Part shown: positions 1-64,000 of the stretch, piece by piece
Numbering within the stretch: position 1 is the first letter of the stretch
How the letters are laid out: each line of letters opens with the position of its first letter
Source: Chaetoderma sp. LZ-2023a
Taxonomy: Eukaryota; Mollusca; Caudofoveata; Chaetodermatida; Chaetodermatidae
Reading direction: 5' to 3'
Assembly (NCBI GenBank): GCA_034401795.1
Contig: CM067369.1
Location: 187,882,742-187,946,741 of the forward strand
Length of the DNA: 64,000 nt
Position numbers and translations under genes: made by a program
The notes under the pieces: model-generated
What the model was told of the DNA's origin: nothing
Database searches by the model: none
Seen by the model: the letters and a program-made list of their open reading frames with translations, nothing else

Positions 1-1
1 A

Positions 2-981
2 ATTAATGGACTAAGCCCAATTGTCAGTATAAAACTATGGTCAACATATGTAATACCACGATGTACGTATGGACTGGAGGCATTAATGATACCAAAGAAG
101 GAAATGAGTCAGATCACTACACATGAAAGGAAAACCTTAAAGCAATTGCAATCACTTCCAAATAGTTGTGCAAATTCACTGCCATATTTACTTCTCAGTG
201 CACTGCCGATAGAGGCGCAAATTGAAAAGAAGAAGCTGACATTACTTGGTGCAATACTAAGGAGTGAAGGCTGTCGAACAACAGTTAGCAATTCGGCAGC
301 TCATTATGAAAAGAGAAGGCAGACACAGTTGGTTTCAAGATGTCAAATTTATTTTACAAAAATATCAATTACCATCAGCCCACCTGCTGCTACAAGACTC
401 ACCACCTAAATGTGTATGGAAGCGTCATGTCCAAAAGGCTGTAAACACAGTAGTCCTAGAGGAGCTAAAGGAAGACATTAAGCAGAAATCATCAGCCCGG
501 TCTGTGAATGTTTACATCCTTGATATCGGAAGGCCACATCCGGTCTGGTCAACAGTGACAGCAAATACATACGATGTAAAACGTGCCGTCATCAAGGCAA
601 GGTTACTAACCGGTACATACTATCTGCAAGCACACAGATCCAAATTTAATCAATATGAGAATGATGCCTGTCCTTTTTGTAAGAACATTATAGAAGACTG
701 TATGCATTTCCTAGTTCAGTGTCCAGAATTTGCAAATATCAGAAGCATCTATATAGCGGGAATCGAGCATCTAGTGGCAGCAGATAGCTGGGAATTAATA
801 AGCAAGGATGAGAATCTTATATCTCCAGCTGTTACTCGACGCAACTCTCTTGTTTGGCCTGATTGGAAGCGATTCAATGTCGAAAATTGAATCCATCTCC
901 AGGAAACTCTGCTATAAACTTCATATCAGACGTAATCATCTCTTAAATGAAATGAATTACCTAACAAAGCTTGCATTATAA
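2..981 (+). pseudogene. C-terminal remnant of a LINE ORF2 (post-RT, zinc-binding tail)
   Basis: The reading frame is already open at the window edge, so the element continues to the left. It reads as the region after the reverse transcriptase of a non-LTR retrotransposon: a basic stretch with LPIEAQ, then PHPVWS, then a zf-RVT-like zinc knuckle C-x2-C-x7-H-x4-C near 670-725, and a basic tail with ISRKLCYKLH that stops at 979-981. The frame shifts from 2 to 3 near 265-290 and from 3 to 1 near 875, so the copy is dead. This zinc knuckle is typical of LINE C-termini and is thought to bind RNA or target DNA. The clade cannot be fixed from this piece alone. No poly-A or simple tail is visible after the stop. 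Confidence 0.75.
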
Positions 982-2139
982 AATATCAAGTTAGTATAAT
1001 TAAAGTCAATTGCACATAGAAAAATATGGTGCACCTTATGCTTTCTGGATGCTCCTACATGTATTTCAATAACAATGAACTCATTTACGCGTCTGGTGAA
1101 CATAAATTTACTCATCTATGAACTGTGACCATTTACCTATATATAGATAGGAAAATCACTTGCGTGTGTACATGCATGTACATAAATGTCAGATTTAATG
1201 ATCGTTTGCGTGTGTGTATATAATATAATATAAAATTAATGAAAAACTCCAGTAATTTGCGGATTCTAGAGATTCCCGGATAATACACCGAAAGGTGGTC
1301 GCCAGACATTGGCGACAACTCCAAGAACAGAACAGAATATGGCAGAGCACTACGTCATTGCCTGGCAACGAGCGCATGTGAACAGTCTGAATGATGTGCT
1401 GTGACCCCGTCAAGTTTTTCCAAAAAGTCTATGCTTACTATTTGTGGTAGCAGAATGCTAATTAAATACTGTAATATTGTGGAAATTGCATGTTTTGGTA
1501 GAACTTATTTTTTGCAATGACAAGCTTTTTTCGTAATGGAATGGCTATTCAGGTAGTACAAAGACACACCAGGAAAATGTGGAGTAACAAATTAAAACCT
1601 ATGTACATGGAAAATGACAATAGAGTACACACAAATCATGTGATGGCCTTGAGCTTGTTAATTTGCAAATTTCACATGGTAAATCGATGGCTGAAAATGG
1701 CCTAAGAAAGTGTAATAAGAAATTGATCATTTTTGATTACTAGTCTCCAAGATCACGTGAAAGGGTTCTTATTTCATCAAAATTTGTCAGAAATCTTATC
1801 AGATGATTAGGAAGTGTCAACTGAATCAAAATTTGTACGCAAACATGAGCCATGTGTGATGTGAGACTATGTTACTTGAGATACGAAATAAAATCTGATC
1901 GACAAAATTCGAGACCGAAGAAATTGGACTATTCTACTCTATAGACAAAGTATTCGCCATTATCGTCAATCTCTCCCCCTACCAGGCTTTTTCCATATGG
2001 CGTGAACAACACAAATGGGAGAGATGGACGATATAGCCACGTTTTCATCTCTATTATCTACAATATAGAGATGAACACCACTATGTGCAAAAAATATGGG
2101 ATTCATGTTTTTCGTACTATATTTTCATCATCATCATCA
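982..2139. other. No gene seen
   Basis: About 1.16 kb of AT-rich sequence with only short chance reading frames. I see no splice-like exon, RNA gene or clear repeat. It ends near a short (TCA)n run at about 2126-2141. Confidence 0.5.
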
Positions 2140-2725
2140 TTTTACGAGGCGTAAGCCCTTGGCTTGCTATTGCCTCTGGATTTGTGTTAGTATTGTATTA
2201 CTAGTGCTTGTACTTTGTTTAGTTACAGTTGTTTATTTGTTTGGTTGGCATTATTCATTGACAGTAATCAGGACCTTGGTTGACTTTGGGAGGTGCTGTG
2301 GGGTAGATGGGTTATCCCCGCGTCAGCTGCGGTGTGCCACCTACGTTCATGGTTAAACCCTTCTGCGCCTAGCATTTGAGTATATTTCTAGATTTTCATA
2401 TTATTATATATCTATTCTATTATTGACTATTAGTTGGTTATGTCATGATCGTATATTATGTCATTTAGGTGCATATCTAGTTTTGATTTAAACACGCTGA
2501 GCATTGGTGCCTCGACAGCAAAAGAAGGGAGTGAGTTCCATGTGTTAATAATTCGGTTTGGGGAAAAATGCCTACGAATTTCTTTTCTGCTATTAATTAA
2601 TGTTTATATATTAAGAGTCCACCACTTCATAGGCTTGCCTTTGGTGGATTGCCCGCTGTAATTTCTGATAATGCCGACTAAATGTGAAAATAAATAATCT
2701 TGAATCTGAATCTGAATCAAGGCCA
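2140..2725 (+). repeat. Probable LINE 3' UTR with TGAATC tail
   Basis: The segment ends in AATAAATAAT followed by a short (TGAATC)n-like run at about 2686-2718. This is the tail style of L2/CR1-like LINEs. The stretch near 2525-2600 (GGGAGTGAGTTCCATGTG, then an AATTCGG-type motif) resembles the conserved 3' UTR of such elements in marine invertebrates. No reverse transcriptase precedes it, so it would be a 3' fragment only. The assignment rests on recall of tail style, not on a match I can run. Confidence 0.35.
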
Positions 2726-3470
2726 ATGGCCTTGAAGGGGGCGAAACAACCTGTTGGCTGTTTAAATTCAGGCTGTAGTGTTACCAACGAAATGTGGTCT
2801 CTGGTGATTAACGATGGTTTTCGGACATGACAATTAATTCCACTAAATATAAAACAAGCCATTCACCAGACTGATACTTTCTTTGCATACTAGATTAATT
2901 TTAAGTGGTTAATTAGATTTACACAGGCTATTTTATTGGCCTACCTTTTACATGATTTATTTTTCTTCTTGTTCTTGTTATGTATATTCCACCTCTCGGC
3001 GTTTCCCTTCAAGCGAACCGCCAAATATGGAGTATATTCCTATCTGATTTCACTAGTTGGGTTTTTGTTTTATATTTTATGTTCTTACAATTAATAGCGA
3101 CATCATTTGATTTCATGGACGATTTCTATCACGGTTAAGTTGGAGTCGAGCGGAGCGTTTCTTATGTAGCTTAAAGCGTAGTTCTCTTGCATATTTTTTG
3201 AATGTTTTGAAGTGTGAATATGTAAGCTTGCATCCAATATCATTTGTATACAGCATTCGTCTGTAGTCGCGATATTCTGTTGCTGCATCAATGTTATGAT
3301 CTTTGTCATTGTTGGGCTTCTAAATTGGGAATTTCACCACAGCCGATGGCGGGCTAGTTGCTTAGCTCTGTATGAAAAAATGGTGTAAATAACAACAAAA
3401 TATATTTATCTAACGCGGAGGTTGATGTACTCTCAACAAATTTAACTGCAACAATATCAAACGCCTGTGA
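2726..3470. other. Non-coding; may include the 5' leader of the LINE ORF1 that follows
   Basis: No gene seen. The last ~150 bases before the ORF1-like frame could be the LINE leader, but no internal promoter motif stands out. Confidence 0.35.
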
Positions 3471-3471
3471 A

Positions 3472-4351
3472 GTGTCTAAGAAGGTACATTATCAACGTGT
3501 AAGAACAGTTGAAGTGATACGAAAACTGGTGTCAATCAATATGCCAACCGCTCGCAGTGAAAAGAAAGGTGCCGCCAAGGAGGCGGTAAGCGAGCCTGAA
3601 TTCGTATCTATAACTGCTATCAAAGACAAAGTTTTTGACACCCTATTCAACGACAAAGACTTTATGTCCAGTCTTATAGACACAATAGCAAATAGCCTGA
3701 CAGAAAGAATAGCTAAGACACCTGAATTACTAGTATCTATTCTAAAGTCTGAGGAGGTCATTGACAATATTAAAGAAGAAGTGTATAATGGTCTCACAAT
3801 GAACATACAAGGCGTAGAGGATAAACTAACTAAACTCAGTGATGAAATAAAAGGCCTAAAATCAGCTAATGAACAGCTCTCTCTAGAGTTAGAAATACAA
3901 CAGCAATACACTAGGAGGACATGTCTCTTACTGCACGGAGTCCCAGAGCATGCAAATGAATCGACCGACGAATTGGTAATAAATACAGTGAATGAAAAGC
4001 TAGGTCCACATGGTGTGAGATTATCAATATCAGACTTATCTAGAAGTCATAGGCTGGGTAAGAAGACAGTTCCTCATATCACAGAAACCCAGCAGCGCAA
4101 TCGTCCGATAATTTTTGCCCCATATCGTACAATAAGAGACATGAAATCTTCAATAGAAAGAAGTTTCTGAAAAGAACAGGCATCACATCCACAGAAAGTC
4201 TAACCCCACACGCTTCCAGCTATTAAATAACACACAGAAGCATGATTTAGTAGAAAATGCATGTACAATTGATGGCCGTATCACATGTCTATTGAAGTCT
4301 GGAAGGAAAATCTTCATCCAGACGCCCAATGATATCATAAAAATCCACTAA
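3472..4351 (+). pseudogene. LINE ORF1 protein: coiled coil plus RRM-like RNA-binding domain
   Basis: The open frame is 232 codons (3472-4170), and its likely start is the second Met at 3541, which begins the lysine-rich MPTARSEKK. Residues ~30-140 are heptad-like (a coiled coil expected to trimerise). They are followed by RRTCLLLHGVPE and ISDLSRSHRLGK, the signature of the RRM-like domain of L1/CR1-type ORF1 proteins, which coat LINE RNA and act as chaperones. The expected C-terminal domain continues in other frames: FLKRTGITSTESL directly after a shift near 4152, then RFQLLNNTQKHDL to IHSTOP ending at 4351 after another shift near 4205. The copy is therefore broken by two small indels. It may belong to the same LINE as the PHD/endonuclease/RT block 2.3 kb downstream, but the spacer is unusually long and carries other repeats. 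Confidence 0.75.
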
Positions 4352-4600
4352 GTGATCGATGCTAACTAGTCTCAATAGTTACAATGTACCTCAAGCTATC
4401 ATATACTTAATTACTTATATTTACACATAAATATGTTGCTACTCTTTGCTTCTGTTTTTCCTAGGTGATGTACGACCATTACAAAGAGCTATCTCGAAGG
4501 AAAGCCAATTTCTGACAGAATCATATCATGGTAACGATGTGTAAAAAATAAATGTTAAATGTTGTGATTTGCCTATCCAAAATACAATCCAGAAACATGC

Positions 4601-4757
4601 TTACCTGCTGTATGCTTACTTTGTATTTCTCTCGTCTAAGCAGCATGTTCTTTTTCTTTTTATTTATTTATTTAAATTTTTTGCTACTTGCTGATATTGT
4701 TTACCTGCTGTAATGCTTACTTTTTATTTTTCTCGTCTAAGCAGCATGTTCTCTTTT
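4601..4757. repeat. Short direct repeat, ~55 bp x 2
   Basis: The stretch from TTACCTGCTG to AAGCAGCATGTTCT occurs at about 4601-4656 and again at 4701-4757 with few differences, separated by T-rich sequence. No coding content. Confidence 0.6.
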
Positions 4758-4861
4758 TATTATTTTGCTATTTGCTAAGCATATCAAGTGTATACTGCTG
4801 AGCCCTTCAATGGTCAGATCTGATCCCAAAAAAAACTAAATTACAAAAATTCAAAATACTG

Positions 4862-5010
4862 CTTACTGAATGTCCATCTGCCGGTGAAGAGTTGGTTATC
4901 AGGGTTTACCACTGGAATGACTGACCCAGTTATTGGGCCTGGCATTCCAGTGATAACTCCTCATACATGATCTTCTCCTGGTATGCAAGTGGATATGCTT
5001 CTGGACAACT
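4862..5010. repeat. Decayed copy of the TTAA/CCC MITE interior
   Basis: It carries GAATGTCCAT, ACCACTGGAATGACTG and, after an inverted segment, GCATTCCAGTG and TATGCAAGTGGATAT. The same ordered blocks occur, reverse-complemented, in the better MITE copy at 61162-61365. The ends are lost. The inverted blocks CACTGGAATG / CATTCCAGTG form a hairpin at 4912-4960. Confidence 0.5.
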
Positions 5011-5219
5011 GCAGAGGCCCGTTTTGGCTGGCTTGGCCATCGAAGTATTGAAACAAGGGCTTTTATGCTCACATATTTGTAATGCTTGTTTTTCAATTTG
5101 CTTTACTTATTTATTTTCTTTTGGTAACATACATCTGATTAAAATCTCTATGTTGCTTTTTAACCCTTTCATCGATGAATTACCATATCTCAATTTCAAG
5201 AGAAGAACAAAGGAAATGT

Positions 5220-5308
5220 GTTGAATATGTTGGGGTTAATGTGACTGGAAGCTGTTGCTGCCTTATCCAGCAACAGCTTGCGGTCACATTGGTTTCAAAA
5301 TATTCAAC
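5220..5308. mobile_element. ~90-bp palindromic hairpin element, copy 1
   Basis: A near-palindrome with outer arms GTTGAATAT/ATATTCAAC and inner arms AGCTGTTGCTG/CAGCAACAGCT around a CCTTATC centre. It belongs to a family seen at least eight times in the window. Both arms of this copy share AATGTGAC where other copies have AATTTGAC or AATTTCAC. Confidence 0.7.
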
Positions 5309-6011
5309 AAAATATGCTATGCGTCGGTAAGAAGTTACTTTTTCAGGGATTTGTCGGTGAATGGATTAAGTTTATTGCTTTATTTATCTATTTTTGGTTG
5401 TCTGTGCTCCAGTCTCTAAAATAATATTGTGCGTTTAATCGTGTTACTATGTTGTATGACTGCTTGTATTTTGTAGATAGACTGCTTACTGTCCTATGTG
5501 CCACTAATTCAATGAGTAATCGTTACAGCCCTAGTATAAACCAGTTGCTCTTTTTCCTATATGTTTATCCTGATATTGCCTGCATGATATTGTTCCACAT
5601 TTATTCTGTTATATGCATGTATGTATATGTATATGTAAGTTACATGTATTTAATTCTATCTAACATCTCATTCATACATGTCATAGGAAAACACTATTGC
5701 TTATGCAGTCATACTGTATCCAGTCATATTACCATGAACACTGGAAACCCGATCTTAATTCCAACATCTACTCATAAAGGTAAGATGTTCTATATTGGGA
5801 GACTAGGCATACTATGCCAGGAATGCTGCTGTCATTGGCAGAAACAGATCCATATGTGACTGGTCTCATAATATACAATGCAACAGCTCATGCACAAAAT
5901 ATTCACTTATCTGTAATGCCTGTTTTAATTTGCTTTAAATGTTAGATTTTTCTTTCTGGGGGACACACCTCTGATTTTAGTATGTTGCTTAAGTTGCTTG
6001 CTTTACTCACC

Positions 6012-6012
<1 letters not shown>

Positions 6013-6091
<79 letters not shown>

Positions 6092-6118
6092 GTTATTATT
6101 ATTATTATTAATAATAAT
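6013..6118. repeat. (ATT)n microsatellite
   Basis: About 35 nearly uninterrupted trinucleotide units. Confidence 0.95.
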
Positions 6119-6801
6119 ACACGTTCTAGTCTCAAATATTATTTTGAGTCGATAGAAGAAACTATTTCCAGCAGTATCTGCCTATTGAGCGCCCGGTCAA
6201 ATTAGCTTCAGGATATTCAATAGAATATTTGCTGTCCTACATGTACTGGTATCTGTCAGCCTCATTTACAGTATAAACTAGTAGCTCCTTGTCCTATATT
6301 ATGACCTTATAATTGCCTGCTTGATATTGTTCCACATCTATGACATCATGATTCATGACAAAACCTGTAATTGAAAAACCTGTATGTATTTACTTTTGGA
6401 TGATGCAATATAGCACAGTATTTAGTGTAAATACATGTAAAACTGCAACATAACGAGGAACAAACTTACATGTACTACGCAAGTATCTGCTACCAATGTG
6501 AGTACTCATAGTCTATATAGGTGTAGCTACGTCTACATGTACTTTAGTATCTCACATGTTCCCTTACCCCACACTTGTATGCTGGTATTGCAGATGCAGC
6601 TAGTCCTCATGTGCAATCCAGTCTCTGATTCCTGCTGACATTCTGTTGCACCCACTGGCAGAGTAGTATCAGTGATAGTGGAGATCAGGGAATGGTCAGC
6701 AGCATGGTACGAGATAACTATTACTATAACTCTTCCATTCCATCAAAATCACACCGTCTTTCCATCACAGTAGCCGGCAATAGCCTTCAGCCATCCCACT
6801 C

Positions 6802-7308
6802 TTGCTGTCCATGCCTATCCGGTTCCCGTGCTTATCTTGCAACAAATCTGTTAAGTCTAATCAACGTGCAGTTCTATGTGATTATTGTGGTGACTGGGTG
6901 CATCTAAGATGCTCTCAAGGTCTAACTATTTCAGATTATGAAAAACTAGAAAATTCTGATGAGATATGGTGGTGTTTCCAATGTAATCAAACTATCTTCT
7001 CTTTCAATCATTTTGAAAATGATACCGAATTCATGCTTACTATTCTAGGTGCCAAATATGACTACAGCACATATATAAATACAAACATACTTTTAAACCC
7101 ATTCAAATTAAACACATTTGATCAATGCACAAATTTCTCTGAAACCGATACTGATGATGAAGGTCAGAATTTTCCACTTTGTGATTATATACTTCAGAAA
7201 GAATTTAATGATAATATTCTCAAGAGCACAGACACAATTTGTTTCTCAACAATCCATATTAACATTAGATCTCTCCTAAAAACTTTGATAAATTTAATAG
7301 TTTTATAG
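6802..7308 (+). pseudogene. LINE PHD-finger module and start of the endonuclease
   Basis: Residues ~9-60 form a PHD finger: C-x2-C, C-x2-C, H-x2-C and C-x2-C, with WVHLRC and WWCFQC. PHD-like fingers occur at the front of some CR1/L2 LINE proteins and may direct the element to histone tails. After ~90 residues of acidic linker the frame reaches ICFSTIHINIRSL, the first strand of the endonuclease fold (N before the metal-binding site). It then leaves frame and stops at 7308 after a small indel near 7285. The next expected segment, SVIGITETWLKPDSPL with the catalytic E of TETW, is present in frame 3 at 7320-7380. Confidence 0.75.
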
Positions 7309-7511
7309 ATCTTAGTTCTCATGAAGTTAGCGTCATAGGAATTACCGAGACCTGGCTAAAACCTGACTCACCACTGGACTTAATTAACATGCAAAATTAT
7401 AAATTTATTGAGAAACACAGGCCCACAAAAAAGGGGGTGGTGTAGGCATTTATATAAAGGACAATCTACAGCGTAATTTGAGAGATGATCTATCCATGAC
7501 TGAAGAGCATA

Positions 7512-8444
7512 TTGAAACTATTTTTTATTGAAATTCTGATGGACAAAACAAAAAATAAACTTATCGGCGTTACATACGGACCTCCTGGTAGTGACAATGA
7601 TAAATTTATCAAATCATTCGAAAAAATTCTAAATATTCTACAAAATGAAAAGAAATCTGCCTATATATTAGGTGACTATAATGTTGATCTACTAAAACAG
7701 CACAGTTTATACACCCAAGACCTACTAAATTTATTAAAAACATCCGGCTTTTATCCATTGATAACAAAACCAACAAGAATTACTGAATTCTCAGCTACGG
7801 TTATTGATAATATCCTCTCAAATAACACTCTAAGTGCCAAAAACGAATCAGGTATTTTTGTCGTAGAAATTTCGGATCATTTACCTATCTTCTATATAGA
7901 AAAAAAACCCCATAGAGGAAAGCGATTTGAAAAAGAAGAAGTAACCTGTAGGGACTTCAAAAAGGAAAATATAGAATTGTTTAAAAATAACATGGCTAGC
8001 GTAAATTGGAATCAGGTAACTCAGTCACAGTCATGTGAAGATGCCTACAACACCTTCTATACTATATGCTCTAAGATCTACGAATCTGTCTTTCCACTTA
8101 AAAACATTAAAAAGTTTAAACAAAATCCAACTAAACCCTGGATAACAAGAGGATTGATAGCTGCCTGTCACAAGAAAAACAAGTTATATATGAATTTCAT
8201 CAAATATCCGACAAACTATAATGATTCACAATTCAAAAAATATAGAAACAGGCTTAATCAAATAATCAGAACAGCAAAAATAAATTATTTTCATAATAAA
8301 TTTGATGAACAAAGAAATAATATAAAAGAAACCTGGAAACTGATTAAATCATTACTGAACAAGAAAAAAACTAATTCCGAAACATCACGGTTTATTTACA
8401 ATAATACAGTCATAAATGACAAAAAAGAAATAGCAGACAAATGA
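7512..8444 (+). pseudogene. LINE endonuclease (EEP) C-terminal half plus linker
   Basis: 310 open codons. YILGDYNVDLL carries the D-x-N pair of the exonuclease-endonuclease-phosphatase fold, and ISDHLPIFY supplies the SDH catalytic pair. This is the nicking enzyme used for target-primed reverse transcription. After ~residue 130 comes the lysine-rich linker leading to the RT. The annotated Met is an accident of the frameshift in the T-run just upstream, so the real protein has no start here. The frame ends at 8444, where an indel moves the reading to the RT frame; the two frames overlap by four bases. Confidence 0.8.
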
Positions 8445-10074
8445 GTACTTTACAAACATTGGACCCAGCTTACCAAAAAGAAATTCAACCTAGCTCGAAC
8501 ATACATGTACAGGACTATCTGACAGGTAGCTATCAACACTCCATTTTCTTAAGTCCTATTGATAGCGAAGAAATTTGCAAAATACTAATGCAAATTAACA
8601 CAACTAAAAGTGCTGGCATTGATAATTTTAAATGGAAAATATTCAAACACTGTGTTGCAGAAATACTAACTCCACTGGATCATATTTGTAATCTATCACT
8701 GACACAGGGTATATTTCAAACAAGACTAAAGGTTGCACGTGTTACACCGCTATACAAAGCCAAAGATGCATCTGACTTTACTAACTATAGGCCAGTCTCG
8801 GTACTCCCACTCTTCTCTAAACTCCTGGAAAAACTGTATTTTAGTAGAATTACCAATTACCTAAGCAAAAACTCCATCTTATATCCATCTCAGTATGGTT
8901 TCAGAAAAAACCACTCTACTATGCTTGCCATTGTGGATATGATTGAAAAACTATCTATTTCCCTAGAGAATAATGATGTATTCCTGGACCTTTCCAAAGC
9001 CTTCAATACAATTGACCATTCGATTCTATTACAAAAGCTTGCATACTATGGAATACGGGGCACTGCATTGAATTGGATACAGAGCTACCTGTCAAACAGA
9101 AAACAATGTGTGCAATTCAATGGAGTCATTTCAGGATATAAAGAGGTAATCTGTGGTGTACCCCAAGGTTCAGTCCTTGGTCCCCTGTTGTTTCTCTTGT
9201 ATATGAATGACATACCCAAAGTCTGTAACCATCTCTCTTTAATCCTCTTTGCAGATGATACTAATGCTTTCTGCAGCCATAAGGACATAGAAATTCTTTA
9301 CACACATGTTAATAATGAAATGGCAAAGTTAATAGATTGGTTTAAAGTTAACAAACTGTCCTTAAATGTAAGTAAAACCAACTATATATTATTTACAAAA
9401 TCTAATAAATTAAAGGAAGCATCTCTCCCAAAATTTTACATCGACAACCAGGTAATACATGAAGCCCAATATGCCAAGTTTTTAGGAGTCTATTTGGAAA
9501 AGAATCTGACATGGGAGAAGCATATTGAAGTCGTAACATCCAAGGTAGCAAAGAGCATAGGCATCATACGCCGACTAAAACCCTATCTAACAACGAATAT
9601 TATTAAAAATCTGTACTGCACAATGATACTTCCTGACATCACTTACTGTAATGCTATCTGGACTAACACATCTGAAGCTAGACTAAAAAAACCTAAAATC
9701 ACTACAAAGGCAATCTATTTAAATTATTTGCACAAAGAGCAGGTGGCCAGGATATCTTTAAAGTAGAAAAAATTCTAAAACTGGATGACATTGGAAGGCT
9801 CCAATTATACACAATTTTAAGAGACTTCCACAATGGCAACTTACCCTCTTCTTTAACCAGTATCTTTATAGTCAATACACAAATACACTCTCACAACACA
9901 AGAACACGAAATAACCTGCACACAAGACACCACCAAACAGAAGCAGCTCAACAAAACCCCTCGTATAAAGCAATACAATTATGGAATAACACAGATACAA
10001 AGACACGCACAGACATTATTACTCTACAGTCAATTAAACAGAAGATCAAAAATATGATTATAAACACATACTAG
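8441..10074 (+). pseudogene. LINE reverse transcriptase and C-terminal tail
   Basis: The first 441 codons are open. Motifs in order: KSAGIDNFKWKI (RT 0/1), TNYRPVSVLPLFSKLLEK, QYGFRKNHST, DVFLDLSKAF (motif A, catalytic D kept; the following AFD is AFN), VPQGSVLGPLLF (motif B), LFADDTNAF (motif C, both D kept), KLSLNVSKTNY, and FLGVYLEKNLTW (thumb start). The enzyme copies LINE RNA at a nicked chromosomal site. An indel near 9750 moves the end into another frame, which runs IFKVEKILKLDDIGRL to a stop at 10072-10074. The 5' end joins the endonuclease linker through another frameshift. With five or so small indels and an intact catalytic core, this is a fairly young dead copy. Confidence 0.85.
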
Positions 10075-10243
10075 GCCCTTAAAAAAACAAAAAAAACACC
10101 CAAAAGACAACCACAAAACCCCAAATAAAACCCAAAAAAACCTACAAAAAACCCACACCACCATATGATGGCATTATCATACTTGCACCAAGTCACCAAA
10201 ACAAATAATAATAATAATAATACTACTAATAATAATAATAATT

Positions 10244-10600
10244 TTAATTAGCAAGATAAGCACACCTATGTACCTATAAATATGTTGTCTTTCTGTCCCA
10301 TGTCTCTTGTTCGTCTTTTAGGACTAGGTTAAACCTGAACTAATTGTGTCATATATTTTATAGTGTCAATCCTTTATGTATAGTGTGTGCGTGCGTGCGT
10401 GCGTGCGTGCGTGTGTGTGTGCTAAGTGAAAGTTTCAGTCACTAAGTATGAAGTGTTCAATAACGTATTAATAAATAAAAGTGTCAGTGAAAAAATGCAT
10501 GAATTGTGTTAATAACATGTTATATGAAGGTTTCTGTCAGACAGTGTTAAATTTTTGAATTAATAAAAAGTTGAAATTCAGAAGTAAAAGTATATCTCAT
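10244..10600. other. Unassigned spacer with GTGC/GT microsatellite
   Basis: No gene. (GTGC)n then (GT)n at about 10387-10421. It lies between the LINE tail and the first recognisable Gypsy sequence. I see no LTR here, so the 5' part of the Gypsy element is missing. Confidence 0.5.
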
Positions 10601-10616
10601 TAACAAGTGTTAAATA

Positions 10617-13600
10617 ATGGCGAGTAAGGAAATATTCAGGGATTCAGTTAATGAGCAAATACGTGACCAGTTCATTAAAAAATGTATGTCCCACCAACTT
10701 CGTCGGAAATTACTTGAGAAAGGAAGGGACTTAAAATTAGAAAAATTAAAAGAAATAGCATGTGCGATGGAAGACGCTGAAAGACAAGCTTGTTCTATTG
10801 AGAATTTGAAAATGGATGTAAATAAATTGATTGTGCGTGACAAACTGACTAAGAATAAAGATAAATGTTTTTCTTGCGATTACGAGGGTGCCATGCAAAA
10901 GGGAAGAGATGTAAACGATATAATGGCCTCGATCATTTTCAAAGTCAATGTAAGACAAAAATGAACACTAATTTCAGTCGCAGAGGTAGGCGACCATAAT
11001 CTAAAAGCAGACTTTGCTAGGCAAAACACAGTTAGACAAGTACAGGATGAACCAAATGACAATGATTATGCATTTAGTGTGTTAAAACAAGCTGACGCAA
11101 AATATGAGGAGATTTTGGTGGAAATTGGCGGCGTACATGTACATATGATTATTGGCTCTGGTTCTAGCTGTAATGTCATAAACAGAAAACTTTGAAGATT
11201 TCTGAAAGAAAATGGTGTTCAATGTACCTCACGGAAAACTACTAAAGAGCTGTATTCATACGGCAACAAACAACCCTTGAATGATGCAACAACTTTTACC
11301 GCAAATATTTCGTTTAAAGATCGAACTGTGGAAAACATTGAATTCATGGTTATTGAGGGCGAAGGTCAAACTCTTTTAGGCTAAAAAACTGCAATACAAC
11401 TGGAAGTTTTGAAAATTGGACCTAACATTAACGTTTGGAAGAACAATATGCACAAACACATAGCCGTATTTTTGACAAATACCCATAATGTTTCAATCGT
11501 GTAGGGAGACTGAAGCATTACCAATTACACATTCCAATTAATCCGGAAGTAAAACCTGTTATCCAACATATGAGACGAGTACCATTCAATCTGCGTGATA
11601 AACTTGCTAAGAAATTGGATGAACACGAGCAATTGGATATTATCGAAAAGGTGAACGAACCACGCTCATGGGTCTCTCCTCTAGTCGCTGTTCCACAAAA
11701 CAAATGTGGACATGCGTCAGGATAATTTAGCTGTGCAACGTCAAATTCATCCAATTCCAACAATTGATGAATTACTTCACGAGATGAACAATAGCAAGGT
11801 GTTTAGCAAACTGGCTATTAAGTGGACTTACCATCAAATAGAACTTGCCCCAGAATCACAGGAAATTACAACTTTCGCCAGCCATAAAGTGATGGATAGA
11901 TATAATAAATTGATGTTCTGCATATCGTGCACTCCTGAGATGTACCAGAAAGTTACACAACAAACATTACATAACTGTGATGGTGTGAGTAACATTGTGG
12001 ATGATATTATAGTACATGGTGAGAGTGATGAACATAATAGAAGGCTGGAAACAGTAGTAAAAAGACTGGAAACAGTAGTAAAAGTGTTGGCAGAGAAAGG
12101 ATTAACGCTAAATCGTCAAAAATGTAACCTGAATATGTCCAAACTTGTATTTAAGTGTTGTCAAAATAGGGAATTGGACCAACAGAGGTCAAAGTCCAAG
12201 CGGTGGTTAATGCATGTGAACCAAAGACAGCATCAGAAATACGTAGTCTCTTAGGCCTGGTGAATTTCCGTGGCAGGTATATTTCTGATTTAGCAACAAT
12301 TTCTGCGCCATTACGGAAATTGACTCGGGAAATGAGCCATTCACATACCTGCCAACCCCTACGGATTGTCCGTAGTTTGTATGGAAATAGCATCCAAACT
12401 ACGCATGTATGGGCGGCGAGTGAAAATACAGAAATAAAAAATTATGCAATTACGGTAATACGGACAAGGTGGTAAAATTACGAATTTCCGTTTGTGGGTC
12501 TATGAAAACGGTGACCGCTTATCAAAACACGTCGGCTTCCGTTATGTCAAGAAGTGATAATTGCTCAATCTAGCCGACATTTGAGAACAGCCCATAGAGT
12601 TAAAATGGCAGTAGAGTGCTTATGCTCATACCTTTACTTTGGCATGTTATAGACATGTCACCTCCAAAAGGGACTCAATTCTCTTTTGATAACTGGAAGA
12701 GAATTTGAATAGAGGCAGATTTATATATTTTTATGAGAAATGAGATTGTATTGCCTATATTAATCCGACACTTTAATCAACTACGTAATAGAATTGGTAT
12801 ACACGCTCTACGGCTATCCTATATCTATGAAACTGCCTGCCAAGATTTTCTAATCTTGTTAATCGACATTTTTTGTAGAATGTGAAAGTTAGCATTATGC
12901 GAGAATCCCAGAAGTTTGTTTGTTTATGATGGCTACAGATATGCAATTCAACTATATAAATATACCGATGTAAATCGGAAACCATCCATTCAAAGCATGA
13001 GAAAATCAAAATAATCTTTTTATATTTTAATATAATAAGTCTTTACCGAAATATTGTAATATGACTTTCGTGGTAATATATATTTCTGTGATCGCGGTAT
13101 AAGATTTTGTGCACAGTGGATTTTAGTCTTTGTTTTCCGATTTTGGTGTCTAAATATGGAAAAGAATCACCAAACTTCGTGGAAGCGCTCAACGCAACCT
13201 GATAATGCTGCAATACCAATAAAAACAGTTCATAAAACATGTGTATAAGCGAGAATATACAGAAAGATGACCCGTCTTAAAGAACAGAAAAAGGTGATAC
13301 ATAGGCCTACATATATATGCACACTTCTGCTTGCAAATCAATAAAAAATTTCTATCCAAAAGAACCACTGGAATGACTCGCTCGATAACAGTCAACCACT
13401 CCAATGGTAAAATTTCATAGATATTCTTTCGCCTTGTTTAAAATCATGTGTTTTGCTGCTTTTTTAAGCACTACTGAACTACTGAAAGGTTCCTCAAACT
13501 ACTGAAAATCCACTACTGAAAGAGTGTTTGAAACTACTTAAAATCATGTTTTTTCATCTGAAACTACTGATTGCTTGAACTGGGGGTTGGCAGCTCTGCA

Positions 13601-15296
13601 TTCAATTGGGGATAAGAACAGCACAATGTGCTTAATGAATTAAAGAAACGATTAACTGAATCGGACACCCTCGGATATTATGATAAAAAATTCCAACGAA
13701 AGTTATCGCAGATGCCAGCCCTGTCTGACTGGGGGCCATGTTTGTGCAAAAAACAAAGTGAGGAATTTCGTGTTATCTTGTATGCGAGTCAGAGCCTGCG
13801 CGATAGAGAATGTTGTTTTTCCCAGATGAAAAAAGAGGCGTTAGGATTAGTGTGGGCGTGTGAACAGTTTCATGCTTACCGATATGGATGGGAGTTTGAG
13901 TTATATATAGATCATAAGCGTTAGAGTGTATCTATTCACCGCGGTTGAAACCATGTGCTCGAATCGAGAGGTGGGTTTTGAGAATGCAGCCCCATATCAT
14001 CACTGTGAAATATATACCCAGACCAAATATTGTTGCAGATGCATTATCGAGTTTGTCAGTGAGTTCAGTTGACACCCCATGAATTTTTTAACTTACTGAC
14101 AGACGAGTATGTGCGTTTCAGCAACCCCTTATCACTATTTCGACACAGGATATTGGAAGGGTTTCGGAATATGATCCTGAATTACAAAATGTGCGAAATT
14201 ATTTAATTACGGGCCAATGAAATGGTGTCGAATTCAAGGAATATTTTCCGGTTCGAAATGAAGTATGCGCTATTGGTAAACTCGTATTACGGGGAATGAG
14301 AATCGTTATTCCAATTAATCTTCGAGATCGCGTGTTGACCTTAGCTCACGAATGTCATCCAGGGATTGTTGGTATGAAACAACGCCTACGTAGCAAGGTA
14401 TGGTAGCCTGGTATAGATAAAACTGTAGAAAAACACTGTAAAAGTTGCTATGGGTGTCAACTAGCAGCACAACCGAGCAAACCCGAACCCATGCCACGTA
14501 CTGAATTACCTTCAGCACCGTGGCAAGATTTAACAGCATTTATTGGGACTCTTGTTATTAGGTGATTATGTTTTTGTCATGATTGATTATTATAGACGGT
14601 TTTTCGAAATAGAAATTACGAAAAACACGACTTCTGAGAAAATCACAATGATTATGACCAAATATTTAGTAAAACATGTGTTACCAGTCTCAATTCGTAA
14701 TGATAATGGACCTCAATTTATTAGGGAACATTTCCGTAATTTTATGAATGAACATGGTTTAATTCATCATAGAGCTACCCCATTCTGGCCGCAGGCAAAT
14801 GGAGAGGTGGAGAGACAAAATCTGTCAATTTTTAAGCGAATCCGCATTGCACAAGCGGAAGGTAAGAACTGGAAGTCGGATTTGAATAACCTTTTATTAA
14901 TGTATAGGAGTTCCCCGCACAGTACGGCTTGTGTCAGTCCAGCAGAACTGTTATATGTTAGGAAGATACAAACAAAATTGCGGGAATTATATGATTTGTG
15001 TGTTAACGATCTAGATGTGCATGACAGAGACAGTGAAAAGAAGGAGAAAGGGAAAATATATGCTGATAAGAAACATAGAGCTTGTGACAATGATATTAAA
15101 GAAGGTCACTTGGTTTTGGTTAGGGAAGATCATGATAATACACTCTCAACAACGTTTAATTCAACCACTTTTAAAGTTGGTAGCAAACACAGGAACAGTG
15201 TTCTTGTAGAAGCAGACGGTGTCAAATACACACGTAATGTTACCCATTTAAAAAAGTTTAATGAACATACACATGAACAGACCTATGATTTATTTC
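10617..15296 (+). mobile_element. Ty3/Gypsy LTR retrotransposon fossil (Gypsy-1), no LTRs seen
   Basis: Parts in order: gag-like helical segment with CxxC (10617-10964), aspartic-protease-like segment (about 11090-11400), reverse transcriptase (about 11640-12335), then after a nested element RNase H (about 13640-13930), and integrase with its zinc-binding and catalytic domains plus C-terminal domain (about 14300-15290). The order protease-RT-RNase H-integrase marks it as Ty3/Gypsy. It is clearly broken, with roughly ten or more breaks spread over all domains, so it is old. Both termini are missing: the left side fades into spacer and the right side meets a LINE. Without LTRs its age cannot be dated directly. 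Confidence 0.8.
12344..13599. mobile_element. Non-autonomous hAT-like DNA transposon inserted in Gypsy-1
   Basis: It interrupts the Gypsy sequence between RT and RNase H and is flanked by a 6-bp duplication CATTCA (12338-12343 and 13600-13605). The ends are imperfect inverted repeats, left CATACCTGCCAACCCC and right (reversed) CAGAGCTGCCAACCCC. The CAGAG-type end and subterminal clusters (ACGG-rich on the left, CTACTGAAA-rich on the right) are hAT-like. A perfect 8-bp duplication would be expected, and only 6 bp match exactly. The 1,256 bases hold no transposase frame. It also carries a relic of the CCACTGGAATGACT motif at 13369-13382. Confidence 0.7.
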
Positions 15297-15682
15297 TTAA
15301 TAATAACCCAGCTAGGGGAGTTGCCATCTACAGCCACAAACCACTACAAGCCCAGCCATGTGAGATGCTAAGTGGTGATTCTTTCAAGGAGTCAGTTTGG
15401 TGTACATGGACTACCCAGAATAAAGAAAATGTTTTAGTAGGATGTATCTATAGGAGTCCCAACAATAATAGAGACAATAATTTAAATCTCATGGCTCTAA
15501 TAAACAACACTAGTAAATTAAAACCAGACCACATTCTTATTACAGGAGACTTTAACTTGCCAGATATCAACTGGTCTTCTGGTCTCTCATGCACTCATGA
15601 TAGTGACAACTTTATCAACACCATAAGAAACAATTTTCTCCACCAGTTTGTATTAAAACCAACAAGACACAGGATAAACTAG
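14543..15682 (+). other. Open frame crossing from Gypsy integrase into a LINE endonuclease
   Basis: 379 open codons. The first ~250 residues read as Gypsy integrase (YYRRFFEIEI, RNDNGPQF, FWPQANGEVERQN, then a basic C-terminal domain). From about residue 255 the same frame reads as a LINE endonuclease (RGVAIYSHKPL, CIYRSPN, ITGDFNLPDINW). The two parts come from unrelated elements joined near 15290-15310, so this is a junction product and not a known protein. No start context or promoter argues that it is expressed. Confidence 0.7.
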
Positions 15683-16431
15683 AAAACAAATATCTTAGAT
15701 CTCATTTTGGAAAACACTACAAACATTATCAATGACATATTTCATCTAGCTCTGTTAGGAAAAAGCGATCACGATGTCTTACAAATAAACCTTCACGCCT
15801 ATTTATTTAATGTTTCAACTGAATCAAATTTGCCCAAATTTTTGCTGAATAAAGGTAGGTAAACGACATGTGCAGGGAACTCGGCAATATTGACTGTACA
15901 AACATGCAGGAACCTCATACACCAGAAGCATGGAACCTTATCTACAACGTCTTAACCACAATGCTAAATCAACACATGCCAAACACAAACAAGTCGAGTA
16001 AATGGAAACACCTATGGCTTACTTCCAGTGCCACACACCCTTAAAGCAAAAAAAACAAACTGTGCAAAAATACAATGAAAACGAAGAGTTTTGATGATTA
16101 AAACCAATATAAAATGGCAAGGAATAATTCTACATCATGTATCAAACGCTCATTTGAACGAAATATAGGAACAGAATGCAAGAAAATCCCCAAGTCCTTT
16201 TGGAAATATGTCAAAAGCAAAACCACTCTCAAAGAAACAGTAGGCCAACTGAAATATTCAAACGATCAAGTGTGTACAAATGATATAGTAAAGGCAGACG
16301 TTTTGAACATCTATTTTGCAAGCGTATTTATTACAAACACTGTTTACCAGACATTTCTATAAGCCCAGAGAATATTGAAGCCAAACTAAAAAAGATAAAC
16401 CCAAATAAAAGTCATGGATCAGACGGCATAC

Positions 16432-17340
16432 ACCCTTGATCCTCCACCCTGGGAAAACAAACTAGAGAGCATAGCTATTCGCACCACAGTACCTCATCTC
16501 ACAACCAAAGATGAACACAGTGATCTGAGCAAGAAGGCCCTGACCCTAGCCATGCTGGAAGAAATGTACCCTCAGGAGACATGGATAAGGATCTACACAG
16601 ATGGATCAGCCAAAGATGCAATTAGGAGCGGAGGTGCCGGACTGTACATACAGTATCCAAACGGACAACATGAGTCAGCTGCAATACCGACAGGCAAACA
16701 CTGCACAAACTACAGAGCTGAAGTCGAAGCACTGGTTCATGCAGCTAATACCATCAGCAGAACAGGAGACCCTATTGCACAGATTGTCTTTTTATCTGAT
16801 GCCCGCTCCGTCCTTGAGGCTATCACGAAAGGTAAGCTACCACAACTTGAAGAAGCACTACACCCCATCAAATGCTTTCGGATAGCATTGAAGTGGATCC
16901 CCTCACGCTGTGGATTCCAAGGAACTGAGGAAGCAGACAAGATGGCAAAGGTGGGTGCAGAAGAGAATCAGACAGAAAACATAGTTACACATACAGAGAT
17001 GAAGACTATCATCAAGTCACTCTATAGAAAACCTCAATCAGAAGATGTCTACCATCATTTCTTGAGGCCAGAGCAAGTGACCATTTTTCGTCTTAGAACT
17101 GGACATAACAGACTACACCAACACATGTACAGGCGGTTCCACCTTACGACATCGCCCGCTTGTACTTGTGGAGAAGCAGAACAGACCACAGAGCACATAC
17201 TTCAATGTTGCAGTAAGTATCAGCTGCTGAGAGAAGAGATCTGGCCTTTGTCAACCTCTTTTCTTGAAAAGCTGTATGGGCCTGTGGAAGAACTGCAGAA
17301 CACCATATATTTCATCTTGAGAACGGCACTCCAAGTGTGA
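16432..17340 (+). CDS. C-terminal part of LINE ORF2: RNase H domain and zinc knuckle
   Basis: About 302 uninterrupted codons from the insertion point to the stop at 17338-17340. The Met at 16414 lies in LINE-A and is not a real start. The RNase H core reads IYTDGSAKD (first D), NYRAEVEALV (E), VFLSDARSVLEAI (D) and GTEEADKMAK (last D), so all four acidic positions are kept. The usual histidine in PGHxG is replaced in IPSRCGFQG. RNase H removes the RNA strand during element copying. Downstream, FRLRTGHNRLHQHMYR and CTCGEAEQTTEHILQCC form the zinc knuckle typical of LINE C-termini. The upstream endonuclease and RT were never copied to this site. No stop or shift is visible, so the insertion is recent, though it cannot be autonomous. 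Confidence 0.85.
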   Translation, partial: TLDPPPWENKLESIAIRTTVPHLTTKDEHSDLSKKALTLAMLEEMYPQETWIRIYTDGSAKDAIRSGGAGLYIQYPNGQHESAAIPTGKHCTNYRAEVEALVHAANTISRTGDPIAQIVFLSDARSVLEAITKGKLPQLEEALHPIKCFRIALKWIPSRCGFQGTEEADKMAKVGAEENQTENIVTHTEMKTIIKSLYRKPQSEDVYHHFLRPEQVTIFRLRTGHNRLHQHMYRRFHLTTSPACTCGEAEQTTEHILQCCSKYQLLREEIWPLSTSFLEKLYGPVEELQNTIYFILRTALQV

Positions 17341-17398
17341 TACCAGCGATCAAGAAGAAGAAGAAGAAGAAGAAGAAGAAGAAGAAGAAGAAGAAGAA
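16432..17398 (+). mobile_element. 5'-truncated RNase H-bearing LINE with (AAG)n tail
   Basis: 967 bases between perfect target duplications, ending in about 15 AAG units (17352-17398). The coding part is uninterrupted, so this is the youngest of the nested insertions in this stretch. LINEs with a C-terminal RNase H (I, R1, Tad or Ingi-like groups) plus a final zinc knuckle fit; the exact clade needs the missing RT. Confidence 0.85.
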
Positions 17399-17584
17399 GA
17401 CGGCATACCCATACGAATTTTGATTGAACTAGCAAAAGAGATCAGTGTCCCCCCTACAGACCCATCAGTCTAACTTGCTCACTTTGCAAACTTTTAGAAA
17501 CATTTGTACGTGAGGCAATAATGAACCGCATGGAAACAAACAACCTTTTCACCAGCTGTCAACATGGCTTCAGCCATAATAGAT

Positions 17585-20500
17585 TGTAGTTCGGATAGAC
17601 CGGTCAGGTACCGGCTGTACCAGCTAAGCTGGGTATGCGCCGCCCATCCTGGATTCGTTCCCTGAACACGCCCCCTGGGTAGAGCTATAAGCGTATATGA
17701 GCCTATGAGAGAGATCGCGTTATAAAAAAATGACTAAGTTCGTTAAAGAGCATAGTGCGCATGCGCAGGCTTAATACTATTTTTGACAGAGTGCATAATT
17801 TACGACCAAAATAGGATGATGCTTTTAGTGTACCGGGAAGGTACAATGTAATCCTTTCTAATAACTTGTTCCCACCGAATCTGGCATTAATCAAGACCAG
17901 AACTCGATGAGCTTTCCAAATCTGTAAACCATTTCAATATCTGTTAAGAAATGGCTGAGTTATCCACGGAAACCCCCTTTTGATTATCTTCAAGGTATTG
18001 CCGTGACGTCATAACCACGTGTACGCAGAAATTCTAGAATGATCTAGAACATTCGACTGCGTTATTATTAGTTACGCGCTGATTGGCTGTTTCTCGACCG
18101 ATGATTGGTTGGAGCCTGTGCCTGTGACGTCACGAGTAGTATAAAAGGAGACAAAATCCAGAGCTCGAGCGCATACTCGGTCAGGGGCCATTTAGGTTGG
18201 ACCTGTGTCAGCTACAATCAGCAAAACAGGTATTACGCAGATCATTTTGGTCTCTGTCGGTTTCTCTCCCATAGCCAGCAGTAATCCAACCCACCGCACT
18301 AAAGCAATTTTGTATCTCCCGTTTTTGCAGGAACATTTTTGGAACTTTTGGATATTGTTCACGAATATATCAAGAACTAACTCGGAACACGAACTTGCGG
18401 TGAGGCCTTTCCTGACCTAAAAATGTGATTCTACAGATGTAGAGGCAGCGATGTTCTTTGGTGGATGACTCGCCGGATCTGCCGGCCAAGCCAAACAGTG
18501 TTTATTCAGCCATCCCCGCACTGATGTTGTGCAGGTTTATCTAAACTTTTTGACCGCAGCAAAGAAAACATTGCCTAGTACGTCTTCAGAGCTGGCTGAT
18601 GTACCCCGCACCGTTAAGCTTAGCTATGTACCGTCAACCACATTCAACAACCCCCGCTTATGATCAGGTTGTTGGCAACTTCCATCCGTGCCATTGGTGT
18701 ATGGGAACTTTCGTCATAGCAGCAATGTTTTTGTATCTCTTGATGACTACTCGATAGACATTCTATATATTGTGATTACAGTCTTGAGTTCGATCCGCTC
18801 CCATCATGGGCTGCTTGCGGGAATCCTGTTTGCGGAAACCGGCATGCAGGAACTATCCAGCTTCCAGGGAATGCATCAACTCACATCAAACCAAGGGTGA
18901 TGTATCAATTTCAGTAACACGATAGCCCAGGCTTAAGAATGGCTAACGATTATTCAAGCAACTATGCTTGACATTTTAAATATCCCGTTAATTACATCTT
19001 TGATAATTATATCATATCTGTATAGACGGTCCTGATGACTAAAAGGCACCGTAATGGTCTTAGGACCGCTAGTTATAATTTCTGTATCTGTTTATAGTTA
19101 TTCTTATTTTCTGTAAGGTATTTTTGCTAACCTCACCGTAGTAGGTTTCTCAATCTGTACTATATATATATATATATTATTCTGATCATTTCACATTGGA
19201 CTGATTGTTCTGGTTAGTGTATATATGGCAAGTGGCCATCAGTTCATATGTTTTGTTTATTTGTAGAAAAATATAGGACTGCAGTGCACGTAGGAAGCAC
19301 TATACAGCAACATTTATATATGCAGCACTTTCTCCCGCCACCAACAATTTTTCACTGAGGTCGCTGTCCGTACTGTAGCTCTGTTTATCCCGACATACTA
19401 CCGACTAAAATCCTTTTCTATTCAGCTCGATAGGATAGGCTTAATATGATTAGAGACAATCTCTTCGATAGGAGACACGTGTTGTACGCCTCTTTTCCGG
19501 TAGTTGCGATAATTTAGCCCAGCACTCCGGCAGGGTTGTGTAAGATTGGCCCACATACCTAAGGGGCCTCATATTTCTAAGTTATTGTCTCTCTTCATAT
19601 TCCACCAAGCCTTATGGCTTCTTAATTGTTTGGATGTCCCTATCCGCACCATGGACTGATCTGACCCTGGTAAACTATTGGGGTTTCTGAGTGGTGATGG
19701 CCAGGGTGTGGTGTCACATACATTTCCCGTGTATCTTCGGATACTCAGTAGTTAGTTACCTTTACCAATGTAGGAAAGCACTGCAAAAACATATCTTAAT
19801 TATTATTTTCTTTAATCTGCTGAACAATCCTCCCGCACCGCCGTGCATAACTGGGCAACTTGTGTTTAAACCTAACGCCAGGTTAAAAAGTTAGTTCCGT
19901 AGGACCTGGTGACGGGCGAGATGCACATCCCCACCGAATTCCGTAAAAATGTCTGGACATGATATTCAGATCTGCCACGCCCTCACGGGAAGAACATTTA
20001 TGGTGGTTATTCGTCTCTCACCCCACCATAACGATAGATCAGTTGCCTAAACATGCTTTTGTGAAAAGTAACCAATGTCCTATGACGTTTTATGTGGTTA
20101 CAGAGTGAGATGTCCGGATTCATATCCATTTCGGAGGTCTTGCAAAGTGACATGTATGCATGCTGTCTTCAGTATTGATGTCTTAGGGCATCCATTCTCA
20201 ATGACAGCTCTGTCTAAAGGCTAGGTAAACGCCAGCCATTAACGGCCTAAAATAATTCTTGTCTCTAAAAACTAAATATGAGGTTAGGCATAGAAGAAGG
20301 CCCGCATAAATAAAAGCAGCAACTACTGATTCAGCATACTGAGAATTACATAAGAAGGTGATGTGGAAATACTTCGGGAATCACTCATCCCGTCATCACG
20401 TAAAACAGCACGCAACCGTATAGTCATAATCTCACTAGGTATGGTCTTTTCTTTACATGTTGGTTAACTATTAGAGTGGGACCCTTTTGGCCACTACTCT

Positions 20501-21230
20501 TCTCTAGCTTTAAGCGATGGCGACCTTTTCCTGTGATGGAGGCCCCCGCGAGGCACTTTCCTCTCGCAAGGATTCAGTGATGACGGCCTATGCGAGGATA
20601 ATACTCCTCCACCAAACTAGCACTATGAGTAGTGCTCGCACGAGGCACATGATTTTCCGACACTACAAAGATCATTTTCTTTCCTTTCAGCTTAGAGGTA
20701 TAATAGCTTATATTTATAAGTTAATTAGTAATCTCGTGTATGGGAGCCTCCCTTACAGGGATACGCCTGCGGACATATGAGTCTGTGTGGTACCTCCGAG
20801 AGCCCCACGTTTAGAAGTTCATCAGGCTGTCTCTATGTCTTGTGTTTTCGTATGCTCATTATATTTATCTAGCATACTTGACAGTCTGTTTAGGTAAAAA
20901 TATTGTATAGACTTATGATAATTAGGTCACCAAATCAAATCTTGTAAGCCCATAGATCATGAAATTGCTATGGACAGGCGTAATGGTGACACAAACTCTT
21001 GGGATGAGACTGTTGTGTTTGATGTTCACGACGATGGTCGTACGGCCCACCGGAACGATTGAGTTCCACCAGCTTTAGGAGCTGGTCTTTGTTACCCGTA
21101 GGGCAGTATCATACAGGATCCGTCACTGTGAGACCGGAAGCTAACCAGCGTCATCATTCGTCATGCACTTGCAGTGCGGCGAGTCGACACCAGACACCAG
21201 AATGGCCCGACACTACCCCCGCGAGCTGCA
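17585..21230 (+). repeat. 5' LTR of the giant Gypsy (3.65 kb)
   Basis: Starts TGTAGTTCGGAT and ends GAGCTGCA. It matches 33650-36893 over its length. It is ~0.4 kb longer than its partner, mostly from extra sequence in the promoter half. The long part after the promoter has no conserved protein-coding signal I recognise. Confidence 0.85.
18004..18147 (+). promoter_or_regulatory. LTR promoter: CRE, heat-shock-like, CCAAT and TATA boxes
   Basis: Two perfect CRE palindromes TGACGTCA (18004-18011, 18125-18132), heat-shock-type inverted units TTCTAGAA (18032-18039) and GAACATTC (18047-18054), two reversed CCAAT boxes (ATTGG at 18082 and 18104), and TATAAAAG at 18140-18147. The spacing of the TATA box to the last CRE and CCAAT fits an RNA polymerase II promoter. 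The function is inferred from motifs only. Confidence 0.6.
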
Positions 21231-21232
21231 AG

Positions 21233-21250
21233 TGGCGCTAGATGTGGGGC
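21233..21250 (+). promoter_or_regulatory. Primer-binding-site candidate
   Basis: TGGCGCTAGATGTGGGGC begins two bases after the LTR end. Its complement would be a tRNA 3' end: ...CCAC, an acceptor strand and CCA, and the next bases complete a TTCGAGC-type T loop. I cannot name the tRNA. Confidence 0.55.
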
Positions 21251-21299
21251 TCGAAGAACATCATTATTAGCGCGCAGAGAACTCACGCCCACACTGTAT

Positions 21300-23075
21300 A
21301 GTGGGCTTAGTTCTATAGCGTATCCATATAGCGATGACTCCCTCGACCAAGAGGTAGCGTCATACGATGGATTCCAAGCTCACATGCTCACTGACTATGC
21401 CAGAAATTCACCAGCGGGACCATCAACACCGCAATATAACCTGTTTTCGCCTGCCAGTGACGGCACCTTTCGGGATGCCTCACAAGCGGGAACAGAGTTT
21501 AGAACCATATCGGACGTCCTTGACAGGCCAACTCCATCAAGGCCGAATCGTGGACGATCACAACAAAGACCCGATTACGGGCACACTCATAATCCTTCAG
21601 ACTACTATCGTTCATCCGTGTCATCTATGGAGACCATATGGCAGGGTGGCAATCCATATCACAGACAACCTCCCATGCCGCCCCCTTCAAACACATGACT
21701 ATACTCGAGGGGAACACCGCGGCATCATCGGGAGGAATCGGCACCACCTTTTCGCCGGTACATCAGTCATGCTACACACCACGACCGTCAGCCAACCGCA
21801 CCACCGCCATATGAGGAATATCAGTCCTCACCTCGAGAAGAACGTCCACATAATATTCATAATATTCCGCCTCCCGTCCATAGACCCATGCCGGTTTATG
21901 GTTCTACAACAGGGCAGGATTCACTAGATTGGAGTATGCGTGTTCTCCCTCCTCGGCATCGGCATCGAGGGGAAACACCAACACCACCGCAACCACCACC
22001 TGCACAACGATCAACATCAGAATACTCGTCAGTCTCCCGGATACTACCACCACCTGGATTTCAACCACTTCATTCTTCCAGTGGTCTTGGCCGAGTCATT
22101 CTCCCTCCCGAATTTAGCAGGGAGAGTGACTGGACCAATTATAAAATACAGTTCGAGATAATAAGTCAAACTAACCACTGGAACGATCAGCAGAGGAGTG
22201 AATATCTCGCCGCAAAGCTTTCCGGAAAAGCCCTTCAAGTCCTTGTGGATCTCGGGACTGATTACACACCCAACCTACACCCAATTGGAATGAGCACTAA
22301 CTGAACGATTTGGCGAAACAGCTCTCGGAGAAACAAATCATCTACAACTCATAAATCTCTGACGGTGCGCGGGAGAAACTCTTCCAGAGTTGGCTAGTCA
22401 AATCAGAAGGCTAGTCACCTGCGCATATCCTAGCACCAACTTAGAAGGCATAACACATCTGCATCTTGACACATTCATCGATGCATTAAGCGGTGAACCC
22501 GCCCTGAAAGAAAAACTATTTCTTGGTGACCAAGGGAGTTTGGCCCAATTAATGGCCACCGCGGTCCACATAGAAAACTGTGTGGAGTGGGAAAAGAACA
22601 ACTGATGCCAACTTCACCCTATCAATGAGGTAGAGTGTGCAGCTGTCGCCACATCCACAAACGCCCCCCCCCCCCAGATCATCAACACCTACCGCACCAA
22701 CACCACAGCAAACGAATTCACAAAATTCCAATCAGAATCAAGCACCTGGAGGAAGGGGGCGTGCCCATAGAGGAGCTACAATGGGGCGCGCGGGCATAGG
22801 AACGAGTGCAACAATAACACTAACGGCAACATGAAGGAACGAATAGACGAGATCAATAAACAGATCTCCGCATTAACAAATTTAGTGATGACACTCAGCA
22901 CGAACATCGCCACCACTCACTTTAAGACAGCGAACACCACCAACACCGCACCACCACCAAGCACCTGTTTCGGATGCGGTCAGCAGGCCATTGGAGGGAA
23001 CGGGGTCCTAACCAACCTCCATCTACACTGCCTGCCCCTGACTGTAGTACGCCGCAACCTGAGAAGCCATTAAAC
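21300..23075 (+). other. Giant Gypsy: gag-like region
   Basis: A proline- and histidine-rich leader is followed at about 22085-22310 by VILPPEFSRESDW, YKIQFEI, AAKLSGKALQVLVDL, the hallmark of the Ty3/Gypsy gag core, and about 22390-22605 by its helical continuation. A cysteine pair with FGCGQ near 22970 may be the remnant of a zinc knuckle. The protein would form the particle shell. The region is fossil and interrupted; which boundaries are original cannot be told by eye. Confidence 0.6.
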
Positions 23076-23789
23076 TCTTAGGGGCACCGATCGTAGCGTC
23101 ACCTCGGTGCCCATATCTGCTTCCCGGCTCAACTGCGGCCCCCGTATGACAATGTTCAGTGGCCATCTATTACCAACCAAATCCAACTTATACCCCTACA
23201 CCAAAATGCATGGCTTCACATATGTCGATGCCTACGATGCCTCCCCCATCCGCAGCATCGCCATCCCCCTCTATCTCCGCACATAACAAGCCTTCTTTCC
23301 TTTGTAAAACGGCAGTGGTAGGTTACAGTACCTCCGCTGAAACAACGGCACTGAATTCTCGGGAGAGACGGTTCACTCCACCTCATGGATTCGCAAACGC
23401 CGATGTAGATGGGGAGAAACACGTCCCTGGCGGCGTCACTGTTTCTTCTGTGCTTCACCAAAGCATCCAATGAAGCATTGCAAGATATGCCCCACGCAGG
23501 TAGAGCTTATACATCATCACCGTACGCACCGCTGTCTACACCAATACTGCATACCCAGAAACGGCAACATCTCCATCATCATTGCTACCCCCAGCTCTGC
23601 CTTCGCCGCGAATCTCACAGCAGCGGGGACGATGGACTGGCCCTTTCCTCACACAGCCATCCACTACATTAAAAGAAGCTATTCGCAAACAGACCGATTA
23701 TATACAGAATGATTCCACTCCGACACCATTGGCGCAGATGGTGTCATTGGAAACTGGTACACCGCAAAGTGATATACAAATGTGCCTGT

Positions 23790-24640
23790 CTGTTTAGCAG
23801 TGTTTCCACCAGTGCCAAAATTGACACTGGCGCTTCAATCACAGTATTCAACAAACGCTTATATGGGAGCATCCCACCTCATAAAAAGCCTCCCCTTAAA
23901 CCTAAACACATTTACCTACAGATGGCTACAGGAGCTGATGTGCCCGTAGCCGGTGTAGTCAATCTAGTCACCCAAATAGAGGAGATGCAATTCATACAGC
24001 GAGTTTTCATCGCCTCTATTCATAATGATGCCCTCCTTGGCTCTAATTTCCTCAGTGCCAGCGAAGCCATCATACATTGCAAACAACGGGAACTCAACAT
24101 ACACGGCCGACGAATACAACTCGGACTGGCATTGTCATTGTACGACACGTGCACTATAATATTATCAACTACAGCCCCAGTTGAGCCAGGACAAGAGCAA
24201 ATCTTGTGGGCCACCGCACTACAGTTAGGAATCAACACACACATCACCATGCTGGAACCCGACCATGATTACATGATCGCCTCTCAATGCGCAAGTCCCC
24301 GCATGATAGTAGACACCACTACTAGGGAACATATACCCTTTAGGGTGTTCCATGGTACTGCAGACCCCATCACTCTTGAACCAGGAGTACGCTGCGGCCA
24401 TTTAGTGGACATAATCTCATTGGAATCACCTACACTTACCAATACACCACAGCATATGACTGATGATTTACCCGAACACTTACATGATTTATATCTATGT
24501 GCCACAGTTGGATTACAGCAATCACAGAAACACGAAATTCGGAAACTACTGTACAAATATCGCGATAGTTTTTCCTCCGGAGACATGGATCTCAGAGAAA
24601 CTCATCTTGTACGACACTCTATCGACATAGGCAATAACCG
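23790..24640 (+). other. Giant Gypsy: aspartic protease and start of pol
   Basis: KIDTGASITVFNK (D at about 23823) is the catalytic loop of retropepsins. ALLGSNFL about 60 residues later is the second conserved strand. Residues after ~24480 (LYKYRDSFSSGDMDLRET, then HSIDIGNNRPI) are the conserved linker that precedes the RT in Ty3/Gypsy polyproteins. The RT does not follow directly because foreign sequence intervenes. Confidence 0.75.
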
Positions 24641-24644
24641 CCCC

Positions 24645-26330
24645 ATAAGCAGAGTTGTCCTTATGCATCCTTTTGCACGTATATATGCATACAAATGGCA
24701 GAGGGACGCATACAAATTAACCCTCGGCGTCCCGGAGGATGCACGAGGGACGCAGTGAAAAAGTGTAATGGAAACTTTTAACTTTGCGTGTGCTTAATTA
24801 TCAATTATATTATCGTGTGTGTATATTTATTTGTGCATGTTTTTACTTTAAAAAATATACCTAATGTATTGTGTTCAATAAAAACGAACTTACTGCGTTG
24901 TTTAAGACTATGATTTGTTGTTCTATGTTTTCTAGCACAACTCAAAGTTGTTAATGCCCATAAATCAGATTCAACCGCCACATTTAATTGTAAACACAAT
25001 CCCCAAATCATCCTTAGTATTCCATTTGATCTAATGTTTTAATATAAATAATGAGTTTACAAGCCTGATGTCAGTCGCCTTGTTTGGCCTACAAATTGCA
25101 AAAATACCCACCACGTTTCTGTCTGTTGTGCCAAACATCAGTGTGACGTGTCAGTATTTGATTGGATAACAGCGGAATCTCCCTCTAGAGGAACTCACAC
25201 TTGAGAAATCCAATACAACTGATCAAGCATATACAAACGTGTCTGGGCGTCTTAACCCTTTCACAGCTCAGAACATTGGACAGATCACAAAGTTGTTATC
25301 ACTAATCTGCTGAATATTTTGAAATTAATTTGCGCATGCCTACTTGCCTAAGGCAGCAACCACTTACATGCAAAATATTTTTTTCTATTTACTTATCAAA
25401 ATATCTAAATAGATGAAGGAATATATGGAAGATATTGTGATATCGTTTACATTTGAATGGCCATTTGACGGATTAGCGTCGGTGTCTTTGTATTGCTGTT
25501 TGAATAACGGTATCAATATGCGCTACAAGCCGTCTTTTATTTAGCAATAGCGGCTGATTGATTGACTGATGGATTAGTGTTTATAATGTTTAACAATACT
25601 CGATCGTTAGGTGTTCCCTATTTCTCAACCAAAAAGCTCATCCCAGCAACGATGTTCAACGATATCGTCGATCTACAGGTAGGCATACGTTAAAACATAG
25701 ATTTTTTCCAAACAGGGTATAGCTCAAAGCTCCCCGATACAAGCTTCCTTATTGGGTACATGCTAATGTGTTATCTATGCGTCAACCAATCAGCAATCGC
25801 GTTACATAGTTATCCCTATGAATTAGATATATCCGGTTATTGGATGATATATTTTCACTAAATACGCAGTTTAATCTGATTTATACAGATTACTTTTGAC
25901 AAATTATTGTTTTGTCTGATTTTGGCCTATGTATTCCACTAAATTTAGTCATTCCAGTTACATTATAAAAATACGCGCGCATTATATCGAAGTAGGTCAA
26001 GTTGTCCTTGAGCAAATTCGCCCCAGACACTTGTAATTTTTCAATTCGTCCAAAGTCAAGATATGGTTTAATAGAAAAACTAATGCAGTGGTCTTTGCTA
26101 ATTACTAATGTAGTGGTCTTCAGAAATGTTAATCATACAAGGTTGTCAATGTAGGATGGTTGGTTTATCAGATAACAAACAAGTACAGTGCTTTAAGTTA
26201 TTGTTTATTGACATGCAGTTCAAATGTTATCAGTGAAATATACAAGGGCCATTTCAATAGATCAATTTTAGCCGCCATTCTAGATCATAGAATACATATT
26301 TTTGAAAATTTACCACTATGCATAGTTAAT
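24645..26330. mobile_element. ~1.7 kb insertion inside the giant Gypsy, unclassified
   Basis: The pol order stops just after GNNRPI (about 24645) and resumes at GKKDGTLQFCIDY (about 26336). Between lies AT-rich sequence with an AATAAA at about 24878, a degenerate hairpin element at 25309-25381, and no coding region. I could not find clear inverted ends or a target duplication, so the class is open. About 40 residues of normal pol sequence at the junction are unaccounted for. Confidence 0.5.
25309..25381. mobile_element. Degenerate ~90-bp hairpin element
   Basis: TGAATATTTTGAAATTAATTTG on the left (19 of its bases match the family arm), a centre GCCTAAGGCAGCAAC, and a decayed right arm ending CAAAATATTT. 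It is an older member of the family. Confidence 0.5.
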
Positions 26331-26335
26331 ATTCT

Positions 26336-27365
26336 CAGGCAAAAAGGACGGAACCTTGCAGTTTTGCATCGACTACCACCGGCTTAATGATCTTAGCATC
26401 AAGGACGCTTATCCATTACCTCGGATTGATCAGGCCCTATATTCTTTGTCCGGAGCCAAGTGGTTTTGTACCCGTGACTTAGCTAGCGGTTACTGGCAAG
26501 TGGCCATGGATAAGGCTGACATGGAAAAGACCGCATTCGTTTGTAGGGATGGTCTTTTCCAATTCGGTAAGATGCCCTATGGCTTGTGCAATGCTCCCTG
26601 AATTTTGAACATCTCATTGAGCAGGTATTAACCACCCTGCAATGGGAAATCTGTCTCTTTTACATCGATGACGTAATTGTCTTCGGACCAACGTTTGAGC
26701 AAACCTTAATCAATTTGGACACTGTGCTTTCCCGATTCCAAACGCCCAATTTGAAACTCAAACCCAACAAATGTCATCTCTTTAGACAGAGTGTTGAGTT
26801 CCTGGGACACGTTATATCCGGTGATGGAGTGGCTACTCAGCCATCCAAAACTAAGGCAGTAGCGGAGTGGCCAATTCCCTCTTCAGTCACAGAGACACTG
26901 AGTTTTCTTGGCTTATGCTAGTACTATCGTCGTTATATCCAACATTTCAGCGAGATTGCTTCACCCCTCTACAAGATCACCGAAAAGGATCGACCATTCG
27001 AGTGGACGAGTGAGTGTGAAGGCTCCTTCAGGGTGCTCAAGGAACTCTTGATGACCACCCTGATTCTTGCTCATCCTAATCCAAACCTCGATTTCATCTT
27101 AGACACTGATGCGTCAGCTTACGCTATCGGTGCGGTTCTATCTCAGGTCACAGAAGACATAGGAGCAGGTATTGGGTTATGGTTCGCGTACTCTGACTAA
27201 AACGGAGAGAAAATACGCAACCACCAAGCGAGAACTATTAGCGGCGGTATATTTCATCAAGTACTATAAACACTTTCTGTACAGGCACCCATTTACACTC
27301 CGTACAGACCATGCCTCACTACGCTGTCTCAGGAACCTAAAATCCTGGAGGGCAGGAATCCCGGC
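26336..27365 (+). other. Giant Gypsy: reverse transcriptase and RNase H
   Basis: RT motifs in order: KKDGTLQFCIDYHRLN, DAYPLPRIDQAL, FCTRDLASGYWQ, FQFGKMPYGLCNAP, LFYIDDVIVFG (catalytic DD near 26665), and HVISGDGV. These are followed by PFEWTSEC and the RNase H start LDTDASAYAIGAVL (about 27100), KRELLAAVYFIKYYKHFLY and LRTDHASL. The order and motifs are those of Ty3/Gypsy. The YIDD and first RNase H acids are still readable, but the region is fossil. Confidence 0.85.
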
Positions 27366-27699
27366 AGGCCTCTAACTTCAACATTGTTCACCATCTCGGC
27401 AAATTGCATGGGAATGCCGACTTCCTCAGTAGAGTTGGCATGGAGGCTGAATACGAAGAGGCCGCCACCGTGACACAGTCAACACAGTCATCTCCGTAGT
27501 TCCCCAAATTGAGGTGCGCAGAGTGGAATCCAGAGAAAATCGCCCACCACCAAACAACAGACTGGCAGACATGAAATATATATGCATGGATCCAGGAGGG
27601 GGTACGTCCTCCAAAGGAATCGGTAACACCAGTATCCACCACGGAAAAGTATTATTACCAACGGTTCGAAGAATGTCAACTGATAAATAACATTCTTTA

Positions 27700-28720
27700 C
27701 TTCAATAACCATCTGGTAGTCCCGGAAAGTTATCGTAACCTCATATTAAAAAAAACTACATGACAACACCGAGCATCTGGCCATGGAAAGGACTGTTGCC
27801 CGTATCAAATCAAGATTCCACTGGATCAGAATTCGCGATAGTGCCAATGCATGGGTTGCCAAATGTATCCCATGCCAAAGACGCTCTGTTGGCCAGCACC
27901 ATATCGCACCATCTCAAATTAAGATTGTTGGTGCACCGTGGGAGCGAGTGGCTATTGACGTGCTCGGAAATAAATACATCCTCGTATTGCAAGACTATTT
28001 TACAAAGTGGGTAGAAGCATTTGCTTTTCCAGACCAAAAGGCATCCACTGTAGCGGAGGTCTTGGCAAGCAATATGTTCTGCCGTTTGGTATGCCTTATG
28101 ATTTGCACTCCGATCAGGGAAGTAATTTTGAGAGCCAGCTCATATCAGAGCTCTGCAAATTGCAAATGGTAGAGAGATTCAATAGAACCTTCGCGGAGAT
28201 GCTTACAAAGGAAACATGCCTTGATTGTAGAGATTGGGATCTACGGCTCCCATATGTACACATACCACACTTCAGTACATTCCAGCATGGGTTATATGCC
28301 TGCTTGGTTAACGTTAGGCCGTGAATTAGCCTTATCCCTGGATCTGGCCATGCCTCGGATACCGGGAGAGAAAAATGCACCATCTCTCTATGTCAAACTC
28401 CTGCGGCAGTGGATAGAACAAGCCCATGAGTTAGTAAGAGAAACATTATCCACTGCACACTGGTGGCAAAAGACATGGCACGACTGGAGGGTGCATGGAG
28501 ATCCATATGAAGCAGGAATGATGGTTTGGGTACATGATTCACGATGGTCTGCAAACGTGCCAAGTAAACTGAGTTACCAGTGGAAAGGCCCCTATGTGTT
28601 AGTAAGCAAACATCGGACGTGACCTACCGTATCCGTTCTTCGGATGGCCTGACCTCAGTCATCCACTTCGATCGACTTAAACCATTTGTCAGTGATGACC
28701 CAGCACCAGAGTTCGGACTG
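27700..28720 (+). other. Giant Gypsy: integrase
   Basis: It has a zinc-binding front (H..H then CIPCQRRSVG), then the catalytic fold (WERVAIDVLG, LQDYFTKWVEAFAF), MVERFNRTFAEML, and a C-terminal segment with MMVWVHDSR and YQWKGPYVLV resembling the GPY/F domain. HFDRLKPF near 28670 is the usual polyprotein end motif. No chromodomain is visible. The enzyme would insert the DNA copy. Fossil, broken. Confidence 0.8.
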
Positions 28721-28724
28721 GGCG

Positions 28725-31700
28725 TTTCTCGTGACACTGGTACCCAGACAGATATTTCTATGGAAAATAGTGTTCCCACGGTTAGTACAGAGCACTGCAG
28801 TGCCAGTTCAACCCCGCTTCTACCAAGCCAGAATGCGGGTGAACAAGCGGCTAATGCTGACGACGATGATGAGATATGTAATCGCCCTCTCCCTCCTCAG
28901 CACTGGTCTACTCGATCTGGGAAGCCGTATCTAAAGAACTTTGTGTTTGTTTTGTCCAAGGGACCGGATGGAAAAGCTGTTCCCCCAATCTCTTCCCATT
29001 CCCACCCACTTCATGCTATGCACCCCCCATCATAGAGTTGCCATAAATGGAAGCTGAGGCTGACCCAAGCCATGCTTCCCGTGGGGTGGAACATATGATG
29101 AATAGCATGGAAGTGAAGAGGCTAGATGAAGCCCTGGCGTATCTAAAACCGCAAAACCGTACAACGAGGTGTACCAGACCACTTTCCAAAAACGCGAAAC
29201 CACGCCCCTCCCAAGTGACACCCTTTTCCATAGTCCCACCACCGCCATCACTCCAATTCGCGTCCCTCATCTATACACCAAGTTCGGACATCACGGGCCC
29301 AGTCCATTTCACACTCCACTCATCGTCTGTTGACCGTCAATCTTCAGATATGAGAGAGACTATTGCTACAGAGGAGGGGGCATTCCGCACCGCACCAAGC
29401 AACATTACCCCCCCCCCCCACCCCACCCCACCCCCACCCCACCCCACCCCCGCGGTGGCCAGGGAAGCAGCCTGTTCAGCAGACTCTCGGCTCGAATTCT
29501 CCCAGGGTCTAAAAACTATGACAGGACACCAACCGTCATGTAACAGGAGATGACCACATCCCCCTGACCAAAGGCCACCCCATCCATTTGGCCTACCATA
29601 CTCCCCCGTGAGCAGTCAGGACATCACACCACAGACAGAACGTCATCACATACATAACACACATGCCCTCAAGGCTGGATGCATCAATTCATCATTGCGT
29701 GTATATCACATACATACTCGGTTATACTCAGCATAACAGAGACATTCAACACCGCAATGACATCATTTAGCAGCACCTACCGGTATTAATTAATTTCTGG
29801 TAGAGACATAAAAACTCCTGCGACAGTTCCACCTGCACAGGATGTGGGAGAAATAATATCTACCGCAAACCCCCACCTCCCACAATAACAACAGACTCGG
29901 TGTTCACCAGCCGGGAAAACTGGAATGCATCCACTTCGCTTTAACATTGGCATCATACAGCAGCCCAGACATCCCGACAACAATATTATCGTCAACAAAC
30001 AACAGCCAACAAATCTCCTGCACACACCTTCTTATCTAGTTAGGGGAGAACTGATCATATGGATATAAGGACTGCACTACAGCCATCTACAGTATGCATC
30101 ACGGGAGGAACGTTTGTCCAATGTTCCTCCCCTTCCCTCTCCCACGACATCAAATGGAAACAGCCAAAATCTACACATACATCATTTACACGTAATAACA
30201 GTCGATATTATTAAGAGAGCAAGATGCCTGCATTGTTGTCAGTCACAATGGCTTGGCCATTACGGAGCGAAATACCCTCAATGTTCGATAAAGTTGATAT
30301 CACGCCACGTCCCCCATTCCCGCACCTGACATAGTCACTCAGGTTGAAAGTATTCACAATCTCCAAACGACGGCATTGTAAATTGTAACACTGTGTGAAC
30401 CCACTTCCGAGTTGTACTGTAGTTTAACCGTTATTAAATGGTATTAATGTGTCCGGTCTAGGCAGGGATGGAGATAATTCTACCCATTGAGGAGAATGTT
30501 TGGCAGCCCTCCCGCTCGGAAAATGCAGCTATCTTGTCAGGATCAGTAACATTGATCTACTGCCTGAATAGATCTGTTTAAACCACACATCAAATTACTT
30601 TACTGTTATATTTTTGATTAAGAACACAACTGCTCTACCGTGCTACAAATCATTAGTGCACGGGCTGGTAAAGCGGCATAAAAAATCTAACAGTTTAATT
30701 ACAAGGAGAATTTCACAAATTCTCTTCGCTGCATTCCAGTCAATAAGCAACAAGGGCTGAGAACTACCTTTACAGACAACTATAAGACACATGTTTAAGA
30801 ACCTGCACAAATAGGGACCTTATGATAAAACAAAATCTTGGTATAACATATATATATTTCCATATCTCGCATCAACAAAAGACTACACCTCAGCAACAGT
30901 ATCTCGGCCATCGCTGTGAACAGCACATATGTTTCCGACCATGTTTCCAAGGGCCATGTGACTTTTACTGCTATTTTCATTAAATTGGATCAAACGCTTT
31001 AAACCAAAGAGCCGCCAAAATATGCGACTACCACGGCGTGATGGAGGAGTAACAAGGGTGAGTCAGGGTAATTACTGCTGATGTCACCAGTCTCTCACAC
31101 ACTCCATCGGGTGCTGTCGCCTAAAATTAAAATAGGCAAGTTTATAAGCATCCAATCGGTAAAACCACATCATTCTAATTAAAAGGTGATGCTTCTCGGG
31201 AATAAGTAGTACCCTGTTTTTATGTTGATCGGAAAGGTTTAAATGCGCTAAAATAAGACTAAGTTAGTGAGCCTTTCCTCTTATAATTAAATGTACTCCC
31301 TTTACATGGGAAGACTTAATCCAGTGACGATCCGAATGGAAAAAGGAGAAACTTTCCATATAGGGCTGACCGAATCACCTGTCAAAACTTCCAGGTGTAG
31401 TCATCTGCCATCTATGATGCCACCAAATGGTATAAAAGGAGGAAGCACGGTCTGAAACTTCGTCTTCCCGTCAAAACTCGACACCAGGGAAGAACAGATA
31501 GCATTAGGCTTCTTTCGTGTCAAAAATTAAATTCTGCTGTTCTTTATTATTAGTTCATTATTACAATACCTGGCCTGGAAAGTTAAAAATGAAGAGATAA
31601 GGCTTTAGGTTTTAAATAAGGTTCCAGCAGCCAACTACCATGCAGGAACGAGATGTCACTCCTCGAAGATTTAGCATTGTCGGATTCGTCTGAAGAAGAA

Positions 31701-33637
31701 TCAGTACCTTTTCAAAAAGATTCCTGTGCAGCTCGTTATTAGCTAGCGGAGAACCCTGTACCAGAACTTTTACGAGAAATTCTGACTGCACACTTCATGT
31801 TAACAAGGATCATCTCCTGCAGACAGCCTTCTGCGTAACGGGTCAGTATCTCTATACCGCTACCCGCTACGGAGTGACCCATGCGCTCCATCATCATCAC
31901 TGTGTGTTAGAAGTGACATTAATTCCAGGGGAGGAAAACGAGGATCATGCCGTTTTTAGCCACACGTTTTGAATCTCAGTTTCCAGTTAGAGTACTCCCG
32001 ACTGGGAAGATGGGCTGCACAAAGAATGCTACCCGTAGACATTCCATTGGTCATCATCCTCCCGCTGCTACCTTGGCCAATATATCGGCTGCCAGACGTG
32101 AAATCCTACCCACAGCCGCGTCGGGGAACAATATGCCACTTCCAGTCACCACATCCACACCGGTCCTGAAGTGGAGCAAGAAGCATAAATCCTCCGCAGA
32201 ATCCAGTCCGGCAGCACCTGCATCCGTAACCGGCCACAAAACTGCATCCACTACCTCCGCACCCATAGTGTCCGAAGCAATCACAGCCAGTCAGCCAATA
32301 TCGGTAGTTATCATGACGCCTTCGGAGATGAAGATTCCCAGCTACCCGCAGTCACCATAGACAAGGGACTGGGACCATCGCAGCCTACATCCATTAGCAT
32401 CACTCCAACCCATGTCGTCCAGCATCCATATCGCAGTCTTTATGATCCAGCCGTCAGGAAGGGGTCTACGCCTGAACGACCATACACAGGAAAAAGATGT
32501 ATCACTCACACGCAGGACATCCAGCCAGTACCCAATGTCACTGCAAATCACCTATTGAAGTACGCCAAGTCTCAGAAGATGTCATCACCTGCTGTACCTG
32601 CTCCCGCATCATTGCCTCAACCTACGATTCAACTCACCGCCATCGCCACAACAACAACCACAGCCACCACGACCATCATGAAGACCACTGCATCGACCAC
32701 CTCAACACCCACCAGCACCACCACGGTCATATGGACATACTTTCTAGCACCCGCAGTAACTGGGAGAGACATTATAGATGCTCATATTCCCGCAATCATC
32801 AATTCAGACATTTCCAAAAGTGCCAGTGATAACGAACGCATCTCAGCATTAATAATTCATCCACCGTGACCAACCACCATCAGTCGCGGGACCCAGACTC
32901 AGTGGGGAAATTTTGCAGCAGAGTTGTGATCATTTGTGATACAGCAGAACATCAGTGGTGCAATTCATGGAAACTTACTAATTATTAATTTATTTTTGAA
33001 ATACTTTTCTTTTTATTATATATGTTAGATCAATTGAATCCCTCCGGTGTTGTAAGAACATTGTGTGCGACATAAAGAATACAACACCCTGCAGTGCAAT
33101 AATGTCATAATCACGTCATGCAGTCTCAGCTATGCTGAGGCTGCCTGATAAACTAACTTTTGAGTTATTATTATGTTCTATTTTTCTTCCTGTCTTAGAT
33201 GTCAGGACGGTTATCGAGTCAGCGAGAGCTGCCCATTGCGGACCCGCTATAGCAGGCCGCAAATATATTTTGCGTGTTGCATACCCCTTTATTTACCCGG
33301 GGTGCACAAGTAATTTGGCCATTATATTTTAAATACCCTGTACGGGTATGTTACGTGGAAATTATATATTTGATATACATATATTTTATATATTATTATA
33401 TATCTTAATTTAAATTGTGGTACGTTGGAATAATAATTCCAGGTCAAAAATTAAAACTAAAAGTACGCCTCCCCTCTCCTCTTTGGCACCTCTATGTGCT
33501 CTGTCTCTTAAATACGCGTCTATCGCATCACTACTGCTCTCCGGCCACGCACCTATCCGGGAAGTCTATAATTCCTGCCTAGCGTACGTCTGTGCATCGA
33601 TCCGCAATGCACGATCGTTTGCTGCGGATGTCAAACT
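28725..33637 (+). other. Giant Gypsy: ~5 kb extra 3' region with coding-like remnants
   Basis: It lies between integrase and purine tract. It holds an acidic polyprotein tail (to about 29035), a Ser/Pro-rich stretch (29047-29553) with a C-rich run at about 29407-29454, non-coding sequence, a TATA box at 31431, and Thr/Ser/Pro-rich or His-rich coding-like stretches at 31815-32870. I recognise no family. The position suits an accessory or envelope-like frame, but I see no signal peptide or membrane segment. Treat as an unidentified remnant. Confidence 0.45.
31431..31438 (+). promoter_or_regulatory. Internal TATA box in the giant Gypsy
   Basis: TATAAAAG within TATAAAAGGAGG, the same core plus GGAG as both LTR promoters (18140, 33875). 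It lies ~0.4 kb before the downstream coding-like remnants and could start a subgenomic transcript. Motif evidence only. Confidence 0.4.
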
Positions 33638-33649
33638 AGGAGGGGGTGG
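33638..33649 (+). promoter_or_regulatory. Polypurine tract candidate
   Basis: AGGAGGGGGTGG directly abuts the TG that opens the 3' LTR, as expected for plus-strand priming. Confidence 0.7.
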
Positions 33650-36600
33650 TGTAGTTCAGATCCACCGGTCAGGTACTGGCCGTACCAGCTAAGCTGAGTA
33701 TGCGCCACCCATCCTGGATTCGTTCCCTGAGCACGCCCCCCCCCCATGGATAGAGCTATAAGCGTATATGAGCCTATGAGAGAGATCGCATTATAAAAAC
33801 GACTAAGTTCGTTAAAAGGTAGACGTGCTCGACCGATGATTGGTTGGAGCCTGCACCTGTGACATCACGAGTAGTATAAAAGGAGACAAAATCCAGAGCT
33901 CGAGAGCATCCTCGGCTAGGGTCCGATTAGGTTGGACCTGTGTCAGCTACAATCAGCAAGACAGGCATTACGCAGATCATTTTGGTCTCTGTCGGTTTCT
34001 CTCCCATACCCAGCAGTAATCCAACCCACTGCACTAAAGGAATTTCGTATCTTCCATTGTTGTGGGAGCATTTTTGGAACTTTTGGATATTGTTCACGAA
34101 TATATCAAGAACTAACTCGGAACATGAACTTGCGGTGAGGCCTTTCCTGGCCGGAAAATGTGATTCTACAGATGTAGAGGCAGCGATGTTCTTTAGTGGA
34201 TGACTCGCCGGATCTGCCGGCCACTCCAAAAAGTGGTTATTCAGGCATCCCCGCACTGATGTCTTGCAGGTTTATCTAAACCTTTTGACCGCAGCAACGT
34301 AAACTTTGCCCGGTATGTCTTCAGAGCTGGCTGATGTACCCTGCACCGTTAAGCTTAGTTATGTATCTTCATCCGCATTGACCAACTGCCGTTCATGATC
34401 GGGTTGTTGACAACTTCCATCCATACCATCAGTGTACAGGAACTTTTGTCATACCAGTAATGTTATTGTATCTCTTGCTGACTACTATATATACTACGAC
34501 ATTCTATATTGTGATTACAGTCCTGAGTTCGATCTGCTCCCGTCATGGGCTACTTACGGGAATCCTGTTTGCAGAAACCAGCCAGCGGGAAGTTTCCAGC
34601 TTCCAGGGAACACATCAACACATGTCAAACCAAGGATGACGTATCAATTTTAGTAACACGATGGCCAAGGCTTAAGAATGGCTACCGATTATTCAAGCAA
34701 CTATACTTGACATTTTAATTATCCCATTAATTACATCTTTGATAATTATATCATATCTGTATAAATGGTCCCGGTGACTAAAAGGCACCGTAACGGTCTT
34801 AGGATGGCTAGTTATAATTTCTGTATCTGTTTATAGTTATTCTTATTTTTTGTAATGTGTTTTTGCTAACCGCACCATAGTAGGTTTCTCAAGCTGTACT
34901 ATATATATTATTCTGTTCATTTCAGATTGGATTGATTGTCCTGGTTAGTGTCTATATGGCAAGTGGCCATCAGTTCTTATGTTTTGTTTATTTGTAGAAA
35001 AATATAGGACTGCAGTGCACGTAGGAAACTTTCGCCCGCCACCAACAATTTTTCACTGCGGTCGCTGTCCGTGCTATAGCTTTGTTTAGCCCGGCATGCT
35101 ACCAACTAAAAACCTTTTCTATTCAGCTCGATAGGATAGGCTTAATATGATTAGAGACAATCTCTTCGATAGGAGACACGTGTTGTATGCCTGTTTTCCA
35201 GTAGTTGCAATAATTTAGCCCCGCACTCCGGCAGGTTTGTGTAAGATTGGCTCACATACCTAAGGGGCCTCATATTTCTAAGTTATTGTCTCTCTTCATG
35301 CTCCACTAAACCGTATGGCTTCTTAATTGTTTGGATGCCCCTATCCGCACCATGGACTGATCCGACCCTGGGAAACTATTGGGGTTTCCGAGCGGTGATG
35401 GCCAGGGTGTGGTGTCACATACATTTCCTGTGTATCTTCGGATACTCAGTAGTTAGTTACCTTTACCAATGTAGGAAAGCACTGCAAGAACATATCTTAA
35501 TTATTATTTTCTTTAATTTGCTGAACAATCCTCCCGCACCACGGTGCATAACCGGGCAACTTGTGTTTAAACCTAACGCCAGGTTAAAAAGTTAGTTCCA
35601 TAGGACCTGGTGACGGGCGAGATGTGCATCCCCACTAAATTCCATAAGAATGTCTGGGCATGATATTCAGATCTGCCACGCCCTCACGGGAAGGACATTT
35701 ATGGTGGGTATTCGTCTCTCTCACCCCCACCATAGCGATGGATCAGTTGCCTAAACATGCTTTTGTGAAAAGTAACCAATGTCCTGTGACGTTTTATGTG
35801 GTTACGGAGCGAGATGTCCGGATTCTTATCCAGTTCGGAGGTCTTGCAAAGTGACATGTATGCATGCTGTCTTCAGTATTGATGTCTTAGGGCATCCATT
35901 CTCAATGACAGCCATGCCTAAAGGCTAGGTAAACGGCAGCCATTTGTGGCCTAAAATAATTCTTGTCGCTAAAAACTAAATATGAGGTTAGGCATAGAAG
36001 AAGGCCCGCATAAATAAAAGCGGCAACTACTAATTCAGCATACTGAGAATTACATAAGACGGTGACTTGGGAATCCTTCGGGAATTGCTTGTCCCGTCTT
36101 CAAGTAAAACAGCATGCCACCTTATAGTCATAATCTCACTAGGTATGGTCTTTTCTTTACAGCCTTCGGCCACTACTCTTCTCCCACTTTAAGTGATAGG
36201 GACATTTTCCTGTGATGGAGGCCCCCGCGAGGCACTTTCCTCTCGCAAGGATTCAGTGACGATGGCCTATGCGAGGATAATACTCCTCCCACAAACTAGC
36301 ACTAGGAGTAGTGCTCGCATGAGGCACATGATTTTCCGACACTACAAAGATAATTTTCTTTCCTTTCAGCTTAAATGTATAATAGCTTATATTAAGTTAA
36401 TTAGTAATCTCGTGTACGGGAGCCTCCCATACGGGGATACCCCTGCAGACCTACGAGTATGTGTGGTACCTCCGGTAGCCCCACATTTAGAAGTTCATCA
36501 GGCTGTCTCTATGTCTTGTATTTTCCTATGCTCATTATGTTTATCTAGCATACTTGATGGTCTGTTTAGGTAAAAATATTGTATAGACTTATGTTAATTA

Positions 36601-36893
36601 GGTCACCAAATCAAATCTTGTAAGTCCATAGATCATGAAATTGCTATGGACAGGCATACTGGTGACACAAACCTTTGGGATGAGACTGTTTAATGCTCAC
36701 GACGATGGTCGCACGGCCCCACCGGAACGGTTGAGTTCCAGCAGCCTTAGGAGCCGGTCTTTGTTACCCGTAGGGCAGTATCGTACAGGATCCGTCACCC
36801 CAAGACCAGAAGCTAACCAGCATCATCATTCGTCATGCACTTGCGAGTTGACACCAGACACCGGAATAGCCTGACACTACCCCGCCAGCTACA
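33650..36893 (+). repeat. 3' LTR of the giant Gypsy (3.24 kb)
   Basis: Starts TGTAGTTCAGAT and ends AGCTACA. It is collinear with 17585-21230, with several percent base differences in sampled stretches. TATAAAAG sits at 33875-33882. The upstream promoter half is shorter than in the 5' copy. Confidence 0.85.
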
Positions 36894-38160
36894 GGTTACC
36901 GAAAACAACTCCTTTTCTACTCAGCCACCTTAATTTCAGAAAGACGTGCACGAAGATGGAAGGTCCAATCAGCCTGCCTGGGATGGTGCATGAAATCAGC
37001 CACGTGACTATTGTCTGCATGCGAAGGGAATTTTCCTGTAAATACATTCCCAAGCATCAGGGGCGCAAATTTGGCAGGCAGGGACAGGCTCCACAAAAGG
37101 GCACACTGGGTGGAATTATCTTGAGGAAGATATGAAATTCCCCCCCCCCCCCTCCGCCTCTCATAGGAGTGATGTTCAGGGATGCCCACCTACCTAACCA
37201 CCATGAGAAAAAACATTGAAAAGTGCAGGTGCATGACTCGATTTCCTGCATTCTGCATTTCCTATGATTCCTATGATTATGTAAAATGTTAGAACCCTGT
37301 TAATCGAAGAATCTTTGTATTCTTTGGTCAATTGAATCCATTCCCAATTCACAATATGCATGAGCGGACTGGCGGGCTGTGTCAGATGCACACGTTGAGT
37401 GCGGGTGCATTCATGCATGTTTCTGCATGGTGGACCTGCCTTGAAAATATGTAATTAGACCTTAGTTCCTAATTATGTTTGCAATCAGCAAGTTTCAGAG
37501 GAAACATGTTTTTGTGAAAAATAAGTTATCCAAGACAAATCTACCAATCATGTTTAACATCTGAACAAGGTTTGTTCAGCTCTTGCATGAACTTTCTTGA
37601 GTTTCATGTCAAGCAGTTTCACAGGTCTTTAAATATAATCTTTAAAATAGTGCAAAATCCAAGATTGCCATCAACAAACTCGATCAAGCAGCTTTCCGGG
37701 ACCAACCCTGGATCTGACCCTTCCCGCTCAGCAGTCCTTAAAGACTCGCTTAAAGAATAAGATGGACACATGCTGGATGAAAAGACAGATGAAATTGCAA
37801 CACAATTACGTCAAATTAGTAACAAACCATTCAACAGCTAGTGTGTATGGAATAAGTAATTAAAATTATGATTTCGCAGTCTCTTACTTATCCATATTGG
37901 CATGTGGGTGTCAGAGGTATATTTGGCCCAGGCTATTCAAATGAGGCTTTCAAATGTCTGACTTTGTTTACATGTGGATGGTGGCATCATCTTTTATGGT
38001 TAGAACTCAAAGGGGTTGACATGGCTAGACATGCATATCACGACCGTACGATTTGAGCTCATACTCTTTTAAATAGCACAGTATTTAAAAATTCTAGAGG
38101 ATGATATTTATTATGTAGAGATGTAGGAGATATAAGAGATTCTAATCACATTTAAATTTT
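36894..38160. other. No gene seen
   Basis: Right flank of the giant Gypsy. It does not read as the continuation of LINE-A. A C-run lies at about 37139-37153. Only chance frames. Confidence 0.5.
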
Positions 38161-38171
38161 GCTTTCTTTCG

Positions 38172-38700
38172 ATGGAGGCCCCAGCCACACCCTCCTCCCA
38201 TTCTAAAAGAATATTTACTTTTCTATACCAACATACACTCATTCTAATCTACAAGTATTTAATGAGGCTCATCCTTGAATGCTGTAACTCAGGATGGTCA
38301 CCTAGATTTAGAAGACAATCACAGCTAATAAATAAAACTAGTCCAGTGCCGTGAAACTAATCTAAGACTACATATACACAGAAAGATCTTAAATTTAATG
38401 CTCTCGAAAGCCAGAAGATTTGGAGGAGACTTAATTGAAACCTCCAAATCATTAAGAATATATGCAACATTGACACAGTACTATTCTGGAATTCACTGGC
38501 AGCCATTATAGCTGATGCACAAATAGTTCAATATTTAAAAAAACTATTTAGACATGTATTTCAAAGAGATACATTATATCGACTGTGTCGTACAAGATCA
38601 TCATCATCATCATCATCATCACCCCCATCACCATCATCACCATCATCATCGCTCGCTGTGGACCTATGGATGCCATAGTTGATCTATTGACCTATATGAG
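38172..38700 (+). pseudogene. LINE ORF2 C-terminal remnant
   Basis: LILIYKYLMRLILECCNSGWSPRFRRQSQLI is the post-RT motif of L2/CR1-like LINEs (usually L-Y-K-x-LVRP-x-LEY and WSP). In a second frame come ARRFGGDLIETSK (usually RRxRGDLIETYK) near 38404 and AAIIADAQIVQYLKKLFRH near 38490. At least one frameshift near 38360-38400. The region ends in an ATC/ACC microsatellite at about 38600-38651. It could be part of LINE-A displaced by the Gypsy insertion, but the missing middle makes that unprovable here. Confidence 0.7.
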
Positions 38701-38814
38701 GCTTTGTTATTTGTAATTTGTTTTTATGTTAATTTGATTAGGTTTTTATTTATAATTATTCCAGCATGTTTTGAAAAATTGCCTCTACCTGTCAATCCCT
38801 CTCCATCTGAGTAG

Positions 38815-39215
38815 TATAGACACAGAATTACTGATTATAGGCTATAACGATAGAGGCACATACGTTATAGCAAGCTGTCAGTCAATATTGATTATGCCCT
38901 ACAGTGATAGACACACAATCTGATTGGCTGAGGAAACAGACGCGTATAAATTATAGCCAGCTGTTACAAGAATATTGATCATGGCCTATAGCAGACGATG
39001 TGCAATATGATTGGCTGAATTAATAGATGTGCATAAATTCTGGCCATCTGTTTCAAGAACAGTGATTATGTTGTATAGTGCTAGACACTCGATCTGATAG
39101 GATGAAGCGATAGTCGAGCATAAATTATAGCCATCTGCTACAAGAATATTGATTTATGCCTATAATGACAGACACACAATCTGATTGACTGAAGCAATAG
39201 ACGTGCAAAAAACTA
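38815..39215 (+). repeat. Higher-order tandem repeat block, left copy
   Basis: Four to five diverged units of ~80-90 bp with ATTATAGCCAGCTGT, AATATTGATTATG, CACAATCTGATTGGCTGAAG and AATAGACGTGCAT motifs. The specific order of unit variants is the same as at 45640-46030. Confidence 0.8.
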
Positions 39216-39690
39216 CTAATGCCAGTACCACGATGGAAACGGGGTGAGGACATAGCATACACACCATATGGTGTGCCTCCAAAAGATAGTCTCATATGAA
39301 TTCGCCAGTGTATCAATATATCCGACATATGAAAGCTGGTCCGCTAAAGCTAAGCCAAGAATTTGTCTTGGCACCGTTGTCCAGTGGAAAGATGTCTGGG
39401 TTGCTGATGCTATGCAGAATTTCAGGATGATGGTTCGATCGTCGACCAGGGAAATGATGCTCAACAAAGTAAACTAATGGGTGCACTCCATAGGTGAGGT
39501 TTGCACGGAAATTGAAGTCATCGCATTGCCAGTGCATTAGAAATCTAAGCAAAAAATTACTACTGCCCATGCCGTGATGGAGACGGGATGAGAGCATAGC
39601 ATACACACCATATGGTGTGCAACCGAAAGATAGTCTCATATGAATTCCCCAGCGTATCCGACATGTGAAAGCTGCACCGCTAAACCAAGA
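39216..39690 (+). repeat. Direct repeat of ~135 bp with a perfect inner palindrome
   Basis: 39216-39365 and 39560-39690 share CATAGCATACACACCATATG, the palindrome CACACCATATGGTGTG, GATAGTCTCATATGAATTC and a TATCCGACAT end. Period ~344. No protein signal. Confidence 0.7.
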
Positions 39691-39754
39691 CAGGGCCAGC
39701 TGTGCACCATTGTTATGCAAATGAGCCCTTGACATTTAAATACTGTGTTCAGAT

Positions 39755-39905
39755 TGGTTGTTCTGAATGAGCATGTAGATGCTATTGTTCTAAATGAGCG
39801 TGTATACGATATTGTTCTAAATGAGTGGGTAGACGCTATTGTTCAAAAGTGTAGGGTGCATGCTATTGTTCATAAGTGACTGCTGTATGCTATTGTTCAT
39901 GCAGG
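39755..39905 (+). repeat. ~31-34-bp tandem repeat, ~5 units
   Basis: GCTATTGTTCTAAATGAG-type units with variants in the last third, just inside the left TIR. Confidence 0.75.
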
Positions 39906-40339
39906 TGGTCGCTGGTATCTGGTGAATATTTTCAGACTAGCGTGAATTGTAGCTTCCTATGTCAAATTAGTATCAAAAGATATTCACTTGCCTAAGGTGG
40001 GGGCGGGGCGGCATCTGCCAGTCATTTAATTTTCAAAAAAATCAGAGCAAAGTACAACACTACACGGGTAATACATAGGTAAACTAAGTGATGTTGTGTG
40101 TATAATATTATATAGATAATAATCATGTATCTATCGTATTTAAGGAGATATATGTCTTTAAAGTGGCAGTCATTTAATTATTTAATTTTCAAAAAGATGT
40201 TGTGGCCGCAATTTTATGCAGGTGGCTGCACATTTATACATGTGGCAACATGTGTCCGGACACACATGCATGCCATAATGCATGCATACATGTGCGGCCA
40301 CATGTGCCCAGACATGCAGATTTGTGGTCGCATGTAGCC

Positions 40340-40418
40340 GCATGTTGCAGATTTGTGGCCGCATATTGCAGATTTATGGTCGCATGTTGCGGATTTGCGG
40401 CCGCATGTTGCAGTTTTT
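40340..40418 (+). repeat. 21-bp tandem repeat, 3.5 units
   Basis: CATGTTGCAGATTTGTGGCCG with 1-4 changes per unit, preceded by palindromic ATGCATG/ACATGTG runs (40250-40310). The length is a multiple of three and stays open on both strands, but no start or domain supports coding. Confidence 0.85.
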
Positions 40419-40604
40419 CAGCCACAGTACATATAATCCTATAAAACGGTTCAAATTCAATCCCTTTTCTCACTCCAGTTTAAACATCACAAAGTGGTTG
40501 GACATGTATTTTAACTGCAGAGTAGTTAGGTAGCCTTAGGCAGTCAGAATTTCTTTGAAGAACCTTGTGACTTGAATGCTTGCTAATTTTATCCTATAAT
40601 AAAT

Positions 40605-40996
40605 ATGCCGAGCCATAAATGTTTTGAATGTGATTCAACTTTTGATAGGTCAAATGACCTGAAGCGGCATAAGATCCGATTCCATAATGATGAAGATAGC
40701 GAAAATCTAGACAATGAAGATGAAGAAATGACAGAAATGAAGAGTGAAGAGTGAAGATGATGAGCTGATAGAGTCGGAGAGTGAAGCCGGTGTTGACTCA
40801 GTGGAGTCTGAGAGTGAAGACGAAGCTGAAAATTAAAAAGAAGTCATAGGCAATCAGGAACTATTCGCCATATTCCAAAATATTAAGCAGGTCTTAGACG
40901 CTGAACAATCAGGTTTAGAAGATGAGGATGGTGAAGTGAACACAGACCAAAACAGTGTAGGCAATGTGTCTATTTCCGTATATACTGATGCTTTAG
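40605..40996 (+). pseudogene. C2H2 zinc-finger protein with acidic tail, remnant
   Basis: It starts at the Met of 40605 after an A/T-rich leader. Residues 6-27 form one C2H2 finger (C-x2-C-x12-H-x4-H, reading CFECDSTFDRSNDLKRH). After it the sequence is extremely acidic and Ser-rich (DEDSENLDNEDEE, ESESEDEAEN), then ELFAIFQNIKQVLDAE. The hAT at 41005 interrupts it, and more of the same coding-like sequence (FQWRRLQN, DFITEGYAYDEAVFSAFKK) follows at 45118-45240. It is broken in a few places besides the hAT. C2H2-plus-acidic proteins are common in selfish elements of invertebrates; the family and role are unknown. The finger suggests DNA binding. Confidence 0.6.
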
Positions 40997-41754
40997 TTGC
41001 AAAGCAGGGTTGGCTTGATTTAAATCAATTGATTTATATCATGATTTAAATCATGATTTAAATCACTCGATTTTTATCGAAAAAATCGTGATTTAAATCA
41101 GTTTTGCAAAAATAGAGGAATTTTCAAGTAATTAATACAATTAACAGTAATTTTGTTAAATTAAAGTAACATAATTATTTTACTGCTTCCATGGCACTTG
41201 AACATCAACACAAAATAGAATTATACACTTAATTGCTCATATTTGTCATCAGCAAGACTAGACCCAGTGCACGAGTCCACATCTACAATCTACATACTTG
41301 AGGTTCATGTACACAGTACATCACACATGTGTACAAAGTATGATCATTAAGTATGTGTAAGCTGTAAAGAAGAGGAGAATTCCATGTGCGTACATGTCAC
41401 TACATGACCATTAAAGCAATAGTGTACATGAAAAGTCATGTATGGGCCAGTATGGCTATTACTATTAGTCTAATTCCAAAAGCACACTCTTTTAAAGCAA
41501 GACACTGTCTCTTTTTTCAGCTATGACATGCGTCTGGAGTCACTCTGGAGTGTCATTGAGTGTCTCGATTACTATTGGCTAGTGCTTATCAAGTTGGACT
41601 TTTGGGCTCCATTTTATTTAACACTAAAACAATAAAGATTGAAATGTTATTAAATTAAGTAGTTTACTACAACTTCAAAAATCAAAATCAGTAATTGCTG
41701 AAACTGGCAAGAAACTATATACATTGTAACACGTAAACACATCATTACATTACA

Positions 41755-42012
41755 TTAACCCGTAGCACACTGATGTAGGAGTTTTAATTTTTCAAAATAA
41801 ACATAACCCCTAGCACTCTGGAGCATGATAATTTAAATTTTCAAATTAAATTTAAAGATAAACTGGTGTACAATTTGCAACAATTTTTGTGGACGATGCT
41901 GCTGTCTGTGACAGCACCATCTTCCACAAAATTTGTTGAAAAACGTACACCAGTTTATCTTTAAATTTAATTTGAAATTTAAAAATTTCGACATCAGTGT
42001 GCTAAGGGTTAA
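41755..42012. mobile_element. piggyBac-like MITE inside the hAT
   Basis: TTAA-CCC at 41755-41761 and GGG-TTAA at 42006-42012. The inverted ends share TAGCACACTGATGT after the CCC. TTAA target and CCC ends are the piggyBac rule. The interior is a long palindrome (41831-41988) with arms GATAAACTGGTGTAC / GTACACCAGTTTATC. Confidence 0.75.
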
Positions 42013-42013
42013 A

Positions 42014-42116
42014 GATAAACTGGTGTACATTTTTCAACAAATTTGGTGGATGATAGAGCTGTCGCAGACAGCAACATCGTCCACCAAAATTGTTGAAAAA
42101 TGTACACCAGTTTATC
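42014..42116. mobile_element. Second copy of the palindrome core, tandem to the MITE
   Basis: A 103-bp near-perfect palindrome, arms GATAAACTGGTGTACATTTT... and a CTGTCGCAGACAG centre. It repeats the core of the adjacent MITE two bases after its TTAA end but lacks the CCC termini, so the core has duplicated or moved on its own. Confidence 0.7.
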
Positions 42117-42368
42117 AATTTTAATTTGAGCATATTTTTAAAGACAGAAGTTAACAAGGTTGATAGACTTAGACAATGATGACTTTTGCATACCTTCATA
42201 GATTTTGTGCATCTAATTAGGGCTAATTCATTAGATTTATGCATTGCATCATTTCTGTCCTATTGCTACTCACTGTATCTGTGATGCAATTGTGAACAAA
42301 ATTGAAAAATCGTTGCTAATATGACGTAATATATAAATTTTGAACTCTATATATTATTAGTTCAAACA

Positions 42369-42545
42369 GTGATAATTAAAGAATAGACATCCCATCATTC
42401 GTAACATAATAAACATATTGAATATTTTGAAAGCAATTTCACTGAAAACCGTTGCTGACTTAGGCAGCAACGGCTTCCAGTGAAATTGCTTTCAAAATAT
42501 TCAATATGTTATGAATGATGGGATGCATATTCTTTAATTATTCAC
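42369..42545. mobile_element. Hairpin element copy with palindrome extended to 177 bp
   Basis: The ~90-bp family core (ATTGAATATTTTGAAAGC... GCTTTCAAAATATTCAAT) is flanked on both sides by inverted copies of another sequence: ATAATTAAAGAATA and CATCCCATCATTC to the left, their reverse complement to the right. An 8-base extra ATAAACAT lies on the left. Thus the flank is part of the palindrome here, unlike in other copies. Confidence 0.8.
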
Positions 42546-42732
42546 AATTAAGTGATTAACCAGAACACTCGATATATTGACTATTGAGATACCGCAATTT
42601 TTTTATAATAACGATATCGATATTCTCTCAAGCAATATCGCGCAAACCTAACTGAGTCACAGATAGATGTGTCTGTCATCACTTTTCACTTTCAGTTTTC
42701 AATAATGCTGCAATTGTACTTCACTAGTCTAG

Positions 42733-44583
42733 TCAACAATCATCATTCAACTGAAACCGGAAGTCATTTTCTTTGTCACAGTTTAGGGACCGAAAAAGAA
42801 ATACTAGTTTAGCCGCTTTTAAAGTTCCAAGTTTGTTTCTCAACTTACTCTGCACGAGCCCATAGCTGGAGAACACGCGCTCGACACCAGCTGACGCCGC
42901 CACAGCTGACATCAGACGCTGAGTGAATTCAAATGCTTCCAGCAGATCATCCTCGAAGTCACGTCTGTGCGACTTCCACCAATGAAGAGAGGTTACTCCA
43001 TTAACAACTTCGTCGTTAAATTTAAGAATGTGAAATGGTGGTGCCATGGCCTCGAATTTGATTACCAAAGTCATCAAACCAGGGATTTCGGATGCTACGG
43101 TGAGTGCAGTTTCACGTTCTTGCTGAGTCAAGTTTCGACCACGGTATTTAGGGTGGAGTAGATTGGCCAGCATGTGGTGAGGTGTCACAGCTTGTTGATA
43201 ACGCTTATCGGCCGCACGCTTTGTTGAATTATTAGTGTCATTATGCAGGGCCGTTTTTACATCTTTCCATAATTCAACTTCTTCTGCTATTGTGCAATTG
43301 TCCGATTGAGCTTTATCGAGAGCGCAAGCTACTGGTTTCAAACAAAGTCGGTATTCATCTGCAGAACGTTTGATTACTACATTACGAACTTTATTGGCAA
43401 TGGCAACATCTATGCGGTCAGTATGTCCATCACAGATTGTCACAAGTGTCGGCCATGCCTCACAATACGAGTTTAAACAATCGTACATTGTGTTCCACCT
43501 TGTATCTGCTGGCATCACTAACTTTCTGCACGATGATTGGCGTATTTGGGCACTAGCAAAGTGGTTATTTCGGAAATACTTCACAACTTGTGTGACATGC
43601 TCCTTAACATTACCCATTTCTAAGTCCTTTGAAGTCAGATTTAGAAGATGAGGCGTGCATCCATACGCAATCATGTTGAAACCCAGTCGTTCTTTCAAGA
43701 ACTCTCGCATCTTTGCTACATTAGCAGCATTGTCTGTGACGATACTACATATAATGCACCCAAAATCATTGTGCGTGTTTTCAATTGTCTGCTTCGCAAT
43801 GTCATAAAAATATTCCGCTGTGTGAGGATGTCCAGAGGTGTCCGTAGTATCCACTAAGTAAATATCACCTAAGCAGGTCGTCACTGTAGCACATACGATA
43901 GGCTCGTTATGAATATTGCTCCAACCGTCTAATGCTAGACAGACAAGTTCACCTTCCAAATTTTTTCTCGCCTTCTCCCGCTCTTCTGTGTAGATAACAT
44001 CCAAATATTTCCCCCCTATGTCCTTTCTGGATGGTGGTTGATAGCCTGGTCGTAAATCTTTTACAAGGTTTATAAAATGTCTATTTTCTACTAAGCGAAA
44101 TGGGGAGTTCGTAGCATACACCATCCTAGCTACATCACGATCTAATTCACCACGTTTTTCTGCTGAAGTTCTGATGACATAATTCTGTAGACCATAATTC
44201 AGCTTGGGTATCTTAGCGGCCAATGTACCAGCAGCTAATTGACCGTGCACTGGGCGCTTCACTGCCGCTGAAGCAGAACTTGAAGTTGACAGAGGTTCAA
44301 CTTCCATCACCACCACATCGTTTTGATCAACAACAGTTTCAACGCGCTGCTGCTGCTCAGATTGAGATGAAGTCCCCGTTTCTGTTGCGGCTACAGCTAG
44401 ACCTTGAAGTGCTGGTGTTGGTGGACCTGTGCAATTGGCTGCATGTTTTTTTAACCGGTCTGGGATACCTTGGAGTTCGTGTCGGCAGACCTTGCAGACA
44501 GCCCGGACACCGGCCTTATCTGGGGTCTTCACTTTCTCATAATGAATCCATATTGGATCTTGTTTTCGGCCGGAGTTAGACAT
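42733..44583 (-). CDS. hAT transposase with BED zinc finger, 616 aa
   Basis: A complete uninterrupted frame from Met (44583) to stop. Residues 10-51 are a BED finger (W12, C30-x2-C33, H47-x3-C51) that binds the element ends. 60-110 is a low-complexity linker. The RNase H-like catalytic core shows D219 in ALDGWSN, D284 in VTDNAANV, the C309-x2-H312 motif of GCTPH, and TRWNT at 361-365. LLHPKYRG (475-482) follows the insertion domain. The C-terminal hAT dimerisation region carries E568 in GVERVFS and SKLRNKL. All three catalytic acids are present. The length is normal for hAT-Ac/ZBED-like transposases. It acts in the nucleus by cutting out and reinserting the element. The frame is intronless. 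Domesticated ZBED genes look similar, but the matched TIRs and target duplication show this one is still in its element. Confidence 0.95.
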   Translation of the reverse strand: MSNSGRKQDPIWIHYEKVKTPDKAGVRAVCKVCRHELQGIPDRLKKHAANCTGPPTPALQGLAVAATETGTSSQSEQQQRVETVVDQNDVVVMEVEPLSTSSSASAAVKRPVHGQLAAGTLAAKIPKLNYGLQNYVIRTSAEKRGELDRDVARMVYATNSPFRLVENRHFINLVKDLRPGYQPPSRKDIGGKYLDVIYTEEREKARKNLEGELVCLALDGWSNIHNEPIVCATVTTCLGDIYLVDTTDTSGHPHTAEYFYDIAKQTIENTHNDFGCIICSIVTDNAANVAKMREFLKERLGFNMIAYGCTPHLLNLTSKDLEMGNVKEHVTQVVKYFRNNHFASAQIRQSSCRKLVMPADTRWNTMYDCLNSYCEAWPTLVTICDGHTDRIDVAIANKVRNVVIKRSADEYRLCLKPVACALDKAQSDNCTIAEEVELWKDVKTALHNDTNNSTKRAADKRYQQAVTPHHMLANLLHPKYRGRNLTQQERETALTVASEIPGLMTLVIKFEAMAPPFHILKFNDEVVNGVTSLHWWKSHRRDFEDDLLEAFEFTQRLMSAVAASAGVERVFSSYGLVQSKLRNKLGTLKAAKLVFLFRSLNCDKENDFRFQLNDDC

Positions 44584-44682
44584 TTTGCTAATTATGGAAT
44601 TGAAAATATTTCATAGCCTTTGTCACTTAAGCAGTTTTGACTGTATTTTTCAAGAATGAAAAAATGCTTTTCTATTGCATCA

Positions 44683-44772
44683 TTTAAAAAAAATGATGCA
44701 ATAAAAAAATGATGCAATAGAAAAATGATGCAATAAAAAAATGATGCAATAAAAAATGATGCAATAATAATA
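44683..44772. repeat. ~17-20-bp AATGATGCAATA tandem repeat
   Basis: Five units of AAAAATGATGCAATA, preceded by one inverted unit (TATTGCATCATTT), inside the hAT upstream of the transposase start. Confidence 0.85.
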
Positions 44773-44907
44773 CTGTTAAAACTGCTTAAGCGAACAAAGT
44801 TTTTTTGTATTAAGAAACCAGCAAGCTTAAAATTCAGTTAAAAATAAGTCATAAAAATACCACTTTATTCAGTTCCAAAATACAGTTTAGCAATGCATCT
44901 GGACCTG

Positions 44908-44985
44908 TATTAAGAGACCACCTGTCTTAAGAGACCACCTTCTGCGACTCCCACAGCCAGTGTCTTAATACAGGTTTCACTGTAT
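44908..44985. repeat. Hairpin with CCTGTATTAAGAGACCAC arms
   Basis: CCTGTATTAAGAGACCACC, a second AAGAGACCACC, then TGTCTTAATACAGG inverted. A small foldback in the hAT 5' region; function unknown. Confidence 0.55.
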
Positions 44986-45468
44986 AAGTTTTACGTAATT
45001 TCCTGGGATGTCGCGAATAAAAATCGATTTAAATCATTGAAATCGATTTAAATCAAAAAAATCGATTGATTTGATTTTTTTGAAAAAAATCGATTTTTTT
45101 CCAACCCTGTTGCAAAGTGTATAGACATAATGTTCCAGTGGAGAAGATTACAGAACTCTACACTCATTAAAATAATTTTAGATTTTATCACCGAGGGGTA
45201 TGCATACGATGAAGCGGTCTTCTCAGCTTTCAAAAAAGAGAGGTTCTGATCAAGAGGTACATAAGGAACAATCTAGATGCTGACGATAATGATGATTCCA
45301 GTGGTAATGGATCTGATCCATAAGAAATCAGTCTACCCATCGATAAATGGATCTCAAGAACATTGGCTATTTGTTTATGCTACAGAAACTATATGGTTTA
45401 TCATAGGCAGTATTTAAATAGGTCAAGAGCTCATTTGCATAACAATAGTGCACAGCTGGCCCCTTGAC

Positions 45469-45472
45469 TACT

Positions 45473-45557
<85 letters not shown>
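45469..45557. repeat. (TAC)n microsatellite grading into (CTG)n
   Basis: About 29 TAC units followed by imperfect TGCTGC to about 45625. It gives long Leu and Val runs in frame that are not genes. Confidence 0.95.
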
Positions 45558-45639
45558 GCTTTTGCAGTTGCTGCTGCTGCTGTTGCTGCTAATGCTGCTG
45601 ATGTTGCTGCTCGTACTGTCGCCGCCACTGATTGCCTGA

Positions 45640-46800
45640 AGCAATAGACACAGAATTACTGATTATAGGCTATAGCGATAGAGGCACATAAATTATAGCC
45701 AGCTGTCAGTCAATATTGATTATGCCCTACAGTGATAGGCACACAATCTGATCGGCTGAGGAAACACACGTATATAAATTATAGCCAGCTGTTACTAGAA
45801 TATTGATTATGTCCAATAGCGATAATTTGTCATATGATTGGCTGAATTAATAGACGTGCATAAATTATAGCCATCTGTTTAAAAAATATTGACTATGTCA
45901 TATAGCGCTAGATGCTCAATTGAATAGGATGACGCGATATACGATAATAAATTATAACCAAATACTTCAAGAATATTGATTATGTCGTATAGCGCTAAAC
46001 GCTCGATCTGATAGGATGAAGTGAAAGGAAAATTGGCTGTCTGAAGGGATAGATATGCATAAATATCGCCAGCTTTTACTGTATTATTGCGCATTGGCTC
46101 AAAGTGACAGCCATTTGTGAAATATTGCTTAATGTTGCAGGTGATAGTGTCACTTTGACAATTAGTCGTGTCAATCAAATATTTTCACAGCCAAAAGCAA
46201 ATTGACTGCCGAATGTGATACAGATAGAATTATTTTAGTGGCTCTCAATCAATGGACCTTTCCAGTTTTATCTATCTCCCCCCCCCCCACCCCACATCCA
46301 CACATCGCCATATTGGGATTGATCGATCCCCGAATGCCCTGACTATCAATTTCGTGAAAAATATACAGTTAAGCTGTTTAATATTTTGTAACTAATTTGT
46401 CTGGGTGCTGTAGCTGCCAGTCAAAAAGGTTTGCTAGCTGTCTGATTAGTGGCTATATAGTGATTGATACTCGATCGGATGGGCTGAAGCAACAGATGCA
46501 CATAAATTATAGCCAGCTGTTACACAGAATATTGATTATGACCTATAGTGATGGATGCGTGATCTGATTGGCTGAAGTGATAGACGCGCATATATTATAG
46601 CCACATGTTACCAATATGATTATTGCCACATGTGATAGCCGTACTTTTGGCCATCTGTGTTGTCAATTATTATAAGAGTCAAAAGTGAGAGACGCGCAAA
46701 TTGGCAGACTAAAGCAATACACAATCAATTATTGGATATTGGCGCAAAGTCATAGTGTCACCTTTTGTCATCTATCCTCTCAATTATTGATTACTGTAAC
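45640..46800 (+). repeat. Higher-order tandem repeat block, right copy and decayed continuation
   Basis: 45640-46030 repeats the unit order of 38815-39215 in the same orientation. Further, more diverged units lie at 46035-46110 and 46440-46760. Between them are other AT-rich sequence and a C-run at 46278-46295. A half hairpin element (ATATTTTGTAACTAATTTGT) lies at 46379-46430. Confidence 0.75.
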
Positions 46801-47135
46801 ATGCAAAAATGGCAGTCACACGTTCATTTCGAGCAATGGTTACATATCACGTTTCCAATAGAAACTTGAATCATTAAGATTTTAATAAATTTCCAGCGCT
46901 TAGTAGCGGCCCCAGTCAGTTGCCATAGTTGTATTCACCACATATTACATAATATAATAGTATAATATATAAACAATAATATAATAAAAGTTACATCTTC
47001 GTATTAGTAAGTTATTAAGCCATAATGAATTAGCAACACGATTCCATAGAGCATGTACAGGTGTAACTTACAACATCAAAAGTTTCGAAAAAATTGGAAA
47101 AATTCAAGCGACCAGCCAGCCAAACAGTGTTAATA

Positions 47136-47168
<33 letters not shown>

Positions 47169-49030
47169 CCGGCTCGCACACCGGCCTGCCCATAGCACTG
47201 TAACTATGATGACTTACCCAGCTCGAGATGCAAGAGTAACGCCCAGCGATTCTGAGCAATTGCACCTCTGCCTTCCACGAGGTTGGCTGATCGACGCGCG
47301 AGACTACCGTGTTCTCCACCCGCACATACCGCTCTAGCTATGGTATCTTACCCCACTGGAGACGGGAAAACAACATCCATTGCATTGGGTCCAGGCAATT
47401 TAGCTTCTAACTTCCACGAGGCGTTCTGGGTAATGCGCAAGACCACCGTGCGCTTCAATCATATCCTTGGAGCTTGAGCAGCCAGGTCTCGCTAGCAGCG
47501 GTATCTGCCTCTTACAGGTGGTCCACAAAATGCTAGTGTTTTTTAAAATGACATGGCGATAGATGGTAGCCATATATGTTCTGGGCTATGACGCATGTTG
47601 TTTATTAACTTAGATTTTATATGAGGGTTAACATTGAAATACAGATATTTGTTGTTTCCTTTGAAGGTTGAATGTGCCACATGAAAATCCACTTGCCCCT
47701 CAAAATGCTGATCCACAATTTGGCTGTTTGACGGTTGAGGAAACGTAACAAATCAACGAATTTTGGGCATGCCTCAATATTTTGAAACTCACTAAGTTGA
47801 AATAAAAATGATTCTGTTTCTGTAACGATTTCCCTTTATGATCCCAAAATGAGAGTGTGCTGCCCTCAGAATGACGTTTTTTCCCAATACATTTTCTTTT
47901 TACAAAAAATCAAGTCTGTTGTCTCATTCCATAGCCCATTGGCAGCCAATTTATGCATGTTTCAGAAAGACAGCAAAAGAGCAAAATGAACCAACAAAAA
48001 ATAAAATTGTTAATTTTACTTATCAACTGTCTTTGTATTGTTTTCAAATAAATTGAAAATGAAACCAACTTTTAGCAAGACAATTATGCGGATGGTACGT
48101 TGCCATTGTGCATGTGTCAATTACAGAATGCTTTAGCAACATATAATTGCATGCACACTACACCTAAAATGGGCTTATTTCGAATTCGTTGGTCTGAGAA
48201 GCACGAGAGCCGGCACACAGTGGCCGGCGCTAAATCAATGAAGCGCATACTTCACTGTCACAATATATATTGGGATGGTACATGTACCCCATGGGCGACC
48301 TGAAATATATTCCGTCACCACTAGCTCGTTCCTTAACTAAATAAGGAGGTTTTGGTACCACTGGAACCGTCTCCTCGACAGGATCCTGAAGCTGCCCATA
48401 GCATTGCTCTAAGCTAAACCAACTTCGGCGCTTAAGTGAGAGGCCAGAGGCGGGCGCATTAGAGATTAAAAGCAGCTTTATGATGTAAACAAAGCCTATG
48501 ATTTGCTCTTGGCAAGAGGGATGAATCACATGACTCTCCCAGATCGTATATCATCTGGCCAAGAGACAAAAATCTACAGAGATGACATGACGCCCGCCAC
48601 AGCACAGCTTTGATGAGCAAGCACTGGAATCACCCGAGACTGTCTCCTGCCCATCTCGAGCGCCTGATCGCTCAGCGGCCTCGAACCGTCGGCGCTACTA
48701 CTCCACTCAGTGCTGTGGTATGGGAGCTGTTCCACTCTTTGAACACCCCCACCAGGACCAAGCAGGGCAAACTAAGAACCAAAAGTACACCATCTCACCA
48801 GTGTTGGTTGGATAGTCGGCATCAGGTCCTGCGTACGGTAGCTGCCAGAATTCACCTTTCCAAAGTATCCATCCATCATCTGGCCTCATATGACGTCATA
48901 ATCAGCTCAACGTGTGTATGATAACGTCACACTCATTTCGTCACAAAGGCTTACATATAGACCGTCATCAAATCTCAAAAGGTCTGACACGTTGTATGAA
49001 TTGTATGTCTTTGTAATTCTTTGCTATTTA
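46801..49030. other. No gene seen; (GCT)n and a diverged direct repeat
   Basis: (GCT)n at 47136-47168. A ~134-bp direct repeat lies at 47203-47320 and 47337-47455 (CTATGRT...CTTACC, CTTCCACGAGG, ACYACCGTG), with a possible third relic near 48390. Other frames are short and without domains. Confidence 0.45.
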
Positions 49031-49039
49031 ATAAACATG

Positions 49040-49132
49040 CTGTTGAATATTTTGAAACTAATTTGACTGGGCGCTGTTGCTGCCTTAGGCAGCAACAGCA
49101 CCCAGTCAAATTAGTTTCAAAATATTCAACAG
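49040..49132. mobile_element. ~90-bp palindromic hairpin element, best copy
   Basis: 93 bases whose arms differ at one position: left arm CTGTTGAATATTTTGAAACT... to the centre GCCTTAGGC. It would fold into one nearly perfect 46-bp stem. No target duplication can be told apart from the arms themselves. Confidence 0.85.
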
Positions 49133-49384
49133 TTTACCTGTGCAGTCTTTTGGAAATTGATAGGCAGGGTGTTCAGAGATCGATCAATGCCAACACGAGC
49201 AAGGTGTAGGTGGAGCTTAGCTAGAGATGGGCGGGGCATAGCTAAAACCCGGAAACGTCCATTGGATGGAAAGTTACTGTTCCGAGCTAGCAAAGAAGAT
49301 ATCCATCCTTCGCCAAACGACTACCAAGAACTACTTCAGCGCCGGAGAACAGACACTACATCTAGATATCCAGCTGCTAGATCG

Positions 49385-50464
49385 TGAGCCAGACAATCTA
49401 TCTTTCACTCCCTGCAGGAGACAAATGCTCCCGCCCATGTATCATCGTCGCGATCGTGAGCCAGACAATCTATCTTTCGCTCCCTGCAGGAGACAAACAC
49501 TCCCGCCCATGCGTCATCGTCGCGATTGTGAGCCAGACAATCTATCTTTCACTCCATGCAGGAGACAAACGCTCCCGCCCATGTACCATCGTCGCGATCG
49601 TGAGCCAGACAATCTATCTTTCGCTCCCTGCAGGAGACAAACACTCCCGCCCATGTGTCATCGTCGCGATTGTGAGCCAGACAATCTATCTTTCACTCCA
49701 TGCAGGAGACAAACGCTCTCGCCCATGTGTCATCGTCACGATCGTGAGCCAGACAATCTATCTTTCACTCCCTGCAGGAGACAAACACTCCCGCCCATGT
49801 GTCATCGTCACGATCGTGAGCCAGACAATCTATCTTTCGCTCCCTGCAGGAGACAAACACTCCCGCCCATGTGTCATCGTCACGATTGTGAGCCAGACAA
49901 TCTATCTTTCGCTCCCTGCAGGGGACAAACACTCCCGCCCATGTGTCATCGTCACGATTGTGAGCCAGACAATCTATCTTTCGCTCCCTGCAGGAGACAA
50001 ACACTCCCACCCATGTATCATCGTCACGATCGTGAGCCAGACAATCTATCTTTCACTCCATGCAGGAGACAAACACTCCCGCCCATGTATCATCGTCACG
50101 ATCGTGAGCCAGACAATCTATCTTTCGCTCCCTGCATGAGACAAACGCTCCCGCCCATGTATCATCGTCACGATCGTGAGCCAGACAATCTATCTTTCGC
50201 TCCCTGCAGGAGACAAACACTCCCGCCCATGTGTCATCGTCACGATTGTGAGCCAGACAATCTATCTTTCACTCCATGCAGGAGACAAACACTCCCGCCC
50301 ATGTGTCATCGTCACGATCGTGAGCCAGACAATCTATCTTTCACTCCCTGCAGGAGACAAACACTCCCGCCCATGTATCATCGTCGCGATCGTGAACCAG
50401 GCAATCTATCGTTCGCTCCCCGCAGGAGACAAACGCTCCCACATATGTATCATCGTCGCGATAA
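49385..50464. repeat. 72-bp minisatellite, 15 units
   Basis: The mark GTGAGCCAGACAATCTATCT starts at 49385 and recurs every 72 bases to 50321; the last unit (50393) is altered. Units have no indels. Most differences are at CpG sites (CG against TG or CA). Because 72 is divisible by three, several frames on both strands stay open, including one of 479 codons (49266-50705). I do not count these as genes. Confidence 0.95.
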
Positions 50465-51391
50465 GAACTCTGTTCTCGCCCGCTCGTCTTCTTGTTCTTG
50501 GCCTCTTCATCACCGTCATCGAATAGTTATTGTGACTGTAATCACACCTTCAGCTCCTCATGAACAGCGACCACGAAATTATCCATTCGTGCATCGTTTT
50601 TGGTTAACCACAGTTAACTGTATTGTTGTATCTTGTTCTATTCGCATGTATCGACCACGCATATCTCGTCGCATGGAACAGAATGAAAACTGGTTAAAAT
50701 ATTAATGATTAAATGCATTTTCCTGTTACATGTTTGTGACGTTTTCCTACTAATTTCGGAGATGGGGAATGACGATTTCATTGTTGCGCTCTTCTTAGCC
50801 GATAAGATAAGCAAGTCGGTAGTAGATTTGTGACTTCGATATAAAACTTCAAACTTTAATAGCAATTTCTATCAACTTCAATACTGTGACATTACAGACA
50901 AGACGTACCAATTACTTGTAATATGACTAAAAAACTATCCATTCATTTCTTAAACAATCTACTACTTTTTACTCCAGCTAAACAATTACTGCAGACATCA
51001 ACATTTTACAAACGTTTATACCAAGTTTGCCACCAGGTAAACACACATTTCACTAGATGGCAGGTGTTAGCATGGTACGACAAAATAATTAATAAATACT
51101 TAGACAGTTGTAATCGCTCTGTGTGATTGTCCAGATAATCCAACAATTCTATATATTGCATGCTTTATGCAGTATTGTAAGACTATGTCTATGCGATAAT
51201 TCAATAATAGGGTAACTTTACACTTAGTGCCAAAGAAAGAAATGTCCCGGGAAATTCGCTCATGCTCTGGGTTAGCTATTGTCTCGGACTATTAACCCCT
51301 TGGATAAAGCAGCTAATTCCGGCTTTCTACATTTGTGAATACAGCATTAAGAGTTTGACATATATTTTAATTTCAATTTTAACCACACTGC

Positions 51392-51468
<77 letters not shown>

Positions 51469-53700
51469 AACGTGTCCTGCAGGAAGCCGAGGCAGATTCC
51501 CCGGAATCTGCATAAATACTCTGTCTTAATTATATATTGTATTAATATAGACATCTAGCCGCTATATTTGTGTCTAACCTACCCTCTCATCTCTACCTTC
51601 TTTTCCTACAGCTCACTCGCTACACGCTCCTGCTGTCTAAGAACCACTTAGATATACGTTAGCTTATATCTATAGTATATTCTAGCATTAATATACTGTC
51701 TTAGCTATATTGTATTAAGATATCTTAAGAGTTGTAAGTGCAGATTAAACCACTACTCCCACTTCTCTTACCACTTCTCGCATTTATTATAGAAGTCGCT
51801 GACTCCTATGTTCACACTTTAATAGATGATCAGTCGCCTCTAAATTACATCAGAAACGTATTCGCTGAAATAATTTCTATTTAGGCATCTTTATTGCAGC
51901 ACGCCTGCTACCTGGAATACGATCACTACCCGCAGCACACTTGGAAATAACTCATATTCATATACGCCGTCATGGTTAGATAGAGGTTACCGTATTGCCC
52001 TCCCACATATGCTGCCATAAGTTCAACTAGCGATGTAGTGTAATCAGAGTTCGACTCCTACAAACGAACATACACACTTAGGAAAAGGGAAAGGCCTGAG
52101 AGTCCGCTCCTATTGCTTGCCATGCAAGTCGCTAGTCGCTTAGCAGCCTTGAAACCATTAATAGATCCATCCATACCCACCACAGCTCTTGTTCACAATC
52201 GTTTAGACTGTCAAATGAAAGATTGAGCCAACAGCAGCATCGACCGCACTTGTTACCCAGGTGACTCATGGTGCCGTTTCTCTTCTCACATGCATATAAG
52301 GCTTTCGCCACATAAAAGGATATATAAGGCTGCACAATTAACCACACTCACCGGGCAGCCTTTTTAGGCCCACCGCACACTCACCGGCCCGCATACAAAT
52401 TTCCCCTGCCCTTTCCTTTAGCTAAAAAGTGAGATATTTAGAAATAACAGTTCCCCGCTCGAGTTCGTATAACAGCGCTTAAACATTGCTCCTACACAAC
52501 TCTACTAGCTTGGGGACTGGTTGAAATAAATAGTGTTGCACATGCTGCAGCGCTCTCCTTTTCTTACTAAGGTCTTAGGCTATTGTTCACTGCATGATCT
52601 GTATGTCGTACAATTCTACCAACCTCAGTTGGTGCTGACACAGCACTCTTCATTCTCCTTGCTTGCCTCAAATGTTGCATGTTCACTCCACATACTCGTT
52701 GTATGTTCTGTATGCCATACGATTCTACTGACCTCAGCCGGTCCTGACTCATAAAGCTCCTCAAATAACTTAGTCATGGATAGTTAGCATTAACATCAGC
52801 TGTGAGTAAACAGAACGATGCTCATTGCATGGATTCATCACGTTCTTCACTTCCTCCATGATCGATCTGCCTCTTTTCTGAGAGGCCGTCCTTTCTGGGT
52901 ACTCGAAGATGCGTGCTAATAGCGAGCTCATTGGGGCAGTGCTGTTCCAATGGCTTTCCACGACGCATGCCCTTCTGTGTGATTGTCCGAGCATCGCCTG
53001 TATCCATATCAGTCCCTAAAAGTGACGGTATCGTCACTTAGCGAGGTTTAATGCCTTTTAAGTTGGGCTGCATCTTTGTGGTGACTGTTGATAGGTGCTT
53101 GAGGTCACTTAATAATAGGGCAGTCGAGGCTATCGACGGGCTTATCTACTACCTGCTAACCAAATAGTGTTGCTAGCCATTATGCCCTGAGGCATAAAAC
53201 ACACAGCCAGGGTAAAATCTTCCAATGTCTAGTTTAAGCACACAAAAGCCTACAGTCAGTGCACTGCCTAAGAGACATCAACATCCGCATCCACCAAATT
53301 CCATTTCTGCCCGCTCATACTGTCTTGTATGCAAACAATTAGGTAGGAAACGTTCGCTTTTCGACCACACCCGTTGAACCACTATTAAAAATCTTGGGCA
53401 TGACTGTCGAGAACTTTACATGTTTCGAAACCAAGCCGGTAATGACCACTCGCAAATTAGGCACGTCCAGAGCAGTGACATAACCACCAAAAACAGGAAG
53501 GCTATCCGAGAAGGTTCTCCTTCCCTTCTGTTTCTTCTTTCTGTCTTTTCTTCTCTTTAAGTCTTGGGCTTGGACGCACCTCTAATACACGTCAAGAGTA
53601 CAAGCCAGCTAAAGAATGATAGGTATGGCCTGCCTTAGAGCAAGACCACCAAAGCTTTCTCTCATGCTTTTGCCACGAAGTATCTCTACCGATGGGCTCC
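50465..53700. other. No gene seen; (AAT)n, direct repeat, possible retroelement relic
   Basis: (AAT)n at 51392-51468. A palindrome GCAGATTCCCCGGAATCTGC at 51492-51511. A 41-bp direct repeat lies at about 52600-52640 and 52709-52749. Near 53275-53370 a short stretch reads YCLVCKQLGRKRS, reminiscent of a gag-like zinc finger of LTR elements, but it is too short to assign. Confidence 0.4.
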
Positions 53701-53704
53701 CTTT

Positions 53705-53706
<2 letters not shown>

Positions 53707-53756
<50 letters not shown>

Positions 53757-53940
53757 GAGAGAGAGAGAGTGGAGAGAGAGCAGAGATAGAGCGGAGAGAG
53801 AGAGAGAGAGCATAGAGAGAGCGGAGAGAGAGAGAGCGGAGAGAGAGCGGAGAGAGAGAGTGGAGAGAGAGCGGAGAAAGAGCGGAGAGGGAGAGAGCGG
53901 AGAGGGAGAGAGAGCATGAGGGGGGGGGAAAGGGGGGGGG
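53707..53940. repeat. (GA)n purine tract with G-run end
   Basis: About 230 bases almost entirely purine on the plus strand, ending in a G-rich run. Frames through it are repeat artefacts. Confidence 0.95.
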
Positions 53941-53944
53941 GGGG

Positions 53945-54195
53945 AGATGCTTAAATTAGATTACGGAAGAATTTACTGACATAAAATCACGATAAAATCA
54001 CGATAGACTAATCAAGGTAATTGGATATATCATCCCAGATTCCCAGAGGGAGGGAGGGAGGGATGGAGGGAGGGAGAGAGGGAGAGAGGGAGGGAGATGC
54101 TTAAATCGGATTAGGGAAGAATTTACTGACATAAAATCACGATAAAATCACGATAAACTAATGAAGGTACTTGGATATATCATCCCAGACTTTGC
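53945..54195 (+). repeat. 100-bp duplication flanking a GGGA tract
   Basis: AGATGCTTAAAT... to ...ATCATCCCAGA at about 53945-54042 and 54096-54193 with a few differences. Each copy directly follows a purine-rich tract, so the unit (tract plus 100 bp) was duplicated with period ~150. Confidence 0.85.
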
Positions 54196-54199
54196 CAGA

Positions 54200-55215
54200 T
54201 CCTGCATTGATATCGTGATTCTACATTCGACTGTCTACACTATTACTGCTCGTTAGAGTAGGGCTGCGCTGATCCACAGACTTCAACAACCCCAACCGCA
54301 GAGCCCGGGTGACTCGATCATCCATCCCGTCAAGAATGGGATACCACCGCTGCTAACCAGATGGCAGCTCATGACGGCAGTACCGTCGAATTTAACCTTG
54401 GGAAAGGACTAGGCTTCATTCATATATGGCAAGACTCACAAGCATCAATAGATGCTGCAGCCGCCTCTGTTCTGCAAACATTTTCAGGGAGGAACAGTAA
54501 CGAAGCTCGCCCTTGCGAGACACAAGTGATGTGATGTCCGCCTGTCTTCCCGAGATCGGATGACACCCACTCTCGGCCGGGGACCACTCAATGCCCACCC
54601 CATCTATAAGCATCACCAGTTTGACCCAATGGATGCCTGACGCCGCACGACCACGTTGCCACCAGCTTTAGCCACCGGCTGCTCAGGGGACAGTGCTCGC
54701 CATCATCCAAGGCACGATGCCGGAGAGTGGTCACCATTACAGCACGGCCCTGTCCGCCGCCCCTCTGACTATAGCTTAAAAAGCACAGCGAATAAGTGAC
54801 GCAGTGCAATATTGTAATGAGACCAACTGCAGAGGGTAATACTGCACTCCAAACAAGGGAACTACCCCATGATCAAACATACAAGCTGCCATTCTTTTAA
54901 ATACCATCCTATAGCTATGTAAATTTCCAATAGAAATTACCCAATTGTTTGTTTTTACTGAAGTGCTGCAGAGCTACATCGGTTTCTATTGAAAATTCTG
55001 GGGTTACAATTTGCAGAAAGACTTTTTGTCACCAAATAATTTAACACCTCCTGCCAAAAGTTGGGTAGTTTGAATTCTTGGTTTGCATAGCCTATCTGAG
55101 TAGTACAATGGAAAATGCCTGAGCGGGTTTTCGCTTACTCTAGACAATTTTATTGGTTCACCTGCATTCTGATGGGCAGCAGCACTTTGAATGGATCATA
55201 CATGTACGCACGTGT
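54200..55215. other. No gene recognised
   Basis: 54200-54830 is GC-richer than its surroundings and may be a piece of an unidentified element; no domain is readable in any frame. 54830-55215 is AT-rich, with no feature. Confidence 0.35.
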
Positions 55216-55216
55216 G

Positions 55217-55217
55217 C

Positions 55218-55251
<34 letters not shown>

Positions 55252-55325
55252 TCATCATCATCATCATCAACAACAACAACAACAAAAACAACAACAAAAA
55301 CAACAAAAACAACAACAACAACAAT
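55217..55325. repeat. (CAA)n/(CAT)n microsatellite
   Basis: (CAA)10, (CAT)7, then impure CAA/AAAC. It gives poly-Gln and poly-Thr frames of no significance. Confidence 0.95.
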
Positions 55326-55525
55326 ATGCGCCACTCTATCGCAACGGACATCTTCAGCCCATATTAAATACTATGATATCAAAGCTGCTATGCTTCAGAT
55401 TTTAATAGCTTTCCAATGGTTATTATAGTCCTGGCCCTGCCATAGAGGCCCGTATACATTTCCGAGGGCATAGACTTTGATTGTTGATTTGAGTATGGGA
55501 TGTCGCTAGATTCAAGATTGCACTA

Positions 55526-56222
55526 GGTGGAATTCTGAAATTTGTAGCATAAGCGGGGAAAACGGCAATTGTTTTTCAAAATGGCCGCCACACGGCCAGT
55601 GCCAAACAAGAAACGCATATAACTTTTGATAGGAACGTTGTATGTGGATGATTTTGGTGTCTATTATGGGGTTTTCAGGTATGCTCGACAAAATGGTGTT
55701 GTTAGTAAACATTTTTGACATCGCCCAGTTACCGAAATCCAAGATAGCCGCCACGTGAAATCCGTCAATCATGAAAATGTGTATAACTTTTGATAGTAAC
55801 ATAGTAGATGAATGGTTTTGGTGTCTTTTGTTGGGGTTTCAGGTATGCCCGACACGAAAACACCATTAGTACATATATTTAACATAGTCCAGCTATCGAA
55901 ATCCAAGATGACCGTCACCCCAAGCCCATCAATCATGAAAATGTGTATAACTTTTGTTATGAACATAGTAGATGGCTGATTGTGTTGTCTTTTGTGGGAT
56001 TTTCAAGTATGTCTGACGTGCTACTATTGGTTATTGGCTCAGTATTGAAGCTAGACGTATCCCATGCTAAAATCAAGTGTCAAAATTTGAATCGACAGAA
56101 AGACAGATAGACAGATAGACAGACAGACAGACAGCTAAGCAGGCAGGCACAATTGCAAAAAATCTTGTTTTGTTTTTTTACTTTGACACATATTGTGTGT
56201 TTCAGGTGGTGGAATTCTGAAA
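55526..56222 (+). repeat. ~165-bp tandem repeat between copies of a 15-bp sequence
   Basis: Three diverged units (landmark TATAACTTTTG at 55617, 55784 and 55947), each with a CCAAGATGGCCGCCA-like motif and GGTGTCT...GGGGTTTTCAGGTATG. The whole is bracketed by GGTGGAATTCTGAAA at 55526-55540 and 56208-56222. An (ACAG)n run lies at about 56097-56140. It ends 17 bases before the start of the CXC-family gene. Confidence 0.7.
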
Positions 56223-56289
56223 GGTGAAATCTGAAAACATGGCAGACAGAAAGGGGAAAAGGAGGACTCGACCTCCTGATTACAAAACC

Positions 56290-56880
56290 TTCTCCAGCTT
56301 CTGTTTACCGTGACAGATGTATTATTTGTCAAAAGAAAGGAAAAAACTCAGAACCGCTCTGTGGTGGACCGACAGGTAGAAAACGTGTCCATGATGTAGC
56401 GCAAGTTAAAGCTGACGATGTTAACAAACAATTGAGAATTCTGGGTCCTGATTCTGACTTCAAATACCACAATACATATTCTTGCTATAAGAAATACACA
56501 GATGTACGAAACCTTCCGACCATTTCTGATGAACCTGCTGCAGATGAGGCGACAAAAGTAATACTATCTGACTCAAACACTCACAAATCATCCACAGGCA
56601 GCTGCTGCATGCCTCGATCTGGACCCAGCACTACTGTTGACTCAAAATATATAGACTGTGTAATATGTGCATGTGATAGGGTCTGGGTCAAACTAAAGGG
56701 ACAACAGATGCGGGAAAAGTTTGGACTGTAAGATCAAAAGTGCACAGAAGTTTTTAGATGCAATTCAATATCATAAAGATGGTGTGCATGTCAGATGTGC
56801 AGATATAGGCACTCCTGAGGATGTCTATGCCGCTGATTTATATTGCCATGTGTCTTGTTTCAAACAATATGATCTCGTTT
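56290..56880 (+). pseudogene. N-terminal paired zinc-binding modules of the CXC/PIN gene
   Basis: Module 1: RDRCIICQKKG (C-x2-C), then about 55 residues later KYHNTYSCYKKYTD, giving a C-x2-C...H-x4-C arrangement. Module 2: IDCVICACDRVW (C-x2-C), then FLDAIQYHKDGVHVRCADIG and ADLYCHVSCFKQY. The two modules repeat the same layout (CxxC, helix, acidic turn, H-x-x-C-Y), so they look like an internal duplication. Zinc and nucleic-acid binding are inferred from the cysteine/histidine spacing only. Frame 2 until 56731, then frame 3. Confidence 0.65.
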
Positions 56881-56889
56881 AGATCCGCT

Positions 56890-59580
56890 CATTCAGGCTG
56901 GGTATGGGGTTACAATAACGGAAATCAGGGGGATGATGATGAACATTAATGAAAGTACCGTGGTATATAATCGAGATGTGAAGACATTTCTTATAGACTA
57001 CTATGGCAATAAAATTCAATTCTTTCCAAGTCATATGGTTAATGACCCTGAAATGTGATTCTCAGCAGATATAAGTATAGAGGACCTCAGTAGAAAACTC
57101 CGTAATAAAGGTGTCGTTAGGTCCGCTGGAGAAATCCTCAGAGAAGCTTTCCAGCTAGTAGATTTCCAACTCGCTGATCGATTTTGTGATGGCAATGAAT
57201 TAAAAGAGTCGTGGGAAAACACTCCTATGCCAGACCAGGTACTTACATTCTTTGCGGCTCTGTTCAGTATTAGACGATCACGCATGTCAAAGATTGAAAT
57301 ATTTGAGATGGTGAATGGTGATAGTGATGCTGACGAGGTCAATGGTGACGGTGACACTAGTCCAGACGACAATACCCTAGCGGTTGAGTGGGCTGTCCGC
57401 AATCAGCACAACCAGCTGAACTGCCTCTTTCAAATTATATACAATCAACTATTTCATGATGCAAAGAAGACCCCCTGAGTGCCTCATTTTGCCAGTGTCA
57501 ATATAGGAAGGGCCGTAGCCATGAGATTCTGACAGCGGCAAACCATATGGCCATCAGTTCCAGCTATAATGATGTAAGGAGATCCAGACTGTTGCTCGCT
57601 GCCTACGCCATCGCCAAGTCGAAGGGAAATGAGGTCCCTGTTCCAAGCAGTTTCACTCATGACGCATACACGTTTGGGGCCATGGATAAGGGCGATTTCT
57701 GTGATAGGTCATCTATCTCCGGCACCGAATCCGATCATGCGACAATGCAAGTGCTATATCAGGATATTATCTCCCTCCCAGAGTCAAAACCTCGAGTGTC
57801 AGAAATGAAGTTGCAGAAGAGCACTGCGTGCTTTCCTCAGAAACTACCATATCAAGAAGTGCCCCATCACCATAAACCATTGGTAAAACCATCCCTTCCA
57901 CCCAATTTTCAAGGTTATATAGGAACCTGGTATCCATTCTAATCTCGATTGTGTGTCTGCCCTCCGTATAGCAGATAAGCGTGAGTTTCTTATTTCCTTC
58001 ATCAGGTGTGGCCTACCGAAGTATACTTGTGGTACTCTGCCTACCTGGGGTGGTTTGCATGCTCTATTATCTACTGCAAACGCACCTCTTTTGCGTGTGA
58101 GATTTATGCCTGTGATTCCCTCCCCTGTGACCAACTACGCTACTGTACATAAGGGCCTTCAAAACTTCCAGAGTGTCCGTCGGCAACTTACCCCATCTCA
58201 GTCTCTCATAGCAGTATTCTGTGATGAGGGTGTGTTTCATACTATAGCCGATATCATGATCGCTGAGCCAAACACATTCTCTGATGTGCATGGCATGATG
58301 GGGATGTTTCACTGGGTCAAAATTCTGTTGAATTGTGCCGGCCATTATCTCCGGGGGTCGGGCATTGAGGATGCTCTCATTGAGACGGAAGTGTTTGGTA
58401 AGCTGACCTTGAAGGCAGTCATTTTGTTCGTTCATTCCATGGAATAATGATGGTTTCAGATCTGATCGGCTCATTGACGTGGGAAGCGTTCTGGCAGTGG
58501 TTGGAGCAGCATGACCGCAAGATCAATGATGATATGATGCCTGTGTGGTCAAAGTGCAGAAGTCTCTATGTGAGAAGAAGCAGGCGGTCGAGAAGTTTTC
58601 AGAGCTTGTTGATCAATCTTCAGAGCTTCAAAAACCAATTTGATTGCTTCCTCAACGAGTGCTGTGCGAAGTCTGAGATGTGCCAATACTTGCAAGAGTT
58701 TCAACGAATAGCTGTCAACATTAAGCACGATGTTGCCTCAGATCGAGAGGGAAATTTCCCTCTACATATAGCCTCTGTAGAAACATCTCTCCTAATCTTC
58801 CGGGAGAGCGACTGTATCAATTACTTCCGCTATGGTTCATTCTATCTGGAATCTACAAAGGTCCTAGAGGCAACTCATCCCGAGATCGTTCAGCACTTCA
58901 TGTGTGGTCAGTTCGTCGTGAAGGATCATGCTGATAGTTATTTTAATGCTATTGCGGCAGATATGAAGCTGGAACAATCGATACAGGGGTCATCAAAGAG
59001 TGGTAGTGGGATTGTGGGCCAAACAAGAAATCTAGCGATCATGGTTGAGTGGCAGCTCATATTCCACGAAATTCTTCTTGTCTCGAACAACTTCAGGGAG
59101 ATGATAAATGAAGTCTCAGTGAATCACAGCGAATCCACAAAAGTTCATCATGAACTCACTGATCGCAAAGCGGATCAGCTTAATGCTAATGTGGCGAGAT
59201 GTTTGGACTTCGTCAGAGATAGAATCAATCCTTACATCATCGAGGCCCTGGACATCAAGCTCTACAACCTCATCAACACGCAGCTGGCAGATAATGAAGT
59301 GACAGTGCGGCTGCTTCAGGTGCAATTAAGTGGAGATCGATTGGTCAGAGAATTCCGAAAGTAGCGGTTTCTTGAGAAGACCAAGCGACTCTCTGTCACT
59401 ATATCAAAAAGAAATATACTGCAAATGGACTACAAACCACCATCTGAGACCAGCATATCTCATGTTACTGTATCACCTAAGATGATAGCGGCAGCTCAGC
59501 GTGACATTGAGATCGTGAAAGAGCAGGACATGACACTGAACTCTATTTATGTCAATGAAATTCTCCCTATTTAGATACTA
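56890..59580 (+). pseudogene. Central region of the CXC/PIN gene
   Basis: Well-preserved segments: IQAGYGVTITEIRGMM with VFNRDVK-like VYNRDVKTFL; PLSASF...ISSSYNDVRRSRLLLAAYAI; PSSFTHDAYTFGAMDKGDF; PTWGGLHALLS; NTFSDVHGMMGMFHWVKILLNCAGHYLRGSGIEDALIE; REGNFPLHIASVETSLLIFRESDCINYFRYGSFYLE; ATHPEIVQHFMCGQFVVK. The conserved G-x-FH-x8-G-x3-GSGIED and NYxRYG blocks are the marks by which I recognise the family. No catalytic motif is obvious, and the role is unknown. Confidence 0.65.
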
Positions 59581-60346
59581 TTTGAAGGTGACCTCCCCTC
59601 CAAATCTAACAAGAGCACACTGATTGCCGAACTGGAGACGTATTTAACAGATGGAGGCATGCATTTTCGGGGGGGGGGGGGAAGGGGGGAGGGAGTTATC
59701 CGTTATCTTAGACTTCATGTCGAAAATTCGGTCATTTCCAAACTTATCATCCGTTGTAACGTTTGATCATGCAATTAGCGATGGTCTATCTGCGGGCCTC
59801 TCAATTTGCTCAAGGACCAGCCTCCACATCATTTTCAACAGCTACCTGGAGTCGTCCATTAAGGCTGGGGAAATGCTCCATCGCACTGGAGGAGTTGGGT
59901 CTGTTGACAAGTTCTGGACGTCACCGACCAATAAGACTAAGTTACAGTGGCTTGTCCGTTAGCTGGCACCGAGTCCTGAGCTCATCAACTTGAGCGGATG
60001 CATCACAGATGAGGAAGTTGTGCCAGCGCATTGCTCCATGCAGAGAGGTCGCCAGCTGCTGAAACCGTAGAATCTATTGAAGGGCTGACATGTCGTGCAG
60101 GCTTGGGTACAAGTGCAAATGCATTTGCATTTGCATTTGAATGCATTTGCACTTCCATTTGCATTTAACAGCATTTAAGAAATTTCTGACGCATTTGCAT
60201 TTGCTCTTGCATTTGAATCTCATGTATGCAATTGCAAATGCATAAAAAGGGTTGCATTTGCATTTGAGTTTTCAAATGCATTTGAGTTTTTTTCAAAGGC
60301 ACTACTTTTTTCATTTTGCATTTCTTTCAAAATAGGATGGAGCCTA

Positions 60347-60373
<27 letters not shown>

Positions 60374-60378
<5 letters not shown>

Positions 60379-60424
60379 AAATAGCAGTCATAGCGCCCAG
60401 TCAAATTAATTTCAAAATATTCAA
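60374..60424. mobile_element. Half copy of the palindromic hairpin element
   Basis: Only the right arm is good (GCGCCCAGTCAAATTAATTT then CAAAATATTCAAC). The left arm position is occupied by the (GCT)n run, whose phase fits the family's GCTGTTGCTGC centre, so the microsatellite may have grown from it. Confidence 0.6.
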
Positions 60425-60750
60425 CCAAATTGTTTGTCAAATCATAAAAAAATGGCATTTCTGTTTCTAGAAATTAGAAATTTAATTCTCTGTCATTTAT
60501 TAACACATTTTACTCTGAATTTCTTAACATGTAGCTCTCAGCGATAAATATACATAAATATGTGTGCAAAATCATGTATATATTGATATTAGTCTAGTTT
60601 AAGTCAGTTGGGATCTTAACAGACGAACAAATTTTAGTTAATTTGTTTCTGAGATAATCTACAGCAATGCATCTGTAGAGTATAGAAAATATGATCACCT
60701 AAATAGTAAGGAATGGGTGCCTCCATTCTCTTGTCCAATGTATTGACCCT

Positions 60751-60876
60751 TTAACCCGTACATACAAAACCACAGAAATCATTGGCTCAGTGATCCTCTT
60801 CTCTCGGTCTGCAAATGGGCATTTGTAAAGACCATGACAAAGGCTGGTCTTTCTGGTTTGTGAATAAAAGGGTTAA
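60751..60876. mobile_element. piggyBac-like MITE, 126 bp
   Basis: TTAACCC at 60751 and GGGTTAA ending at 60876. Imperfect inverted ends (CATACAAAACCACAGAAA against ATTCACAAACCAGAAAGA). An inner CTGCAAATGGGCATTT is shared with the next copy. Confidence 0.65.
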
Positions 60877-61161
60877 TAAAACAATTCAACTAAACGTTGT
60901 TGCTGCGTCAATCAATATGTCGAGTTTCAGGAAAATTAATAATATAAATACAATCATCTGTTTTAAAGAACCGCAATCTTGTGGCCCCGAAATACAGGTG
61001 GTCAGTAGAGCACTTTTGACTACAATCTGTTCAACAAGTACTTGCTGTATTTTTTGTCAAGATCCTTTTAAAGTAATTAGCGTGAGCTTAGTAATATATC
61101 TCTGGTTGCTCAATCTATGAATAGAGTATTGTGTTGTTAACTCCATTCATTCAGAAATGTC

Positions 61162-61365
61162 TTAACCCTTTATAAATTTGTCAAGATTGGCCTTTTGAAT
61201 GTCCATTTGCACCACAAGAGAAGACAATTTTTGAAAATTTATGACTGATATGACTGGCTTGGTAATCGAGTCAGTTATTCCAGTGGTTAATCTTCAAAGA
61301 TTATCTTCTTGGAATGCAAATGGACATTTACCAAGATCAATAAATAATAGATGCTGATGGGTTAA
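61162..61365. mobile_element. piggyBac-like MITE, 204 bp
   Basis: TTAACCC at 61162 and GGGTTAA ending at 61365. The inverted inner arms AATGTCCATTTGCA / TGCAAATGGACATT are perfect. Contains the CCAGTGGTTAAT motif seen at 4910 and 13369 in the other orientation. Confidence 0.7.
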
Positions 61366-61512
61366 TTTACTAATCACCCATTGTGATTAGAAGCACTTGT
61401 CATTCAGTCTAATTATACACACGTACTCAGTCATGTGTTATCTCAGCCATAGGAATTAGCATTTAAATATTTGAATCCGGAAATGCGAAAATCTTAATTC
61501 AGGTATTGAGCA

Positions 61513-61652
61513 AGCTGATAAATATTTTGAAACAAATTTGATTGGAAACCTTTGACAGCTGTATTTTGAATGTAATTTAACTGGAACCTGTTGCTGCCAT
61601 AGGCACAACAGCAGCTATCAATCAAATTACTTTCCAGATATTCAATATTAAA
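61513..61652. mobile_element. Expanded, diverged hairpin element copy
   Basis: Two left-arm-like pieces (AATATTTTGAAACAAATTTG and ATTTTGAATGTAATTTAACT) before the CTGTTGCTGCCATAGGCA centre, and one right arm (ATCAAATTACTTTCCAGATA). The left arm seems to have been duplicated. Confidence 0.55.
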
Positions 61653-61689
61653 TTTGATAATTATTTTGCAAACATTTGCATTTGCATTT

Positions 61690-62040
61690 AAATGCAATAC
61701 GCTTCACTTGTGTGGAAGAAGCAGATGATAGCCTAGTTCCCCATTGTGCATGGGAGGTGAATCGTGGCAGTATTCGGCTGCTCGTGATATCCAATGGCAC
61801 ACACACAATAACATGTCTTCTTCGCTTTATCCCTCAATTGCGAGAGCGCGGTCTTCAAGAGCTGTGGGTAGAATGTGGCTCTGGTGAGCATATGCATATT
61901 GTTGCAGATAAGTTGGGAATAGGATTATGCAGAGTCATAGTGACGGCGCGTGTGCTCACCGGCGATGATGCGCTCAATAAGATTGGCACAAAGCATGCGT
62001 CTCTCTCCTGTGAGCCATAGAAGTTCATAGCCGGATTTGC
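61690..62040 (+). pseudogene. PIN/FEN-like acidic core of the CXC/PIN gene
   Basis: RFTCVEEADD is the family's HEEADTR box. About 20 residues on, RLLVISNGTHTITCLLRF stands where active members have DTDV, so the second acidic pair is lost here. ELWVECGSGEHMH and then VLTGDDALNKIGTKHA match the family's LTGCDTTSKVGTK, with the acidic pair kept. The spacing E-A-D / D-T-D / G-C-D resembles the metal-binding acids of PIN and FEN-type nucleases, so I infer a nuclease ancestry. The frame is open for ~114 codons to 62020. Confidence 0.6.
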
Positions 62041-62159
62041 AGAGTTGCAGCAGTTAACTGACGAGGTCGTGAAGAAGGGTGAAAAGTTCGTGTGTGGGTT
62101 GATGTGAAGATCAAGTCCGAATCTCGGACCTTCGATCAGCTTCGAGTGACGCATCATAT

Positions 62160-62481
62160 TACAGCTACGACGTCGAAGCCCTTGGAAGCCCTACACCCAC
62201 ACACCTCCACCCCCACCCCCTTCAAGTGTCATTCGTTGCCATATCCAGATAGCTTTTTTGTTGTGCGTAACGCCCTCTGCCTTCTTGATTACCCCCATTC
62301 GACTAGAGATCCCACTGACTACGGCTGGGTGATGGATAATTACATCCTATTGCCTGCAAAAGGTCTCAATCTCCTACCACATGAGAAGCTTGTCATATGT
62401 AAATGCATGGGAAAGTGTGACACAAAACGCTGCCCATGCAAAAAGGCAGAGCTCAGCCGTGTGCTCTTTTGTCACAAATAA
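62160..62481 (+). pseudogene. C-terminal segment with CXC cysteine domain
   Basis: PYPDSFFVVRNALCLLDYPHSTRDPTDYGW (family: HIQRAYYQ...W...P.P..YGW), then LPAKGLNLLPHEKLVICKCMGKCDTKRCPCKKAEL. The C-x-C-x3-C-x4-C-x-C pattern is the start of a CXC/tesmin-like zinc domain. The later cysteines are reduced to one (LFCHK) before the stop. An expanded Pro/Thr tract (PHTSTPTP) lies at 62200. Confidence 0.65.
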
Positions 62482-62960
62482 CACGAATCAGGGTGTCAAA
62501 ATAAGTAGTCAACCTGTTAGGTCAATGACGTCATGACCATCATGGGTAGTGTGAATAAGTCAGTAGTCGTCAGAAAGCTTTGCTGTTTATCCAATGTTGG
62601 GATGGGGCTTGATAATAAAAAGATTGGGTTAGCGTGTCTTGTCACTCTCCATGTCTGAAATCAAATCCATGCCATGGCTGGCGACCGTTCCATCTGTGTT
62701 GTGTAATATTACTCAGACTTTTTCTCTCAATATCAAACTTTTACTTAAACATATTTGAAGGTAATGAGTTAAGCAATTTGTCATCATTCTCATTATTATT
62801 GTCGTTGTCGTTATTAGAAATTATTGTCAAGATTCATATTAGACCTCAATAAATAGGGTGCCATGACGCTATAAAAGTGTGCGTGCATCTGATTGGGGTG
62901 GGGGTGGCGTAGACACCACAATCACCAGTTTAGGTTATAAATAGTTAGCGACGTATGGAC
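62482..62960. other. No gene seen
   Basis: Spacer after the CXC/PIN gene, with a CRE-like TGACGTCA at 62526 and no polyadenylation tail. Chance frames only. Confidence 0.5.
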
Positions 62961-62965
62961 ATTAT

Positions 62966-63085
62966 CTGGTTTTGGCGGCCATCTTGGATGCCATCTTAGA
63001 AAATGATGACTTTCCAATGGCCAGATTGTGATAGACTTTTACCCTGTTACTATACACCAAACCATAATATAAAACGGTGAAAAAC
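62966..63085 (-). repeat. Inverted relic of the CCAAGATGGCCGCC repeat
   Basis: On the minus strand it reads TTTGGTGTATAGTAACAGGG... then ATCCAAGATGGCCGCCA, in the same order as units at 55540-56035 on the plus strand. Similarity outside these landmarks is weak. Confidence 0.4.
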
Positions 63086-63173
63086 CTTGCGGAGCAATTC
63101 TTCTTTGGGTGGGGTATGGAGGTTGGGGTGCCGGGGTGGGTGGGGGGGGGGGGTGCGTGCGTGGGTGGGTGGT

Positions 63174-63178
63174 GTGCA

Positions 63179-63274
<96 letters not shown>

Positions 63275-63320
63275 AGCGAGCGAGTGAGTGAGTGAGAGCG
63301 CGTGCGTGCGTGCGTGCGTG
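63174..63320. repeat. (GTGC)n microsatellite
   Basis: More than 25 nearly perfect GTGC units, then GCGA/GTGA and GTGC again, preceded by a G-rich run (63117-63150). Confidence 0.97.
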
Positions 63321-64000
63321 TAGGTTTTCTCTCCATATATTAACCTGACTTTATTGCGGATTGCGAGACACTGTTTACATTAGGTTCCGTCACTGAGGTG
63401 ATGGGCGGGGTACGGTGTGGTTGAGGGCAGAACCATAAATTTGACGGAATTCATCCAAATTTGGTATGTGAGTTACTCATATGATTGCAGATTGTGAGGA
63501 GATCTTTAGATTAGGTCCCGGCCGAACGTGTGGGGATTTGCAATGACGTGCCATCGACTGCACATTCTAGTTCTAGCTTGTTTTTACAAGATATACAGTT
63601 TAGTATATTATATCCCTGATAACGCAGCTTGCTGGGCCGATGATGGGCAGATACCGGCCCGATACTGAAAGTATAGACACGCTATCGGGCCCTGGTTTTT
63701 GATGACGAAGTTACAACGCGCTTGTTAAAGAGTTCCAATTGTTTATGACCCTGTTACTAAAAACATTTTGTCGTGACTGTCAGCTGCAGAACTGCTTACG
63801 GGAGCTTTCTTCATACCGTGCTTGCACCCTGCAGCATACATGGGGAGCTGCCCTTCTCTAGGGCGGCTTCGTCCAGCGGGACATTTAATCTGTTGGACTC
63901 TACCATAGCACACGCAAATGGAGGATGGCCGGGTCCTAGCCTCATTCCATTGCGTTTTTGGGGATGAAAGGACACGAGTCACTTGCGTGACTATTACTCT
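63321..64000. other. No gene seen
   Basis: A weak direct repeat (ATTGCGGATTGCGAGA at 63353 and ATTGCAGATTGTGAGG at 63484, each followed by TTAGGTYCCG). Frames on both strands from 63743 are short and domainless. Confidence 0.4.

What the first reader, a model, noticed from the sequence alone, without database searches (positions are those of the whole stretch)
56239..62481. Nearly full-length member of an uncharacterised zinc/PIN-like/CXC gene family
The sequence shows, in order, two CxxC...HxxCY modules, a long central region with GSGIED and NYxRYG blocks, an EEAD...LTGxD acidic core, and a CXC cysteine domain, all without introns. Such proteins occur in many copies in marine invertebrates and, to my knowledge, have no assigned function. 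The acidic triad spacing suggests a PIN/FEN-type nuclease fused to sequence-specific zinc domains. That could be a mobile element's own enzyme or a nucleic-acid defence factor.
Basis: partly seen in the sequence, partly recalled or inferred. Interest (0 to 1): 0.85.

Follow-up and report, generated by a model that had tools for sequence, protein, structure and literature searches.

The report
Dead copy of a nuclease-carrying transposon
This stretch is a decayed copy of a jumping gene whose intact sisters elsewhere in the same genome encode one large protein that looks like a cut-and-paste transposase joined to a flap-nuclease-like domain, so it is most likely a new member of a known transposon group rather than a host gene or defence factor.

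Summary
The motifs are real, but they belong to a DNA transposon. The window copy runs from a left terminal inverted repeat at 55426 to about 62853. It is broken by frame changes, stops and a 1.6-kb repeat insertion; its right end was not found.

The same 2.44-Gb genome holds 13 nearly identical relatives (12 compared: median divergence 0.18%), mostly about 7.3 kb, with long inverted repeats (TAGTCC...GGACTA) and 3-bp target duplications in 13 of 13. Seven of 13 keep an uninterrupted ORF of about 1,605 aa. A second subfamily (46-47% identical protein) has 3-bp duplications in 15 of 18 measured copies. One insertion of 12 tested has a matching empty site, in the window.

Predicted structures suggest two enzymes in one protein. 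The centre resembles P element, Hermes, Transib and RAG1 transposases, with an invariant D509/D690/E944 triad. The C-terminal part resembles EXO1/FEN1/XPG, with the FEN-type acids conserved.

A nuclease plus 3-bp duplications fits AcademX as described in print; membership by sequence could not be tested. Verdict: new member of a known kind.

The parts
55426..55953 (+). left terminal inverted repeat of the window copy, beginning TAGTCCTGGCCCTG; overlaps subterminal tandem units of 164 bp (55618-56011)
   Evidence: 79% identical over 530 columns to the left end of the intact element (E 1-525) and inversely similar to its right end; tandem units
56239..62527 (+). remnant of the single ~1,605-codon transposase gene, disrupted by frame changes, stops and a nested insertion
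   Evidence: start codon; intact homologue P0012
56318..56491 (+). first Cys/His module (CxxC...HxxxxC)
   Evidence: motif positions; C28 and C31 in 16 of 17, H78 and C83 in 17 of 17 rows with letters
56657..56861 (+). second Cys/His module (CxxC...HxxC)
   Evidence: motif positions; C140, C143, H204, C207 in 18 of 18 rows with letters
57676..57699 (+). first strand of the RNase H-like transposase core with the first catalytic Asp (D509 of P0012)
   Evidence: D509 in 20 of 20 rows with letters; strand 77-83 of the model
58217..58237 (+). end of the fourth strand of the core with the second catalytic Asp (D690)
   Evidence: D690 in 22 of 22 rows
58286..58977 (+). fifth strand, helical insertion (GSGIED and NYFRYG blocks) and the helix with the catalytic Glu (E944, in MKLEQ)
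   Evidence: insertion resembling P element, Hermes and RAG1; start inferred from the FHWVKIL position
59708..61972 (+). acid boxes of the FEN/XPG-type nuclease domain: LDFMSK, xFxSY, EEAD, SNxTxT, LTGDD; split by the nested insertion; two boxes altered in this copy
60095..61714 (.). nested insertion of a repeat without a long ORF, later than the gene
   Evidence: site uninterrupted in 12 of 12 young copies; main matches at other scored places 84-90% identical
62398..62478 (+). C-terminal cysteine (CXC) tail
   Evidence: eight cysteines in 18 of 18 or 18 of 19 rows with letters
62656..62853 (+). last recognisable 3' part of the element (E 6138-6351 of 7302); right inverted repeat not found beyond this point
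17891..18189 (+). repeat that serves as the empty (pre-insertion) site for the copy at L020, with a single AAT at the join
   Evidence: 264 of 299 identical without gaps to the joined flanks of L020

Best explanation
The feature is a dead copy of an autonomous cut-and-paste DNA transposon of the AcademX type. The intact element is about 7.3 kb, has inverted repeats of about 515 nt starting TAGTCC, makes 3-bp target duplications and encodes one protein of about 1,605 aa. Proposed working: the Cys/His modules and/or the 8-Cys tail bind the ends (inferred). The P/hAT/RAG-like DDE domain (D509, D690, E944) nicks the ends and joins the freed 3' ends to a target with a 3-bp stagger (fold by prediction, triad by conservation, 3-bp duplication observed; chemistry inferred). 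The C-terminal FEN/EXO1-like domain cuts a branched or flapped strand, most likely the non-transferred 5' strand at the element ends or the 5' flap left after joining (fold by prediction, acids by conservation; role inferred). Host repair fills the gaps, giving the duplication.
Confidence: 0.83

Rival explanations
1. A separate DDE superfamily, not Academ, that independently carries a FEN-type nuclease; at least some DUF6589 proteins would belong to it.
For: Distant relative P0033 (22% identity to P0012 in alignment A1) matches DUF6589 just under its cut-off (26.1 against 27 bits); the match maps to P0012 699-947, inside the transposase core, and P0033 keeps the residues of both sites. Zator also makes 3-bp duplications (PMC10045372, passage), so duplication length alone does not decide.
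Against: Nuclease plus 3 or 4 bp duplication is the combination reported for AcademX. Academ is reported as expanded in bivalves (PMC10294476, passages), but the host of this window is unknown.
Confidence: 0.17
2. The nuclease works after integration: it trims 5' flaps or resolves branched joints, so transposition may be partly replicative. This differs from the best explanation only in the step at which the nuclease acts.
For: EXO1/FEN1-like fold; that such enzymes act on 5' flaps and ends is general knowledge.
Against: Nothing here separates cutting at excision from trimming after joining.
Confidence: 0.35
3. The protein is a host gene or a nucleic-acid defence factor.
For: Multi-domain protein with zinc-type modules and a nuclease-like fold.
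Against: It sits between inverted repeats in many near-identical copies with target duplications and an empty site, and is predicted to be fused to a DDE transposase.
Confidence: 0.03

Closest known systems
AcademX lineage of the Academ superfamily of DNA transposons
   Same: Nuclease-bearing element with 3 or 4 bp target duplications (PMC10045372, passage); Academ is listed among DDD/E superfamilies (PMC9587614, passage)
   Different: Sequence relation not tested. Elements here are about 7.3 kb; 100 curated bivalve Academ consensus elements have a mean of 5,565 bp (PMC10294476, passage). That the AcademX nuclease is of XPG type is recalled, not read (PMC7165386 is not held)
AcademH
   Same: Same superfamily in print
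   Different: Helicase instead of nuclease and 9 or 10 bp duplications; neither is seen here
P element, hAT (Hermes), Transib and RAG1 transposases
   Same: Predicted RNase H-like core with a large helical insertion before the Glu
   Different: No fused FEN-type domain, and duplications of 5-8 bp (both recalled); here 3 bp
FEN1/EXO1/XPG/GEN1 5' nucleases
   Different: 10-17% identity in the listed rows, no profile match found; joined to a transposase
DUF6589 (PF20231)
   Same: Relative P0033 matches it, under the cut-off, at the position of the transposase core
   Different: The intact protein of this family does not match the model

Membership tests
AcademX DNA transposon | target duplication of 3 or 4 bp | tested here: met
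   13 of 13 young copies and 15 of 18 second-subfamily copies have 3 bp
AcademX DNA transposon | encodes a nuclease besides the transposase | tested here: met
   met at the level of predicted fold and conserved acids; no activity tested
AcademX DNA transposon | DDD/E transposase | tested here: met
   predicted fold resembling P, Hermes, Transib and RAG1, and invariant D/D/E
AcademX DNA transposon | transposase sequence groups with Academ references | not testable with these tools
   no Academ sequence at hand; two source papers not held
AcademH | helicase and 9 or 10 bp duplications | tested here: not met
   duplications are 3 bp; no helicase match in Pfam
FEN/XPG-type PIN nuclease | fold of the 5' nuclease family | tested here: met
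FEN/XPG-type PIN nuclease | acid clusters plus Lys and Arg of the arch | tested here: met
   D1185, D1227, K1235, E1238, R1242 in 22 of 22; E1337, E1338, D1340 in 21 of 21; D1364, D1366, D1426 in 20 of 20 rows with letters
FEN/XPG-type PIN nuclease | sequence profile match | tested here: not met
   no XPG model in the Pfam scan at E <= 10; hhalign to one FEN1 sequence negative
hAT / P superfamilies | 8-bp target duplication (recalled) | tested here: not met
   3 bp
single-copy host gene | one intron-bearing orthologue | tested here: not met
   many uninterrupted copies with common ends

The most novel reading that the evidence does not exclude
These elements use two different metal-dependent active sites in one protein for cut-and-paste: an RNase H-like DDE site for the transferred strand and a FEN-type site for the non-transferred strand. 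That would replace the hairpin or second-nick steps of hAT, RAG and P. The DUF6589 proteins would be cores of the same kind of transposase.
Probability: 0.33. Interest if true: 0.72.

Novelty: new member of a known kind. Interest (0 to 1): 0.45.

Why it matters
The intact protein has no Pfam match, although a protein search of this genome gave 13,413 first-look candidates (only 29 scored, so the true number is unknown); such copies can swell counts of uncharacterised genes. Near-identical uninterrupted copies make it a good starting point for asking what a FEN-type nuclease does inside a DDE transposase. PMC10045372 (passage) links the accessory enzyme to duplication length in Academ, so that question is directly testable. 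It also suggests that DUF6589 may be a piece of a DDE transposase core.

Tried and rejected
Rejected: an intron reading of the 1.6-kb gap. Rejected as far as tested: a viral origin; one scan of viral contigs with alignment A1 gave 24 pattern matches and no relative. Led nowhere: Pfam and PDB sequence searches of window pieces and of the intact protein; Rfam on the window (0 matches at gathering threshold); hhalign against the genome's own FEN1; Foldseek alone on the central model. PDB families not listed by VIA-align are not excluded. Nine paper searches were made; DUF6589 and Academ with XPG as whole words gave 0 papers. In the listings and passages I saw, none describes the two folds of this protein; I read no paper whole, and most subscription papers are not in the library. 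Passages were also looked at in PMC10799480, PMC11071193, PMC9004415 and PMC4455052 and gave nothing on the protein. A paper opened by a guessed DOI was the wrong one. A family search for PF20231 in the genome did not complete, so the number of DUF6589 copies is unknown. Of 21 full left ends listed for the second subfamily (40 of 133 candidates scored), 18 had a listed right end and were measured; three were left out. One search gives an open frame of 1,611 for pieces of L023, but its own frame holds 11 stops, so I count it as broken. An earlier count said 12 of 13 intact second-subfamily copies; a recount gives 13 of 14.

Full report
Check of the observation. The ATG at 56239 aligns with the start codon of the intact element. 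The gene is not open in this copy: pieces lie in changing frames with stops, and a 1.6-kb stretch (about 60095-61714) interrupts it. That stretch is a repeat (40 candidates scored, the window's own included, of 5,935 in the first look), not an intron, and the site is uninterrupted in 12 of 12 young copies checked. The element's left end lies upstream of the reported coordinates, at 55426; homology ends at 62853, and no right inverted repeat was found after it.

What the element is. A 401-base probe from the window has 29 matches in the same 2.44-Gb genome. I fetched 20 copies with flanks. Thirteen of them (L011-L023) form a young subfamily; 12 aligned copies have a median pairwise divergence of 0.18% (66 pairs). 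They share exact ends (TAGTCC...GGACTA). In L012 the inverted repeats are 515 nt at 99% identity, with further subterminal repeats. Twelve copies are 6.6-7.3 kb, 11 of them 7.2-7.3 kb; L014 is longer because of an insertion. The 12 copies whose two ends were in the first fetch all have a 3-bp duplication, and so has L014. An end search finds 13 left and 13 right ends of this subfamily. Seven of 13 have an ORF of 1,607-1,611 codons from stop to stop; six do not.

A second subfamily, 46-47% identical in protein, is listed with 14 copies, of which 13 have no stop inside the match. Its left ends also start TAGTCC, and 15 of 18 copies with both ends located have 3-bp duplications. The three exceptions: one (L032/L033) has a left flank shared with L034 and a right flank shared with L065, as recombination or misassembly would give; two (L058/L059, L066/L067) show no 3-bp duplication. 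For one insertion of 12 tested (L020) the joined flanks match window 17891-18189 without a gap, 264 of 299 identical, with one copy of the AAT: a pre-insertion site in a paralogous repeat. The other 11 gave no match across the join in the DNA at hand, which is a small part of the genome.

The protein. The intact protein (P0012) has no meaningful Pfam match. A protein search found 21 relatives (only the 7,989 candidates sharing most words were scored), 20 of them 40-69% identical and one distant (P0033). In the alignment of 22 the candidate transposase triad D509, D690, E944 is present in 20 of 20, 22 of 22 and 22 of 22 rows with letters. The FEN-type positions D1185, D1227, K1235, E1238 and R1242 are in 22 of 22; E1337, E1338 and D1340 in 21 of 21; D1364, D1366 and D1426 in 20 of 20. 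The two N-terminal Cys/His modules and eight C-terminal cysteines are conserved in all or all but one of the rows with letters. The equation of these positions with human FEN1 residues is recalled.

Mechanism. The DDE domain is most likely the strand-transfer enzyme. The FEN/EXO1-like domain most likely cuts the other strand at the ends, or trims flaps after joining. The ends, the duplications, the empty site and the conserved residues are observed; the folds are predicted; the chemistry and the role of the nuclease are inferred.

Comparison with the known. PMC10045372 (passages seen) says that AcademX makes 3 or 4 bp and AcademH 9 or 10 bp duplications, and that the difference seems related to the nuclease and helicase they encode. 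The present element fits AcademX on duplication, nuclease and transposase. Sequence grouping with Academ could not be tested; two source papers are not held. PMC10294476 (passages) reports Academ as expanded in bivalves; the organism of this window is not known to me. A distant relative, P0033, has a DUF6589 match just under the cut-off that maps onto the transposase core, so that family may be transposase-derived. In the window copy two nuclease boxes are altered and the gene is broken, so this copy is not expected to make a working enzyme.

Noticed in passing
window 42733-44610, - strand: Uninterrupted 625-aa ORF with DUF659 and hAT dimerisation matches just under their cut-offs: looks like a hAT-type transposase.
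   Followed up: partly
window 6784-9766, + strand: PHD-like finger and endonuclease pieces (both under their cut-offs) and a clear reverse transcriptase match, in order: a LINE-type retrotransposon remnant.
   Followed up: partly
window 11685-15682 and 21132-29553, + strand: Pieces that look like LTR-retrotransposon genes (integrase-type match under its cut-off at 14534, integrase zinc domain at 27750); described only.
   Followed up: no
window 60095-61714: The repeat nested in the transposase remnant has TTTGCA-rich edges and 5,935 first-look candidates in the genome, 40 scored; its class was not worked out.
   Followed up: partly
L021 and L022, flanks of the element: By eye, the DNA into which these two copies inserted seems to encode other distant relatives of the same transposase kind (joined flanks printed); not tested.
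   Followed up: no
L032/L033 against L034 and L065: A second-subfamily copy on a small contig has the left flank of one insertion and the right flank of another, as ectopic recombination or misassembly would give.
   Followed up: no
window 49380-50462: Fifteen copies of a 72-bp tandem repeat lying in a long open frame.
   Followed up: no
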